A stretch of 64,000 bases of DNA from Gracilariopsis chorda (lineage: Eukaryota; Rhodophyta; Florideophyceae; Gracilariales; Gracilariaceae): contig NBIV01000010.1 in NCBI GenBank assembly GCA_003194525.1, positions 1 through 64,000 on the forward strand. Direction: 5' to 3'. The position numbers and the translations under genes were made by a program. Position 1 is the stretch's first letter; the number at the start of each line of letters is the position of its first letter. Shown piece after piece: positions 1 through 64,000 of this stretch. Under the pieces are notes generated by a model. The model searched no databases, was not told where the DNA came from, and was given only the letters and a program-made list of their open reading frames with translations.

Positions 1-343
1 TAATCCCGAAAAGGAGAAGCGCCACAAGTTGTCACCGATAGTGAATGGACCCTATCGGGTGGTTTCCGTCGCCGACGACACAGTCGTACTGGACATCGAT
101 AACCAGTTCGAACGCGTCTCACGCGACCGCGTAGCCCACGCGCCTGCGCCCCCTGAGGGCTCATCACCGCTCGTGACAATCCCGGAGGATGACCTCGTAA
201 CTCCGCCAACGGATAATCTGCTTCCGTCCCGCCCACCCGTCTTACCGCACCCGGAACGGGGACTCTCGGATCTTCCAATTGCCGATCAACCGGTTGGGCG
301 CGCCGCGCGTATCGTGCAACGCACGCTTGACCCAAACGCCTAA
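1..343 (+). pseudogene. Family A' chromovirus pol, post-integrase segment
   Basis: C-terminal part of a Ty3/gypsy polyprotein that enters the window from the left in an open frame. The peptide includes RHKLSPIVNGPYRVV and RVSRDRV, then a proline-rich stretch with VLPHPERGLSDLP. It aligns with the segment that follows the integrase core in the complete element at 36178-35648 (RHKLSPVADGPFKVI, RISRDRV, VLPHPSRGLSDLP), so the two elements belong to related families. The segment corresponds to the small beta-barrel that trails the integrase catalytic core in many gypsy elements; that role is family knowledge, not visible here. The frame ends with TAA at 341-343, well before the chromodomain at 1116, so pol is broken in this copy. 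Confidence 0.85.
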
Positions 344-1115
344 CCGTTACTCCGCCCGCGGAGGTCCTTCAGCCTGAACCCACCGCCCTCTCACCTAAGG
401 AGGGGGAGGGACGGGAATCGATCGCGCCATCGCGGAAGGAAGCTCCGGCGTCGGACGGTGTCCCGTTTCATACGGCATCGTCGGATGAGCACCCCCGGAG
501 CAGGGAGAGTTGAACGCATCGCGAAGCGAGAAGGCCGTCTCCGCGGACCCGGATGCACTCCTGTCGAGCGAGTCGCTGGGTAGCGAAGGAGAAAGTAGTG
601 AACCGGACTCGGTGTGGTTCACTAATGTGGCGAATGATATCTCCGAGCACGGAGCACATACAACCTCGGTCATAACCAGTTTCGTGGTGAGCTGAAAAGC
701 AACCGCGGACACGGAGAGTGTGGTTGACACTGCGTGCGTTACCGCAGAGCCCCACAAATGGACACTGTGACGCCACTGTCACGCGGACGAAGCCCGAAAA
801 TTCCAAACCGTGGAAAGGTGTACACGTACATACCGCCGGCCTGCGTCAGGAGTACAGTCAAGACCCGCGTCGTGGGAAAGACCGCGCGCGACACTTGCCG
901 CCAGCGGCCAGCCAATCACAATGTGTGATGCATGGCAATCCGCCTCCTGGCGTCGGAACCGTAGTGAACCGCCTCCCTCACCGTGAACGGTCAAACTCAC
1001 CAGAGTTGCACGGGTCGCGTGGGAGAAGAGCTCGCGAGCTGCGAGTCAATAGGGGAAGCCGGTTAGAACGGAAGGCCCCCCCCACAAGGATAGGATAGGA
1101 AGCGGAAAGACCGCA
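344..1115 (+). other. Decayed pol linker of family A'
   Basis: This stretch lies between the post-integrase segment and the chromodomain of the same element. In the complete copy (35650-35100) the same interval codes for a low-complexity, Pro/Ser/Arg-rich linker. Short frames here have similar composition (for example around 510-695 and 718-1098) but none runs through, so I read it as the frameshifted linker. I see no independent gene. Confidence 0.5.
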
Positions 1116-1460
1116 ATGCGGTATCAAGTCCCAGCACTCGCAGCGTCGAGGAAAACTGACTTTGCCCGCAGGGTCGCGCCAATTTCAGGCAAGTCCCCTC
1201 ACAGGGTTCTCCCCTTAAGCCCTGCCATGACGGGTCAGGAGCCGGCTACGTACGACCAGGAGTTTGTCGTTGACCACATCGTGGATCATGTTCTGGACTC
1301 CAAAGGAGTGTGGTTTTACCAAGTCCGATGGTACGGATACTCCCCGGAAGAGGACACATGGGAGCCCATTCAGCACCTTCCTCGTTCCAAGGTGATAACC
1401 TACCACCGCCGGACGCGGTTCCCACTCCCATCCACTTTGGACATGGCCCAGGTTGGGTAG
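1116..1460 (+). pseudogene. Chromodomain, C-terminus of family A' pol
   Basis: The frame codes for a clear chromodomain: EFVVDHIVDHVLDSKG, then FYQVRWYGYSPEEDTWEPI and HLPRSKVITYHRR, ending with AQVG. Aromatic cage-type residues and the YxVRWxGYxxxEDTWEP core are present. It matches the chromodomain at the end of pol in the complete family A copy (RKFVVDRLVGH, YRIRWYGYDPSGDTWEPIEHLPR, ending NAQVG). In chromoviruses this domain is fused to integrase and is thought to steer integration to chromatin. The start at 1116 is only the first ATG of the surviving frame; the real protein was continuous with integrase. Convergent with the antisense gene that ends at 1797. Confidence 0.9.
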
Positions 1461-1796
1461 GACGATACACTGCACTATGCAGAAGATTCCGAAGACGGAA
1501 GAGAAGTCTCCGAAGAGAAGAGGACACAGGAAGAGATCTGGCTACAGAAGGTTACACGAAGTAATGGACTGGATAGGGAAACCAATGGTCATTGGACGTC
1601 ACACCGCCTAGCGGTCCGACCGAAGTAACGGTTTAATGAAGAATACCGCCTAGCGGTCCAGCATGAAGATGCTATGAAGAAGAAAAAGAAGAGTCCGGAC
1701 ATACGGATATAGAAGAAGGAAGTCGTTTACCACAAGCTATGGAGCGTTAAGCGCTAACCTATATCAGGTGTGTGTGCCAAGGTCCAGGATACTGAT
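1461..1796. other. Convergent 3' spacer with duplicated hairpin
   Basis: Non-coding gap between the ends of two convergent ORFs (pol on +, antisense ORF on -). It is purine-rich on the + strand (AGAAGA runs). A 13-base hairpin with arms ACCGC and GCGGT and loop CTA occurs twice, at 1603-1615 and 1645-1657. The equivalent gap in the complete copy (34687-34877) also holds small hairpins, so the region may serve as a two-way transcription end. That function is inference. Confidence 0.5.
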
Positions 1797-3696
1797 TTAG
1801 GATGAGCCGCTCGTTGGCGGTTGGTAGTTCGCAGACGCGAAAGCCAATAACTCGCTCACGCTGGTGAGGTTGGAAGGCGCAACCACTCCAATGGACTGGA
1901 GGTGAGCCCTGAGGGCAACGGCCTGAGGGTCCACGGGGACCGGAGATGCGGTAGACGGAGAAGCAGCCGCACTGGCGGCCATATTCCAGCCATCTGGAGC
2001 AGCCACATGCTGGCCGGATCCGTCGAGATCGTCGACCATCGCCGCTCCCGGGGCTACGGCCTCCTCCATCTCATCGGAGTCGTCATCCACCATTGGATCA
2101 TCCTCGTAGGAACCGTGCCAGTCATCGGAAAACATGAACCCAACCGGGTGGCCTCGCGGAACGGAGCGTGGTACATCGCGTAACGCTAGCGCGTGAGCCC
2201 GTGAAGTCACGGATACCTCCCAAGGGTCATAGAAGACGAAGTTGCCAGCGTTTGGATTTCTCCGGCCTGGAGAGCGATCATGCCTGGAAGGCTCACCGTC
2301 AGGGACGTTGGAGGCTGGGACTGTATCCCAGTTAACCATATCGATGGTGTTCAGAAGGCACTGAAGCTCATCCACATTGGCTTCGGATCCCAGAGGGATA
2401 TAGAGATCCAATCGGCGGATAACCTGGCGTAGGTGAGGAGGAATGTACCACAGACGGTTCTTGTCGTACACCTCCCAGAGGAGAAACGCGGCAACGCGAG
2501 CAGCCCATTCGGCGAGGAAGAGAGTCCAGTAACCGGAATCCGGATTGTTGATTAATCGTGAACCGATGTAGCTGAGGCACGGAGGCATCTCCGCAAAGCA
2601 TCCCTCGGGACTTCGAACCTGCTCCACCAATGGGGAAGAGGTACATACCGGCCGCGCATCGCGGATGGACGGAGCCTCTCGACCTCGAGATTTTGGTATG
2701 GTACCAGGAACCCGAAGCGGGAGCGCGCCTTTCGCTCAAACCGGAGTCGGTCGAAGAAGGATCCGCGATGATTCGGACGACGAAGATATCGGAACTCTGC
2801 ACGCAGAATTGGGCGCCTCCAGAGGAGCATCCCGGCTTCTATTGGAGTGGACCGGAACGGTGTAGATGGCTGGTAGGCAGCAAGGTTCTCGCAGTATGAG
2901 ACTTCACCATAGGTACGGTACCGCGAGAGGTCAAAGTTGTATTCCATTGGTATCAGCTCATCCGGATAACGCGCGCGGGCGAGACGGTCGTAGGCGACCT
3001 TGGCCATCCGGCACGGGCTTCATTCAGCGTCTCGAAACCATATCTGGTGCGCTTCCGTGCGAGGAACTGTGGCTCTACCGCGATACGCGTTCTCCAGTCG
3101 AAGGAGTCGACCAAATCCCGGCCTAGTCCCCCTGGGAGCTCGCCCTCCTCCACATAGGAGTCGATGAGGTCCGAGTCGGAAACCCATGTGGGGTGGAACC
3201 AGGGCGCACGCGAAAAGAGGAGAGCGTCTTCCCGGGGATTGCGGGCCCAAAGTGTCGATGGTGACACCCAGCCGGCGGCGGTCGCAGTGATCGGTATCGC
3301 TTGAGCGGAATTCCAGGCGGCGATACTCGCGGCATCCGAGGCATCCAAGGTTGGAACATGAGACGATCCTCCAGGCAGAGGCAAGGAGAGGAACCCAGAG
3401 GTTGGGTGACGAACCCGCGACCCCGGCGTCGCGGAGGAAGGTTGTCCGCTCGCGGAAGTCCCCTGCAGGGCGCCCGCAGGCGGGTTGTTCGAAAACGGAG
3501 TGTTGGTCATAGCAGAGAGGGGCGCAGAGTCTGTTGAAGAAGGTACTGAGGGTTGATCAGTTGTAACCGTGTTGGTACGGGGGACCGGTATCTCGGCGAT
3601 TCCCTTGTCGGGACTATTTATACCCTCGCGCCTCATCTCCTCACGTCTATACTCACGTTCGTTTTCGGCCCTTAAGGAGGGGGATGTGTAGTGCAA
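1797..3696 (-). pseudogene. Antisense accessory ORF of family A' (two frameshifts)
   Basis: Three overlapping - strand frames (3696-2953, 3007-2552, 2630-1797) together match the 595-codon ORF at 32899-34686 from end to end. Shared blocks include APWFHP, WRTRIA/WRHRIA, SYFRTRGE-like, AEFRYL, RSRFG, PYQN, FYDPWE and the acidic tail DDPMVD. Two frameshifts, near 2960-3000 and near 2560-2630, break it. Its ATG at 3696 lies 10 bases inside the 3' LTR; the reading starts across the polypurine tract in reverse. The protein is W/R/Y-rich in the middle, with Ser/Pro/Thr-rich N-terminus and acidic C-terminus; I recognise no known domain. Because the copy is oriented opposite to pol and lies between pol and the LTR, it is an antisense accessory gene of the element rather than a host gene. 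Confidence 0.8.
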
Positions 3697-4602
3697 TACA
3701 TTCCCGCGTACGGGCGATGGTGAAACTCATATCTGAGGTGTACTCGATGCGAGGGATGAAGCGGGATGCATGAATTTTAGCCCCCGTTTACCGGGCTAAT
3801 TAGCGGTCGGGTTACCCAGGGTGGTTATGGGAACATTCATATTTTGTGGTACTTGCCTGCCAAGGGTGGTGGACACGTGGCTACAGCCCCGGCCAGGAGG
3901 CCCAAAATGGCTACTTATTTTAGTGTAGTTTAGGGGTTAATTTTACTTAGGCTAGTGCACTACCTACTGTACTGCACTGAGCTAGTACTTGAGCGTCGGC
4001 CGCCCGACGGCGAGCTCACCAAGAAAAGAAAGGAAAAGAGTTCGGCTCTGACTCTATTCGCCATGCGAAGTGTCTAACTCCTCGCGGAGGTACACCGCTT
4101 GCCCGGTAGTTTCACCCGACTCGCACCACCGAGGAGACCGTGCTCGTCGTACCCAGTGGGTTGTGACCACTCGTGGTATTCATTGTTGTCGTGTGACCGC
4201 CCGTACAGGCCCTATCTCCGCCCCAGTTTTGGGTATTGATATTACCGACGTGTGTCGTGAGACCGTGAGACCATCTCTTCCCCTCATATCTCCTAACCGC
4301 CGCGCGGTGCGTGTTCGTGTGTGTGTATCGGCACCCCCCTCCGGGGTCTGTTCCCGATTTCCGCACGCCCCCGTCGGGTGGTCCCTTTCCCTCTTTTGTT
4401 CCCCTGCTCGCAGGCTACTTCTGTACCAGCCGTGGTTCCGACCCGTTCTAACCCCTAAACCTCCGAGGTACATCCAGGCTCCCGACGGAGTTACACCCGT
4501 CATACGGGACACGGAGGGCTCTACCCAGCTGGGCCTACCTCCCCAAGAGAGCAAGGCTTCGAGCTGCCTTGGGTGCCTTTCCCACACCGGGATTGCACCA
4601 CA
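3687..4602 (+). repeat. 3' LTR of the family A' element
   Basis: Begins TGTAGTGCAATAC directly after a polypurine tract (AAGGAGGGGGATG, 3674-3686) and ends GATTGCACCACA, the TG...CA form of an LTR. The termini resemble those of family A (TGAAGTGCAA...TTGCACCACA). About 916 bp. A short hairpin (CCCG, loop CGTA, CGGG) lies just inside the 5' end. The partner LTR is outside the window, so the target duplication cannot be checked. Confidence 0.8.
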
Positions 4603-5445
4603 GCCTGACGTGCTCGTATGCTACCTTCATGGGTGGTCCACGGTCTGACCGTCTGCATTTGACATAAAACGGAGTGGCTCCAACGAATTTGGCTTTCACC
4701 CATCGAACTGGGTGTGGAGCAAAAACCACCTTCGATGGGTGAGGTCCACCGGGTGTCCGGAGTCCGCCCCCTTGAGAGGTGAACTGCAGCGGAAAGAGCC
4801 CTCTGTCCGTGCTCAGTGCTAGGCACGCCGGGTGTAAGACCGGAGACGGTTGCTGGATATACCTACAGAGGTGGGGAAGAAAGGATGATATGACCAATGG
4901 TATTGGCGGCGAACCTGAGGAAAAATGGGCAAAAGACGACGGCAAGCGGCACCGTAGGACGGTGAGCGTACTCGGGACACAACACCCGGAGCGATGCCAA
5001 GGACCGTGCGACAAGCGGGACCAGGTCCGTAGGCGGAGTAACAGCGATAGTATTAGCCAAAGAAATATCCTATACAGGACCGGAAACCAATCGGAGTCTC
5101 GGGACGACGCTGGTCCCTGAAAAGAAGGTGAAAAACGATAAAGTGTTTCCTACTTGACCCTGGGGGGTAGACGCACCAGAGTCCAACGTGGCTACCCTCC
5201 GCGAGGAGTTGTAAACCTACGCCGATGGTTACGACTATAGCCCGGCCTTCAGGAAGAAGACACGACTCAGTTACCCTTTACTGTCGGGGAGGTGAGTGGA
5301 GCTCAACCTGCCTTAAGTAGGTTCTACCACTGTAAAGTGTAATAGCTATCTAAGCATATGTTTACACCTTGCGTGGTCCACGCAAGTGGCTAGCCCGCTG
5401 TCAGGGTGCCCTCGCACGGCTGTGACACCCGCATTCACCTATTAG
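4603..5445 (-). pseudogene. Copia-like integrase C-terminal remnant
   Basis: On the - strand the frame through about 4830-4610 reads PVRWVKAKFVGATPFYV followed by KCRRSDRGPPMKVAYE, a conserved block downstream of the integrase core in some copia-type polyproteins. The rest, up to about 5400, is open in patches but full of shifts. It is cut at 4602 by the LTR of the family A' element, so that element inserted into it or recombined with it. An 11-base inverted repeat (CACCCATCGAA at 4697-4707, TTCGATGGGTG at 4731-4741) lies in the coding remnant. Whether this piece and the copia relic at 5446-8946 were one element is unclear. Confidence 0.6.
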
Positions 5446-6149
5446 GTGTCCAGCGTACCCAGTATACCACTTGTACCCAGGTCGGACATCCAATTCACCT
5501 GTGATGGTTACCATTACTTCCGGTTCCAAAACAACCCAAAATGGGGTGTGCCTCGAAGCCATATCCACGTCACCTTGCGAGGTACTATAGTGTACCTGTA
5601 TGAAGCCATTCCCGACACCACGGATTCAATTGCTCCACACTTGGTCGTTTTGCTTGGACGTGTTGTAGTATACCCAGATATATGTTCCAGACTTCAGTGC
5701 GTGGGGGGGATGAGGTCATTTTTGTGTGCTTTGAGGACATTTTGCAAGGCACGTGTGGCTGCTGTGCGCTTGTGTGCCATTAACAATCCCTCACGAACTT
5801 CGGTAGATGGTAAACCTAGAACGGAAGGGGAGTATCCTCTAGCCAGCTGAAATGCGCTCAGGACAGAATTGCCATGGAAGAGATTAGTTAAGAATGACGC
5901 ACGCGCGATGATCGTCGCTGGCGAAGCTGTGGTATTTTCTTTGACAATGCGGGAGAGAATCGACTTGAATAGGCCATTATTGCGTTCTACCTTTCCGTTC
6001 TTGGATGATGATCTGGCGGGTCGGTCTTCGATGTCAATTCCATGCGATGAAAGCAGCTTCGTGAGGACTGAGTTCGTAAATTCTGGATCTGCGCTGAAGT
6101 ACTTCGGGGCACCGTGGTGGTATATCCATTCCGACTCCAGCTTGTTAGA
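5446..6149 (-). pseudogene. Copia-like integrase, second half (family D)
   Basis: Reading the - strand down from 6149 gives the rest of an integrase catalytic core: HHGAPKYFSADPEF with the second catalytic Asp, then RSSSKNGKVERNNG with the catalytic Glu, followed by helix-rich sequence and a C-terminal part with stops (SKQNDQV, MASYRY). It continues the frame that stops at 6974, so the integrase was split by the solo LTR at 6150-6973. Several frameshifts and stops below 5720 make it a pseudogene. No reverse transcriptase follows in the window. Confidence 0.75.
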
Positions 6150-6973
6150 TGAAGTGCAACGCCCTCAGGGAGAGATTCTTGGTACTTGATCGTTTTCCCG
6201 ATATTATCGGTTGTGTAGTGTGTATATGAACTACGCCCCACAATGGTGGGTATGGACACGTGGGACACGGTTTTGGGTCAATTGGCGGTTGGCCACAGTA
6301 GTGGATGTTGCCACGAAATGTGGAGTATTCTACTTAATATTATTTATTATTTTCACACCCATTTCTGGGAAGCTAGTACTTAGTGCGACGGCGCACTGCC
6401 GTCGCACCAGTAAACCTTCCCCAACAAGGGACCCCAACCTGGGGAATTGGCTCTAGTTGTTACCGCTTGCGCGCGTGCTCTACTCCTCCTTGGAGAGAAA
6501 CGCCGTGAACCACGGGACATCTAACCCCCTTGCAGATCTAAAGAGGCCCATCCTTGGGAGTATAATTGTTCCAATCACATTGGTGTTTCGCCCTGTATAC
6601 GGATATTGTTACCGGCATCGCCGTTCGCCCCCGTCGCTCTCGCGACTCACTTCGTCCTCTCTTCCTCCGCTTCGCCCTTCCTTTTCCCCTTTTTAGGGTA
6701 GCAACTCCCGCTATCCGCGGCCCTCGTGTGCGCATCCGCTCACACACCCCCACTCACGTGGAAACATACCTCTACTGAGGATCACACCCCGCTCACGCGG
6801 ATACCGATTCCTCGCCTTCACCTCCCTGCGCAAGTCGCGACAGGTGTCACAGGTTTTACAAACCGGGTTCGCCGTGACACCTCTGGGAGGGCTCTACCCA
6901 ACTGGGTTCACCTCGTGAGAGGAAGATCCCGAACGTCTTTCGGTGTTTTTCCCCTTTGGGGCATTGCACCACA
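6150..6973 (+). repeat. Solo LTR, family A, inside copia integrase
   Basis: Begins TGAAGTGCAACGCC and ends GCATTGCACCACA, and is collinear with the LTRs of the complete family A element (reverse complement of 42262-43088 and 32011-32842). It lies in the + sense. No 5-base target duplication is visible (TTAGA before, TAAGT after), so it may be old or have arisen by recombination between two elements. It carries many small perfect hairpins: arms at 6432/6441, 6486/6492, 6503/6512, 6571/6580, 6613/6620, 6633/6642, 6769/6777, 6789/6797 and 6951/6958. Confidence 0.85.
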
Positions 6974-7800
6974 TAAGTCAACTCAACTGCGTTTCTTCTA
7001 GGGACAAGTGTACGCTCACCGTAGTTGGTTCCGAGATCGATGATGTTCAAGACTTCATATTTGTCGCCATCGACGTATACTACTACGAAATCTGCTTGGA
7101 ATGACTGATTGAATGCTTCGTTAGTGTGGGTCAGGGATATCTTCTTCTTCGGAATCGGGCGCCCTGTCGAGGCGCAGATATCGCATGCACCATGTACAGC
7201 ATCGCATGTCTCAGACAATGTATCGCTCAGCATGTTCGCATCTTTCAACAGCGTTTTCATTTCGTCTGCCGTAGCGTGCGTAAAGCTGTGTATCTTCTTG
7301 ATTGCCATCTTGTCCAAGTTTCTACCGCGGTTGCCCAGAAGAGTACGCATCGTTGAAGAATTATGTGGTACGAGTTCCACGCGTAGCCGTTCATTGCCAT
7401 TCCCGTCGTTCGCGATATAGGTGTAGAAAACACGTTGCACTGTATCCATCGGCAGCTTGAAACGTATTACAGTTGGACGTTCCCGATTAAGCGTGTCAGA
7501 GAATCGCTTAACATCAAGGCCAATGAGCAGTGGGGATGAGCCATGTACCAGGTCGAAATTGAAAGCTGTTGGCCATCCATTTATATCATTAACGACAAGG
7601 ATCCATGAGCATACAATAGGTCGAGCGTTTGCGCCAGCAATTCCCCAGCCGTTAAGGTAATGGTCTCGAGGAGGGTCAAGTGACAACGATATAACGAGTG
7701 CGTCACAGAGTGCCGCAGCTTCTTCCAAACCTCCTGTCGATTTCTGTGCTCCTTCGTCCAGAATCGGGTTGAGATCAGCGCGGAGCTTTGCGGATCTCAC
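6974..7800 (-). pseudogene. Copia-like protease and integrase N-half (family D)
   Basis: The frame starts ahead of the aspartic protease signature ILDEGAQKSTGG, in which the usual D-T/S-G has become D-E-G, and continues through SSPLLIGLDVKRF. Next comes an integrase zinc-binding site, HSFTHATADE...CDAVHGACDIC (H-H-C-C), and the first catalytic Asp in QADFVVV. Protease followed directly by integrase is the Ty1/copia order. The frame runs straight into the solo LTR at 6973 and picks up LTR-derived residues (VQCPKGEKHRK). The integrase resumes at 6149. Dead element. Confidence 0.8.
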
Positions 7801-8186
7801 TCCCGAAAAAGCGAAGTTGCTAGTACTTCTTCTTTCACGTCTCCTGCTGGAGGATCTTCATCCTGAACTAGTGTAGGCTTTCCTGTACTACCCCGGGGCT
7901 TGCGCGTTCTCTTCATCTTTTCATGACACTCATCACGGTCTCGATACCAGTGTCCCACTTCGCCACATGCTCTGCATTGGCTCTCTTCTTTAAGCTTCTT
8001 GATAAACTGGTATCGGCCTGGTTGAGGGGTTGTGCTACGTTTGCCAAGCAAGGATGCATGCGCATTATCCGGATTACAGTCCGATTTGCTCTGCTGCGTG
8101 TTGTCTACGTGCAAAAGATATTCTGCTGCTTTCTCCATCGTGAACATGGGGACATTACAGGAGCGTTGATTATCAATCACGCTCAT
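7797..8186 (-). pseudogene. Copia-like nucleocapsid (zinc knuckle)
   Basis: A 129-residue frame with a gag zinc knuckle CRACGEVGHWYRDRDEC (C-x2-C-x4-H-x7-C) in a Lys/Arg-rich setting. It overlaps the upstream gag frame by four bases at 8183-8186 and the protease frame by four bases at 7797-7800. These tight frame changes are either decay frameshifts or the native gag/pol junctions of the element. Confidence 0.75.
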
Positions 8187-8946
8187 AGAATTATAGAATT
8201 AGTGAGTTTGGATTTGAGAGCGGCATTGTTGGAGAAGTTTTCGTCCTGATGTTCTTTCAAAAGTTCGGAAAGCAAACTCAACTCGGACTCCTTCAATGTC
8301 ACTCGAACAGACCTTATAAGATACGGGGCGTTTGATGCAGATGTAAGTTGGAAGACAAGGGCGTTCATCGTGTCTGGCGTGACATGTGCATTTTGTAGCA
8401 TCATCACGGCAAACTGCCTACTCGTACCATCACTCAAACCGGCAGTGTAGTTTGAATACCTAGCAATCGCGCCACTAAATCTGCTGGCATACGCGGCCAC
8501 AGACTCGCTGGAACTTATCTGACATTGCTGAGTTGCTGTCAACAGGTCGACCTCTCTCTTACTCGATTCAGTTGGACTGTCTTTGGCAATGATCATAAAA
8601 ATATACTCCACAAGCTTTTAGTTGGCTTTGTCGTCTTAAAACCCGTCCAGTGATATTTGGCCCAACGCTCCTGCGTTCTTCAACAAATCTTGTGCAGTGT
8701 CATCACATGACGTATATATAATATGACCAGCATCGGCGTGCAAAGCTTCCCATTCCTTGTCGATCTTTGCAAACTTTGTTATCATTGGCATCCAGCGTCA
8801 AAGGGAGTCGCGATAACGCACTTTCGACGGGATATTAAAGATGAAATTCGGCGCGCAATTGAGGTTAGAATTTGAATTGGTAGGCAGTGACCCTGCTGGG
8901 CCCACAACTGTCAATGGACGATCAGTCAGGTCGCTCATTGTTAACG
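8183..8946 (-). pseudogene. Copia-like gag capsid (family D)
   Basis: The gag start is the ATG at about 8946 (MSDLTDRPLTVVG), followed by a stop at the frame of VRYRDSL, a shifted stretch (FAKIDKEWEALHADAGHI) and then the open frame from 8611 (TQQCQISSSESVAAYASRF ... LLSELLKEHQDEN). Helical, Gln/Ser-rich sequence with a retroelement capsid-like pattern (SESVAAYASRFSGAIARY). Broken by at least one stop and one shift. It marks the 5' end of the copia relic; I could not find its LTR between 8950 and 9530. Confidence 0.6.
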
Positions 8947-9535
8947 TAGGGTTATGCTACCGCGTCGGTATTGGGCGTTGGTCACGTTCAGCACAATGCT
9001 GGAGGCGCGCTTGCTCTCCCCTTGCTCTGTTTACTCGGCCAGTCGCTCGGCCTTTATGCTCTCTTCTGTGCCCGTTCGCTTGGGCGCTTGAGCCATGATG
9101 ACAATTGCTCATTGTCTCTCTAGGCCGTTCGGGCTCGCGCTCATTTGCAATTTCAGCTTATTGCACATTCACAACTGTACTACGTGCCGCGGCCATTTAA
9201 CAGCCGATGGGCTTTGGCTGCATATTTCCGTGTCCCATGTGCAAGCGCAGAGGTTTCTTGGGACGCACGGCTTCGTGTGACGTGCGGGCGTTACAAAGTG
9301 CCCGGTACATGTAAGGCCATTGGGCAGACTAGCCGTGTTGAAGCCAGTGATACTTCATCAAAGTGCACATTCGGAACCCTAGAGCGGAGGACCAGTTTGA
9401 GTCATCAGAGGCGATATACCGGTGACTCGTGTACCAAAGGTACAGGGTTAAAGCGTTAGCAGCGCAGCAAGGGAATCGTTACTAAGAAACAAAGGCATGA
9501 CGACAACCGTTAAACCTTTACACCATGTGGACCTA
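8947..9535. other. Spacer between copia relic and gene island
   Basis: No convincing gene or repeat on either strand. Short frames of low credibility only. The first 50 bases at the right belong to the 3' untranslated region of the gene that ends at 9536. Confidence 0.5.
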
Positions 9536-12500
9536 TTAATCTATATTCAAGACCGCCGCAAACAAATCTTTGTAGTCTTCGGAGCCACTCTCTAACCTTA
9601 ACACCCCAAGGCGACTCTTCGGGCTAATATTCTCTGCCCTCAGCTCCGGGCCTTCCAAGAAGAACGGCGACACAACATCCGGATTTACCCGGAATGTGAC
9701 ATCTGTGCCCGAGTTTCTGTCCTCGCTCTGCTTGGCACGACGAGCGAGGTACACCATTATAGCGACGGCCAGCATCAAGGCCCCAGCTGCCAGAACGGCC
9801 CCAATCCAACCTCTGGCGCCGTCGGCCTGCATCAATTTGACAACGCCGATTGCCAGAGCAGACCAGAAGACCATTGCACCATTCACGCTGTTTCCGATCA
9901 ACAGCATGGATTCCGCAACATTCCCCAATGTGTGCGCCGCTGCCTGATTTGGCCCTTGTTCACCGTCGGGATCATAGGCGCGGCAGCTAGCTTGGGCAAC
10001 GCCACCGAAGACAAGGAGAGCTGTCGATAATCCAATTGAGATCCCAATAGCCCCTGCCACAGCCCCTACAAGAGCTCGTTGTCCAAGGGCAAGACCGCTG
10101 GCAAGGGGCCATATGACTGCCACAAGCCCGATCACGACAGTCTCCAGTCCGGCTTCTCGTCGGGCTTGGGCCGCGCGAAGTATCCACTCGGTTGCAGTGG
10201 ACGCAATTGCTCCAGACCCGGGTCGACACTTCTTTCTCATTGCGTCTCGTGCGTGGCGGGCGCCGAGTACCATCGTTGCAATAAACAACATTACTCCCCA
10301 AACCCCGACTCCCATGGAAAGGAAGACCAGTCTTTCCGAGATGTCAACCATATCCACATCTGTGATATGCCTCGATGGGCTCAAAGTATTCGTGCCTCCG
10401 AGCGAGCGGGATCCTGGCAGTAACCCGGTCTCTTGCAGCAGTACCCATTTCAATACCAGGCAGCACACGAGCCCACAAACCCCAAGCAAAGCTGCGCACA
10501 TTGTCCAGAAGCCCTGTGTGAAACCCTTTAGTCGCGAAGAGTCATCCATACCGACTCCTGATAATCCACAAAGTTCGTTAATGGCATGTGCGCCTTCCAT
10601 AATACGACCAACACAGCATATTGCGAGAACGGGAGCCATGGTGCACAGCATTCCGAGGGCACATAGACCAATCCCGTAAGCTCGAAGTAGGGTGTACGAC
10701 ACCGAAGTCGCCAAAATGACAACGACAACGCCTCCTACCGTCGATAGGAGACCCATCCCCAGGGCTTCCGTAAGGTACGCGCCATCCTTGTCCGTCGTCT
10801 TCTTCATTACCCGCTGAACACAGGATTCTATGACGCCTGTACCTTGTTCCACAGATAGGCCATACAGAACAGTACAAATACTCCCAAGTAACACGCACAG
10901 GAACACGCGCAACGGGATTTGAGACACTCGAGGGAACTCAAAGCCATGCGAATCCAGAGGCTGATATCGCACCTTGTTGAGATTCAGCACGGGGAATTCA
11001 CGGGTTCTGTCGTTCTCACCTTCCGTGACAAGACGACGCGGTCTGCACCTCCTGGCTGCATTCGCCGTAGTTAACGGTGGCAGCTCGTACCTGCCAATGG
11101 TTGCGCCGGCAGCTTTCTGAAAGCTTGATCTTGATCCGAAGAGGGACCAACTCAGTGCTGCGGCACTGACGATAGTGAGAAGCGCAGCAGCGAGAATATT
11201 CATGCGTAGCGGTCGGATTACGCTGCACAGAGCTGCACCTCGATCATTTCCATTTCCGACTCTTTTGGGCATAGCCGTGTAGAGTGTGCTAATGACGGCA
11301 ATAACCAAAGAGACCAAGCCCAGAATAAATGGCAAAGCAACGAAGGCGGTGTTCGATTCTAATGCTTTGAACGAGGGGTATCTGCTTAAAAGGCTCTGAT
11401 CGCGGCAGATGCTTACCGCAAGTGATACCTTCACCCCGCCTCGGTATAGAACACATTCCTTGTCCAATGCCAGATGGTTAAACACACAAGTAGCAAAAGG
11501 ATTGCTGTAGAAGAACGGAAGAGAGGCACCGAGGATCGCTGTAGATGTGATAGCAGCTGCGTAAACTGCGAACCCTTGGGCCACCATTCCTCCAATATGG
11601 CCTATGTTAGAGGCGACAAGATTCGCGACCGACGTGATCATGTACTGAGGAGTGATGGCAACCACTTGGTGGAACTGGTTTCGGCTGGCTTGACTATGGT
11701 CTTTAAGGTTGTCATCAGCCTTCAAAGAAGTCTCGAAAAGACCGCCTGTTATGCGAATCATGAGTGCAATAACGGCCGAGCCTATGACAAACCCTGAGAG
11801 TGCACGAACGTCGCGAACGATGATATACGAGAGGGCAAAGCCACCCAGAACAGAAGCAATTGTTGCGATAACAATAGATGAAGCGGTGCTCAAGGCAAGG
11901 AGGATGGCTTTGGGGACAGAAGAAATCATAAGTGCGGCTGCACGAAGACTACCCGCTGCCGATATTGACTGACTGAGCAAAGTGGCGACGGAAGTGATGA
12001 CAGCACCGAACAAGAAACAGGCGCCCATTCTCCAGTTGTTGGTGAAGGATAAGAGCAGGAAAATAGCGATGACGACTGGGAAGAAGTACTTGAATTGGTG
12101 TAAGAGAGTTGTGTTGGTAGTATGTTTGACCAATGCTGCGAGGCTTTGAACGGCATGGTTTCCAGTGCTTCTCTTCTTGATGAGAACGACATGAATGCAG
12201 AACACACAGACGCCAAGGGAGGCGACAGCCAAAGCAACCCAGGCGTAGCGAAGCGGGGCTTCAAAAGGAACGACGCGGAAGCGATAGTTGTGAGACGGCA
12301 AGGAGGAGCGATCGATCTTGTCGCACATGCCCAAGTTACAAGACGTAGTGGTGGTGGCTAGGGAAAGGGCAACGATGAAGAAAATGGCTGAAAGTATGGC
12401 GGCAAGAATGGTAGGCTTGTGGTGGTGCGGACTGTCAGTGATGAGAGGGGTCGGTAGATCATAGACCCTGAGAGAAGTGAGAATGAGACTCTCAGGATCG

Positions 12501-12619
12501 TGCTGGAGACGAACTCCAAAGTCATTGACGTCGACCGGTTGATAGCCGTCATAGCGGGCTGCGGGACTGAGACCGAGACGGTGAGCTTCGTAGGGGTCAT
12601 TGTTTTGCGGATTATCCAT
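9536..12619 (-). CDS. Membrane pyrophosphatase-like protein, catalytic sites lost
   Basis: An uninterrupted 1027-codon ORF, ATG at 12619, TAA at 9536, no intron. The protein has roughly 16 hydrophobic segments and a soluble N-terminus of about 65 residues. Segments line up with H+-translocating membrane pyrophosphatases: GGLFETSLKADDN (residues ~292-304) with the family's GG-F/Y-TKAADVGAD loop, SNIGHIGGMVAQGF (~337-350) with DN-GD-AGM-ADLF, GRIMEGAHAINEL (~671-683) with GP-SDNAGGIAEM, and AAAHTLGNVAESM (~894-906) with the last GDT-GDP-KD loop. In active enzymes these loops carry the aspartates and lysines that bind Mg-pyrophosphate; nearly all are replaced here. It is also about 250 residues longer than the usual ~760. 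An intact but probably non-catalytic paralogue, located in an internal membrane by family analogy. Identification rests on motif spacing, not a search. Confidence 0.7.
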   Translation of the reverse strand: MDNPQNNDPYEAHRLGLSPAARYDGYQPVDVNDFGVRLQHDPESLILTSLRVYDLPTPLITDSPHHHKPTILAAILSAIFFIVALSLATTTTSCNLGMCDKIDRSSLPSHNYRFRVVPFEAPLRYAWVALAVASLGVCVFCIHVVLIKKRSTGNHAVQSLAALVKHTTNTTLLHQFKYFFPVVIAIFLLLSFTNNWRMGACFLFGAVITSVATLLSQSISAAGSLRAAALMISSVPKAILLALSTASSIVIATIASVLGGFALSYIIVRDVRALSGFVIGSAVIALMIRITGGLFETSLKADDNLKDHSQASRNQFHQVVAITPQYMITSVANLVASNIGHIGGMVAQGFAVYAAAITSTAILGASLPFFYSNPFATCVFNHLALDKECVLYRGGVKVSLAVSICRDQSLLSRYPSFKALESNTAFVALPFILGLVSLVIAVISTLYTAMPKRVGNGNDRGAALCSVIRPLRMNILAAALLTIVSAAALSWSLFGSRSSFQKAAGATIGRYELPPLTTANAARRCRPRRLVTEGENDRTREFPVLNLNKVRYQPLDSHGFEFPRVSQIPLRVFLCVLLGSICTVLYGLSVEQGTGVIESCVQRVMKKTTDKDGAYLTEALGMGLLSTVGGVVVVILATSVSYTLLRAYGIGLCALGMLCTMAPVLAICCVGRIMEGAHAINELCGLSGVGMDDSSRLKGFTQGFWTMCAALLGVCGLVCCLVLKWVLLQETGLLPGSRSLGGTNTLSPSRHITDVDMVDISERLVFLSMGVGVWGVMLFIATMVLGARHARDAMRKKCRPGSGAIASTATEWILRAAQARREAGLETVVIGLVAVIWPLASGLALGQRALVGAVAGAIGISIGLSTALLVFGGVAQASCRAYDPDGEQGPNQAAAHTLGNVAESMLLIGNSVNGAMVFWSALAIGVVKLMQADGARGWIGAVLAAGALMLAVAIMVYLARRAKQSEDRNSGTDVTFRVNPDVVSPFFLEGPELRAENISPKSRLGVLRLESGSEDYKDLFAAVLNID

Positions 12620-13553
12620 AGTTTACCAATGAGTGTATTGGCCGGGAGCGAGGCAAAAGCAAGAATCACAAGATGAAATGCTACTGAGAACAAAAGCGAA
12701 GAAGCTTGCTTGCGGAAGAGTGCAGGTGCGAAGGGGGTGTCGAGAGGTAGAGACTGGAAGCGTCATGGCGACGGGAGATTTATAGCGATCGGAGCCGATG
12801 TGGCAGCGGAAGATTATCAGCACGGACGAGTATGAGCGCAGTTATGATACGGTGATAGTACGAAATGGCAGCGGGAGCGGAATGAGCCACGCACAAGAAG
12901 GGTGATCACCGACGCTGATGGGGGAATGCAGCACGAGCAGATGAATGCATTCCGAGGGATGGGTGCAAGAGATAGCGGTGAGATGCATGCATTCTGCACG
13001 CGGAACTGCGAATGCATTTCGGCCAACTGACAGCGAATGCATCGCGGGTGCGTGCAGGTGGCGCGGACGAAGGATGAGGGGCAGTATCTGAGGCGGAGAG
13101 ATGCTGTGAGGGGGCGAGCGAAGCGCCGCGCATGGGCGCAGTGTAAACAAAACCCAATCAGTGCGGGGTGGAGCGGCCCATTGCGCGTGCAGAGCGGGCG
13201 GAGAAGGTGCGATGGCTGCAGCGGCCAATGGGGCGGGCACAGGTTGCACACGTACGAAAACGTGGCGCTTCTCTTGCGCGAGCGCCGCGGTCTCTTGCAA
13301 GCGCGATAGCTGCAGCTCCGGTTGGCGTGGGAGAGGACTCCGCGCAGAGCGTTTATCGCCGAGGGCGCATCTCGCTTTCTCCAATTAATGGTGTACATCT
13401 ACGCTTTACCGCGTCTTTTCACCTACTAAACTCTTAACAACAAACTTCACATACCAACGCTAGATATGTCTCCTCCTAAACAGGCCGCCAAGTCAGATAC
13501 CTCCAATACAAAAATCCCTCAATCCCACACGTCCCACAATAGCACATCAGCCC
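12620..13553. promoter_or_regulatory. 5' region of the pyrophosphatase-like gene with GAATGCAT cluster
   Basis: Non-coding by my reading; overlapping frames on both strands look like GC-rich chance ORFs. The octamer GAATGCAT or its complement occurs at 12943-12950 (in the palindrome GAATGCATTC), 12987-12994, 13010-13017 and 13035-13042, four times in about 100 bases. The core ATGCAT is self-complementary. Placed 320-420 bases upstream of the start codon at 12619, it could be a factor-binding cluster. Confidence 0.4.
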
Positions 13554-14960
13554 TCATCCACCACCACCGCCGCCAGCGGAGGCGGAGGCGGAGGCGGAGG
13601 CGGAGGCGGAGGCGGAGGCGCCGCCGCCGCCGCCGCCAGCAACGGCAGCAGCAGCAGCAGCAGCAGCAGCAGCTGCTGCTGCTGCCTTTTCCTCATGCTT
13701 TCTCACATGCTTTTGCATGTTGTTCTTTCTCCCAAAGCTCTTGCCACACGTATCGCACCTGAACGGCCTCTCGCCCTTGTGCGTCACTGAAAAGTGCTCC
13801 TTAAGATGACTCTTCCATCGAAACGCCTTTCCACACAGTTCACATGAAAACGGTTTGTGTTTCTCATGTACCAGACGAACATGATTACCCAGCGTACTTC
13901 GCCACATAAAAGTGCAGTCACACTTGGGGCAACGAAACGTTCCACTATGTTCATGTACCACGCGAATGTGATTCTGCAGAGTCACTTGATTGCGTAGCCA
14001 TCGTAAACAGTGCTGACACTGCACGTTCTTCCCGTCCTTCCGCTTGTTACGGGAGCTGCTTGCAGCACCATTCGTCGCCGGCGTCGACCTCTGCACCGGC
14101 AACGGCGACGGCGCTGGTGCTGGTGGAGGAGGCAGAGCCCGAGGTGGGGGCGGAGGCGGAGGCGGAGGCGGAGGCGGAGGCGGAGGCGGAGGCGGCGGCG
14201 GCACAAGCACGAGTGAACCAGCTGGCGCCAGCGCCGGCGGCGGCGCGAGAACGGGCGCAGGAGCAGCTGCGCCCGGCCGTGGGCGCGGCGGTGGTACATG
14301 CGGCTGCGTCCGACTTGGCGGCAGCACGCGCGGCGGCGGCGGCAGCGGTGCCGCATCGAACGCCACGCCGCCAATAGACGGCAGCGCGTTCGGAAGCGGC
14401 CATGAAGAAGAGCCGGGCAAGTGAGTGGGCGGCGGAGGCAAGCGTGGTGAAGGAGACGGTGAAGGCGACAGACGCGCCGAAACGTCTACAATGTAGTCCG
14501 GTTTGGGTGCATGACGGAGAAGATGTGACAGGTCGGAGCGCGTGGGACCGCGCGACAGGGAGAGGGTGTTGGGCGCTGTGGAGGGGACGCGCACGGTACG
14601 TGCGGTGAAGGTGGTGTGTAGGCTGCGTTGCGCGGGGCTGCTGAGCACGTCGAGAGGGACGCGACCGGCGGAGTCCTCGATGATATCTACGTGTGGGGAG
14701 GCGTCGTGGGGACGGGGGCGCTTGGGCGGGCGGGGAGGGAAGGGATGGTAGGGAAGAGGCGGATGGTCGCGAGGGTGGGAGGTGGAGGAGTCGAGAAGGG
14801 GTGGGGGAGGAGGGAGGCGACGCGCGGAGTAAGCACGCTCGAAGCCAAAGGCGGGCGCCAGTCCGGGCTGCAGCGCGATTGGCAGCTCCGGGACGGGCGG
14901 GCGGGGGCGCGTGTCCGTGAGCGATGAGAAGGCGCTCTTGAAACTGGGCAGCACGGACAT
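13554..14960 (-). CDS. C2H2 zinc-finger protein, four fingers
   Basis: Intronless 468-codon ORF, ATG at 14960. The first ~310 residues are Pro/Ser/Arg-rich and contain a run of about 22 prolines. Four C2H2 fingers follow at residues ~313-421: CQHC...HIRVVH, CPKC...HVRLVH, CELC...HFSVTH and CDTC...HVRKH, all with a 12-residue Cys-His spacing and 7-residue linkers, two of them (KGERPFR-type) close to the classical linker. The C-terminus is homopolymeric: about 15 alanines, then glycine blocks and a Ser-Ala repeat. A nuclear DNA-binding regulator is the natural reading; targets unknown. The repeat-rich tails are in unstable GC-rich microsatellites and probably vary in length among individuals. 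Confidence 0.9.
   Translation of the reverse strand: MSVLPSFKSAFSSLTDTRPRPPVPELPIALQPGLAPAFGFERAYSARRLPPPPPLLDSSTSHPRDHPPLPYHPFPPRPPKRPRPHDASPHVDIIEDSAGRVPLDVLSSPAQRSLHTTFTARTVRVPSTAPNTLSLSRGPTRSDLSHLLRHAPKPDYIVDVSARLSPSPSPSPRLPPPPTHLPGSSSWPLPNALPSIGGVAFDAAPLPPPPRVLPPSRTQPHVPPPRPRPGAAAPAPVLAPPPALAPAGSLVLVPPPPPPPPPPPPPPPPPPPPRALPPPPAPAPSPLPVQRSTPATNGAASSSRNKRKDGKNVQCQHCLRWLRNQVTLQNHIRVVHEHSGTFRCPKCDCTFMWRSTLGNHVRLVHEKHKPFSCELCGKAFRWKSHLKEHFSVTHKGERPFRCDTCGKSFGRKNNMQKHVRKHEEKAAAAAAAAAAAAAAVAGGGGGGASASASASASASASAGGGGGG
13574..13688. repeat. GGCGGA hexamer array and CAG/CTG tract
   Basis: Eight or so GGCGGA units (about 13576-13621), then GCC triplets, then CAG repeats turning into CTG repeats (about 13646-13685). 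The CAG and CTG parts are complementary and can fold back. All of it is inside the C-terminal coding region of the four-finger gene, where it codes for Gly, Ser-Ala and Ala runs. Confidence 0.85.
14145..14202. repeat. Second GGCGGA hexamer array
   Basis: The same GGCGGA hexamer repeated about eight times, inside the same gene as the array at 13574-13688, but read in another frame so that it codes for the long proline run. Confidence 0.85.
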
Positions 14961-15253
14961 GGCTCCGAGCGGCCGCGCGGCGGAGGAAGAGGGGGGAGGG
15001 GGGAGAGGGGGTTGCGCGGGCGAGTGCGCGGGGAGGACGGTGGTGGAGCGGTGGAGCGATGGACGAGGGCGGTGGAAGTGGCAAAAAGGTCAACGGAAGT
15101 GCGTCGGAGCGCGTATTAACTTCTGCACGTGCTCGCCACGGCCCTTTACGAGTGACGCGGTTCGGCAGTTCCTCTCCCACAGAGCGTGTTACGCTCTCTC
15201 TCCACCGCGCCACGTCGCCACGCTGTGCCCCTTTTCGCCGCGCTGTAACGTTT
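14961..15253. other. Spacer between C2H2 and bHLH genes
   Basis: About 290 bases, GC-rich, non-coding. It must hold the promoter of the four-finger gene (whose start is at 14960) and the 3' end of the bHLH gene, both on the - strand. No clear TATA box. Confidence 0.5.
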
Positions 15254-15928
15254 CTACGAGCGCGGATGCGCAGAATGCGCGTCCTGCAGCTGCGACAAGA
15301 CCGCGATGGCATGGTCGATGATTTGCGCCTTCGACTTGACCACGACGCCCGCCGGCGGTTCCGGCAACACGCGTCTCAGCAGCTCCATCTTCTCGTTGAG
15401 CTTAGCGCGTGATCGACGCGTATGGATCTTGTGAAATTCTCTTCGCCGCTTGCTGCGCTGGTCGCCGCCGCCTCCACTGCTGCCGCGCTTTCCGGCGGCG
15501 CTCACGCTCGGCATCGCCGTCCATAACGCGTTCGCCGTGCTGCCTCCGCCGCAATTGCTGGCGGTTCCGTCGCTGATGGCGTCGCTGATGGCTTCGCTGA
15601 TGGCGTCGGTGCAGACGGGCGCCGGGGCTGCTTCTGGTGGCGGTGGTGTGGAGGCGGGCACATGTCCCTCCGCAGCGTCTAGCTGCAGATCCGGCACAGA
15701 TAGCAGGTCGAGAAGCAAGTCGCATGAGTATGCATCCAGCTCCGCCGCGGTAGCGCCTCCGCTGTGCCCCTCGCCCACGCCCAGACGTCCGAACAAGTCA
15801 CAAGCAGCGCGGTCCACCAGCTCATCGTTGTGCGGCGCGCCTAACAGGGGGTTCATGTGTGCTGTTGGTGTTGAGAGCATGCGGCGAGCGTGTTGCGCGG
15901 GTGCTGTCTGATCGCAAGAGCGATGCAT
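15254..15928 (-). CDS. Atypical bHLH transcription factor
   Basis: Intronless 224-codon ORF, ATG at 15928. A basic helix-loop-helix domain sits at residues ~157-215: RSKRRREFHKIHTRRSR (basic), KLNEKMELLRRVLP (helix 1), a short loop and KSKAQIIDHAIAVLSQLQ (helix 2). The LNEKM and SKAQIIDHAI parts are very close to plant and algal bHLH proteins. The Glu of the H-E-R triad that contacts the E-box is replaced: in the alignment anchored on LNEKM, Thr stands at that place. So it may bind another site or act as a partner subunit. Upstream is an acidic, Ser/Gly-rich region with a 12-bp DNA repeat giving DAISEAISDAISD. An in-frame Met at residue 17 could be an alternative start. Confidence 0.9.
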   Translation of the reverse strand: MHRSCDQTAPAQHARRMLSTPTAHMNPLLGAPHNDELVDRAACDLFGRLGVGEGHSGGATAAELDAYSCDLLLDLLSVPDLQLDAAEGHVPASTPPPPEAAPAPVCTDAISEAISDAISDGTASNCGGGSTANALWTAMPSVSAAGKRGSSGGGGDQRSKRRREFHKIHTRRSRAKLNEKMELLRRVLPEPPAGVVVKSKAQIIDHAIAVLSQLQDAHSAHPRS

Positions 15929-18795
15929 AACGACAGTCGTGACGGGATGGCAGTGCTGTTGTTAACGCGCTCATGACTTGTTGTATGCGTGAGGTTCGGC
16001 GAGGGAGGGTGCGCTGTGAATTTAGGGTGCGTTCAAGTTCAAGTGCTAACGCTCGTTGGAGTGGTTTGCGCTTTGTAAATTTGAGCTTCACGACGCTTGC
16101 AGACGAGCTCAAATGTTCAACTTGGGTTTTAAACTTTGAATATGTCAACGTAGCCAAACACACACTTGTAGTAGAAAGGTAGAGCTACTTGAAGTGCAGT
16201 GATGCGGCGTGTTGCCGAAATATTTGCAAGTCCCGTGGGTACCGTTGGTACCTTTGGTAGACACAGCATGCTTGCTTGCGCTTCAAAGTTTTGAGTTCAT
16301 CTTGGACTCAATGAGTGAATGAAATACTCGGGTGTAAACAAGACGTCTTGTACGTGCAGATTCGGTATACCACACGTGTACTTCATACACGTCGTACTGT
16401 ACTGTTGGGCACGTCTTGAGGTTTTTGTTTCGCTGCGACAAGCTGGGGCTGTCTATGTAGAGCGCGCTGTCGAGCAACGTGTGCACACTTTCTGATGGCT
16501 GGTGGGCAGTGATGACGCCGCTTTGACTTGTTCACTCTTAACGCAAGCGCGCGTGTTGCATTATCATGCTTTGCGGGGCGCGCGCGCCGGTGTAAACAGC
16601 GCTTTTTACGCGGAACGGGGAAGCACCTTACACCGCTGCGTTTGGGCGCAGTGAACCGAAAACAAATGAATAAACGCTCAACAACGTGTTGTTCTTGTTA
16701 TTACACACGCGCGTAGAGCGCCTCATTTGTGCGCCCATTGCGCGGCGCGGCGGCGCGCGACAGATGTTTGTTGTACAAACGGGTGTTCCAAAAAAAAGGC
16801 GAAAAAAAATGAAGCGCTCAAACACAGTAGCCGAAAAGCAACAACGGAAAAAAAAAGAATGGGCGCATGTCGCAGCTTACAGCGTCACGCATGGTTGACA
16901 CCAACAAAGAACACAACGCGCCGTTTCACTTGGTCGACGCAGTGGAAGATGTCAGCATACGAAAGCGAAAGCTGACGAGCGAGTGCCGTCAGTGGCGCGC
17001 TGCACCGTCCTGCTTGCGGGTAGCTCGCGGCGGTTTGCGCGCGCGCTCGCCGGGTGGGCGACACGGCGCGGCGCCTGCGCGATATCTTAACGTCGTGCCG
17101 ACTCAGGTCGATACGTGCACTCTTTATCTGCATATCTCAACTGCTTAAGTGCTGCGGACGAATGGCAAACGGCACAGTGGAAGAGAGCGCACAGTGCATT
17201 GCGTGCCGTTCGGCCCACTCGCGCCCTACGCCATGGTCCATGGTGGCCGCAGCCTCCACCGCCGCGCACTTTTCTGCGTCGTGTTCCCTTTGCTTTGCCG
17301 TTCACGCTTCGCACAGCTGTCTCGTGTGCCAACGTCGCGAACAGAGCACAACTTTTTGGCCAAAGCTTTGTGATACTGTACACCGAGCAGAGTGAGAAAA
17401 CACTTGGTACCGACGGTTGCCAGCTCCATCATCGACGCAACGATATGTGCATTCGATCGATGCCGAATACCACATGCACTCGCCGTCGGTACATGAGCTT
17501 CGTTTGCTTTCAAACTTTCCAAAGGTCGCCGCCAGCAACCAAAACGCATCGCTCATACTATGGAACTAATCGAAATATCATGGAAGAGTAGTGATTGTGT
17601 GTCTTGTCCTGTAATGTGTCTGTACATCTGTAACTGCCTACTCTTAATCGCTCGACGTGCCTCGTTCTCACAACTGCACACTTTATTTTTAGAAAGACAT
17701 ACATGATGTTTCAAGCGCACGCATGAACGAAAAAGAAAAATCGTATCCAAATTGCGCTATCTACCTGCGCATTGCTCACAACGCATTCTCTCATACGCGC
17801 ATCAACGCATATACGGCGACACACCAGCGCACGCACCCTCCACGCCCGTGACTCACGCATTGCTAAACCTGCGCTGGCACACCTGCCGCAACTCGTCAGC
17901 ACACCGCACAACGCACAGAAAACGCACGCCACACACCAAAAAGAAGCATCCATAGCGTTTTCTTTCTTTACACTTATTTTAATGTATATTTTCACGTGCA
18001 CGATGCTACGATGGTTATGCTTTTCTCTTGCGAGAACGATTTTAAAGAGCGATGGCGAAAGTAGAGCACACGAGGGGGGAGACAGACGATGTGGTGTTAT
18101 CGTTCATGTGGCGATTTGTAACCGGTTAGCGTTCGCAATTAGCAATGCACAAGTAAAGATTCATCGTAATATGACTCCAAAGCACCTGCACGCCACCGGA
18201 TGCGCCACAGCAGCCACTCAACAACAGAATGACACAACACACGCGGTGGTCGAGAGACTCCGCGAATGCGCACACCACTAACTACCCTTGGTATGAGAAA
18301 TGCGCTCCCGGCAACAGTGGAGACCCCCGTCTGCGTGGCGCGAGCCTTGTTTCATAGCCAAACACCACACAGGGCGGCGGATATGACGTTGGGTCCGGCG
18401 TGCGCATCACGCGCGCAGAAGCCAAACCTGCTGAGGCGGCAGCCGAGTACGGGTTGGGTGGCGCGTACAGTAATGGAGATAACATGTCAACAACGATAGG
18501 CACACATACACACGTACACGAATATATGTAAAAGTGCCAGCAGACAAGGCGACACATTCCTGCCACGCCAGGTAGTTCGGCCATACACACGGACACAGGA
18601 GCAGCGGATGAGGGGGACAGACAAACAAAAAGGGTCGGGATAAAGGACAACAGATAATACCACTAACGACCAACGGGGAGAGCGCGGCACAAGACGACGG
18701 GGAGGGGCGGGGGAGGGGGGACGGGGTGGAAGGATAAGGGGAGAGCATGGAAGGCGGTAAAACAGTGCACGGACACCTGCTAGTGATAATGAAAG
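15929..18795. other. Long intergenic region, no recognised gene
   Basis: 2.9 kb between the bHLH start and the end of the two-finger gene. Many short frames, none with a recognisable domain or coherent protein character. Base composition falls from GC-rich to mixed. A partly palindromic GGTACC-containing motif (GGGTACCGTTGGTACC) lies at 16237-16252; the core TACCGTTGGTAC recurs at about 21898. I see nothing else I can support. Confidence 0.5.
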
Positions 18796-19212
18796 TTACA
18801 AGGGACCATACTTTTTGGTAGAGGATGAGGAGGGGGCAGCGTTCTGATGGGCGGTCTTGACGTGTCGACTGAGCGAAGAACGATGACCAAAGAACTTTCC
18901 GCATCCGTGCGGGCACCTGTGCGGGCGCTTACCCTCGTGGACGGTCTCGACGTGTGCCTCGAGGTGACCGCGACGCTCGAACAGCGAGGGACATTGCGGG
19001 CACTTGAATTGGCGGTTGGACGAGGACGAACGCGAACGCGACGAGGATGAGGACGAGGAGGATGCGTACGACGAATCCGGGTTGGGCTGCGGGGCGGGCG
19101 CCGCGGGTGGTTGCGGGGTTGAACGCGGTGGGCCCGGAATTGACATGACATCATCCCAGTACCGGGAGGTGGTGGAGGAATTATTCTTCGGTGGTTTACC
19201 GTTGCCAGGCAT
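18796..19212 (-). CDS. Small C2H2 protein, two fingers
   Basis: Intronless 138-codon ORF, ATG at 19212, TAA at 18796. The N-terminal 65 residues are Pro/Ser/Arg-rich with a serine run. Two C2H2 fingers follow: CPQC-x12-HVETVH and CPHGC-x12-HVKTAH, the second with three residues between the cysteines. The linker EGKRPHR is like the classical finger linker. The C-terminus is a short Ser-rich tail. Probably a small nuclear DNA- or RNA-binding regulator. The second finger resembles finger 2-3 of the larger C2H2 gene only in general pattern, so I do not claim recent duplication. Confidence 0.85.
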   Translation of the reverse strand: MPGNGKPPKNNSSTTSRYWDDVMSIPGPPRSTPQPPAAPAPQPNPDSSYASSSSSSSSRSRSSSSNRQFKCPQCPSLFERRGHLEAHVETVHEGKRPHRCPHGCGKFFGHRSSLSRHVKTAHQNAAPSSSSTKKYGPL

Positions 19213-19256
19213 TTATAGAGCGGCTGTTAATGGTGGGGGGTGAAGTGGGGGAGGTT

Positions 19257-19276
19257 GGGGGGGGGGGGGGGGGGGG
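19257..19276. repeat. Run of 20 G residues
   Basis: An uninterrupted G tract in the 5' region of the two-finger gene, about 45 bases above its ATG; C tract on the coding strand. It may form G-quadruplex structure and is prone to length error in sequencing. Confidence 0.9.
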
Positions 19277-21657
19277 ATGTGGCGGTGAGCGGGGACGGGA
19301 TAGGCAGAAATAGTAGGGAAAGGGGGGTTGAGAGGTAGAGCGGGTGAGGCGTGTAGCGGAAGGGGGGGAAGGGAGAGTCAGAGCGGGAGACAAGGGGGAG
19401 GTAGGGGTGGGCGGGGCAGCGGTTTTTAAGGACTGGGGGAAAGCGTGGTTCGACGACGGACGGGGGCGGTGGGAGTGGGGGTGTTTATGAGCTGTGACAG
19501 GTGGATTGGAGTGTGGTTGTATGAAACAAATCGGCGAAATGGGGAGTTGGTAGAGGGGTAAGGAGCGAAACTAATTTGTAAGGCGGGTGGAAGCGTGGAA
19601 AGTGCGCTTGTAAGCTGCAGTGGTAACTGTGCGGCGGCACGAACGATGCTCGACAGGGAGGGGGGCGCGATCTAATGGCGGGTGGCGCATTTGGCGCCGA
19701 CGTCAGCGCATTGCTGTCACAGTTGGCGGGCGCTGAGTGGGGCTGCGCTTTTGGGGCGCGGGTCGAGCCGTGCGGACCGTTGCGCGGCGCGGAGGCGCGC
19801 GGCGCTTCCACGTGGTGCGCGCCGAATGGGGCACTTGGAGGCGCGCGCGCGCGGCGATTGGCGTGGTCGACGACGGAGCGCGCACATGCGCGCCGGTCCG
19901 CTCGGCTGCGTCTCGCGAGTAGCGTGATGACGGAGCGCGCTGCGGTGGGAGCCAGTGTTGAGTTAGCTGCGCGCGCAGTGCGTCTGCACACACACAGAAC
20001 ATGGCGGCCAATAAGGCGCTGTGTGGCATTGTGCACGTTCGTCGCCTCGCGCGCTTTGCAGCGTGGCGGCAGCCGTGCGCGCCGCCCGCATTTGGCGCCT
20101 CTCCGTTGGCGCGCGCGACGCAACCAACAAGGCGCCGTCCGCGCGCGGTCAAGGAAGAAAAAAAGGCGCCGCTTACAACACGCGCCCCCACGCTTGCCGT
20201 CGACTCACCGATGAGTTCGGCGCCCGTCACGCTTACGTCAGCGCGTGCAAGCTGTAATTTCGGCGCCGCCGCCGCCGTCGTTGGTAAAACGTACGTAATG
20301 GCCACCAAGCGCGCCAGCTGGCTGCACGCCACCAGCGTGTGTACCGTTGCTACACACTACTAGTGCTGTTGAATTCACAGCTTTTTAGCGCCTTGTAAAA
20401 TCGCCTCAAAACGCGCCCGTTCTTGGCGCCGCCTCATACCCCAAACCACGTTACCGTAACGTCTATCTCGCTACATACTGTACCAAGCTATTCAATTCAA
20501 CGCGCCGCCTTCCCCCCATGTACACGACTTATGTTTCATACCAAGCGCTACTCCGCGCCCCGACCACCACTCTCCACCACCGCCAACACGATTTGCTGCG
20601 ATACCTCCCTTATCGCTGTCCATACCTGTTCTGTTCGCCGCTCTCTGCTCACACACAAGCATGTGAATTCAAAACGAGCGCACAAGCCGCGCGAAAGCTA
20701 ACGCCAACATGGCGTGCGAAATTTACGTGCTGCAGCGCACGCCTGTTCCACTCATCAAGCCCAAACGCACGCACAAGAGCGTTGTCAACGAGCGCCTTGT
20801 ATGAGCGCCACGCGCCAGACTAGCGCACATGAAAGGTAACATAACAGCGGAAAGGTCATGCAAGTTTGCATCATACTTGTGCGCGCTACCGTGGGTAACT
20901 CGTCTACTCTTGCAAAGTCGCCGCTTGCCGTTCGTGATACACAGTCTTACACATGAGGTTAGCAGCATTACAGTCTTGCGATCGCAACGTCGAGCAACGG
21001 CTGCGCGCACATTTCGCGCTCCGCCGCGTGAGCACATGTTCGAGCGAGAGACAAACGAGATGTGACCACCGCCCATTGGTGCGCCGAGCGCCTCTCTCGC
21101 GTCCACCACCCCCGCCGTCGTCGCACTAATCACGTTCACGTCTTGCGCTGCGCTCATGCGCGCCTCTCAGCTTCATGCGCCCGATTTACAGTGCTGCAAC
21201 TCGTGTGCCAGTATGTGCGCCCCTGCACCATTACGCAATGGCCGCTGTCTCCGACCACGCCCCTACCTTTTAACCTAATTGCATAAAAAACCCCCCCGAC
21301 AAAATAAAAAGAAACGCACCCATATTGTGCACCCACAAACAACCATCCCCTACGCAAAGCGCTTCCCAAAACTGCTATCTAGATACCCTCGGCTTTGCTT
21401 CCGCCAACGCATCCGTCTCTCTCCTGCATTGAACAACCAAACATGCCAACTGGTACACTACACTTCACCAACAGCTTCGTAGCATACACATACCGTTGCA
21501 GCCCGCGAGTTGTGAAGCCGTCCTGTTTGAGAAAGCCCCTTGGTATGAGTAACTTACCCTGTACACGTAGCTTCGTTGAAGCACTTGTCACGGCCGGTCA
21601 CATCGATTATGTCACCTGACACACTTACGCCAATGAAACGCCGCATCATTTTTGTTT
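19277..21657. promoter_or_regulatory. GC-rich 5' region with repeated TTGGCGCC-type sites
   Basis: No gene that I can support; the overlapping frames at 19485-20332 have biased Ala/Arg composition expected of GC-rich non-coding DNA. Sites of the E2F type (TTGGCGCC, TTGGCGGG, AAAGGCGCC and close forms) occur at 19689-19698, 19723-19730, 20090-20099, 20105-20113, 20129-20136, 20163-20171, 20260-20268 and 20421-20430. E2F/DP factors bind TTTSSCGC in plants and animals. Beyond 20430 the sequence becomes AT-richer and I see nothing to annotate. Confidence 0.4.
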
Positions 21658-23029
21658 CTAAAAATCGCTCAGATTAACGTAATCCATAACTGGCATTAAA
21701 CCTTCGCCGAAACCAATCACATCACACCAAAAGCTCACCACCCAACAACACCACATCACACATTCCAACATCTTTGGCATATTCACAGAAATTGTTAGCG
21801 GAAGCAATTCCTTTTTTTTTTTATCGCTTTCTGCAACTTGCGAGAAACACAACTGTCCAATCACAGTCACACTGCCTTTTCCTTTTGTTGTTGCCGATAC
21901 CGTTGGTACACCAGCGAAAAAGAGCATTTCGCACCAACTCTCTTCACTCATATCTCTGCCGCAATCAGTGCGACTAATTGCGGCAGCAAAATATACGGCA
22001 ACAACCATATTTCGCGTTCCATCTGTAGAAATCATGATCAAACGTTGCTTTTCTGCTGACAAGTACGTTTATATCTCATGTATTTCCACGGCGTACACTT
22101 TACAGCATCTGTCAATTTCACCGTAGGAAACAGTTGAAAGAGAGAAGACTCTTTTCCTCACCCGCTCTGCATCATATATTCTATTATCACTGCCCAATTC
22201 AACATTTTCTCTGGCCACTAGTGGTAAGCGATAATACAGCCATTCGCTTCCTGCCTCCTCGTGACACCTCTAACGTTTAAACGACAATGGCTGCCTTACA
22301 AATACAACATTGGCTCTGGATACAAGAAAAGAGCAATTTGCAATCCTGAGACCAAGTGCAACGGCAACCTCCATTAACACGCAGAATTCCGATGCCGGCA
22401 ACAGCTCAACTTGCCTGACTCTCACCTGCGGACAGCTTATTGTTGTACAGTATGTTTCATTCCTTCCCACCACATCTTTCTTTTGAGGCAGTATTGTTGT
22501 GGTAAAGGACACCTAAAAAGCTCTGCCTTCAAAGGGCTACCAACCGTCAACGCCCACTACTCCAGGCATTCGTACAAACCACATGCATTCACCCATGACA
22601 GAACAGTGAACATAAATCCGAAACACGTGTCATCAATACCTTCGTCAAGGTAAACGAAACTGCAACCATGGTGCAGCAGATGCATCCGAGCCAAAATTCG
22701 AAACCATTCTCTCCATTTTAACTCACCTCCCCTGTCTGAAACACTTGTCCACGAACTCCTTCAACTTCAAAAAGTGCCCAATCTCCAATTCAGAACCCAA
22801 TTTCTCTTTAACACCTGTGCGCCAGCTTCTATCAACATTGTGATGTCCGTATCGGAAGCAGAGAAGTTGCTCGTGAAATTCGTTCACTTTGCATAAACTC
22901 AACTGGGCATGAAAACATAAACTGACGCCTTTCTTCTTCATCGTGTTGTGAGCTCACAACGAGCCCAATCTCACTCTCTGCAAGCTCAGTGATTGTAGAA
23001 GGCAAGTGATTTCGCACAATCTTCTTCAT
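21658..23029 (-). pseudogene. Possible intron-containing gene or relic with BAH-like segment
   Basis: Several - strand stretches look coding. From ATG 23029 (MKKIVRNHLPSTITELAESE) a frame, apparently shifted near 22880, reaches KEFVDKCFRQG at 22725, where a consensus splice donor AG|GTGAGT follows. A pyrimidine-rich acceptor ending TTTTTAG lies at about 22514, after which SFTTTILPQKKDVVGRN opens. That frame reads through one TAG at 22270 into SEWLYYRLPLVAREN and RKRVFSLSTVSYGEID, then a Cys-Cys, a pattern like a BAH domain (W-YYR ... VFxLS ... I...C.V). A third open stretch is 22062-21658. I cannot decide between a spliced gene and a decayed one. Confidence 0.35.
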
Positions 23030-23057
23030 ATCCTCCTTTGTGTGTGTGTGTGGTTAC

Positions 23058-23112
23058 GGGCACGTGCCCCTAATTCCAAGGCAACGGTATTCGCTTTCTA
23101 CGAGTAGAAAGC
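23058..23112. other. Two perfect palindromes
   Basis: GGGCACGTGCCC (23058-23069) is a perfect 12-base palindrome containing the G-box CACGTG. A 9-base inverted repeat GCTTTCTAC / GTAGAAAGC with a two-base gap follows at 23093-23112. Located just upstream of the possible gene start at 23029 on the - strand, so they could be promoter sites. Confidence 0.6.
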
Positions 23113-23174
23113 TAGTTATCTATTCGACGGCTATATTCCCCTAATAGACTGAATCGCATCTCCATTTGGCTTCC

Positions 23175-23693
23175 TCACCCGGCGTAACTTTTTAGTGTTT
23201 TATGGCCTTTTCGGAAGGTCAGCACACCTCGACGGGCGGAACTGCATATGCCCTGAGCGGGACTCGCTAGTACCTTGCAGTGATCGCTCACCACAACGGT
23301 ATCCAGCGCAAAGCAATTTAGCATCGTGATTCCAGATAGGCTGCAACAACTTTGACGCCCCTTATCCACCTTTGGTTCTGAGACAAAGAATTCATCCATA
23401 ATTTCATTGCATTTGATTACCTCCATTGCTGGTTCTGATGTGATCTTTTCATCGCAGGTGCGTACTTGTGACTGACTGCGTTCCCATAAAAAGGACTTAG
23501 CACGGCAGACTACTTTCAGAAAAAGAAAGGTAGTCAGTTGTGTAATACAGCCAGCGATTGCTCGTCTGTCGAAGAAATAGGCTTGCAAATGTGCCACGTC
23601 TACTCTCTTCTGCGCAAATGCGTTCAGCGCGATAGAGCATACCATACTTAGTTGTATTGGCTGCGCGATGATAGCAATATATTGTATCTTCAA
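23175..23693 (-). CDS. Hypothetical ORF, unknown
   Basis: A 172-codon frame that opens at TTG 23693; the first ATG is residue 17 (MVCSIALNAFAQKRVDVAHLQ). Contains KRVDVAHLQAYFFDRRAIAG and a Cys/Ser-rich second half. No domain recognised. A second - strand frame overlaps its start (23850-23497). Low confidence that it is a gene; it may be a TE remnant. Confidence 0.25.
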   Translation of the reverse strand: MKIQYIAIIAQPIQLSMVCSIALNAFAQKRVDVAHLQAYFFDRRAIAGCITQLTTFLFLKVVCRAKSFLWERSQSQVRTCDEKITSEPAMEVIKCNEIMDEFFVSEPKVDKGRQSCCSLSGITMLNCFALDTVVVSDHCKVLASPAQGICSSARRGVLTFRKGHKTLKSYAG

Positions 23694-23728
23694 TAGCCCA
23701 CGTCAGGCTACGCAAGCTACCATTTGGT

Positions 23729-23825
23729 CGAGTCAGTGCCAACTGACTCGGCGGGTGCATATAAAGGCCATCCGACTTCTCGGATGGCCACTCACGAGAG
23801 GAGGCAACTCTCGTTGAGTGTACCC
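23729..23825. ncRNA. Cluster of three strong stem-loops (candidate structured RNA)
   Basis: Three hairpins in under 100 bases. First: CGAGTCAGT (23729-23737) with ACTGACTCG (23742-23750), loop GCCA. Second: GGCCATCCGA (23766-23775) with TCGGATGGCC (23780-23789), loop CTTC. Third: CACTCACGAGAG (23789-23800) with CTCTCGTTGAGTG (23808-23820), one bulged base. GGGT at 23753-23756 can pair with ACCC at 23822-23825, closing hairpins two and three into a three-way junction. A TATA-like CATATAAAGG lies between the first two. Strand and function unknown; it could equally be a DNA-level feature of a transposon end. Confidence 0.45.
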
Positions 23826-25620
23826 ACTGTTGTTTCCCTGCGCTCGTCACTACAGCATTTGCACCCTTTTCGTGGCATCTTTCACCGTAATGCCTGCCGT
23901 TTTCGTTCTTTTGAGAACCGTACTCCAGTACTGAACAACATAGTCCTCATCCTTTTTTTATTATTCTTATTGAAGGCTTTTGACTACCCGTCCTAGAAAA
24001 GTGTGGACCAAGGACTAACCCATGTGGCAAATTAGTCAGTCACAAATACGCCCGCTTCATCGCGTTCATCTTCCCCATCCCATTTCGATTGAGAATTGAG
24101 TTCTTGGCTTTATGTGATAATTCTATTACTGAGCAACGTCTGAATGTCTTCGTCTGTGTATCCGTACTCTTTTAACAGGCTTTATAGATTCTCTTGTGCC
24201 TTGAGGCAAAGATGAAAAGTTTTCTTCATCCTCTTTTATTGCAGCCAGGGACAATGTTTATTCAAAAATATCAGCAGAAGAAAGATCGAAGATCTCTAAT
24301 GATTTCAACTCTGGTTATAATAGCTTTCAACTCAGTTCCTCATGCTATTGAAATGAGTTGCAAAGCAATGCCGACCAGGATGGAATATATTTGCCGATCT
24401 CGTTATTTGCTGAAGGCCGTCTTCAGAATTACACATTTCCATTAAATGATAATATTCTGTTTAAGAGCATATAAATTGGCTCTTTCTAAAACAAATATCT
24501 ACGCCCGCACTGAATTTCTGGCATGCATTCTTTAGATGTATGCTTCTAGTGCGTTAATAAGTACTTGGAAATGATCTTTTCGAAAGCTTTTTAATACCCC
24601 TTTGTGCAAGCCTTTGAAGAACTGCTCGTCTATCTGATGCGATGAAAATTCAAGGCGTTTACGCTCACTTCGTCGCAGAGTGTGGGTGATAACTTTTTTA
24701 GCCCTAAAATGGAGACGGACTGGACCTAGGCGAATCCCGTAGTCATAGCTTTAGCAAGGGTACATATTATGTATGTACCTTTGGTGCCAAAGGTAATCTT
24801 TTGCAGCCAACACACGACGACGGTGTGCCAGCTCTTAAACCACTTCGCTCGTCGATTAATACGGTTACTACGAAGCAGTACCGAGATGATCACGGCCAGT
24901 ATTCCAGTATTGTAAAACATTAATTTGGTTTTGCTTGGGATCACTAGTGGTAGTGGATAGAACTAGTTGATAAAAAAGAGCCCAGATGCAGAAACCGGGG
25001 GCTCTTTCTCTTTTATAGTGTTCAAAGAAGGCCTAGCGCCTTATCAGAAATTTTACTAACAAACTCTACACAAAATTGTATGTGACGATCATTGTAATTT
25101 GACTTCGTCACCAAGACAAGGGACTTCGTCAGTTCGGGGCAACGCTAGAGCTCAATACACCACAAAGGCGTTTGAGGTTTTTTTTCCAAAGCGACGACCT
25201 TACCCTTAAACAGAGTTTTTGAGGAGTTACAAAAAAACAGAAGTGTGAAATTGAAGCAAGTTTGTCACTAAAATCTGAAACACCACATTTGAGAATTTGA
25301 GGAAAATAATTGACGTTAAAAAGCTAAACTGAACAAGGTGGGAACTTGATAAAAGAAAAGAACACAGAAAATTGGTTGACCAGCAAAGACAATTAATTAG
25401 TCATTTTCATCGTGCGGTCAAAGTAAAGTAAAAGCATTCTGTTGGACTCCGCAGTAACGCTGACAAACCCAATCCACACGCTATGGTGGCGACATATAAA
25501 ACAAGCTACACGGTAAATAACATTCAGTTGGGAAATTAATATAATTTTGATAGTTAGAATTTGATATTTGATATTACTTAGGTATTAGCCACTGCTATCA
25601 CGTTCAGGAAAATGTACACA
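23826..25620. other. AT-rich stretch with isolated hairpins, no gene
   Basis: No gene that I can support. Hairpins: GGTACAT/ATGTACC around 24758-24779, immediately followed by ACCTTTGG/CCAAAGGT (24777-24794); and AAAGAGCCC (24975-24983) with GGGCTCTTT (24999-25007), which resembles a rho-independent terminator in shape but has no such role in a eukaryote. Confidence 0.5.
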
Positions 25621-25625
25621 CAGAA

Positions 25626-26279
25626 TCAGCAGTACGCATTTACGAACAACTTCCTAATTTTGCGTCTGGCTTCCTCGCCGTCTCTACGTAGAAACTGGCC
25701 GAATTTGAGTCCCCAAGAGGCATTAGCGAGTTCGATTAGGACATTGTATCTTCCAACTTGTTTTGGAATTGATTGTTTAGCTCTTGTATTAGTCCTCTTC
25801 CTTTTCGCTCCTTTCTTTCGAGCAGTTGCCTTTCTCCGTTGTCTGTATACCGGCAGGCCGGCTAGGTCTATTATACCTTTAGACTTTGTAGATGGGATTT
25901 GTCCTTTCGGGTTTGGCAGTGAGCCGATATCAACCTTTGAGGTTCTTCGTTGCTTAGGAAGTGCTTGGCCATTTGGGCCACGATTCGTTGTCACCACAGT
26001 TTCCTCTCCTTGTTCTTCGGTGACTACGGTGACCTGTGCGGCAGTGGCCTCTGCATCCTGTATAGAAATCGTCTTCCTTAGAGGTTCCTCTGTCTTAGAT
26101 TCGAAGTTTGATTCTGCAATTCGAACGTGCTTCTCTATCTCAATAGGGTACCAGGACCAACAAGTAGCCTCAGAATGTCCAAGCTTATGACAGCGCCCAC
26201 ATCTTGTGTCCCGGTGTGGGTTTGAGGTGTACCTGCTGGCGCCATGTCCTGGTTTCTGGCAGAAAGAACATGTTCTCAC
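25626..26279 (-). pseudogene. Gag nucleocapsid with two zinc knuckles (family E)
   Basis: A 217-codon frame starting MRTCSFCQKPGHGASR, with a second knuckle CGRCHKLGHSEATC (C-x2-C-x4-H-x4-C), followed by an acidic/Thr-rich linker and a strongly basic C-terminal tail (RRKATARKKGAKRKR). Two knuckles in tandem mark a retroelement nucleocapsid. The first knuckle lacks a clear final Cys. The capsid part lies upstream at 26553-26990. No pol follows below 25626, so this is a gag-only remnant or a non-autonomous element. Confidence 0.75.
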
Positions 26280-26552
26280 ATTTCCGTCAACACTTTGGTC
26301 ACTTTACTTCTTTTGTAACAGTAGTGTCAGATGTGGAAGCTTGTCAGTCCAGTCTTCGACTTTAGACTCCAGGCTCTGCACCGTCTGCTCTGTTCGGCGA
26401 AGAATCCGCTTTCTGTCAAATATTTTTGTCCCAAGTGGCATTCTGGTATTAAAGGAAGAGTTTAGAGTCTCTCAGCAAGCGAGAAAGTCTCTGATTGTTG
26501 CCTTCAGAGAATTATAGTCAGTAAAACCACGAAGAAGAACGAACTGTGTCAT

Positions 26553-26990
26553 TTACATATGTTCGGTCACTGCTTTCCTCAGCAGTCCAAACTTGACTTG
26601 CATATTGAATCCAGCTTTGTTAAAGCAGGTATCCATCTTTTGAAGAGATGCCAGTGTATCAACGGGGCGTAATCTGCACATCATTGCTCTTCGGATGTAT
26701 TCTTGAGGCTCAATATTCTCGGTAAACTCTTTGAAGAACCCGCCTTTCACGGCCTCGTAGTCATCTGCTGCGGGACGCATTACGCCATCCGTGGCATAGG
26801 CGTTATAGTAGTATTCAAAGGCTTTTCCCTCGAGATGACAGAGAAGCTCAGTGGCCTTTTCACCTTCAGGCTTACCTCCCATGAACACATTCTCGAAGTA
26901 GAAAAAGAAATTGAAACCTTGACGCTTTCACCGTCAAGCATTAGTTTAGTGGCCATACTCTTCGAAGCATTATCTCTACTCGAGATTACC
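26553..26990 (-). pseudogene. Gag capsid remnant (family E)
   Basis: The frame 26888-26553 reads MGGKPEGEKATELLCHLEG ... AFEYYYNAYATDG ... FFKEFTENIEPQEYIRRAMM ... GFNMQVKFGLLRKAVTEHM, a typical helical retrotransposon capsid pattern. A frameshift near 26915 links it to KLMLDGESVK upstream. Separated by about 270 bases of shifted sequence from the zinc-knuckle part at 26279. The element is on the - strand and its leader would be at 27000-27600. Confidence 0.65.
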
Positions 26991-27149
26991 ATGTTGCGCA
27001 AGAAAAGAGGATGTCGGGGGTGCTCGTTGTTAAGCGGAAGGTGGAGGCAATGCGGACGAAGGAGCCACCGAGTTTTTCGGGTATGCAAGGTGCTTGCTGC
27101 CTCCCCCCCAAGCGGCAAACCCAAAAGTGTGAGAGGTGCACATTTATGC

Positions 27150-27192
27150 GGGCGCTATGCTCAGCTTCCATGCTGGAAGCTGGGCAGCGCCC
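27150..27192. other. 19-bp stem-loop upstream of the family E gag
   Basis: GGGCGC (27150-27155) pairs with GCGCCC (27187-27192) and, after a two-base bulge, TGCTCAGCTTCCA (27158-27170) pairs with TGGAAGCTGGGCA (27174-27186) around the loop TGC, with one T-G wobble. Nineteen pairs with one bulge. It lies in what should be the 5' leader of the retroelement whose gag follows on the - strand. Confidence 0.6.
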
Positions 27193-27456
27193 AATAAAAA
27201 TGGCGCAAATAAAAAAACATATCCAACCGACTCGTGTGCGCCACAGGCACACAAAAGATGTAGCCTTAACTGTTAACGTTACAGGACTCTGCTCCAAACA
27301 GCCAATTAGAGACCCGGAGCCGAGTTTTCTGAGTCATTACTAATGGTGACGAACTTTGAAGTCTCGATATTGACAACGGCATATCTGTAATACAGAGAGG
27401 AGACCTCCGGTGTAGGATGAAGGTATCGATAGGTTCGAGGTCTGACTCCTTGGTTG

Positions 27457-27511
27457 TGAATGGCTGTGCCAGCCATTCAGTGAAACGTGTAGACATACAT
27501 GTTTCACTGAA
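27457..27511. other. Two adjoining stem-loops in the same leader
   Basis: TGAATGGCTG (27457-27466) with CAGCCATTCA (27470-27479), loop TGC. It overlaps by four bases a 16-pair stem: TTCAGTGAAACGTGTA (27476-27491) with TACATGTTTCACTGAA (27496-27511), loop GACA, one wobble. The two cannot form fully at once, so a switch between them is possible. Confidence 0.6.
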
Positions 27512-27579
27512 CTTGACGGTCAGATTGTCTATAAAGCACCCCCGACGGCTCTGGCTGAGCTCGGGTGTCGGCCAAGCCA

Positions 27580-28754
27580 CCAGGCACTACCTCATGTTAT
27601 TCATGGTAGCATCACGGTGAAAAACGCGAACCCTGTGTTCTCACCGCGCTTTCCTTTTAGGTCTCCTCCCGATGTACTGACGCGCTCTACCCAAAGCACC
27701 TTCAACCCTTCACCCGCTTTGAGTATACTTGCACGCGCCCGCAGCAGCGGCTTATATACGTTTACCACAAATATACTCGGGTCTTTAAATGCTTTCTTAG
27801 CGCTTTGAACTTACGTTAATATATCACACCTCCACGCCATCTTCAATACTGGGTGATTCCACACACTGCACAATACTCACTGCACTAGCGCATAACTTTC
27901 GTCCTCACCATAGCTTGGACACCTATTAGTCTTATTGTATACATAGACTGCTCGCAAGAACCAGAGAATACGCCTTGAGCTAACGACGCGGTTGGACCTT
28001 CTCTGTTTTGAAGCCCAAACCTCTCTTGCTGAACATTTATTCACGTTCCCAGGTATCGACACAAATTTTCGTAGCTTTGGGAGTTTTTTTGAAGATTAGA
28101 CTTACATAGAGGTTGATTTTTGTGTTGCCATAATAGACATAACATTGATAAACAGTCATTGCTTTATATGTAATGCTTTGTATAGTACTGTGTTTGTAGA
28201 CACAACAACTGCTATTACCACTGTAGTTCGTTGAGACTGGGAGGGCAGGCCGGAAGGAGAGAGAAACCAGATAAGAGATTTGAATCGTATTGCCAAGAAC
28301 GTGGCTCAACTTGCATTCATATTGAAGGATAACATTTCTTCAGAGGTATAAAGTTTTACATTCCTATAACTACCTAAAGATGGTAACCTAGAAAACTAGG
28401 ATGCTGAAAATCTGTTTTTTCATCTATTATGTAACACACATTATGTAATATAGCCAGTTTTGCCTCCAATATCAGCAGGGGACGCTATGTGCATATCTTT
28501 GGCGAGAGAAAGCCTACCTCACCCTAAAGAGTGTCCATTAGATGAGCCAATAGGGATCGGAGCCAAGCAACGCTAAGAGTGCGATGCTTTGAGTAAACCA
28601 GAAGGAGTGTAAAGACCTAACTGTATGGCATTGACCAAGAAAGTGCTTCCTTTTTGTCACGGTAAAAGCAGGACCGAACACCTATACTTAAGATAAGCAA
28701 GCTTAACCTCTCAAGTAGCTCGCAACGTGTGCTATTTCAACCATAAACCCTAAA
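27580..28754. other. Flank of family F, possible LTR promoter of family E
   Basis: No gene. On the - strand a TATA-like CGTATATAAGCC lies near 27756, in the place expected for the LTR promoter of the family E gag. I could not define LTR ends. The rest to 28754 is AT-rich with nothing recognisable. Confidence 0.35.
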
Positions 28755-29113
28755 TGTAGCAATTCTGGACTGTAAGAACTTACTATTGAAGCAAAAACAC
28801 AGAAAATAAAAGTGCCTTTTATTTAGACTTTGGTGGGGAGGTACTTCTAGACAGTTGAACTACTCGAAGTTGGTTGAGGAAGAGAGAGAGAGGGAGGAAC
28901 GGTCGGCCGCGGCAACTCTCTTCCTGTTATATAAAGCTTAGAATAGTGCATAGACCTCAATAAAGCAATATTTTCATGTTCATACTATCTATCTTTTATT
29001 AACTTTATACATCAAAGCAATGCAGTTTTGGAATTTCGGATTGAATTAGGGTTTTATCCCAACTTCCAAGAATTTGCATGCTTATCTTGCCTTGACGGCT
29101 AGAATTCATAACA
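28755..29113 (-). repeat. 3' LTR of the old family F element
   Basis: 359 bp. On the element's strand it begins TGTTATGAATTC and ends TTGCTACA (TG...CA). A polypurine tract with eight Gs abuts it on the internal side (29114-29128), as expected for a 3' LTR. The same sequence with scattered differences stands at 57996-58352. No target duplication is visible (CTAAA before 28755, ACAAT after 58352). Confidence 0.8.
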
Positions 29114-29185
29114 ATTACCCCCCCCTAAACTCATTACTCTTCTCGATTCATCCGTTTTTTCTGTTCTCATGGTGTACAAATAATG

Positions 29186-29626
29186 TTATGGATATGGAAC
29201 GATAAGGCGATCTATATTCGGAATGAAATCAATGAAGAGTGGTTGATTTAATTCCAATTTTGTCAATGCAGTTGCAACTTTTGACTTGAATGTATTCTTC
29301 TCTTCTAAATTTCCGAATTTCCCAATTGTGAAGCAGTAGTAGAATACTAGGAATTCTAGGATTTCATCGTTACCTGTAGCTGATAATGCTGGTTGAATAC
29401 GTTTGACAATCTTCACTAGTATTTCCAACTGTTCCGTAGTTTCAATAAAGGGTCGGAAGATGTAATAATATCCCAAACAAACGTGCATCAAGTTCCACAT
29501 ATAACATGGATGATCTTGAGATTGAACTAGTTTTACTAACCAAGTTTCAATAGATTTTCTGGCAATAACGAAGAAAAGGAATTCATTATCTGGATTTCGA
29601 GTGAAGAAATCAATGTCAAGACTCAT
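29186..29626 (-). CDS. Family F accessory ORF downstream of the chromodomain
   Basis: A 147-codon frame from ATG 29626 (MSLDIDFFTRNPDNEFLFFV) to 29186. It starts inside the end of the pol frame: ATGAGTCTTGA contains both the ATG of this ORF and the TGA of the chromodomain frame, an 11-base overlap in another frame. The protein is helix-rich with Trp/Tyr/Phe clusters (IETWLVKLVQS, MWNLMHVCLGYYYIF) and has no domain I know. It sits in the position of env-like genes but shows no signal peptide or transmembrane segment. Unbroken although most of the element's pol is interrupted. Confidence 0.55.
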   Translation of the reverse strand: MSLDIDFFTRNPDNEFLFFVIARKSIETWLVKLVQSQDHPCYMWNLMHVCLGYYYIFRPFIETTEQLEILVKIVKRIQPALSATGNDEILEFLVFYYCFTIGKFGNLEEKNTFKSKVATALTKLELNQPLFIDFIPNIDRLIVPYP

Positions 29627-29882
29627 GACTGATAAAGTGTTTGGATGTGTAGTTGTCAATTATCTCCGGCTTGACGGTGGTGATGATTGTGCGACTATCA
29701 ACCCAACGATTCTCAGTATCGCCCCGGTTTTTATAGTGGACGAGGTATTCGAGCTTGGCCTTTTGAATGCGGTGCTTTAGTATCTGATCAGTACTGAGGT
29801 TCTTCTTCTGCATGATTCGTTCTCTTTGCACTTGCTTTCTAGTGTCTCCTGAATTGGTGTTCTCATGATATGGTTTTAACAA
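29616..29882 (-). pseudogene. Family F chromodomain-like pol C-terminus
   Basis: Frame reads LKHRIQKAKLEYLVHYKN, RGDTENRWVDSRTI and VKPEIIDNYTSKHF, the chromodomain-like end of a gypsy integrase (LEYLV-YK ... ENRWV ... PEII-Y). An in-frame TGA at 29881-29883 separates it from the integrase part upstream (PTFHA-stop-LLKPYHEN, where LLKPYH is the conserved joint). Confidence 0.75.
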
Positions 29883-30438
29883 TCATGCATGAAAGGTAGG
29901 TTGAATTTGTTCCAACTCTTTTGGTAATTCTAGTTCATAGGCTCTGGATTCTGCGAATACTGTTTTAACTAAGTAAGATCCTAAAAACTTGGGAGATAGC
30001 TTTTTGACTTGACCTGACTTTAAGTTCATATTTCGCGTACCCAGGACCACTTTATCTCCTTCTTTGAAAACTCGTTCTTTTCGTTTCTTGTCTGCGTCGT
30101 CTATCATGCTTAGATTACTTTCTGTTATTGCCGACTTTGCTATTTCAGTGGCATACTTGATTCTTTCTAAAACTTTTTCCGTAGCTTCGACTGTTGTTGG
30201 AACTTCCTCATGGTGTAAGATGTCTGTAATATGCACGGGATTTTGCCCATATTTCAGGAAGAATGTGGTCATATTTGTTGCTTTATTTGTGTCATTATTG
30301 TATGCAAATTCAAGACTAGGGAGATATGTATCCCAATCTCTTTGAGTGTAACTAATGAAGCATCGAAGCATTTCTTCTAACGTTCTGAAAGATCGTTCTG
30401 ATTGGCCATCAGTTTGCGGATGAAATGTCGTTCATAAG
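29883..30438 (-). pseudogene. Family F integrase, C-terminal half of the core
   Basis: From the solo LTR at 30439 downward the frame reads FHPQTDGQSERSFRTLEE, containing the third catalytic residue Glu (GQSER), then LEFAYNNDTNKATNMTTFF and the C-terminal GDKVVLGTRNMNL ... LSPKFLGSYLVK. It continues the frame at 31655-31240 exactly across the LTR insertion. Otherwise well preserved up to the stop at 29883. Confidence 0.85.
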
Positions 30439-31234
30439 TGAAGTGCAATGTCCTCAGAGAGGGATTCTTGGTACTTGTTTGATTTCCCGAATGTTTCGGT
30501 AATGTAGTCATTGCAGGAACTACGACCACTAATAGTGGATTTGACACGTGGGACACGGAAGAGTCCATTGGCGGTTGGCCACAGTAGTGGGCATGAACTA
30601 CCAAAGTGGAGTAATTTAGTTAATTCTAATTATTATTTTTACACCCATTTCTGGGATGGTTAGTACTTAGTGCGCCGGCGAGTTGCTGTTGCACCAGTAA
30701 AACTTCCCCAACAAGGGACCCCAACCTGGGAAATTGGCTCTAGACCTCACCGCCTTCGCGTGTTCTCTACTCCTCTTTGGAGGGAAACACCGTCGCATAC
30801 GGGAAGTATAACCCCCTTTCCTATCTAAAGGACCCAAGTATTCGGACTGTTATTCCAGCTGTCTTGGTGTTCGCCTTGTATAAGGTTTATTTACCGGCAC
30901 GGCCACTAGTCTTCGTCACGACACTCGTGACTCAGCTCCCCTTTACTTTTCCCTTTGTAGGGTGGCTTTCCCACTACCTATGGCTCGTGTTCGCGCGTGC
31001 GACTAACGTGGAAACCTCATCTCTCTAGAGGACGACCACCTCCATACACCGCTCCTGCGGATACCCGATTCTTGCCTCAACCTCCCTGAGCAAGTCGCGA
31101 CGAGTGGCCTCGGCCTTACAACTCGACATAGTCGTGCCACTCGTGGGAGGGCTCTACCCAACTGGGCTCACCTCTAACGAGGAAAGATACCGAATGTCTT
31201 TCAGTGCATTCCCGCTTCCGGGCATTGCACTACA
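30439..31234 (+). repeat. Solo LTR, family A variant, with target duplication ATAAG
   Basis: Begins TGAAGTGCAATGTCC and ends GGCATTGCACTACA. Flanked by ATAAG on both sides (30434-30438, 31235-31239). It is a diverged relative of the family A LTR in + sense. Hairpins present: CCGT/ACGG (30790/30799), CCTT/AAGG (30874/30882), GTCACG/CGTGAC (30915/30926), CCGC/GCGG (31049/31057), ACGAGTGGC/GCCACTCGT (31100/31136), CCCG/CGGG (31211/31219). Inserted in the integrase of family F just before the HPQTDG motif. Confidence 0.9.
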
Positions 31235-32010
31235 ATAAGTTCAGTTTCACTTTCAAGGTTCGCATTAGTTCTTTCCAGAAGCTTCCTGTAAATCTTGAAT
31301 CTTGGTCTGATATTATTTTCCGCAGTAGTCCATGGTGTTTATGCACTTCTTTATTATAAAATACTTTTGCTGTATCTTTCGCATTTACATTGGATTTCAT
31401 TGGTATAAGATGCGTTCTCTTTGATATTTTGTCCACAACTACTAACGTGGAACACATTTCGTTTTTGGTTTTTGGCAAATCGAATATGAAATCCATTGAT
31501 ATGACTTCCCACTTTTTCCTGGGAGGTGGAAATGGTCCTAATATACCTTGTGATCTTTGATTACGACTTTTAGAAGTTTGACATTCATAGCAGTGTTTAA
31601 CGCATTCCTTAATATCTTTATTCATCTTTGGCCAGAAATAAGATCTTCTGATCAAAACTTTAGTTTTCTAAGAACCTGTATGAGCGCCCAGTATAGATAT
31701 ATGACAATCATAATAGTATTTGATATCTTAATTCCACTTCTGGAATACGTAGACGATTCTCAAGGTCTCATCTATTATTTCTTCTCTAAACTGGTTCTTT
31801 ATGGTTATTCATTACATTTTTAAAGAACGCATCTTGTACATAATCTGTAATTAGTCTTTTTGATACTTTTTCTGGTACTTGAATTGTCGTTATAGTCATA
31901 AATGTCTTTATAAAATCAACTGATACTTCGTGTATTTCTTTGTCTTTTCTTGATCATGCATCGGCAACTTTTTTTAGTTTGCCTTTGATATATTTGATCT
32001 CGTAATCAAC
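31235..32010 (-). pseudogene. Family F RNase H end and integrase N-half
   Basis: Directly below the family A element (32010) the frame reads VDYEIKYIKGKLKKVADA, the end of RNase H, with a stop in place of the Leu of the usual ADALSR. A shifted linker follows, then 31655-31240 gives the integrase: RRSYFWPKMNKDIKECVKHC-YEC (zinc site), SMDFIFDLP with the first Asp, and ISDQDSRFTGSFW with the second. Cut at 31234 by the solo LTR. Confidence 0.8.
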
Positions 32011-32842
32011 TGTGGTGCAATGCCCCAAAGGGGAAAAACACCGAAAGAAGTTCGGGATCTTCCTCTCACAAGGTGAACCCAGTTGGGTAGAGCCCTCCCA
32101 CAGGTGTCACGGCGAAGCCGGTTTGTAAGACCAGGGACACCTGTCGCGACTCGCGCAGGGAGGTGAAGGCGAAGAATCGGTATCCGCGTGAGCGGGGTGT
32201 GATCCTCAGTAGAGGTATGTTTCCACGTGAGTGGGGGTGTGTGAGCGGATGCGCACACGAGGGCCGCGGATAGCGGGAGGTGCTACCCTAAAAAGGGGAA
32301 GAAGGAAGGGCGAAGAGGAGGAAGAGAGGACGAAGTGAGTCGCGAGAGCGACGGGGGTGAACGGCGATGCCGGTAACAATATCCCTATACAGGGCGAACC
32401 ACCAATGCAATTTGAATAATATGACTCCCAGTGATGGGTCCCTTTAGATGTGCAAGGGCGTTAGATGTACCGTGGTTCACGGCGTTTCCCTCCAAGGAGG
32501 AGTAGAGCACGCGCGCAAGCGGTAACAACTAGAGCCAATTCCCCAGGTTGGGGTACCTTGTTGGGGAAGGTTTACTGGTGCGACGGCAGTGCGCCGTCGC
32601 ACTAAGTACTAGCTTCCCAGAAATGGGTGTGAAAATAATAAATAATATTAACTAAAATACTCCACATTTCGTGGCAACATCCACTACTGTGGCCTGTGGC
32701 CAACCGCCAATTGACCCAAAACTGTGCCCCACGTGTCCATACCCACCATTGTGGGGCGTAGTTCATATACACACTACACAACCGATAATATCGGGAAAAC
32801 GATCAAGTACCAGGAATCCCTCCCTGAGGGCGTCGCACTTCA
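32011..32842 (-). repeat. 3' LTR of the complete family A element
   Basis: 832 bp. On the + strand it runs from TGTGGTGCAATGCC to GTCGCACTTCA. The internal side at 32843-32857 is the complement of a polypurine tract with nine Gs. ACAGGTGTC (32100-32108) and GACACCTGT (32136-32144) form a 9-bp stem. A seven-base duplication (GGCCTGT near 32690) is absent from the other LTR. Confidence 0.92.
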
Positions 32843-32845
32843 TAT

Positions 32846-32857
32846 CCCCCCCCTAAG
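32846..32857 (-). other. Polypurine tract of family A
   Basis: On the element strand, a purine run with nine consecutive Gs ending three bases before the 3' LTR. It is the expected primer site for plus-strand DNA synthesis. The antisense ORF begins only 42 bases away on the other strand. Confidence 0.75.
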
Positions 32858-32898
32858 ACGGGAAAACGACCGTGGACGCGGAGGAATCCCAGACGAAA

Positions 32899-34686
32899 AT
32901 GGGTGATAAAAGCGCGTGCTCCGTCTCCGGTTCTCCGGTAAATCCCTCTGCATCAGAGTCACCAAGCGCACAAACGACAACAACAGCCACCCTCGACAAG
33001 GGAGAAATGAACGACGACAATAACATCAACAACCACAGCCAACCTCCGAGGCTTCTCGGGCGATACACCACCGGTTTCCGGTCAGTTCCCCTGCCTCAGG
33101 GCGATCGACATCCGGTACAACCGGGAAACATGGCTGCTGCAGCCGACCATCCCTTCGCACTACCACCTTCGGTGGTGTCCTCCGGAGCCACTCCGGTGTC
33201 CAACTGGCCAACCTACAACACCCTGGTGGGGCTCAACCCCATGAATCAGAATCACGCCTCGCGCCTGCGCCTTGCCCCGTGGTTCCACCCGGTCGCTGTC
33301 CTCAATGAGAGATTGGTCACCGCTTATGTGGATGGCTCAGACACCCTTCCGGGGGATCTGTCCAGAGCAGTCACCACATCGTGGGATTGGCGTCACCGGA
33401 TTGCGATTCCGCGTCACCACCTCCGAAGACATTCGGGTGAGACCGTCACTGCAGCGCAGACCGCGTTGACGCGCATGGCGTACCAACGGCAGAGCCGGGC
33501 TCCATTCGATGTACCGGTCCCACCGGAGTTTGGCTTCGACGTTAGCTACTTCCGCACTCGCGGGGAGATTGGGTACGGCGAGAACCTGTTCCGCCTCGAG
33601 ACCCTCGCTTGGAGGAATTTCCCCGCAGCGCGGCAAGAAGCCCTCTGTTGGGAGCGCCCGATTATTCGGGCGGAGTTCAGGTACCTTCCCCGGCAATACC
33701 GGTCCAACTTTCTCCAAAACTCCATCCGCTACGAGCGGCGTTGGCGATCCCGATTCGGGTATTTCATCCCGTATCAGAACGTGGAGATAGAGCGGATTGC
33801 GCGGCCTCACCGACTAGGTCGGTATGTAGCACTCCCCGAGTGGTGGCGCTTCCATGAAGCCTGCCGGGGGTGCTACATAGAACTCCCGCCGGTACTTACG
33901 TACCTCGGTTCGCTGCTCATGCAGGATCCCCGGTCGGGGTTGTGGTCCGTAGTGGTTACGGAGTGGGCGGCCCGCACTGCGGCTTATATCCTCAACGAGG
34001 GGTACGACCAGTATCGTCTCTGGTTCCTTCAACCGCGTGTGCGGGCAGCGATCCGAAACCTGGATCTTCGCATCCCCCTTGGGGGCCAGGCCAACAATGA
34101 AGAGGTCCTCCTATTACTTGGGTACATCGACAGCGTTAGCTGGAGTGAGGTCCCGCTGGAGCAAAGCGGTCGTCTGGATGGCGGCAGCGGTAACACCGGT
34201 GGTACGGTACTCGGTAGAAACACAGCCCTTGCGGGGGATTTTATCTACTTCGACCCCTGGGAGTTCCGGGAAATTTCCTCCGAGGAGGCGCGCGAGCTTC
34301 GCGATACGCCCCGGCATGTGCCGGAAGACCACCCGGTGGGGTACGTCGATTCTGACGACTACTACCGCGCATACGGCGGGGATGACCCAATGGTCGATAA
34401 CGAACCGGAAGAACCCGGGGAGATGGACGTAGAGGAAACCGGCACTAGCGCGGAAGCTTTCCCAGAGGGGGTATCTCCCGCCGAGCCGGCTGCTGACCCT
34501 TCGGTGGCAAAAGCCGGACCTTCTATCCCCAGCGGGGTGACGGCGAATGAAAACGAGATCATCGCACGTTTTCTCCGGGGTGCCGGTCTTAGCGCTGCCG
34601 AGGTATCGGGGGATGTCACCACCATGGCGGACGCGTTGGCCTACCGCCTTGCTGGTGGTTACGCCCCAGGCAACGGCGAAGAGTGA
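32899..34686 (+). CDS. Antisense accessory gene of the family A chromovirus
   Basis: Open for 595 codons from ATG 32899 (MGDKSACSVSGSPVN); the same frame is open 9 codons further up from a GTG. It runs opposite to gag-pol and ends 191 bases from the end of pol. N-terminal ~100 residues are Ser/Pro/Thr/Asn-rich; the middle is rich in Trp, Arg and Tyr (APWFHP, SYFRTRGEIGYGENL, AEFRYLPRQYRSNF, RSRFGYFIPYQNVEIER, LPEWWRF, VTEWAARTAAYIL); the C-terminus is acidic (DDPMVDNEPEEPGEMD) with a short helical end. No signal peptide, membrane span or known domain. The related gene at 3696-1797 has the same blocks, so the protein is conserved between two diverged elements. The start is 57 bases from the 3' LTR, so transcription in antisense from that LTR is likely. 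Antisense extra ORFs exist in some plant Ty3/gypsy lineages; I cannot tell whether this one is related. Confidence 0.8.
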   Translation: MGDKSACSVSGSPVNPSASESPSAQTTTTATLDKGEMNDDNNINNHSQPPRLLGRYTTGFRSVPLPQGDRHPVQPGNMAAAADHPFALPPSVVSSGATPVSNWPTYNTLVGLNPMNQNHASRLRLAPWFHPVAVLNERLVTAYVDGSDTLPGDLSRAVTTSWDWRHRIAIPRHHLRRHSGETVTAAQTALTRMAYQRQSRAPFDVPVPPEFGFDVSYFRTRGEIGYGENLFRLETLAWRNFPAARQEALCWERPIIRAEFRYLPRQYRSNFLQNSIRYERRWRSRFGYFIPYQNVEIERIARPHRLGRYVALPEWWRFHEACRGCYIELPPVLTYLGSLLMQDPRSGLWSVVVTEWAARTAAYILNEGYDQYRLWFLQPRVRAAIRNLDLRIPLGGQANNEEVLLLLGYIDSVSWSEVPLEQSGRLDGGSGNTGGTVLGRNTALAGDFIYFDPWEFREISSEEARELRDTPRHVPEDHPVGYVDSDDYYRAYGGDDPMVDNEPEEPGEMDVEETGTSAEAFPEGVSPAEPAADPSVAKAGPSIPSGVTANENEIIARFLRGAGLSAAEVSGDVTTMADALAYRLAGGYAPGNGEE

Positions 34687-34877
34687 GCCTCTTTTGTCCA
34701 GTTTCCTGGTGTTCCTTCCCTGGCTATGCCAGTTAGTGTAGTGTGGTATTGTGGGGAGCTAGCTGCTCCCTTGAATAAACTTTCCCGTTTAGAACGGTGC
34801 TTCTCGGTTGAGTTCCCCGTCTTCGACGGACCTTGCATTGTTATCCTTTCCTATCGCTCTCCGCTCGCGCGGCAACG
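34687..34877. terminator. Convergent 3' spacer with hairpins and AATAAA
   Basis: Gap between the antisense gene and the end of pol. It holds GGGAGC/GCTCCC with loop TAGCT (34754-34770), CCGT/ACGG (about 34788-34800), CCGTC/GACGG with loop TTC (about 34828-34840) and a GAATAAAC poly(A)-signal-like hexamer on + near 34773. A shared two-way 3' end is likely but inferred. Confidence 0.4.
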
Positions 34878-35627
34878 TTACCCAACTTGGGCATTAACCA
34901 GCGTGGCTGGGGCTGCAGTTCCCGTTTGACGGTGGTATCGCACGACCTGCGACCGTGGGAGGTGTTCAATTGGCTCCCACGTATCCCCACTGGGGTCGTA
35001 CCCGTACCAGCGGATGCGGTATTGTAGAATACCATCCTGGTCCCAGGTGTGTCCGACAAGTCGGTCTACTACGAACTTTCGTTCGTAGACCTGCCGGCCG
35101 TGCCAGGTGGTGGTTGTACTTCCTTGCGGGGGCTGCCCGCTGTGCGGTATAATGTCCCTTAGCAGGGTGTTCGGCGATAACTCCGGCGTTGCCGTGCGCT
35201 GTGATAGTGGCCGCTGCTCATGCGGGAAGATATCCCTCAAGAGGGTGTGTTGTGCCACGGTTTTCACCGGCAAGTCATTCCCCATTGGGGCAGGTTCATT
35301 TCCGCTTTCGCGGTATTGCGGGCGAACTGCCAGTCGGAGGGGGACTTGGGTTCCGCCTTCGCGGTTGAGCTCACGAACCGCGAGTTTGCGGGAAGATGAC
35401 CGCTCCTGCGGAATCGGCATTTCCACAATCCCCTGGGGGGTCCCGTGCGACACGGTGATTGGGTGGCAAACCGCCTCCCTGCCAAGCGCACGAGCGCTCT
35501 GCACCATACGTTCCGGCGATGCCGTGGTGTCCCCGGCTATTGACGGGTTGCCTGGGGCTAACTCCGGTACACCGGTATTTTGGTCAAAATTCCCCTTTGG
35601 GGGGTGCCGAGCAGGTGCCGATGACAC
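34878..35627 (-). pseudogene. Family A pol C-terminus with chromodomain
   Basis: A 249-codon frame. The last ~70 residues are a chromodomain: YERKFVVDRLVGHTWDQDG, YRIRWYGYDPSGDTWEPIEH, LPRSQVVRYHRQ. Before it is a long Pro/Arg/Glu linker with a repeated motif (NTLLRDI-PH, twice: HTLLRDIFPH, NTLLRDIIPH). It is out of frame with the upstream segment ending at 35648, so a frameshift near 35650 breaks pol here. Confidence 0.88.
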
Positions 35628-35647
35628 CCTTTTCAGGGGCTTGGCCG

Positions 35648-36178
35648 CTAAGTGCGGTGCACCGTCTCCACGCGGAGGAGCAGCGTCCGGGATGGCCGGT
35701 TTCGAGCGTGCGATGGCGTGCGCTTTTTCCGAGTTCCTCGGTTCTTCCCCGCAGCGTTGCGAAAACGAGTGTTCTCCTCCCCCTTCTTAGACGGAGCGGC
35801 GGGATAAGGGATAACATTCCCCGCCTGGCGGGTATAAATGCGCGCCAGTGGAGCAGACGTGGTAGGGGCGGGCGCTGAGAGGCCCGAATTACCCGGCTGA
35901 GCCGGTGAGTCCGACAGAGTCGGTAGGTCTGAGAGTCCCCGGCTGGGGTGTGGTAGTACCGTAGGCCTAGTACTCCCGGAGGATTCCGGTGTTGCAGAGT
36001 CCGTAGAAACGGGGTTGCCTGGATCCAGAACTACCTCTGACGAGGGAGGAGGGGCAAGGACAACACGATCACGGGAAATCCGTTCGTGCCTGTCGCCCAT
36101 CTCTACCACGACAGTGTCGGTGTTAACAGAGATGACCTTGAAGGGTCCGTCCGCCACAGGCGAGAGTTTGTGACGCAT
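35648..36178 (-). pseudogene. Family A pol, post-integrase segment
   Basis: Begins MRHKLSPVADGPFKVISV, with RHERISRDRV and a proline-rich linker. The frame is open upstream to about 36230 (NNYVFIKKEYYNPERE) and matches the left element at 1-343. A one-base shift in a C run near 36232-36236 separates it from the integrase frame. Confidence 0.85.
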
Positions 36179-37113
36179 CTCCCGTTCCGGGTTGTAGTAC
36201 TCCTTCTTGATGAAGACGTAGTTATTTGCCCGAATCGGGGGGTCTTTCCTCGCAAGCGAGCGTCAAAATCCCGCTTGTAAGCGGCTTGGGCCCGTGCCAT
36301 AGACTTCCGCGCAGCGGGGACCAGCTTGGAAAGCCATTGCTTCCATTTCTGCCGGTAGATACCGACAGATGCGAAATTTTCCAAGGTAGCTTGGGGTTCC
36401 AGCGCCACAGGCAGGGGTGTTATAGATACAACCAACTCGAATGGCGAAACTCCGGTAGTCCGGTGTACCTGCGTATTGTACGCGTAGGTTACCGCATCAG
36501 CGTACATGTCCCAGTTCTTTGGGTGGTCTGCGACGTAGGAACGTAACGCCGCGAGTAACGTCCGGTTAAACCGTTCAACTTGCCCATTACACTGGGGGTG
36601 GTAGGTAGTCGTGAACAAGTTCTTGACATCCAGGATGCGACAAACATCCTGGAAGAACTTGCTCACGAACTGTTTCCCGTTATCGGAGAGCACCTCCACG
36701 GGGGGACCGTAGACGAAAATCCAGTGCGTCACCAGAGCCTGGGCCACCGTGAGAGCGGTTATCCTCCGAAGAGGGACAGTCCGTACCACCTTAGAAAAGC
36801 GGTCGGTAATAACAAGAAGAAACTTGTTTCCACGTTTCGTGGTGAGTAATGGTCCGAGAATATCGATCGCGATAAACTCGAGCGGCGCCCTTGCGGGGAA
36901 TAGTTTCATCTTCTTCGCATTTTTGCGGAGTTTGACGCGATTCTTCGCGCATTCGCTACAAAACCGCACAGTTGCGTAGCAATCCACCACCATTGCGGGC
37001 CAATAGAAATCCCTTCGCAGGGTTAGGTAGAGTTTCCTCCCACCTGGGTGACCTCCAATGGGGGCGTAGTGTGATAGATGTAACACCCGCGATTGCAGGG
37101 AATGTGGTACCAC
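36103..37113 (-). pseudogene. Family A integrase
   Basis: Zinc-binding site HLSHYAPIGGHPGGRK ... CSECAKNR, then the catalytic core with IAIDILGPL (Asp), VLSDNGKQFVSKFF (Asp) and YHPQCNGQVERFNRTL (Glu), and WDMYADAVTYAYNTQVHRTT. All three acidic residues are present. It joins the RNase H frame across one in-frame TAA (KV-stop-AHPQIVVPHSLQS) at about 37129, and shifts frame near 36232. Apart from those it is complete. Confidence 0.92.
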
Positions 37114-37128
37114 AATCTGTGGGTGGGC

Positions 37129-37770
37129 TTAGACCTTCCTTACGAGGTAGCCTTTGTCGTTTACCCCGAAAGGGAGATCTTCACCACCGTTGATACGGGC
37201 ACGAATCCTCGTACAGAATGGGTTGCCGAATTGTTCTCGGATCATTTCTTCCGGTGATACCGGTACAAAGTTTCCCGGTAACGGGTTCTCAGATTCATCT
37301 CGCGATGCGAGTAGTTCGTCAAAGTGAGCATCCTCGTCCCAGTTTTCTGGCCCAGCCTCGACGGCACATTCCGGATCATCCGGGTCCATGGCCATGAAAC
37401 ATGGGACTTCATCATCCTCCATTGGGAGTGCTTCCCCACTTGTGGGTAACCGCGACAAAGCGTCGGCCTGGGTGTTCTGTGCGCCCTTTTTATAAATGAC
37501 TTGAGAGTCATATTCCGCGAGGCGGAGTCTCCAGCGCTTGAGGCGTCCCGACGGGTCGGAGATATTCATTAACCACCTCAATGAGGAATGATCCGTGTGC
37601 ATGGTGAAGTGAACTCCCATAAGGTAGGGGTGCAGAGTGGTCATCGCCCATAGGATGGCGAGGCACTCTTTCTCCGATACGGAGTAGTTCCGCTCATGAA
37701 CATTGAGCGAACGTGACCAATAACCAATTGGATGTCGTTCCCCCTCGGGGTGGTTTGAAAAAGAGCACAC
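37129..37770 (-). pseudogene. Family A RNase H
   Basis: Frame with HPIGYWSRSLNVHERNYSV, EKECLAILWAM, TDHSSLRWLMN and the end TQADALSRLP, the RNase H of gypsy elements, then an acidic linker. It is out of frame with the reverse transcriptase frame, which it overlaps at 37641-37770; a one-base shift near 37700-37770 explains this. Confidence 0.9.
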
Positions 37771-39965
37771 CCGACTTGGTAATTGCTCGAGTCCGTATCT
37801 ACGGAGTATGGCAACCCAAGTTTTGGGAGATGTAGGATTGGTGCTGATGTGACAGCCTCCTTCAAGGAGTTGAAAGCTTCCGATTGCTCGGGCGTAAATG
37901 TTCCCAGTTTTGGGGGGTTCCCCTTTCGCAACAACGCGTTCAGGGGCGCCGCGGTATCCGAAAAGTTCGGGATAAACCGTCGATAGACGTTGACCAGCCG
38001 CAAAAAGGAGCGCAGTTCCGTTTGAGTACGGGGCTCTTTTGCCTCAACGAGGGGTTTGACTCGAGCTTTCTCGATCGCTAACCGTCCAGGACGGATAATG
38101 TGACCCAGATACTTCACAGTATCTGTGAAAAACTCGCATTTCCTCAACTTGAGGGTAATTCCCGCATCGCGGAGTACGGTCAGCACGTCTCGGACGTGAG
38201 TGAGATGGTCGTCCAACGAGTTGTAGAAGATGATAATATCATCAAGGTAGACCAGACAACTCCGCCACTTAAAGCGGTTGAGTAGAATATCTACTGCACG
38301 CTGAAAGGTGGCGGGGGCGTTGTTTAACCCAAATGGCATCCGCTTGAAGCAGTACGTTCCTGCGTGGCAGGTGAATGCGGTTTTATCGCGATCCTCCTGT
38401 CTGACAGGTACTTGCCAATATCCCCAATTGGCATCAAGGGCCGTAAAAACGGTGGCGTCTCCAAGGGAGTCAATGCACTCGTCCATACGAGGGATAGGGT
38501 ACGTGTCCCTAACGGTCACGGCATTGAGCCGGCGGTAGTCGACACAGAACCTCCAGGTTCCGTCGGCCTTTAAAGCCAGTACAACTGGGGATGCCCAGGG
38601 TGATTGAGCGGGCTCAATCACACCTGCGCGGAGCATCTTGTCCACTTGGGACTGCTCCTCTTCCCGAGCTTTCGGACCTGCCCTGTAAGGGGGTTGTGCA
38701 ACCGGTCGCGCACCGGGGATTGAATCGATCCAGTGTTCCGTTGCGTTAATCTCGCCAAGCGAGCCATCCCACATTGTGGTGAATTCCCGTAACATGGTAC
38801 GGAGTTTGTCGCAGTGCGACTCTGGCACGTGGCTGAAGTCCAGCGCTTCAAGTGCCTTTTCCGGATCAATCCGGTCGTTGCTTGATGGAGCATTGTCCTG
38901 TGGAACAGGTGTGGTTCGCAATTCCGAGTTACTCGGTATTTTCGACGCTGAAGTAGCGGTTTCCTCCCCCTCCTTAGACTTGACGTCTTCGGACGGCGGG
39001 GTGAACTCCTCAGAAGAGGTGGTAACACCGAGTACATCTGCGGCTGTCATCTTTGTTGGCAGCATTCCCATAGGATGGGGGGTTACACTCCCAATTACTT
39101 GGTGTTTGACCAGATACTGGGGGTGTTTGCCAAGGTTGGCAACCAATATCCGGAAAGGAACATCCGGGGAAATGGAGACAATTCCATTAGCCAGCGCCAG
39201 CCGGGATTTCTCGTACAACGAGGCGAGGGGTTGTATAACCCGAAGACCGTGTTGACGGGAATTTACCTGCACCCAGACTTGGGACTCAGCCGGTATAGAA
39301 ACCGAGGCAGCGACGCGGAGCTTGGTGGACTCGCGGGACGCGGGCGGTGGTTCCTGCGCAGCAGGGAGCGGAACTTGTTTCCGAGAGGACCGCTTTAGCG
39401 GGCGGCGAACAATCGGAACCGACGATCCGTCGTCAAGTTCTACACGCCTGAGGCGGGGCCTGATTGCGTCGACGAATCTGTCGCAGTAATCACATCCCAG
39501 TATGACTGGTGCTGCCAATGAACGGCAAACGATGAAGTCCAACTTCACCACAGAGGTACCAAGTCTCACGACGAGGTCCACTGTGCCCACCGTTTGTAAC
39601 GGATTGTTGTTCGCATCCGAAATGTCGGGGACCGCGTCAGAGCGGATACGAGACCGCACAAGCGGGGGTAACAATGATTCCACAACAAAGTTGGGGCCTG
39701 CACCTGTATCCAGGACGGTGAGAAACCTCACCATAAACTGGGGATCAAGGCCAAGGTCGGCATAGACCTTATAATTGCGCTTGGCCAAGACCAAGACTCT
39801 ACCGGGAATCCGGGGATTTTTACTCCGTATCCACGGGCGACGCAACACACCGAGGTGCGCAGAGTCCGCGTCAGCGGTGTCTTTCCTCGAGAGGACTTTC
39901 ACCGGGGAGCGAGGCGAGGACGCCTCGGGCCCCAACAGCCTCGTTCTTGAGGACGCCTCTCCCAA
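37641..39965 (-). pseudogene. Family A protease and reverse transcriptase
   Basis: The frame opens directly after the gag stop in another frame (TEGVSPLGEASSRTRLL). Aspartic protease at FLTVLDTGAGPNFV with APVILGCDY later; reverse transcriptase from WASPVVLALKADGTWRFCVDYRRLN, through FTALDANWGYWQVP, RMPFGLNNAPATFQ and the catalytic VYLDDIIIF to the thumb and FSDTAAPLNALLRKG. All key motifs are intact. The last ~30 residues are out of frame, so the break to RNase H lies near 37720-37770. Confidence 0.93.
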
Positions 39966-39982
39966 AGGGGAGACTCCCTCAG

Positions 39983-40318
39983 TTAGTTTTCCGCCTTCGG
40001 CGGTGGGTTGGTTTCCTCGACAACGAGTGCTTCATCCCGTTGACGGGGGTTTCTATCCGCATAAGCGGGGGTTGCAACGGATGGTTGCGTGATCTCCCGA
40101 ATCGGGGTGTATGAAGCTTGCCGCGCACGCGGGGTCTGTGGTAGGGCATGGGAAAAGTCCGTTTTAGCACGGAGGTAGGAAGCCGTCGGGACGGAACGTT
40201 TCTCCTCTGGAGTGAGGGCCTCATAATTTGCCACTACCTTGGCCATATCCTTCAGTGAACAAATACACTGAGGTGAGGTATGGCCATGGGCATAGCACAG
40301 GTGGCAAATCAGAGCCAA
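39983..40318 (-). pseudogene. Family A nucleocapsid
   Basis: Begins MALICHLCYAHGHTSPQC, a CCHC zinc knuckle (C-x2-C-x4-H-x4-C), then a Pro/Arg-rich tail. It overlaps the capsid frame by ten bases in another frame. Its stop TAA at 39983 lies next to the start of the pol frame, which is reached by a -1 shift. Confidence 0.85.
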
Positions 40319-41307
40319 TACCGCGACACGCGGATTATTATTCCGAGTATCGGAGAAGCGAACCGCAGGGCGGGTGTCAGTCCATCCAGGCCGTTGATAA
40401 CGGGATTGACCGTTTGAAAACGGGAGTCGTTGGGTTGAACCCGACTGTTACCACCGTATAGAACGGGATCTTCTGTTCCCGTATCATGGGTCATCTCCGT
40501 CGTTGACGGTAAATCACTGGTCGGTATCGACACACCATCCTCCTGCACTAAATGCACGGTATCAAATCCCTGTTCAGGGTTCCCATCCGCAGTGAGCGGG
40601 AGTGAGGAAGCTTCGCTTTCTAGCAACAACGGCTTGGCGGATTTAGACTGATTGTTCGGAGTTCTTGCACGAAGTGCATCACCTTCCGCTCGAGCGTGTT
40701 GGACCAGCTCGAGATAGGTGATCCTCCGCTTGTCCTCCCGATAACGGGTAACTAAACTCCGGATTGCCGGTTCAAGACCATCGATGAACATGGTACTACG
40801 CTCCCCAGCGGGGTATACGTTACCACATCTGTGGAAAGCCTTGTTAAAGCGCACCGAGTAATCGGTCTCTGTCTCTCCAGCACGCTGGCGTGTATCTCGC
40901 AAAGCGAGGATAGCCCGCTGAATAGCGGTGTTTGTGGCGTAGGAGCGCAGAAGATACTGCACAGCCTTCGGCCAGCAAGTAACTCCTCCCTCGGAGGCAC
41001 GAGAAGATCCTCTGACAGAGTTGTATTGGTCCTCCGCCATTCCCCGTAAGAAATACGCTAAAGCCAAATAGGCTTGTCCCTCATTCATACCGAGGATATC
41101 GGCCTCCGCTACAAAGTGGGATAGGAAATCCAGTACTAGGACTGGGTCCTCTCCAGTAAAATACTGGTTGCGGAGCGAGAGCTGCATTCGTTTAATGCAT
41201 TCTCGCACCTTTCCCGTACCACGGGGCGTACGTCCAAGTGACGAGTCTTCGAGCCGGTAGTACCGGTATGATAAAAGCTTCCGGTAATCCGGGTTTGTCG
41301 GTTTCAA
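40309..41307 (-). pseudogene. Family A gag capsid
   Basis: 332 codons. Typical gag capsid sequence: YFTGEDPVLVLDFLSHFV, LALAYFLRGMAEDQYN, LLRSYATNTAIQRAI, GETETDYSVRFNKAFHRC, MFIDGLEPAIRSLVTRY and ELVQHARAEGDALR. It loses frame at its end (IIIRVSRYWL) where the zinc-knuckle frame takes over, so one shift divides capsid and nucleocapsid. Confidence 0.88.
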
Positions 41308-41346
41308 TTCCCGAAGACCGGGGTGTCTTCTCCCCTTCTGGCGGGT

Positions 41347-42156
41347 TCAGACCACACCTTCAGTGGCCGATGACCGCTTCGAGCGGGAGGAATAGCCTCG
41401 CTTCTCGTCCTCCGAGTCAGAGTCCGAGGAGCTCGAGCTAACCGAATGGTTTCGGGATGAGTCCGACGATGTCGAAGAATCGGAGTCCGAATATTTTCGG
41501 TGGTGTTTCCGTCGATGACGGCGTTTCTTCTTCCCAGCAAGCTGGTCGTGGTGCGATGCCTCGTTTACCGGATCATCCGGGGATGGTTTGTCCATGAGGA
41601 CGAACTGCTCCAGCGTCTCCAGGCGGGCACCAATCCGATCAAATCGGGCTCCAACTCCTTCGATGAAGGTGGCGGGTTGTCCCAAACTCTCCAACACGGA
41701 GTTGACGTCAGACCGTAAAATACGGAGTTCCTCGGCGACCTCCTTTACGGGGGTTGCCGAGACCACCTCTTGGAGGGATTTTAGTTCCCCTACAAGGGTG
41801 TCATGGGCGGTCCACAGAGCGCGGACCTGGGATTCCAGGGGAGTCCCCTGGGGGTTGTTATCGCCCATTCCACCGGGGTTTGAAGCCGCGACAGCGGGAG
41901 CGGGTCGGTGTGCCTGGGGCACTGCGGCAACAGCCGGACTCGATGCTGCATTCCCCTGCGGGGGTGATAACGAGGGCAAAAGGAGGTTCCGGGGTTCCCG
42001 GTCGGGGGTATCATTCCGCGATGAGGCGGCGCCAGTACGGCTGGAACTTGACCGTATAGGGATACGGGGTACGAACCGAACTTCGGAAGTGTCCGCGTTG
42101 TCGCGGGAGCGACTACGCGTAACCACTGGCTCCGCATCGGAGGGATTTCTCGACAT
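41347..42156 (-). CDS. Family A gag N-terminal ORF (coiled coil, basic tail)
   Basis: 269 codons from ATG 42156 (MSRNPSDAEPVVTRSRSRDN). Ser/Arg/Pro-rich first half, a coiled-coil stretch (RALWTAHDTLVGELKSLQEV, RFDRIGARLETLEQFVLM), then a basic block KKKRRHRRKHHRK and a Ser/Asp-rich tail. It ends 40 bases before the capsid ATG in another frame. Either the true gag was one protein now shifted, or the element makes a separate basic N-terminal protein. It is the first ORF inside the 5' LTR. Confidence 0.75.
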   Translation of the reverse strand: MSRNPSDAEPVVTRSRSRDNADTSEVRFVPRIPIRSSSSRTGAASSRNDTPDREPRNLLLPSLSPPQGNAASSPAVAAVPQAHRPAPAVAASNPGGMGDNNPQGTPLESQVRALWTAHDTLVGELKSLQEVVSATPVKEVAEELRILRSDVNSVLESLGQPATFIEGVGARFDRIGARLETLEQFVLMDKPSPDDPVNEASHHDQLAGKKKRRHRRKHHRKYSDSDSSTSSDSSRNHSVSSSSSDSDSEDEKRGYSSRSKRSSATEGVV

Positions 42157-42244
42157 GAGAAAATACCGTTACGAAGGCAAACGATCACGGAACTTCCGGT
42201 ATATAAAAACAAACCTCGAAAGAGGGAAAACAAAAACGGATTCT

Positions 42245-42258
42245 AGGTCGGGAGACCA
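42245..42258 (-). other. Candidate primer-binding site
   Basis: On the element strand TGGTCTCCCGACCT begins three bases after the 5' LTR end. It starts with TGG, the complement of a tRNA CCA end. I could not name the tRNA with confidence. Confidence 0.45.
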
Positions 42259-42261
42259 CTT

Positions 42262-43088
42262 TGTGGTGCAATGCCCCAAAGGGGAAAAACACCGAAAGAA
42301 GTTCGGGATCTTCCTCTCACAAGGTGAACCCAGTTGGGTAGAGCCCTCCCACAGGTGTCACGGCGAAGCCGGTTTGTAAGACCAGGGACACCTGTCGCGA
42401 CTTGCGCAGGGAGGTGAAGGCGAAGAATCGGTATCCGCGTGAGCGGGGTGTGATCCTCAGTAGAGGTATGTTTCCACGTGAGTGGGGGTGTGTGAGCGGA
42501 TGCGCACACGAGGGCCGCGGATAGCGGGAGGTGCTACCCTAAAAAGGGGAAGAAGGAAGGGCGAAGAGGAGGAAGAGAGGACGAAGTGAGTCGCAAGAGC
42601 GACGAACAGATACGGCGATGCCGGTGGACAGGACTCCCTATACAGGGCGAAACACCAATGCAATTGGAACAATTATACTCCCAGTGATGGGTCCCTTTAG
42701 ATGTGCAAGGGGGTTAGATGTCCCGTGGTTCACGGCGTTTCCCTCCAAGGAGGAGTAGAGCAGGCGCGCAAGCGGTAACAACTAGAGCCAATTCCCCAGG
42801 TTGGGGTCCCTTGTTGGGGAAGGTTTACTGGTGTGGCGGCAGTGCGCCGTCGCACTAAGTACTAGCTTCCCAGAAATGGGTGTGAAAATAATAAATAATA
42901 TTAACTAAAATACTCCACATTTCGTGGCAACATCCACTACTGTGGCCAACCGCCAATTGACCCAAAACCGTGTCCCACGTGTCCATACCCACCATTGTGG
43001 GGCGTAGTTCATATACACACTACACAACCGATAATATCGGGAAAACGATCAAGTACCAGGAATCCCTTCCTGAGGGCGTTGCACTTCA
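42262..43088 (-). repeat. 5' LTR of the complete family A element
   Basis: 827 bp, + strand ends TGTGGTGCAATGCC and GTTGCACTTCA, followed by the target duplication TCAAC. Nearly identical to 32011-32842 except in scattered positions and a patch near 42600-42650. Confidence 0.92.
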
Positions 43089-43093
43089 TCAAC

Positions 43094-44036
43094 TTCTTAC
43101 ATAAACTCAACCCATCTTGCTTGTTTTCTTGAAAAACTCTTTTGCTTTTCAAAATATTTTAAAGGATGGTGATCAGTATATATTATGAATTTGGCTGCAT
43201 GTAAATACAATCTGCATGTTTCTAATGCATACACAATAGCGAGTAACTCTCTTTCATGCGTAGAGTAGCCTTGCTCAGTTGCAGATAATTTTCTTGAAGC
43301 AAAAGCAACGGGTCTACTTAGTTCATTTTCTGTTTGTGATAATACTTCACCAATTCCTGTCTGAGATGCGTATGCAGTTAACTCATAAGGTAGTGAGGGA
43401 TCTGCACATCTTAGAGCTGGCGTATGACTTAATGGATCTTTCATTTGTTCAAACGAATCATTTTCTTTTGAAATCCATGAAAAAGGATTCGTTTTCTTAT
43501 TTAAGTCTGTGAGGTGTGAAGCAATTTTTGAAAAATCCTTCACAAACCATCTGTAGTAACTACACAATCCTAAAAAGCTTTGAAGCTCTGTTATACTCTT
43601 TGGAATTTCCCAACTCAATCTGGCTTCTGTTTTTTGTAGACTGAATTTAACTCCTTCTGTTGTACTAATATGTCCAAAATACTCGATTTATTTTTCCATA
43701 TACTTACATTTTGATATTTTGACATATAACTAATTTTTTATTAGAATCTCAAATGCTTTTCAGAGATGTCTGAGATGCTCTTCTGTGGTTTTGATATATA
43801 TTAGTATATCATCTAGATATAATAATACGAACTCGTCAAGATGTTTCCTGAATAGAATATTCATGTATGTTTGGAACCATCTAGGAGCTCCAGTAAGACC
43901 AAACGGTGTAACTAGATATTCAAACTGACCATATCTAGTTCGGAAGGCTGTCTTCTCTATATCACCTTCTCTCAATCTTATTTGATTATATCCAGATCTG
44001 AGATGAAGGGCTGAGAACACTTTTGCTCCTCCCACT
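43094..44036 (-). pseudogene. Family F reverse transcriptase and RNase H
   Basis: Two frames. 44035-43760: GGAKVFSALHLRSGYNQIRL, TPFGLTGAPRWFQ and the catalytic LLYLDDILIY. 43618-43097: thumb and RNase H (ELQSFLGLCSYYRWFVKDFS, LTAYASQTGIGEVLSQ, YSTHERELLAIVYALE, IYTDHHPLKYFEKQ). Stops and a shift lie between them (43620-43760). The RNase H continues at 32010 on the other side of the family A element. Upstream the RT is cut by the solo LTR at 44037. Confidence 0.9.
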
Positions 44037-45254
44037 TGTGGAGCAACGCCTTTTTGGCGGACTTAATGAAGATCCTAGTCATATGAGGTTGATTCCCATT
44101 GGGTTAGTGCTGCTCATTATATGAGGTTTCCCTAGGAAGAGGTGTGTCAGGATGGCCCCTTGCAAGGGGATGACACCCTGATGGGTTGGTTATGAATAGC
44201 TCTGTATGGGTCTAATCCTGACCCACTGCGCTGAATTGCCTCGAACACAAATTTTACAAGGAGCTAACCATATGAGTAAAAGTGCAGCATACTGCTGTAT
44301 GCGTAAGGCTAAGGAATACTACAGAAACGGAAATGGCTGCCAGCGCAGCCGCGAATGTAGGGCGGGTGGGCGGTCAGAGAAACGCAAGACTACCTCTCCT
44401 GTTGATGGGCATCCTGGCACACGGCTGGGTTATTTAACCACCCAGCCGCCGTCGGTGTGCCGTGATCATAAGTGGGTAACCTAATAGGTAGCCCTGCGCT
44501 AGAATGCTGGAGCGGTGGATGGGTCATTACAAGAGGTGATCAAAGATACCCTGGCCGTAACGCGTGGTACGCGTGGGAATTTCTGGCTCCGATTTCGGAA
44601 TTTTATCACTTAGTTTTCACTTTGGCCCTGACACTGGGGTCTCCACGTGTATGGCCCGTACAAGGTTTGCACTAAGTTATTTAATTATTTTTGGTAGTTC
44701 TAGTGAACTTTATTTAGGGGCGAGTGACCTCGTGGTCGCGAGTCCAAAGTAAACTTAACGAAGTGTGGCTCTAACTACAATTGCCCTCGTCGTGTTACGA
44801 CACCTCGCGGAGAGTATCCACGAGTGGTTTCCATTTACGTGTCCCCTTGGGAACGCTCAGGTCATCTGTATCACATTGCCCGTGGTGCTTCTAACTATAT
44901 TGTTATTATTGTTTGTGTATCCCTTCGAGGACAGGTTTCCGCCCCTGTATTGGGATATTTCTTTTTTTTCCCCTGGTTTCTTCGGGTCTGTGGCCTGCGT
45001 GTGCACGACCCTCGTCCCCTTTTTTTTGCTGGATGCTTTTCTGCTTTCGGAGTCTTATACTGGATACACCGAATCCGGCACCAAATCCCAATCCTGGTCC
45101 ACAACCTCTGTGGGTTGGTTATTCTTGAATCCCCCTGGGAGTTACGCCCCAAGTTTGGGCGGGACAGACGGGTCTGTTCATTAGCTTAGCTCTCGTGAGG
45201 ACAATGCTTCGAACACCTTGAGGTGCACTTCCCGCGGCCGGATTTTGCTCTACA
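44037..45254 (+). repeat. Solo LTR of a third family (B), 1.2 kb
   Basis: It interrupts family F reverse transcriptase between PLPRIDE (45270) and GGAKVFS (44033). Ends TGTGGAGCAACG and TTTTGCTCTACA are inverted repeats with TG...CA. Flanks CCACT (44032-44036) and CCACC (45255-45259) match at four of five bases, as expected for a target duplication. A small hairpin (CGCC, TTTTT, GGCG) stands just inside the left end, as in the other families. Orientation uncertain. Confidence 0.75.
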
Positions 45255-46220
45255 CCACCAGGTCTCAAATTTCATCAATTCTTGGTAATGGTACTTAATT
45301 TTTTAATCGTCTGCTTATTGAGAGCACGACAATCAATACATATTCTTAGTCCTCCATCTTTCTTTTTAAAAAAAGAACGGGGCTTCGCCAAGTGCTTATA
45401 CTTGGTCTTATGAAACCACAAGCTAATAGGTCTGCAAGCTGTCTTTTCATTTCTTGTAGTTCCACATTTGACAACTTATAAATTGTTCCCATTTTAGGTT
45501 TTGCTCCTTCTTCGAGAACTTTTCTCTTTTCAACTTCTCTATGAGGAGGTAACTCTCTTGGCCGCTTCTCTGGAAGAATATCTTCATAATCTTTTAACAG
45601 CTGTTTTAACTCAATGTTGCTTGTACTCTTAATCAAATTTGATTCACTCTTTGACTTTAACATAAAACTTTGTGTAGACTTTAACTTCACTTTAGGCCCA
45701 GACTTGGACTTGTCTGGAATTGCCTTCACAACAACATGATATATCATGGATTTACTTTTCCTTACAAGCCTCACGAATTGCTTACTGGTGAGTAGTAATG
45801 TCGGTGGGTATATGGCCTCATACCTACCAGATTCTGTGTCCAGAATAACTTGCTTACCTTCTAAGTTAATGAGCATGCGATTTGACTTCCAATCGATAAG
45901 TGGATTTCTCCCTGATAACCATGACTTGCCAAGGATTATGTCATACAGTATAAAATCTATCATATACGGATTAATGTCATATCAAACTTCAATTATTCTT
46001 TAGAGTTAGCACACTTGAACTCCCGTTCATAGAAACGAGAGTGCCATCCCCCAATTCTGCTTTTAACTCCGACTTATTAACTTTCAGATTTAACTTCTCT
46101 GCAAACTCTTTTGAGATTATAATCTCCTCACAGCTACTGTCTACTAAGACTTTACACTTATAAGGCTTTAAACTTTTTAGTTCTCCATTGAAGATTAGTA
46201 ACTTATTATTTATCTCTCAG
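45255..46220 (-). pseudogene. Family F protease and reverse transcriptase N-part
   Basis: Upstream part: YKCKVLVDSSCEEIIISKEF, an aspartic protease whose D-S-G is now D-S-S, then GDGTLVSMNG. 45963-45346: DIILGKSWLSGRNPLIDWK and the RT start LADLLACGFIRPSISTWRSP, VLFLKRKMED, then shifted LRICIDCRALNKQTIKK up to the solo LTR. Stops near 45300 and 46000 and shifts make it dead. Above about 46220 the frame is lost at the insertion that contains the Helitron. Confidence 0.82.
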
Positions 46221-46494
46221 ACTTCCTTTCTCTAACTGGGGAAAATGGCCATATCTTCATAGTTTTATTTTCTTTATGGTGGATAGAAATCCTATCCTGA
46301 ATTCTCTTTCTGTGCTTTTGACGATGTAGGTAATCATTATGAGTTGACAAGAGGAAATGGCCTTCGGCCGCGTGTGGCACTCTGTGCCGCAGTGGAGGAG
46401 TGATAAACAGCGGTGAGAAGAAAAAAGGGTGGAGAAAGCAAAAACAGAAAAGCAAGTCGTTTAATTCAATGAATGAAGAACGCAAGATATATGA
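46221..46494. other. Junction of family F and Helitron, hairpins
   Basis: No gene. On the - strand (Helitron 3' side) there are hairpins GGATAG/CTATCC near 46283-46300, GGCC/GGCC with loop TTC at about 46360-46371, and GGCAC/GTGCC with loop TCT at about 46375-46390. Helitrons carry a hairpin near a CTRR 3' end; I could not fix the exact terminus. Confidence 0.4.
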
Positions 46495-48045
46495 TTACGG
46501 TTGTGGAGGGATGCAGAACTGAATTGCTTCAGACAGCGCTGGGTTTGCGATCGGCACGGGCATGGAATGAATTGTGTCCGCATTCGCGGATGTAAGGTGC
46601 AGGTCATGCGGAAGCAGCACATGGTCATTCCTTCGAACGCGCGACAATGCGACATACAACAGACCGGCGCAGAAGAGGTTGGATTGCACATCTACAACCA
46701 AGACATCGAACGACTTTCCCTGTCTATTGTGAACGGTAGCTGCAAACGCGAGACGAATGGGGAACTGCCTTCGAATCATGCGAATGTCTGCGAAAGAAAA
46801 CTCGAAGTCGATACGATGCAGGAGCTGTCGTTCCAGCACCTCTCCGTTCTTGTCGAATCGAGCTACCTGCTTCGTAAACTGATCGACACGCACGACTACG
46901 AACAGCTTTCCATTGACCACAGAAGGATGCAGCATGTTCCAAATGGCCATAACTGGAACAATAATCTTCAATTCCAAGTTATGAGGTGATACTCCGGTAG
47001 GCGCATACTTATATGGAAACTCGGGAACAAAAGTATTGGTGACGTTGGGCTCTGAGTATTGTCCGCCGTCAGGTTGTACCGTCGTAGCTGACAGAAGAGT
47101 GGAGCGTTCACACGGAAACAGATCCAGCGCTGCCGCATTGTGTTCGTCGACCAACTGGTTTGTGGACGCAATGGGCATTTTGCTGAGATCCACATCCTCC
47201 TTGCGCCGTGTTGTAAACCACTTCCACAGGAATTGGTAAGCATTTTTCATTCCACTGATAGATCCGAGAGGGTAGTGGAGCGTTGTTGGATATTTTGGTG
47301 CGTGCAATGGAACGTAAAAACGACGGAAATGCCGGATCATCGGCTTGGCGTACTTGTTCGGTGAGGTACAGTACTTGAACCGAGCATAATATCCACAGAC
47401 CATTCTTCCACAGCACAATTCGTTGAGAACCTTTGTGTGCACTCGTCTCACATTTGTACTTAGCTCGGCCTCCATGTACACCTGCGGCACAACCGGAAGC
47501 AGCTGGGAGTAGTCATCGGACAGAACGATGGTCAAGCCAGCAAACGGAGGCGGGTTTTCCATTCCGCTGCAGTAAAGAACTTCGAGCAAGGCCTCCATGA
47601 GTTCAAAGACCTTTCGTGGGAGCATGGACGCCTCATCCAAGAAGAGCAGTTGGATTTCGCGTAGCAGTTCGGCCCGTTGAGATCGGGGACCTTACTTTGA
47701 CAAAGTGGGTGTAGTGCCGCTTGTACTGTCCTTGTCAGCTACAACCAGTCCGAGCAGGCTATGTAAATTGCAGCCACTCTCGTACAAAGATGCTGCAATG
47801 CCTGTTGTAGCAGTAATTTCGGCGAGCATTCCTTCCGAATCAGCGATATCACGAAGGAGGTTGAGCAAGTATCTCTTTCCGGTTCCTACGGATCGTTGCA
47901 CAAATAACACGTTTCCAGGAGTGCTTGCTTGCTCTTGCAGCGCCTGCCATTGTTGCAATGCGGCAATGAAAGTGTCAATGACTTGGTTTTGGCGAGGTTT
48001 TAGGGTGGCGTACCTTGACTGCAACTTTGACGCATTTCGTAGCAC
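46495..48045 (-). pseudogene. Helitron helicase domain
   Basis: 48045-47692 has the Walker A region NVLFVQRSVGTGKRYLLN, where the usual GTGKT has become GTGKR, and TATTGIAASL. 47640-46495 continues with MDEASMLPRKVFELME (motif II DEASM), GLTIVLSDDYSQLLPVVP (motif III), LAFAATVHNRQGKSFD and LLYVALSRVR (motifs V and VI). This is the PIF1-type helicase of Helitrons. A stop or shift at 47640-47692 splits it. Element sense is -. Confidence 0.88.
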
Positions 48046-48124
48046 TCGCGCCTCTCGAGTTATTGTAGCCTTGACTGCAACTTTGACGCATTTCGTAGCA
48101 CTCGCGCCTCTCGAGTTATTGTAG
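48013..48124. repeat. 56-bp perfect tandem duplication
   Basis: 48013-48068 and 48069-48124 are identical 56-base units starting CCTTGACTGC. The duplication lies at the start of the helicase region of the Helitron and shifts its frame. Being perfect, it is recent. Confidence 0.9.
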
Positions 48125-48872
48125 CTCGCTTCCCTTCAGTCAATGCTGCATGATCCTGCTGTAGGTGTTGAGAAAAGAATCTGTGATAGCGAAGCAGTCA
48201 GCCACCGTACAGGTCTGAGATCTCCACCACACGTCGATACATTCCTTGCTTTCGATGCTGCTCATCTCCTGTATATGTGTCGTGACAAAGCGCCTCCCAG
48301 TTTTCGACGGCCATTTTCTCTGGGTCTGCGTCTTGTTGGTATAGTGTGACAACCAGACTTCGTAGCTCAGAGGGCGTGCTGAAGATATGCACAGCTTCTT
48401 GAAATACAATATCAAACTCAGATCCTTCCACGAGCAGTCCGATTGAAATTGCGGTTTCACGATAAGTTTCATACTACTGTTCATTGAAAGTCCTTGCGTC
48501 TTCATAAGAGCTCGGGGCGTGATTTATAAGCAGGAAGCGCAGAGCAAATACCTCAATGTCCTACGGTGTAACACCTCTGATCCTTGCGACGCACTGCTCG
48601 TCTTCCGTGCGCTCTACCACGTACATGGGCGGATCGCAGTCGTCTGTGGGCATCTGAGTGCTGTCTTCGTCATATTGGTTGAGCACACGGGCAGGAAGAG
48701 TGCCATACAATCCCACCTTTTCAAAGTACGCAAGGTAGTCGAGGTTCACATATGCTTCGGGCCCTGCAAAGTTTCTCTCCAACGTAGACGGCTGCGATGC
48801 GGAATGGATTTGATTTGGACCTCTGAGCAGAAACTTTTGCTCTCCTTCCAAGTGAATGGCCAGTTGCTTTAC
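48125..48872 (-). pseudogene. Helitron Rep-helicase linker
   Basis: Frames 48851-48561 and 48431-48198 match the region between Rep and helicase of Helitron proteins: MEGEQKFLLRGPNQIH, LDYLAYFEKVG and STPSELRSLVVTLYQQD (compare the LR-LF-T-L motif). Broken by shifts. Confidence 0.7.
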
Positions 48873-50063
48873 TTATGGTACGAAGTGAACATGTTGAAAC
48901 TCGAAAATTCTCCAAGCTGCGTTGACGGCGCCCACCACACGCGCTCGCATGAATGCTCGAATGTCGTTCTGCACCTGTAGCACTTGTTGCTGTTCGTTCT
49001 GTGTCCCTGTTTCGTTAGCACCACTCCCATTGAGCACTAAGTCCTGAGCTTTGGGCTGCTTGAACTCGTACTTCATCAGATAAGCCACTGCGCCCCCTCC
49101 TTGCGTGAGTTCTACGTTGATATGAGAGCGGTACTTTTTGGTCAGAGTAAGGTTGTACGGCACAATCCTGAGGTCTTGTTGCCTTCGTCTGCGGTAGATC
49201 ACGCGATTCGTGCCATCTTCAATGTACCTCTTTGGCACAATCATGTTTCTGTCGTATCCAAACTTGCAGCGCCCAGCGCCATTCTGACAATAGATGGAGT
49301 GGCGGTGCCTGTGCATGGAATGAATGAGGGAACGCAACGCGTCGTCTTGGCTTGGAAGTGGAAGTTCTGCACGAATCAGCTCTTCGAGCCACACGAGCAT
49401 GTGGTGATGAGGCACAATGCGCTCTTGAAACTAGGGATTTGATGCAAGCCCGAGGCACTTCATTCCACAAATGTGCTCCAAGTTCTTCTTCAAGTCCTTC
49501 ATGAAGTCATTTGGGTACTGGATGTACACCCTTGCAATCAGAATCGGTGCGTCAAATGGTCAAGGGCGGCTACTCTGTGCCGTAAATGCGCCACGATTAG
49601 TGTTGTCCATCCCAAGTCGCTTGATATCCTCTTGCCAGATGTTCATGGTGATTGCAATGAACAGAGAAGGCGGTCTTCTCCGTACTACGATCACCTGTAC
49701 ATCCATGCGCTTTTTCGTCCAGTACGCTGCTGAGTTGACCGAGTTATTGGGCAGAAATATGCGTCCCATTTGTGCGAACTGTGATGGTGACACATGACCT
49801 GATTGCTGTTGTGCTTGCTGGATCTCTTGCTCTTGTACAATACGTGCCTGGTATTCTCTCTTCAGGAAACGTAGTCGCACGTCCTCAATATTTGTATGCG
49901 TGCAGAGCATCCACATATATATCAATGGTCCACTGTTTAGAAAGATTTTGTCTGAGTACGGACGTCGCTTCGTGTTCTCAGCCCAGGTGAGCTTTCGTCG
50001 CTTCCACTCGTTGATGCTGAGACCTGAGCTTTGCTGTATGGAGTTTATTGCATCCCGAAACAC
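48873..50063 (-). pseudogene. Helitron Rep domain
   Basis: 50063-49560 has GRIFLPNNSVNSAAYWTKKR and PPSLFIAITMNIWQEDIK (the RIILP ... FIT-TCNP-W region), then 49415-48873 has MPHHHMLVWLEE (the two-His metal site of the HUH Rep), YRRRRQQDLRIVPYNLTL, YRSHINVELTQGG and VNAAWRIFEF. So a rolling-circle initiator, degenerate and split by a stop near 49420-49560. The two active-site tyrosines that should follow are not identifiable to me with certainty. Confidence 0.85.
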
Positions 50064-50408
50064 GCCGATTTCAAACGGTTCGTGCTGATCACCGTATTGG
50101 TAGAGAAGAGGGAAAGTGCCCTTCTCTGCAAGTTTGGATGCCAGTTCTAGAAGTCAGTACCGCACATGCTCATTGTTTGCGGCAATCGCAATCGCCCCTG
50201 CTCCATCAGCAGCAGCAGTCGTCACTGCACTATGCTCTTCGGTAACCGTTCCTTCTACGAAGCGCGGTACTTGAGACTCCACTCGGTACAGGCCAGTCGG
50301 ATCAACCACGAGCTTTCCCATCATGGATGGCCCCCCACCAGGAACATCTTCAGGCAGAGAGCCAGCACCTGCATGGGGAGCACTGACTGTAGCACTTCGG
50401 GTTCGATC

Positions 50409-50501
50409 GTATCCACGTACGACTACTCTTTGTCCCATCGTATCCACGTACGACTACTCCTTGTTCCATCATATCCACGTACGACTACTCCTTGTTCCGC
50501 T
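50409..50501. repeat. 31-bp tandem repeat, three units
   Basis: The core ATCCACGTACGACTACTC begins at 50411, 50442 and 50473-50474, giving a 31-base period. Lies in the Helitron between the N-terminal region and Rep. 31 is not a multiple of three, so the repeats also change frame. Confidence 0.8.
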
Positions 50502-51883
50502 GCTTGCACGCTGATATCCAAGGCGGTCTCCGCATTTTGATGTTGTTGTTGCTGTTGTTGTTGCGTGTTAAGCATGGATCGGTAACGTTCCCGCACAACG
50601 TTTGGCTTCAGCTCAATCACATCGTACAACTTGGGTACGATGTCCCTTACGTTGATGTCCCCAATGAACACACGCAGATTGGCACGTGCATAGTGAGATG
50701 GATCCAACCAAGGCGGACCGGTAGCACACAGAAAGATGTAGCGCGTGTTGTTCTGATTCTGCGTGGAAAGAGCGAGATCGGCGTTGCCCTCAAGTCTGAG
50801 AAAGGAGGGACGGCCTCCCGTCACATACGACATGTCCATGAACGCTTGCGTCGTCGCGAAGAGCGTTTTCATGTTGAGGAAATGGCTATGAAAGGATCTC
50901 AAGCTATAAAGACTGCGAAACAACTCGCTGCTGTGCCTTCTGCGGAACGTGATGCCCCATCCTGACATTCTTTTCATTATACACCACACTCCATTGGTCT
51001 CTTTATCAAGCAAAACGCATCCGCAGTACTTGCAGCTATGAATTCTCAATATCCAGTCCACGTACGGGCAGAAGGAGAGCGTGTGTGCGTGCTCGCTGCA
51101 TCTTCCGCATCGAATTTGATGCAAAGTGGAAAGCGTCTCGAACTCTGGAACGCTTACACGGATGGCTGGATCATTCCAAGCTTCATCTGCCACGGTATCC
51201 CACGCATAGTACACGCGATACAGTCCTCGATCCGGACGTCCAGCATACTGCATGGTCTTCGTATCAAGCTGCTGCTGTGGGTGCTGCAGCTGCTACGCCT
51301 GCTGCTGTGGCGGTTGTAAGGGGAAGGAGTGATCTCATCTTCTTCAAATTCCATGGGAACTGACATCTGCTCTTCTTATTGTTCGGCTTGTGGCAGAGCA
51401 GGTTGCTGTGCAGGCTGTGAGGGGGTGGGAGTGCTCTCATTCTCTTCCAATTCCATCGGAATGGGCATCTGTTGTTCTTCTTCAACTTGCAGCGGAGAAG
51501 GCTGCTGCAGCCGCTGAGAGGGAGCAGGATTGATGTCGCCCTTTTCCACTTCCATCGGAACTGGCATCTGTTCTTCTTCTTCAACTTGCGACAGAGGAAG
51601 CCTGTTTGTCTCCACGGTTGTGTTGCCCTCATCATTGGAAGCAGGCGCAGGCATTGGTGGGAGAGATGGAGGCACAGGAGATGAAGTTGGTCATGATGTG
51701 GGCCCGGAACCATTTGCCCCAGTGACGCACGTAGATGCAGGGGTAATTTGGTCGTCTTCCACGACCAGAACAATGGGTCCTGGCACATGCACTCCGCTCT
51801 CATGTACCAGCATCTAATCTGGAGCGGGAGGAACTGGCAATCGTCGAGGTCGTCCAGCTCCTCGCTTTGCTGCGCCTGAGCTC

Positions 51884-52090
51884 ACCCTGGCCCCTCCCGA
51901 ATTTGCTCTGGCGCCTCCAGAATTCGATCTGACCCCTCCCAAGTTTGCTCTCGCGCCTCCAGAATTTGCCGTGGCACCTCCTGCATTTGCCCTAGCACCT
52001 CCAGAATTCGCTCTGGCACCTCCCGAATTCTCTTTGGCACCTCCAAAATTGGCTCTGGCACCTCCAGAGCTCGGTCTGGCTATACCAGAG
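51884..52090. repeat. 21-bp coding tandem repeat
   Basis: About ten imperfect 21-base units on the pattern GCTCTGGCACCTCCAGAATT, encoding the GGARANS-type heptads at the N-terminus of the Helitron protein. Differences among units keep the frame. Confidence 0.85.
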
Positions 52091-52116
52091 TTGGGACGTG
52101 GACCTTCTCGCGTCAT

Positions 52117-52714
52117 TTTAGTTTACAGAAAGAGAAACAATCAAATCTAATTTTCTAAACGGTCAAAAACTTTGGCAGGGTTCCAGAATAATTTCCAATA
52201 TAACACAAATTTGAAAGTGAATAAATAGTTGTAGTTTGTTGCTTTGCACCCACCGGACCTAGTCGCATGAGCAATTAAAAATAATTACCGCAAGATTTAT
52301 ACTTACCCGATGATGTCGTGTGCAGAACAGGGACTCTCGACACACTCCTGTTGGATTATGACGGGCGGAATGTGCCCAGCCGGTTTTCAAGCCGTTTGAT
52401 GTTAAACACGCGTCCAGTTGTAAGGATTGGTCAGCGTTTACTCACACACTGAAGTGTGGTTTCCGGCCCCAAGAGGTACGACACGGCAGCCACCCCGGAC
52501 CCTGCACAGCAAGCTGGTACTAAGTCCGGCAAGCCCTCAGACTTCCTGATCGCCGTCAAACGACCAGTATACCACAAAGAAGTACCTGACCTTTCCCACA
52601 TCCGTGGTACTAAGTGGGTTACTCTTGTGGCGACCTGCACACGAGCTCGGCCTTGGGTAGGTCCCAGGCCAGCAACAGTGCCCAAAGTAGCAAAAAGTTA
52701 CGACACTGCGCTAT
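52117..52714. other. Helitron 5' side, non-coding
   Basis: No gene. Lies between the Helitron protein start and the Harbinger left end; AT-rich, then GC-mixed. It probably holds the Helitron promoter and 5' region. Confidence 0.4.
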
Positions 52715-52759
52715 TAGAGAGTTTACGAAAGTATTTTTTTTTTCACATGACTTCAAATA
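52715..52759 (+). repeat. Left terminal inverted repeat
   Basis: Matches the complement of 55281-55324 with small differences in the T run and three or four substitutions. Confidence 0.8.
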
Positions 52760-52857
52760 TGACTCATAAATCTAAACAGAAATTTCAGGTCATATTTGTG
52801 TCATGCAAGTTTACGATCAAATATGACTTCACAACGTCAACCGTTCTGGTTCTGCTA

Positions 52858-52886
52858 GCTCGTACTCACACAATGTGAGTACGAGC
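52858..52886. promoter_or_regulatory. Perfect 13-bp hairpin before the transposase gene
   Basis: GCTCGTACTCACA (52858-52870) and TGTGAGTACGAGC (52874-52886) with loop CAA. Located 77 bases above the transposase ATG. It could be a subterminal transposase-binding site or a promoter element. Confidence 0.6.
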
Positions 52887-52962
52887 CAGAATTTTATTCT
52901 GTTTCCTCTGACAATCCCCATGTTCCCTACAGTCCATCCTTCAGTGGCACTTCGTCCGTGCC

Positions 52963-54102
52963 ATGAAGCAGAAGGACTATCAAATCGGAGCGGCTATCCG
53001 CCGCAAACAAAAGCGCTCACGCATAACTAGTCTCGCGTTGCTTGCTGGAGCCGAAGATGAGGTTTTGTTACGTCTGCAGAAGCGATACCGACGGGTTGCA
53101 AGAGACGTTCGTCTCATTCAACGTCGATCTAGACACATCAGCGTCACGTCATTTAATGTGAACGTGTTTAGTGATGAACAATCCCTATGGAACTTCCGAT
53201 TTCGAAAACAAGATCTTGGCGCTATCATCGCGCTTACAGGCTGGAATTCTAGAAGAACAAAGCGTTCAGGATACGTTTGTGATCCTGTGGCTGCTACATG
53301 TATAATGTTGAGAAGATTAGCTTCTCCAATCAGATGGGTGGATGTTGAGGTGATGTTTGGTATGCGTTCATCAGCACTGTCAGACGTCTTCTGGGAGGTA
53401 GTTGAAAAATTTGTTGCAGTACATGGGGATCTGTTAAGCACGTTTCAGTCAAGCCTAATGGAGAGTCGAGCCCGATTATATGCAGAAACTATTGCGTCTA
53501 AAGGCGCTCCGCTTGACAATTGTATTGGGTTTATCGATTGTACGAAGATAGAAATGAGCCGGCCAGGCGGTCCTTCTGCAAATCAGAGAAGCTGCTATTC
53601 TGGGCATAAGAGGATGCATTGTCTGATATATCAGACCATCACTACTCCTGATGGCCTAGTGTTTTACTTGTACGGCCCAGAGGTAGGACAGCGTCATGAC
53701 ATGACTTTATATCGTCAGAGTCAATTAGATGGTGTTCTACAATCTTCATTGGTTATCGACAATGTACAATACTGCATATTTGGGGATGCAGCATACGTTC
53801 TCAGGCCATGGTTGCAAACTGCCTTCTCTCGTGTCGGATGTTGTGCAGAGGAAGCAATTTATAACAAGTCTATGAGTGCGGTTCGCGAAGGTGTGGAATG
53901 GTCGTACAAAGATCTCAAACAGATCTGGTCTTCCCAAGATTACAAACGACAGCTTAAAGTTCGCCAAGCACGGATTGCATTGATGTACAAATCCTCCGCT
54001 TTACTCTGGAACTTCAAAGTGTGTCTCCACTCTGGAGGCCAAAGTGCTTCCTATTTCAACTGTGCTCCCCCTTCCCTTTCCGAATATCTAGGTGAGGCCT
54101 AA
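52963..54102 (+). CDS. Harbinger-type DDE transposase
   Basis: 379 codons, ATG 52963, intact. The N-terminus is basic. The DDE_4-type nuclease core has GFIDCTKIEMSRPGG (Asp ~192), YGPEVGQRHDMTLYRQS (the HD motif), CIFGDAAYVLRPWL (Asp ~275) and EGVEWSYKDLKQIW (Glu ~312). Spacing and motifs are those of PIF/Harbinger and ISL2EU relatives. It cuts and rejoins the element at its inverted repeats, together with the MYB-like partner. It converges with the partner gene; the stops are 10 bases apart. Confidence 0.92.
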   Translation: MKQKDYQIGAAIRRKQKRSRITSLALLAGAEDEVLLRLQKRYRRVARDVRLIQRRSRHISVTSFNVNVFSDEQSLWNFRFRKQDLGAIIALTGWNSRRTKRSGYVCDPVAATCIMLRRLASPIRWVDVEVMFGMRSSALSDVFWEVVEKFVAVHGDLLSTFQSSLMESRARLYAETIASKGAPLDNCIGFIDCTKIEMSRPGGPSANQRSCYSGHKRMHCLIYQTITTPDGLVFYLYGPEVGQRHDMTLYRQSQLDGVLQSSLVIDNVQYCIFGDAAYVLRPWLQTAFSRVGCCAEEAIYNKSMSAVREGVEWSYKDLKQIWSSQDYKRQLKVRQARIALMYKSSALLWNFKVCLHSGGQSASYFNCAPPSLSEYLGEA

Positions 54103-54112
54103 GAGACAAATC

Positions 54113-55126
54113 TCACTGCAGTTTCTTAGCTAGGGCTGCCAGCACGTCTAAAGTGGCTGTGGCTGTGCGTTCAGCAGCATATTGCTTCATTTGCTCCCTA
54201 TCCATAGCAGCCCTTTTTTCTTCCAAATCAATTAGTTTCGCTTCCAGCGTCAGTCGCTTCTCTTCCAACTCCTGTGCCCTCTGCAAACGCGATTCTTCCC
54301 GCTCCTCTCTTCTCTGTTCAAAACAGAACCTGTCCTCTTCCAACTTCAGCCTTTTCCCCTCAATCTCCCTACGAGCAGCGATATGATCACTAATCATATC
54401 TTGCTCTTCGTCATCAGAATCCACGATGAGTGGGCGCTTTTTCCGCTTTTGCTCCGATTCCTCACCAGATTCTCGGTCCAATGACCTTTCTCTTGAAAGT
54501 GCCCGAGCTCGCATTTGTGCTCCAGCTGCGACAAGACGTTTATCTAGCTCTGTACGCTCATCATGTTCGGTACGGCGGCGCTCTTCGAACTCATCTATGT
54601 CCAGAATCAAGTCATCTAATAAAGTTTCGCGCTCCCCTCGCACTTCAATTATACCTGATGCAACTGCATTACAATTGACAGCCTTCCTATGCTCGGATAT
54701 AATTTTCTTGAAGCGATCGTTAAGGGTCTTCCACGATGGTGCCGTTACAGTTGCAAGCCAGGAGTCCGGGACTGCAGCCAAAAATATTTGCAGCGCTTCT
54801 TCGAATCTTGGTTGCATTTCGCCGTGCGGCGCGGTATGGGCATCCACTGCAGAGATTGCCTTAAGTAGGAACAGATCCCATGCAGCGGAGAAGCGAATGC
54901 GTTTTTTCTTGGTAGTCTTAGGCGTCGTGGTTGGTGTGCTTGTGACGGTAGACGGCGTTTGGATGGTAGCAGGCACAGGGGGGTTGGGGACCGATTCAGG
55001 GGAGGAAGGCAGCGGGGTAGCCATATCGAAGAGGAAAGGAATGCGAGTAGTGCCAAGTATGGGCTTCGCGAGGAGTAGTTTGCGTAGTGGTGAGGGTAAG
55101 GAGCTGGCCTCCTCATGGACAGACAT
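54113..55126 (-). CDS. MYB/trihelix-like partner of the transposase
   Basis: 337 codons from ATG 55126 (MSVHEEASSLPSPLRK); the frame is open 16 codons further up from a TTG. Residues ~75-185 form a SANT/trihelix-like helical domain: KKKRIRFSAAWDLFLLKAI, FEEALQIFLAAVPDSW and WKTLNDRFKKIISEHRK. After it comes a nuclear-localisation-like KRKKRPLIVDSDDEEQD and a long charged coiled coil (RREEREESRLQRAQELEEKR) to the end. Harbinger elements usually encode such a protein, which brings the transposase to the nucleus and binds subterminal sites. A second Met (MATPLPSSPE) could also start it. Confidence 0.85.
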   Translation of the reverse strand: MSVHEEASSLPSPLRKLLLAKPILGTTRIPFLFDMATPLPSSPESVPNPPVPATIQTPSTVTSTPTTTPKTTKKKRIRFSAAWDLFLLKAISAVDAHTAPHGEMQPRFEEALQIFLAAVPDSWLATVTAPSWKTLNDRFKKIISEHRKAVNCNAVASGIIEVRGERETLLDDLILDIDEFEERRRTEHDERTELDKRLVAAGAQMRARALSRERSLDRESGEESEQKRKKRPLIVDSDDEEQDMISDHIAARREIEGKRLKLEEDRFCFEQRREEREESRLQRAQELEEKRLTLEAKLIDLEEKRAAMDREQMKQYAAERTATATLDVLAALAKKLQ

Positions 55127-55145
55127 ACGAACCTCATATAATATA

Positions 55146-55164
55146 CGCGGGAATAATTCCCGCG
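55146..55164. promoter_or_regulatory. E2F-like palindrome and TATA in the MYB-gene promoter
   Basis: CGCGGGAAT (55146-55154), one base, ATTCCCGCG (55156-55164): two inverted TTCCCGCG sites, the E2F consensus form. On the - strand TATATTATATG follows, 15-20 bases above the ATG at 55126. A cell-cycle (S-phase) control of the element is an attractive reading. Confidence 0.55.
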
Positions 55165-55280
55165 AATTGAACAAAATACAAGTGAAGCGAACTTCACAAA
55201 CTCGGGCTGTATGAGAATAAATGACTTGGCTCGGAAATCAAATTTTCTCTTAGACCGGAAACTTGTAATACGTTTCACGA

Positions 55281-55324
55281 AATTTGCAAGCCATGTGAAA
55301 AAAATCTACTTCGTAAACTCTCTA
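55281..55324 (-). repeat. Right terminal inverted repeat
   Basis: Complement of the left repeat; see 52715-52759. Confidence 0.8.
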
Positions 55325-55735
55325 CTGGCCAAGCCTGAATGGGATTCAAACTAGTGGTTACGGTCAGCAAGGGAGATGCTTTTTGCACTGCGCCAGTGCA
55401 TTATATATGCTCTGTGCATTGTTCAGCACTGGCGCAGTGCAACATGCCAGCCACGTGTCGCGCAAGCCAGGTGCCGCTGCTGAGTGTTTGGCACTGCAGT
55501 AATGTACTGTAGTGCCAGCCGCTCAGCATCAGAAGCAGTCAACATGCGGCAGCATGCAGCAGCAGGCAGTAAGCTGTACGCTTTGGTGCTGCTGCTGAAT
55601 TTGGTGAATGAAAAGGGGGCGTTGCGCCAAGAGAGGCTTTTGCACGCTCGTACGAGGGCGTGCGCGCGTGTTTATTGGAGCAACGGCTCTCGGCAATCAA
55701 CAACACCATCTTTATACATGTGTAAATCATAATAG
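55325..55735. other. Fold-back sequence between Harbinger and family F gag
   Basis: Not coding. TTGCACTGCGCCAGTGC (55383-55399) and GCACTGGCGCAGTGCAA (55426-55442) form a perfect 17-bp stem with a 26-base loop. A second stem, GGCACTGCAGTA/TACTGTAGTGCC with loop ATG (55490-55516), is extended by GCTGAG/CTCAGC. Both share the GCACTG core. This may be the 5' end of the Helitron insertion or a separate fold-back MITE. Confidence 0.5.
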
Positions 55736-56650
55736 TACGGGGGGTGTTGAGATTAATTGGGCTGCGCTAATGTAGAAGGCATTAGCGCTTTCTTTGGATT
55801 TTTGACTTGTTACCTTCGTAATTTCTCTTATAATGATTTCTTGCTATGCTATCATTTTGCTTGCATATGAAACAAATTTTATCTTCTAAACATCGTTTCT
55901 TTTCTTCTTTCGATATGAAGGGTATCCTTCTCGTACTAAGATTTCCAATTTGCATTGGCGTTGGCTCATTGCTTCCAGAACTACTACTTCCCGAACGATT
56001 TCCTCCCGAGGTATCGTTACGGAATATGTGATCTATTTCATCGGCAATCTTCATTGCTTCTTGAATATCAGTAAGTTCAGAGCTTATTTAATTTTGGTTC
56101 TTTACTTTAGTCTTTGACTATAATGAAATAAATTTTCTCATATACTCGTGGTTGGTATTGCTAATAACCACTTTGTGAATTCTTGGTTCTAGGATCGTAC
56201 AGTATTAAACTTACAAATATGTTTTAACTCACTTAGTTTTTTGCGAGCTGTTAGTTCTCTATTAACAGGCTCAAAGGATTCTAACAGTACGGATTTAAAT
56301 GTATCGTATGATATCACTTCATCAGCATCAATGGAGATTAGTTCCAACCGCTGTAGTGCATCACTGCTCATATAACTTACAGCGTATTTAATTTTTTGTT
56401 CATCACTTGGTGCTTGATGCAGGCTAGTAAAAATATTACCTAAGCCCTTTATCCAACTACGTACAACTTTGCCGGAGAGCTTTTCAGGTTTACCTACTTT
56501 TGGTGTAGATTTAGATTGGTTAGAATTCATTAGAGAAATAATGGCTTGATTCGCATTATGCACTTCGTGTTGTAAATTGTTTACGTGTTGTTGAAGTTCT
56601 TGTATAGCTTGAATATTTTGATTATATGGTATATTATTTTGATCGATCAT
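55736..56650 (-). pseudogene. Family F gag
   Basis: 56650-56189 from ATG 56650 (MIDQNNIPYNQNIQ) holds a coiled coil and the capsid part (KPEKLSGKVVRSWIKGLGNI, VSYMSSDALQRLELI, LLESFEPVNRELTARKKL). A shift near 56060-56190 leads to 56054-55782 with SSSSGSNEPTPMQIGN and a degenerate zinc knuckle CFICKQNDSIARNHYKRN lacking the last Cys. The frame is lost near 55735, and protease resumes at 46220 on the far side of the Helitron-Harbinger block. Confidence 0.8.
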
Positions 56651-56699
56651 TTTAGTTCACAACTGTTTTACGCAAAATAATGCAAAAATTTATTCCAAA

Positions 56700-57663
56700 T
56701 TAAAGATTCTTAGATTTAAACTGCTTAATTGCTTGGCTTATAGTATCAGCCGTTTCCGTGGGCATTTTCTTTACACTTGTAATACGTGAGCCGTCTGGTA
56801 ACGTTGCCACATTGGCATATTCCAAGAAGGCTGACACCCTTTGCTGATGAAATTCTGTAAGGTAGTGATGAATGTAAGACAGAACGCCTTTACACCACAA
56901 AGTACAGAAAGAGCAATGCACCTTGGACTTATCCACGAATTCCAGCTGTAAACGATGACGTGCCACACCAAATCCTGATTGGCTGATCAACGAGCGAAAA
57001 TGATCGGCTGAGCTGTTGTGATCTGTCCACCACCCAATGCGTGACTTTGGTATGTGACAAACGTTACAGGTTTCACCCTTGCTGGGAGTTACGTTGTCAT
57101 GAGTTAGCTGACGTCGACCAATTGGATCACCTTCAAAATGATCTTTGTTTAACACCGTCAAAATTCGATCCAAGTGGTTACTGGATCTGTTACCGATGTT
57201 GAGGTGATGAGGGGTTATCTGGGATAAGCCTATTCTCGTTCCCGTGTACCCCTAAGGTTACTTGTTTGATTAGCTGTTGATGACGGCGTGGTCTCGGTAA
57301 CCTTGTTTTCAAAGGTTTTGAAATTTTGCCCTTTTTGAAATTAAGAGCGTGATTGAGGAGACGTAAACGTGTAACAGTTGGCTGTTTGTTACACGTCGAC
57401 GATTTTTCCACTGAGTGACTCGAAATAGTTTCCACCGACGACCGCTGGTTGCCAGTTGTCGTTTTGTCACTGGTTGGACTTGTCACTTTCTGATTAATTG
57501 TTGGCTCCGAAGTCCTTTCAGTATAGTCAGGTTTGCTAATCTGACCGTCAGTTGTCAGGTCAGCTGTTTCGTTTTTGTCAGTAGGGTTGGACACTGTAAA
57601 CTGGGTAGTTTTGACGTTGCGAGGTTGAAAGGGAATCAGGTCGAACGACCAAGGGGCAGGCAA
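56700..57663 (-). pseudogene. Zinc-finger ORF upstream of family F gag
   Basis: Two - strand frames, 57663-57190 (Thr/Ser/Lys-rich, MPAPWSFDLIPFQPRN) and 57173-56700, joined across a one-base shift near 57185. The second has two Cys-His fingers: CNVCHIPKSRIGWWTDHN with His further on, and CSFCTLWCKGVLSYIHHY with a C-terminal His (C-x2-C-x12-H). It is between the putative 5' LTR and the gag start of family F, so it is an extra ORF of the element or a captured gene. Function unknown. Confidence 0.5.
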
Positions 57664-57995
57664 ACACAGAGTTGGTGCTGCACTGGCGGCGTGGACTTGA
57701 GTTTCGTTCTATTGTGCGCTCTCTGGCATGACCGGGCTGACCTTTATTAGACCTACTCACTACCGCCTCCGGCCGCCCGGCAGTACCATGTCCACCAATC
57801 ACTGGACGCCATTGGTCCAAGTGGGCAGAACGGCTTACAGATGGGCAGGCTTCCACTACCATAGAAACCTACCGCGCAATCCCACTCTCGTCGTCCCGTG
57901 TCTGCCAAGCTCTCTCGACAGATCACAGCGACAGACGCAGGCGCCTAGAACTACTCAGCGTCACAGTAGTACTGTCAGAGGACGATGCTACTGGA
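57664..57995. other. Family F leader
   Basis: Between the LTR and the zinc-finger ORF; no coding evidence. Next to the LTR on the element strand the sequence is TCCAGTAGCATCG; it does not start with TGG, so I find no clear primer-binding site. Confidence 0.4.
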
Positions 57996-58352
57996 TGTAG
58001 CAATTCTGGTCTGTAAGCACTTACTATTGAAGCAAAAGCACAGAAAATAAAAGGGTCTTCTATTTAGACTTTGGTGGGGACGTACTTCTAGACACTCGAA
58101 CCACTCTAAGTTGGTTGAGGAAGAGAGAAAGAGATGCGCTGTAGTCCGCGGCAACTTTCTTTCTCTTATATAGAGTTTAGAATAGTGCATAGACCTCAAT
58201 AAAGCAATATTTTCATGCTTAAACTATCCATCTGTTATTACCTTCATACATTAAAGCAATGCAGTTTAGAAATTTGGGATTGAATTCGGGTTTTGTCCCA
58301 CGTTCCAAGAATTTGCATACTTATCTTGCGTTGACGGCAAGAACTCATAACA
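57996..58352 (-). repeat. Second LTR copy of family F (putative 5' LTR)
   Basis: 357 bp, collinear with 28755-29113, ends TGTTATGA and GCTACA on the element strand. Placed upstream of the family F gag, it is the natural 5' LTR. A weak purine tract (TTTTTAAGGGATTGT) on its outer side resembles a polypurine tract, so it could also be the 3' LTR of a neighbouring relative. Confidence 0.75.
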
Positions 58353-59256
58353 ACAATCCCTTAAAAACTTGGGACTATAGCTATTTCTGAAATTACCAAG
58401 GGCACATACTTGCTGGCATTCAACATGAGCTTCTGACTATGCTCCATTTTAAGATGTTTTGAAGATGTTTTATGGGACTTTGCCTCTTTGTTCTCCTTTT
58501 CTTTTCATAGTTGTTTTCATGAGGGTTGATTTATTTCACCCTGCATTCTCGTTGGTCCTTGCTTTTTGTGTATTATTCTTATCCCTATGGGACTTTCACC
58601 TTCGAGCAAATCCTTTTAACCTCCCTTATCGCTATGTTCGGCAATTTAGGGTCACTGTTCTGAGATGGCGCCCGCATTTATGGTAGTCAGAAGCGAGCTG
58701 TCTGTGCAAAACTGAATTGGATCTATGTGCACTTCTGGGCGCCCTCCGTGCCTCAGAGACTACTGATCATGCCCACCTCGCACTTTCTGAGTAAACTATC
58801 CCCAGTGATTCTCCGATTTTCTTTGTCAACGCTTGTAGGGGACTTTGCACCAGTTGGAATTTTGCCATTTTAAAGCACACGTGACTCATTAGACGAACTT
58901 GGCACTGCCGCGTGCCACCAATACGCCTTGTCATACTAAAGCCCTAGATCACTATACAAAACCCTGCTTCTCCATCTCTAGGGTGCGACGTAGGCATTTC
59001 TCACGTGTCAACCCCTAAGCATTCACTCGTTACAGAAAACCATATAAAGGGGCATGGAACTACAGGCAAACAGCCCGTTACAACTTAGGCTTCACCAAAC
59101 CATCTATCACAAACCGGGTAGTATTTATACGACAGTTAGAAAAGACCACCACATAAATACCCATTAATACCTGTGAAGTATCTTTCGAAACCTTGAACTC
59201 CTTCCAAGTTTGCCTTCCATTATTCCATTCGCTTTTATTTCAATAGAATTAAGCCA
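58353..59256. other. AT-rich spacer
   Basis: No gene recognised. A TATA-like CCATATAAAGGGG stands near 59041, about 200 bases ahead of the mariner start, and could be its promoter or an LTR remnant. Confidence 0.4.
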
Positions 59257-60100
59257 CATGGAACGTACGTAACTGACAGTAGAAAATAGCGAAAGTGAAG
59301 CCTTTAAAAATATCGGATCCATATCGACTATATCCAAAGAAATCAATAGCAGCAGAGATGTTGTGACGAGACACATGAACAACCCTCAGGCATTTGGAAT
59401 TGGAAAGCTGTCCAGCACTACATGGAAAATCACAAATGCAGTTCGTCGACTGTTCATTCACGAAGCTTCAAAAAGGCGACAAATCGTTTCTCAACTCACA
59501 CTAGCGTTATAAATACCTATTCCAAGGCCTATACCTCAAAAAATATTTTCCTTGCGGCAAAGAAAGTGTTTAAACAAGGTAAAAAAGGCCTTGAATACGC
59601 TGTAACAATATAAAACCCATCGTTTAAAATGGGATCGTGAAAAATATGTGCAAATTCTTTCAAGAAAAGGCTGCTGTTGTTTTTTTCTGACAAAAAGAAT
59701 TTTACCTTGACGGCAAATATGGTTGCGAGCACTACTGGCATGAAATGCGTAATAAAGAACGGATGATGTCGGAAAGACAAAAAGGGGCGATGTAATCAAT
59801 TGGGGTGCTTTTAACCACGAAAGTGTGCATTAATTGGCAACTACAAATAACCATCAGAAGTTAAGAAAGTACGTTGAAACATTGGAGAACTTTTAAATAA
59901 TGTATGCAGAAAATGGTTATTAGGATGCATGGACTATTTAGGAAGATAATACTTCCATTTACAAGTCTAAACTGACGATGTAGGTGTTTAAGTATGAGAA
60001 CCTGAATGTGATTGAGTGTCTTGCACGGAAATCAGATTTTAACCATATTAGAAAGACTTATTGTATTCTTGTAAGGCGGTTGCATGCCAATTGAAAGCAT
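59257..60100 (+). pseudogene. Decayed Tc1/mariner transposase
   Basis: From ATG 59257 the frames piece together a Tc1-like transposase. N-terminal helix-turn-helix: ISTISKEINSSRDVVTRHM, NPQAFGIGK and NAVRRLFIHEASKR. First catalytic Asp in FFSDKKNF, then DGKYGCEHYWHEMRNKER (compare the LDGPDG...YWHDLRKEER block). Later EDNTSIYKSKLT-like and ECLARKSDFNHIRKTY, the degenerate form of the P-A-x-SPDLNPIEN block with the last acidic residue, and LVRRLHAN. Several stops and shifts; inactive. I did not find inverted repeats. Confidence 0.8.
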
Positions 60101-61069
60101 TTTGACACATGTGAATTGAGTATAGACTATAGAGTGGGTGAGTAGACGAAAACAGATCAAAAAAGTGCTAAAAGCTAGCAAAAATTATAAAAATGCTTTC
60201 TTTGTTACTAATTTAGAAAATAATGAATGCCAAAGACTAATTCATTTGCTTTAATGTTTACGAAAACGTCGCCGGTGCCTAAATGTTGTATAGTTATTTT
60301 TACATCCATGGAACCCTTTTCAAAATAATGGTTTTTCTACATTGCCATTGAGATTCGAGTGGGAGTCATTTCATTTCTCTTCATCTTTTTAACTGGAACC
60401 TAAGCTATGATATCCTCATTCTTCTGGATGTCGTATAGATATTTCGCGCACTGCCGCTCACTGTCTCCACTGCCAATGGCAAGCGCTGCTACTAAACACA
60501 GAGTCCGTCAGTCAAGGAGGCTTCTTTTGACCTGTGTTGAGGAATTTACAATATTTGTAAGCATGATATACTCCCCGGAAGGCCATCAAACTCACAAAAT
60601 TGCTCGAAAATGGTACGGAAACCTCAACTATGATACTCTGGAAAGCCAATTATGAATATATTTCCTGAAAAATGCACCTGACAGTTTCAAGATTTCAAAA
60701 ACTATCGAAATTGTGCATCAATAAGAACAGCAGTAAATTTAGTTTGTTTGTATATCTCAACAAAAATACAGCTTTCCAAACAAATTCCATTTCTTGATTT
60801 GCACCAGGGCACATTGTACACGTCACCATCTCATACTGCTCAGATGGTGCGGAAATCACTCTGCGCCTCAATTTGCTGCTGGTACGCAAGTAGCTTGCTT
60901 TGCCGCCCCATCGGTTTCATGCACATGCGCGAATATCGTATGGGCCACCGCGTCGATATACTTCTTGTTGCGAGCTGAAGCACGCACTTGCGTGCCTACC
61001 TGTAGTCAATGACCAGGTCCCAAAACGTGCAAGGCAGCGCTACACTCACACTTCTGCACACTGGACCAT
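60101..61069. other. Spacer, no recognised gene
   Basis: AT-rich to 60700, then GC rises toward 61000. A short frame at 60407-60655 has no known domain. Nothing else to annotate. Confidence 0.45.
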
Positions 61070-61486
61070 ATGCACCTGCTACAGAAGGAGTCTTCTCGAG
61101 ACACCGCGCTCCCGACCACCAACGACGAGGTAGTGCGATACGCTCAACCCAATCCGGTCAACGATGCTCACAAGAACGTTAACTACCTATCGCTCTTCGC
61201 CTTCGTCACCCTCCTGCGCGACGAGTGTTGCGACTTCGAGGCTCTGGGACAGCAGGATGCACACGACGTCCTCCCCTTCTTGATCGACAAGGTCGATGCC
61301 GCGCTAACGATGCACCCATCAGCCATCGATTGCCCGTGCAGTGATGCTCCACAATCTCCGCTACTGGAGCACACTGCCGCCCAACAACTCGGTTTCCTGC
61401 GAGGCGTTGAGGCCAAGAAAAAAGACCCGAACCTGCCCAGCAGTTCAGTACCCACTAAATCGCGCTATATGCGCTCCACAGCATGA
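61070..61486 (+). pseudogene. Ubiquitin-specific protease fragment
   Basis: Frame with YLSLFAFVTLLRDECC and FEALGQQDAHDVLPFLIDKV, the QQDAHE box of USP/UBP deubiquitinases (the strand after the catalytic Cys box). The Cys box and the His box are absent, so only about a quarter of the catalytic domain remains. The block 61000-62350 is more GC-rich than its surroundings, like the gene island at 9.5-21 kb, so it is probably host-derived. Confidence 0.6.
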
Positions 61487-61539
61487 GCACTTGCGGTTCT
61501 TCAAAAAGGTTGGCGGCATCAAGTGCAACCAGGCACTGT

Positions 61540-62160
61540 GCCACTGAAGCGGTACGCTGGTGAACGCACGCCACAAAAGCGTGCGCCACACGTGGTCAAC
61601 GCCCCTGAAATTCGTGCACCGACTCGATAAAGGCACGTCCGGGCTCATGGTCTTCGCCAAGACGCCCCGCGCGCACGAGCGACTGAGCTCGCGGTTCGCC
61701 TCACGCATTATGAAGAAGAATAGCAATCAGATTGAACGAACCGTGTAAACCAGGCTGTCGCTCAGCCACCATCACGCCACTGATCAGACGGCCTCAGAAC
61801 GACAGTGTGTACACGGCGGTGCTGCAGCAAAACAGCGGCGGACAGCAGCCAAGAGCATTGTTAAAGCAATTGCGCACGACGAAAGCGCGCTTTTGCACGT
61901 TGTGAAAGTTCGAATAGAGACGGCTGGAACGCTTCAGTTCAGGCTTAATTTACGTTATAACCGTGCGAACGTTTCTGGCGACGAGCTTTATGGCCTCACG
62001 GATTTGAAGGCACGCTTTAGGAAGCACGCCGTACCAACCCTGTTGCACGCGTGGCGCCTTCAGCTGCTGTACCCATTCACCAAGCAGGCGCTTTGTCGAA
62101 TGGCGCCACTTGCAGGCGAAATGCACAAGCTTATCACCTCGTGCATAGTCGCGAGCGCAA
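61540..62160 (+). pseudogene. RluA-type pseudouridine synthase relic
   Basis: Frame 61560-61748 has FVHRLDKGTSGLMVFAKT and AHERLSSRFASRIMKK: the RluA signature with the catalytic Asp in HRLDKGTSGL. After a broken stretch, 61893-62189 gives VKVRIETAGTLQFRLNLRY (in place of the TGRTHQIRVH block), SGDELYGLTDLK and LLHAWRLQLLYPFTKQ, with MAPLAGEMHKL, the end of the same domain. So both halves of one synthase are there in order, interrupted by stops between 61748 and 61890. Converts uridine to pseudouridine in rRNA or tRNA in living homologues; here inactive. Confidence 0.75.
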
Positions 62161-62603
62161 ATGTCACGCTCGACGCATCGCCCTCATGACACGCGCACAA
62201 CTACACGCACACACAGAAGGCTCGCGCGTGCTCACGGCAGCGGCGTGTGGATTTGCGCAATCGTGGGCATGGGCGACGATGGGTCTCTCAAGCGCCTCAT
62301 GGCTGGAATGAGAAATGACTGCGACACGGCCGTCCATGAAGGCGATTAAAAGTCAGAGAGCGCGTGGTTCTTCTCGCGCTGTCTCTGCATGCCTCACCGG
62401 CGCTATGTGCGCGCAACTCTTTTTTGAGGCCGGGCGTGGCCATACCATCAATTCTCACAATGTCATACTTAGACAGATTATTGTGAACCACGAGCTTCAG
62501 CAGACATCCATTTTGACTCTGTTCTTCAAAATTTGCGCTTCACATCCAACTGTCATATCGTCGCGTAAACATGTCATGCGTATCCATGTCATTTGAAGCA
62601 AGT
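62161..62603. other. Spacer after the RluA relic
   Basis: GC-rich to about 62350, then mixed. Short frames only; nothing recognised. Confidence 0.4.
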
Positions 62604-64000
62604 TTAAGATGCATCAGGAAGAAAATGTTCCCTCTTGTACGTGGGTTTCAACGACGAAATTCTATTCTTCACTTGTGCGTCAGTAGGGAATTTGTTCGGC
62701 AGGGAAGATTCCTGATCGAACCTCTTCTTCAACTCTAGTACGAGTGCAAGTGAAGCAATGTTGTACTTAGAACCTTGAACTATATCATCAACAATACTCC
62801 GATACGGTGCCATGATTCCAGGGGCTCTTACACTTCTGCTGCAACCACTCTTCTGTCCGTTGAACATAACCCGTATGTATTTCTGTATATCAGACTCTGT
62901 TGGAATGTCAAACCTATCTCCTAGCTGGGACATGACATGCTCCGTCATGGCAAAAGATCCCATCTTAGACGGCTTATCTTTTGACCCCCAGAACAGATGC
63001 TGCAATGCTTCTTTGCGTTAATCGATAAACATTGAAGCGTCTCCCATTTTCTTTCTCGACGAGCCCATTCTCCAAATTAGGCATCTATTACAGAGTTGGA
63101 AACATCAATTCATTCCAAAATTTAATCATCTTTGACAGACACAACGCAAATCTCTTTGGAATGCAGAATTCGGTTAGCGAGATTAGCACAACGTCCCAAA
63201 ACCGTTCTCGTTTCCCTCGACTGCGATCCGCTTTTGCATCTCTGCAAATGCTGCATGAATCACTCTTCTGATGTAAATTGCCTACAACAATTGTTGCATT
63301 GGATTCCCATTTCCTAATCATAGTCAGAATCAATATAACCGTTTTCGGTAATACTGTTCTCTACTTTCCAAGTTTAACAAGCCGCTTTAAAGTAGCGAGA
63401 CCTTTCAGCTCTTGACTTCGATGTTCTGCGCCGAAAAAACTTGTTCGTCGCTTGTTGTGAAAGAACTAAGACTCCAGTTTCTTTTCCAATATTTTCTGCG
63501 CTGTCTGCGAATTCCATGATACCCTCGTCTTCATTCTTCAAGGAGAAAAGTTCTTTCCAAGTCACACCCCTATCAGAACTCGTAGACGGGTTACATGCCC
63601 CATATCTACTGAATTGACAATATCGACCAGTTCTCACTGCGGAATAACGAAAACATCGAACGCTAACCCTTTGCCTATTTGCGCACCACCCCAGGTATTG
63701 ATACTCATTATTTCTTCCAATCCATGGCATTCCGTTATTGTTCTGACGTCAAATATTATCCCAAGCGCAAAGTTTTTGTTCTTTCGCTCCAATTGTATCA
63801 ATTCTGCGGCTGTTTTCTTCAGTCCACCGCCAGCACGGAGTGCTGTCACAAGAGTTGACGAAGTTATTACGTCCATTCCTTCCACAACAATCTTTGAAAC
63901 ATGCTGCAATGCAATTGCGAAAAGCGCATCAACCATGCTCTTCCCGTCCTGCGTCTCGGTGTGCATAAATCGTAAGACAGAAAAACCTTTTGCTTTCGCA
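62604..64000 (-). pseudogene. Unclassified transposase-like pseudogene, runs off the window
   Basis: Several - strand frames form a coherent broken protein. 63966-63634: MHTETQDGKSMVDALFAIAL, HVSKIVVEGMDVITSSTLV, LRAGGGLKKTAAELIQLERK. Then 63560-63374: GVTWKELFSLKNEDEGIMEF and a basic RRRTSKSRAERSRYFKAAC. Then 63005-62604: IPTESDIQKYIRVMFNGQ, FPTDAQVKNRISSLKPTYKR. The DGK...D...V..G.DV pattern recalls a region after the nuclease domain in some eukaryotic transposase-like ORFs, but I cannot name the family. The 5' part is beyond 64000. Confidence 0.45.

Follow-up and report, generated by a model that had tools for sequence, protein, structure and literature searches.

A conserved gene antisense to gag-pol in chromodomain Ty3/gypsy-type elements of the red alga Gracilariopsis chorda

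The window, a stretch of 64,000 nucleotides from a contig of Gracilariopsis chorda (NBIV01000010.1), holds a structurally complete chromodomain Ty3/gypsy-type LTR element, which lies on the minus strand and belongs to the group of elements called family A. An antisense accessory ORF (aORF) of 595 codons sits within this element, between the chromodomain end of pol and the 3' LTR, and is convergent with gag-pol. The features of the element are the following, the boundaries of the LTRs and of the TCAAC repeats having been set by eye:

32006..32010, no strand, left target site duplication TCAAC (by eye)
32011..32842, minus strand, 3' LTR of the family A element (LTR alignment)
32846..32853, minus strand, polypurine tract, a G run on that strand, adjoining the 3' LTR (by eye)
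32899..34686, plus strand, aORF, 595 codons, ATG to TGA (ORF list, conservation)
34774..34779, plus strand, AATAAA 87 nt downstream of the aORF stop, candidate poly(A) signal (sequence; kind of site common to families B2 and C)
34878..35627, minus strand, pol end with chromodomain (PF00385, E 1.9e-10)
36103..37113, minus strand, integrase part of pol (PF17921 and PF00665)
37129..37770, minus strand, further pol ORF in another frame, RNase H end by position only (ORF list)
37641..39965, minus strand, reverse transcriptase part of pol (PF00078, E 3e-36; PF17919)
40309..41307, minus strand, gag, by position only, without Pfam match (ORF list, Pfam scan)
41347..42156, minus strand, gag start, by position only, without Pfam match (ORF list, Pfam scan)
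42246..42258, minus strand, candidate primer binding site, 3 nt inside the 5' LTR (by eye)
42262..43088, minus strand, 5' LTR of the family A element (LTR alignment)
43089..43093, no strand, right target site duplication TCAAC (by eye)

Between the two LTRs, 32 of 827 aligned bases are mismatched, and the alignment contains 10 gap columns besides. The minus-strand Pfam matches comprise a reverse transcriptase, an RNase H-like domain, an integrase and a chromodomain, and the pol pieces that carry them span 34878-39965. As the chromodomain follows the integrase at the C-terminus of pol, the element is a probable chromovirus. The original prediction had given it this name, and as far as the chromodomain is concerned it is borne out by PF00385 at the pol end and by the chromodomain motif found downstream, on the opposite strand, at all 60 aORF loci tested in families A, B1, B2 and C. 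Pfam also recognised the domain in three of four further ORFs from families A, B2, C and B1, the miss being that of B1. The element had moreover been described as complete, which holds for its structure (LTRs, TCAAC) and not for its coding part: gag-pol is broken over several frames in this copy, while in other copies the integrase match lies within a single open frame of 1,875 codons. Just outside the element, stretches in 30439-31235 are 74-89% complementary to the LTR and inverted, being the remains of a diverged LTR.

The aORF starts with the ATG at 32899 and stops at 34684-34686. Its position, strand, size and convergence with pol are all as predicted, and the 57 bases claimed between the 3' LTR and the ATG were right to one base, 56 being counted. 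In the window copy the stops of aORF and pol are 191 nt apart. A second element (1-4602), of family D, had been said to carry the same gene at 3696-1797; the gene is indeed present, with a chromodomain on the opposite strand, but it is broken in two frames. An unbroken family D member was found at locus L061. The two parts in the window are:

1797..2630, minus strand, C-terminal part of the broken aORF, second element (ORF list, family comparison)
2953..3696, minus strand, N-terminal part of the broken aORF, second element (ORF list, family comparison)

Several other ORFs of the window deserve mention. A single ORF on the minus strand (9536-12619) encodes a membrane pyrophosphatase of 1,027 aa (PF03030), which is 80% identical to one metagenome protein and 26% identical to the nearest named eukaryotic protein (Chondrus crispus), and which lies far from other families. 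By eye, 13554-14960 (minus strand) is an ORF encoding C2H2 zinc fingers as well as long stretches of proline and of alanine, 46495-47640 (minus strand) a helicase-like ORF, perhaps of a Helitron, and 52963-55174 a Harbinger-like transposase ORF adjoined by a convergent DNA-binding-like ORF.

Copies, selection and transcription signals

The search covered 91.3 Mb of genome. With the protein as query, 74 family A copies were scored, the best of 1,953 candidates, and an internal stop is absent from 60 of these 74 best-scoring copies, a share which is biased upwards. A 34-base pattern from the aORF core, allowing at most 3 mismatches, occurs at 339 sites genome-wide (control pattern, 0), and searches with two distant relatives led to 68 and 98 places, in overlapping sets. 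Intact proteins of at least 500 aa are encoded by 54 of 65 fetched loci, these being the best-scoring ones and leaning towards intact genes. The 54 proteins form five families (29, 2, 10, 11 and 2 members) with identities of 31-61% between families.

Family A copies are 93-96% identical to the window copy, so that open frames alone prove little, and a by-product of base composition or of a gene on the opposite strand has to be considered. This is extremely improbable: the frame is kept at 31-61% identity, the shifted sense frames give pN/pS values above 1 (1.25 and 1.44), and no overlapping sense gene was found, as stops number 21, 24 and 10 in the three minus frames of 32844-34877, with an open stretch of at most 214 codons.

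Selection was compared between frames and between neighbouring genes. For 25 family A loci, pN/pS is 0.288 in the aORF versus 0.636 in the adjacent C-terminal part of pol. Across 28 intact family A loci the two core segments have ratios of 0.164 and 0.213, whereas the first 100 columns reach 0.516 and the tail 0.387; the core contains invariant Arg, Trp and Tyr positions. The antisense frames of the aORF show 1.20, 0.38 and 1.64, the low value belonging to the frame that has its third positions in common with the aORF. Polymorphic columns at codon positions 1, 2 and 3 number 84, 77 and 151 (30 loci). By family, dN/dS amounts to 0.284 in A, 0.234 in C, 0.611 in B2, 0.648 in D and 0.698 in B1, the last three values stemming from low-divergence families or single pairs. 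These substitution patterns indicate that selection acts on the amino acids of the aORF. A dN/dS near 1 had been named as an observation that would speak against the gene, and the pN/pS of 0.29 does not do so; together with the five families, this value upholds the claims of a long conserved antisense gene and of an origin other than chance capture. The aORF is thus confirmed as a real gene, conserved and protein-coding.

Further, aORF and chromodomain identities rank together (Spearman 0.86 over 10 family pairs, which are not independent of each other), so the aORF was most likely inherited along with pol. A pattern from the pol C-terminus was detected at 464 sites genome-wide, more than the core of the aORF.

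As regards transcription, AATAAA follows the aORF stop by 87-91 nt in 4 of 4 family A copies listed, by 91 nt in 4 of 4 family C copies and by 75 nt in 3 of 4 family B2 copies listed. The chance of such a motif in the range is 0.0004 for A, 0.003 for B2 and 0.003 for C (first-order Markov shuffles, one copy each). It was not found after the stop in either of the two B1 copies, and family D has the variant ATTAAA only, at +159 and +218. Upstream of the aORF no TATA-like box shared across the family copies was seen. The presumed leader crosses the polypurine tract, and the longest frame of the B2 and C genes extends back into it, so that their true start is uncertain. Antisense transcription would begin at a promoter within the 3' LTR or next to it and would end at the gene's own AATAAA, which in family A falls within the 191 nt that separate the two stops, just before the pol stop; the predicted transcript would encode a protein of about 600 residues.

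Convergence with pol at so short a distance could also mean that the antisense RNA, and not a protein, is what matters, convergent transcription leading to double-stranded RNA or interfering with gag-pol and limiting the element, a role which has been proposed for antisense transcripts of retroelements (PMC7264820, in the passages seen). Such an account is unlikely, given core pN/pS values of 0.16-0.21 and a frame kept in families down to 31% identity; moreover, since AATAAA precedes the pol stop, the predicted transcript would not overlap pol. With selection on the amino acids an RNA role alone is insufficient, and the antisense RNA may add an effect besides that of the protein.

Elements that have lost the gene

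Full-length members lacking the ORF had been named beforehand as possible counter-evidence, and four pol-end sites without a listed aORF beside them were examined. Two of them (L067 and L068) have one common deletion, equivalent to 32935-34714 of the window, which leaves the first 12 aORF codons; the deletion of L069 is a different one, and that of L066 is internal and in frame, so that a short ORF remains. This short ORF (L066 522-1052, minus strand) joins the N-terminal part of the aORF to the C-terminal helix region. Genome-wide, junctions of the L067/L068 type were detected at 137 sites, of the L066 type at 22 and of the L069 type at 20 (control, 0). The remnants left behind mark these as losses, which are no argument against a real gene; members lacking the ORF do exist, and what they contradict is that it should be needed in cis.

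Integrase matches were paired with either kind of neighbour, 65 of 120 being assigned. Among the matches listed, those paired with the L067/L068 junction lie in a 1,875-codon frame in 3 of 30 cases and are stop-free in 25 of 30, and those paired with an aORF lie in a frame of at least 1,800 codons in 6 of 35 cases and are stop-free in 28 of 35. By eye, the L069-type junction has two adjoining integrase matches with 1,875 codons. Gene-less copies have thus arisen at least three times, have multiplied and can keep gag-pol. As they multiplied, some of them beside the 1,875-codon frame, the aORF is dispensable in cis.

Dispensability in cis is as expected of a product acting in trans; the spread of gene-less copies could likewise be explained by a gene that helps without being essential, or that is no longer required at all. 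The element's tolerance of the loss agrees as well with a passenger gene pursuing its own interest, such as one captured from a virus or a cell to the benefit of the host cell or of itself, which the element would neither need nor use. This is improbable in view of the constant place and orientation in five families, the co-divergence with pol, and the fact that no free-standing copy was noticed in searches which score the best candidates only.

Two side observations concern the surroundings of gene-less copies. In genome G000, pol-end sites on one strand repeat at about 9.3-9.9 kb in contigs C68 (57625-85986) and C70 (252002-271859), a spacing that resembles tandem arrays of gene-less elements; in the C68 row L066-type and L067/L068-type deletions are both present. 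At L067, an ORF of a different retroelement (442-1536, plus strand), Copia-like by eye, adjoins the gene-less family A element.

Properties and possible role of the protein

The named relatives of the aORF protein come from Gracilariopsis chorda and Gracilaria domingensis, where they are annotated as hypothetical proteins. Pfam scans, PDB and fold comparison gave no match, in agreement with the claim that the protein has no known domain, the structure models being of low to middling confidence. An envelope-like protein, which had been put forward among the possible roles, finds no support: the gene is antisense and its protein has no membrane-like stretch, the highest 19-residue hydropathy being 0.95-1.85 in five representatives. 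Of the overall interpretation first offered, the conserved antisense gene, the chromodomain, the absence of a known domain and an origin other than chance capture are supported and the envelope role is not.

A wider possibility is that of a structural or packaging protein of the particle, either a capsid accessory or envelope-like. The gene has spread as widely as the element, its divergence follows that of pol, and the invariant Arg, Trp and Tyr of the core would suit such a part. Even so it has little probability, as a membrane-like stretch is lacking, the models, of limited quality, matched no viral or solved protein in fold, and gene-less elements at 137, 22 and 20 sites fit it less well than they fit a protein acting in trans; trans-packaging could supply a particle protein to such elements.

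The composition of the protein provides a further clue. The window protein has 3 lysines versus 54 arginines, with zero lysine in residues 35-537; family C proteins have 1 lysine in 658-669 residues, and a Gracilariopsis chorda relative 1 in 617. Asparagine, whose codons begin with AA like those of lysine, shows no depletion: K/(K+N) ranges from 0.05 to 0.29 among six aORF representatives versus 0.33-0.82 in nine other ORFs of the window, while E/(E+D) and Q/(Q+H) of the representatives are ordinary. Compared with the gag-pol pieces of its own element, the depletion in the aORF gives a Fisher's p of 2.4e-5. A lysine desert, by its published definition, is an uninterrupted run without lysine that covers 150 aa or more, or half the protein (PMC10665810, in the passage seen). 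All six own-genome representatives of the five families contain one (169-638 aa lysine-free), as do 4 of 5 relatives (187-610 aa; P0005, with 90 aa, does not), the relatives in this comparison being P0001-P0005, with P0006 and P0007 left out. Lysine gains make up 6 of 145 amino-acid variants in 28 family A copies (4.1% vs 3.1% expected). Gains at this rate give no sign that recent copies avoid lysine, which is a point against the desert reading; the depletion is a long-term feature. The desert may mean a protein shaped to escape ubiquitin-dependent removal, or a partner of the ubiquitin system.

Protein selection, co-divergence with pol, the antisense position with a terminator-like signal of its own, dispensability in cis and lysine depletion would all be explained by a translated accessory protein acting in trans on host control. 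The aORF is probably a genuine accessory gene of chromodomain Ty3/gypsy-type elements, whose protein would act in trans on host control of the element, be it silencing, chromatin or protein turnover; copies with the gene would serve as helpers, and copies that lost it would still be mobilisable. Acting in trans is one step, and the choice of a particular host target, which we infer, is another. A bolder version, offered tentatively and with a modest chance of being right, is that of an antisense helper gene whose degradation-resistant, lysine-free protein disarms silencing or ubiquitin-dependent removal for all related copies, gene-less gag-pol elements being cheaters that exploit a public good, with at least three origins. 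If this were true, the genome itself would have dissected a trans-acting retrotransposon accessory gene.

Comparison with known systems

Plant elements with an antisense gene in this position, between pol and the 3' LTR, are a familiar finding of long standing, although there is no agreement on what such genes do. They are termed aORF-3R and include Grande gene23, those of RIRE2, Retand (ORF4) and PvRetro13 (ORF2) (PMC7264820, PMC11963269, in the passages seen). The gene described here shares with them its place, its antisense orientation, its presence in most copies of a family and its conservation, which is like that of other element proteins; 339 core sites stand against 137 + 22 + 20 deletion sites, rough proportions only, as the patterns differ in sensitivity. 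In Retand, elements without some coding domains have also been recently active, according to the same passages. The plant hosts given there are flowering plants and Retand belongs to a non-chromovirus lineage, in contrast to the chromodomain element, unrelated protein family and lysine desert found here; Pfam scans of the aORF protein gave no match to the TRP28 domain (PF04195) of the Retand antisense protein.

Outside plants, Boty of Botrytis cinerea, a Ty3/gypsy element, carries an additional antisense gene, brtn, between pol and the 3' LTR, and differs in its fungal host (PMC7264820; PMC8365987, citing Zhao et al. 2011; passages seen). The arrangement itself is thus already known from Grande, RIRE2, Retand, PvRetro13 and Boty. 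Antisense proteins of HTLV-type retroviruses, HBZ among them, likewise come from a gene near the 3' LTR and have a proposed nuclear regulatory role, a way in which the aORF protein may work as well (PMC7264820, PMC11963269, as far as seen); neither a bZIP domain of the HBZ type nor any other Pfam domain was detected in the aORF protein by the scans.

For a role in trans, analogies are offered by Grande gene23, suggested to be a nuclear protein with its own promoter (PMC7264820, in the part seen), and by VANC, an extra protein encoded by VANDAL transposons which counters host silencing of related copies; VANDAL elements differ in being DNA transposons of Arabidopsis (PMC10398659, PMC5735166, in the parts seen). 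By analogy, the aORF protein would work like the suggested gene23 protein or like the anti-silencing VANC proteins. Lysine deserts, whose published definition the aORF protein matches, have been described for proteins of the ubiquitin system, phages of pupylating bacteria, some viral proteins and toxins (PMC10665810, PMC10169902, passages seen), and the word start 'transpos' is absent from the main text of these two papers. For an antisense retrotransposon protein the desert is a concrete biochemical clue. With hundreds of copies, five families and repeated deletions, the need for such a protein, in cis or in trans, becomes testable, in a red-algal host far from the flowering-plant and fungal cases found in the literature. 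As far as the searches reach, this host, the unrelated protein family, the lysine desert and the repeated loss followed by spread are what is new.
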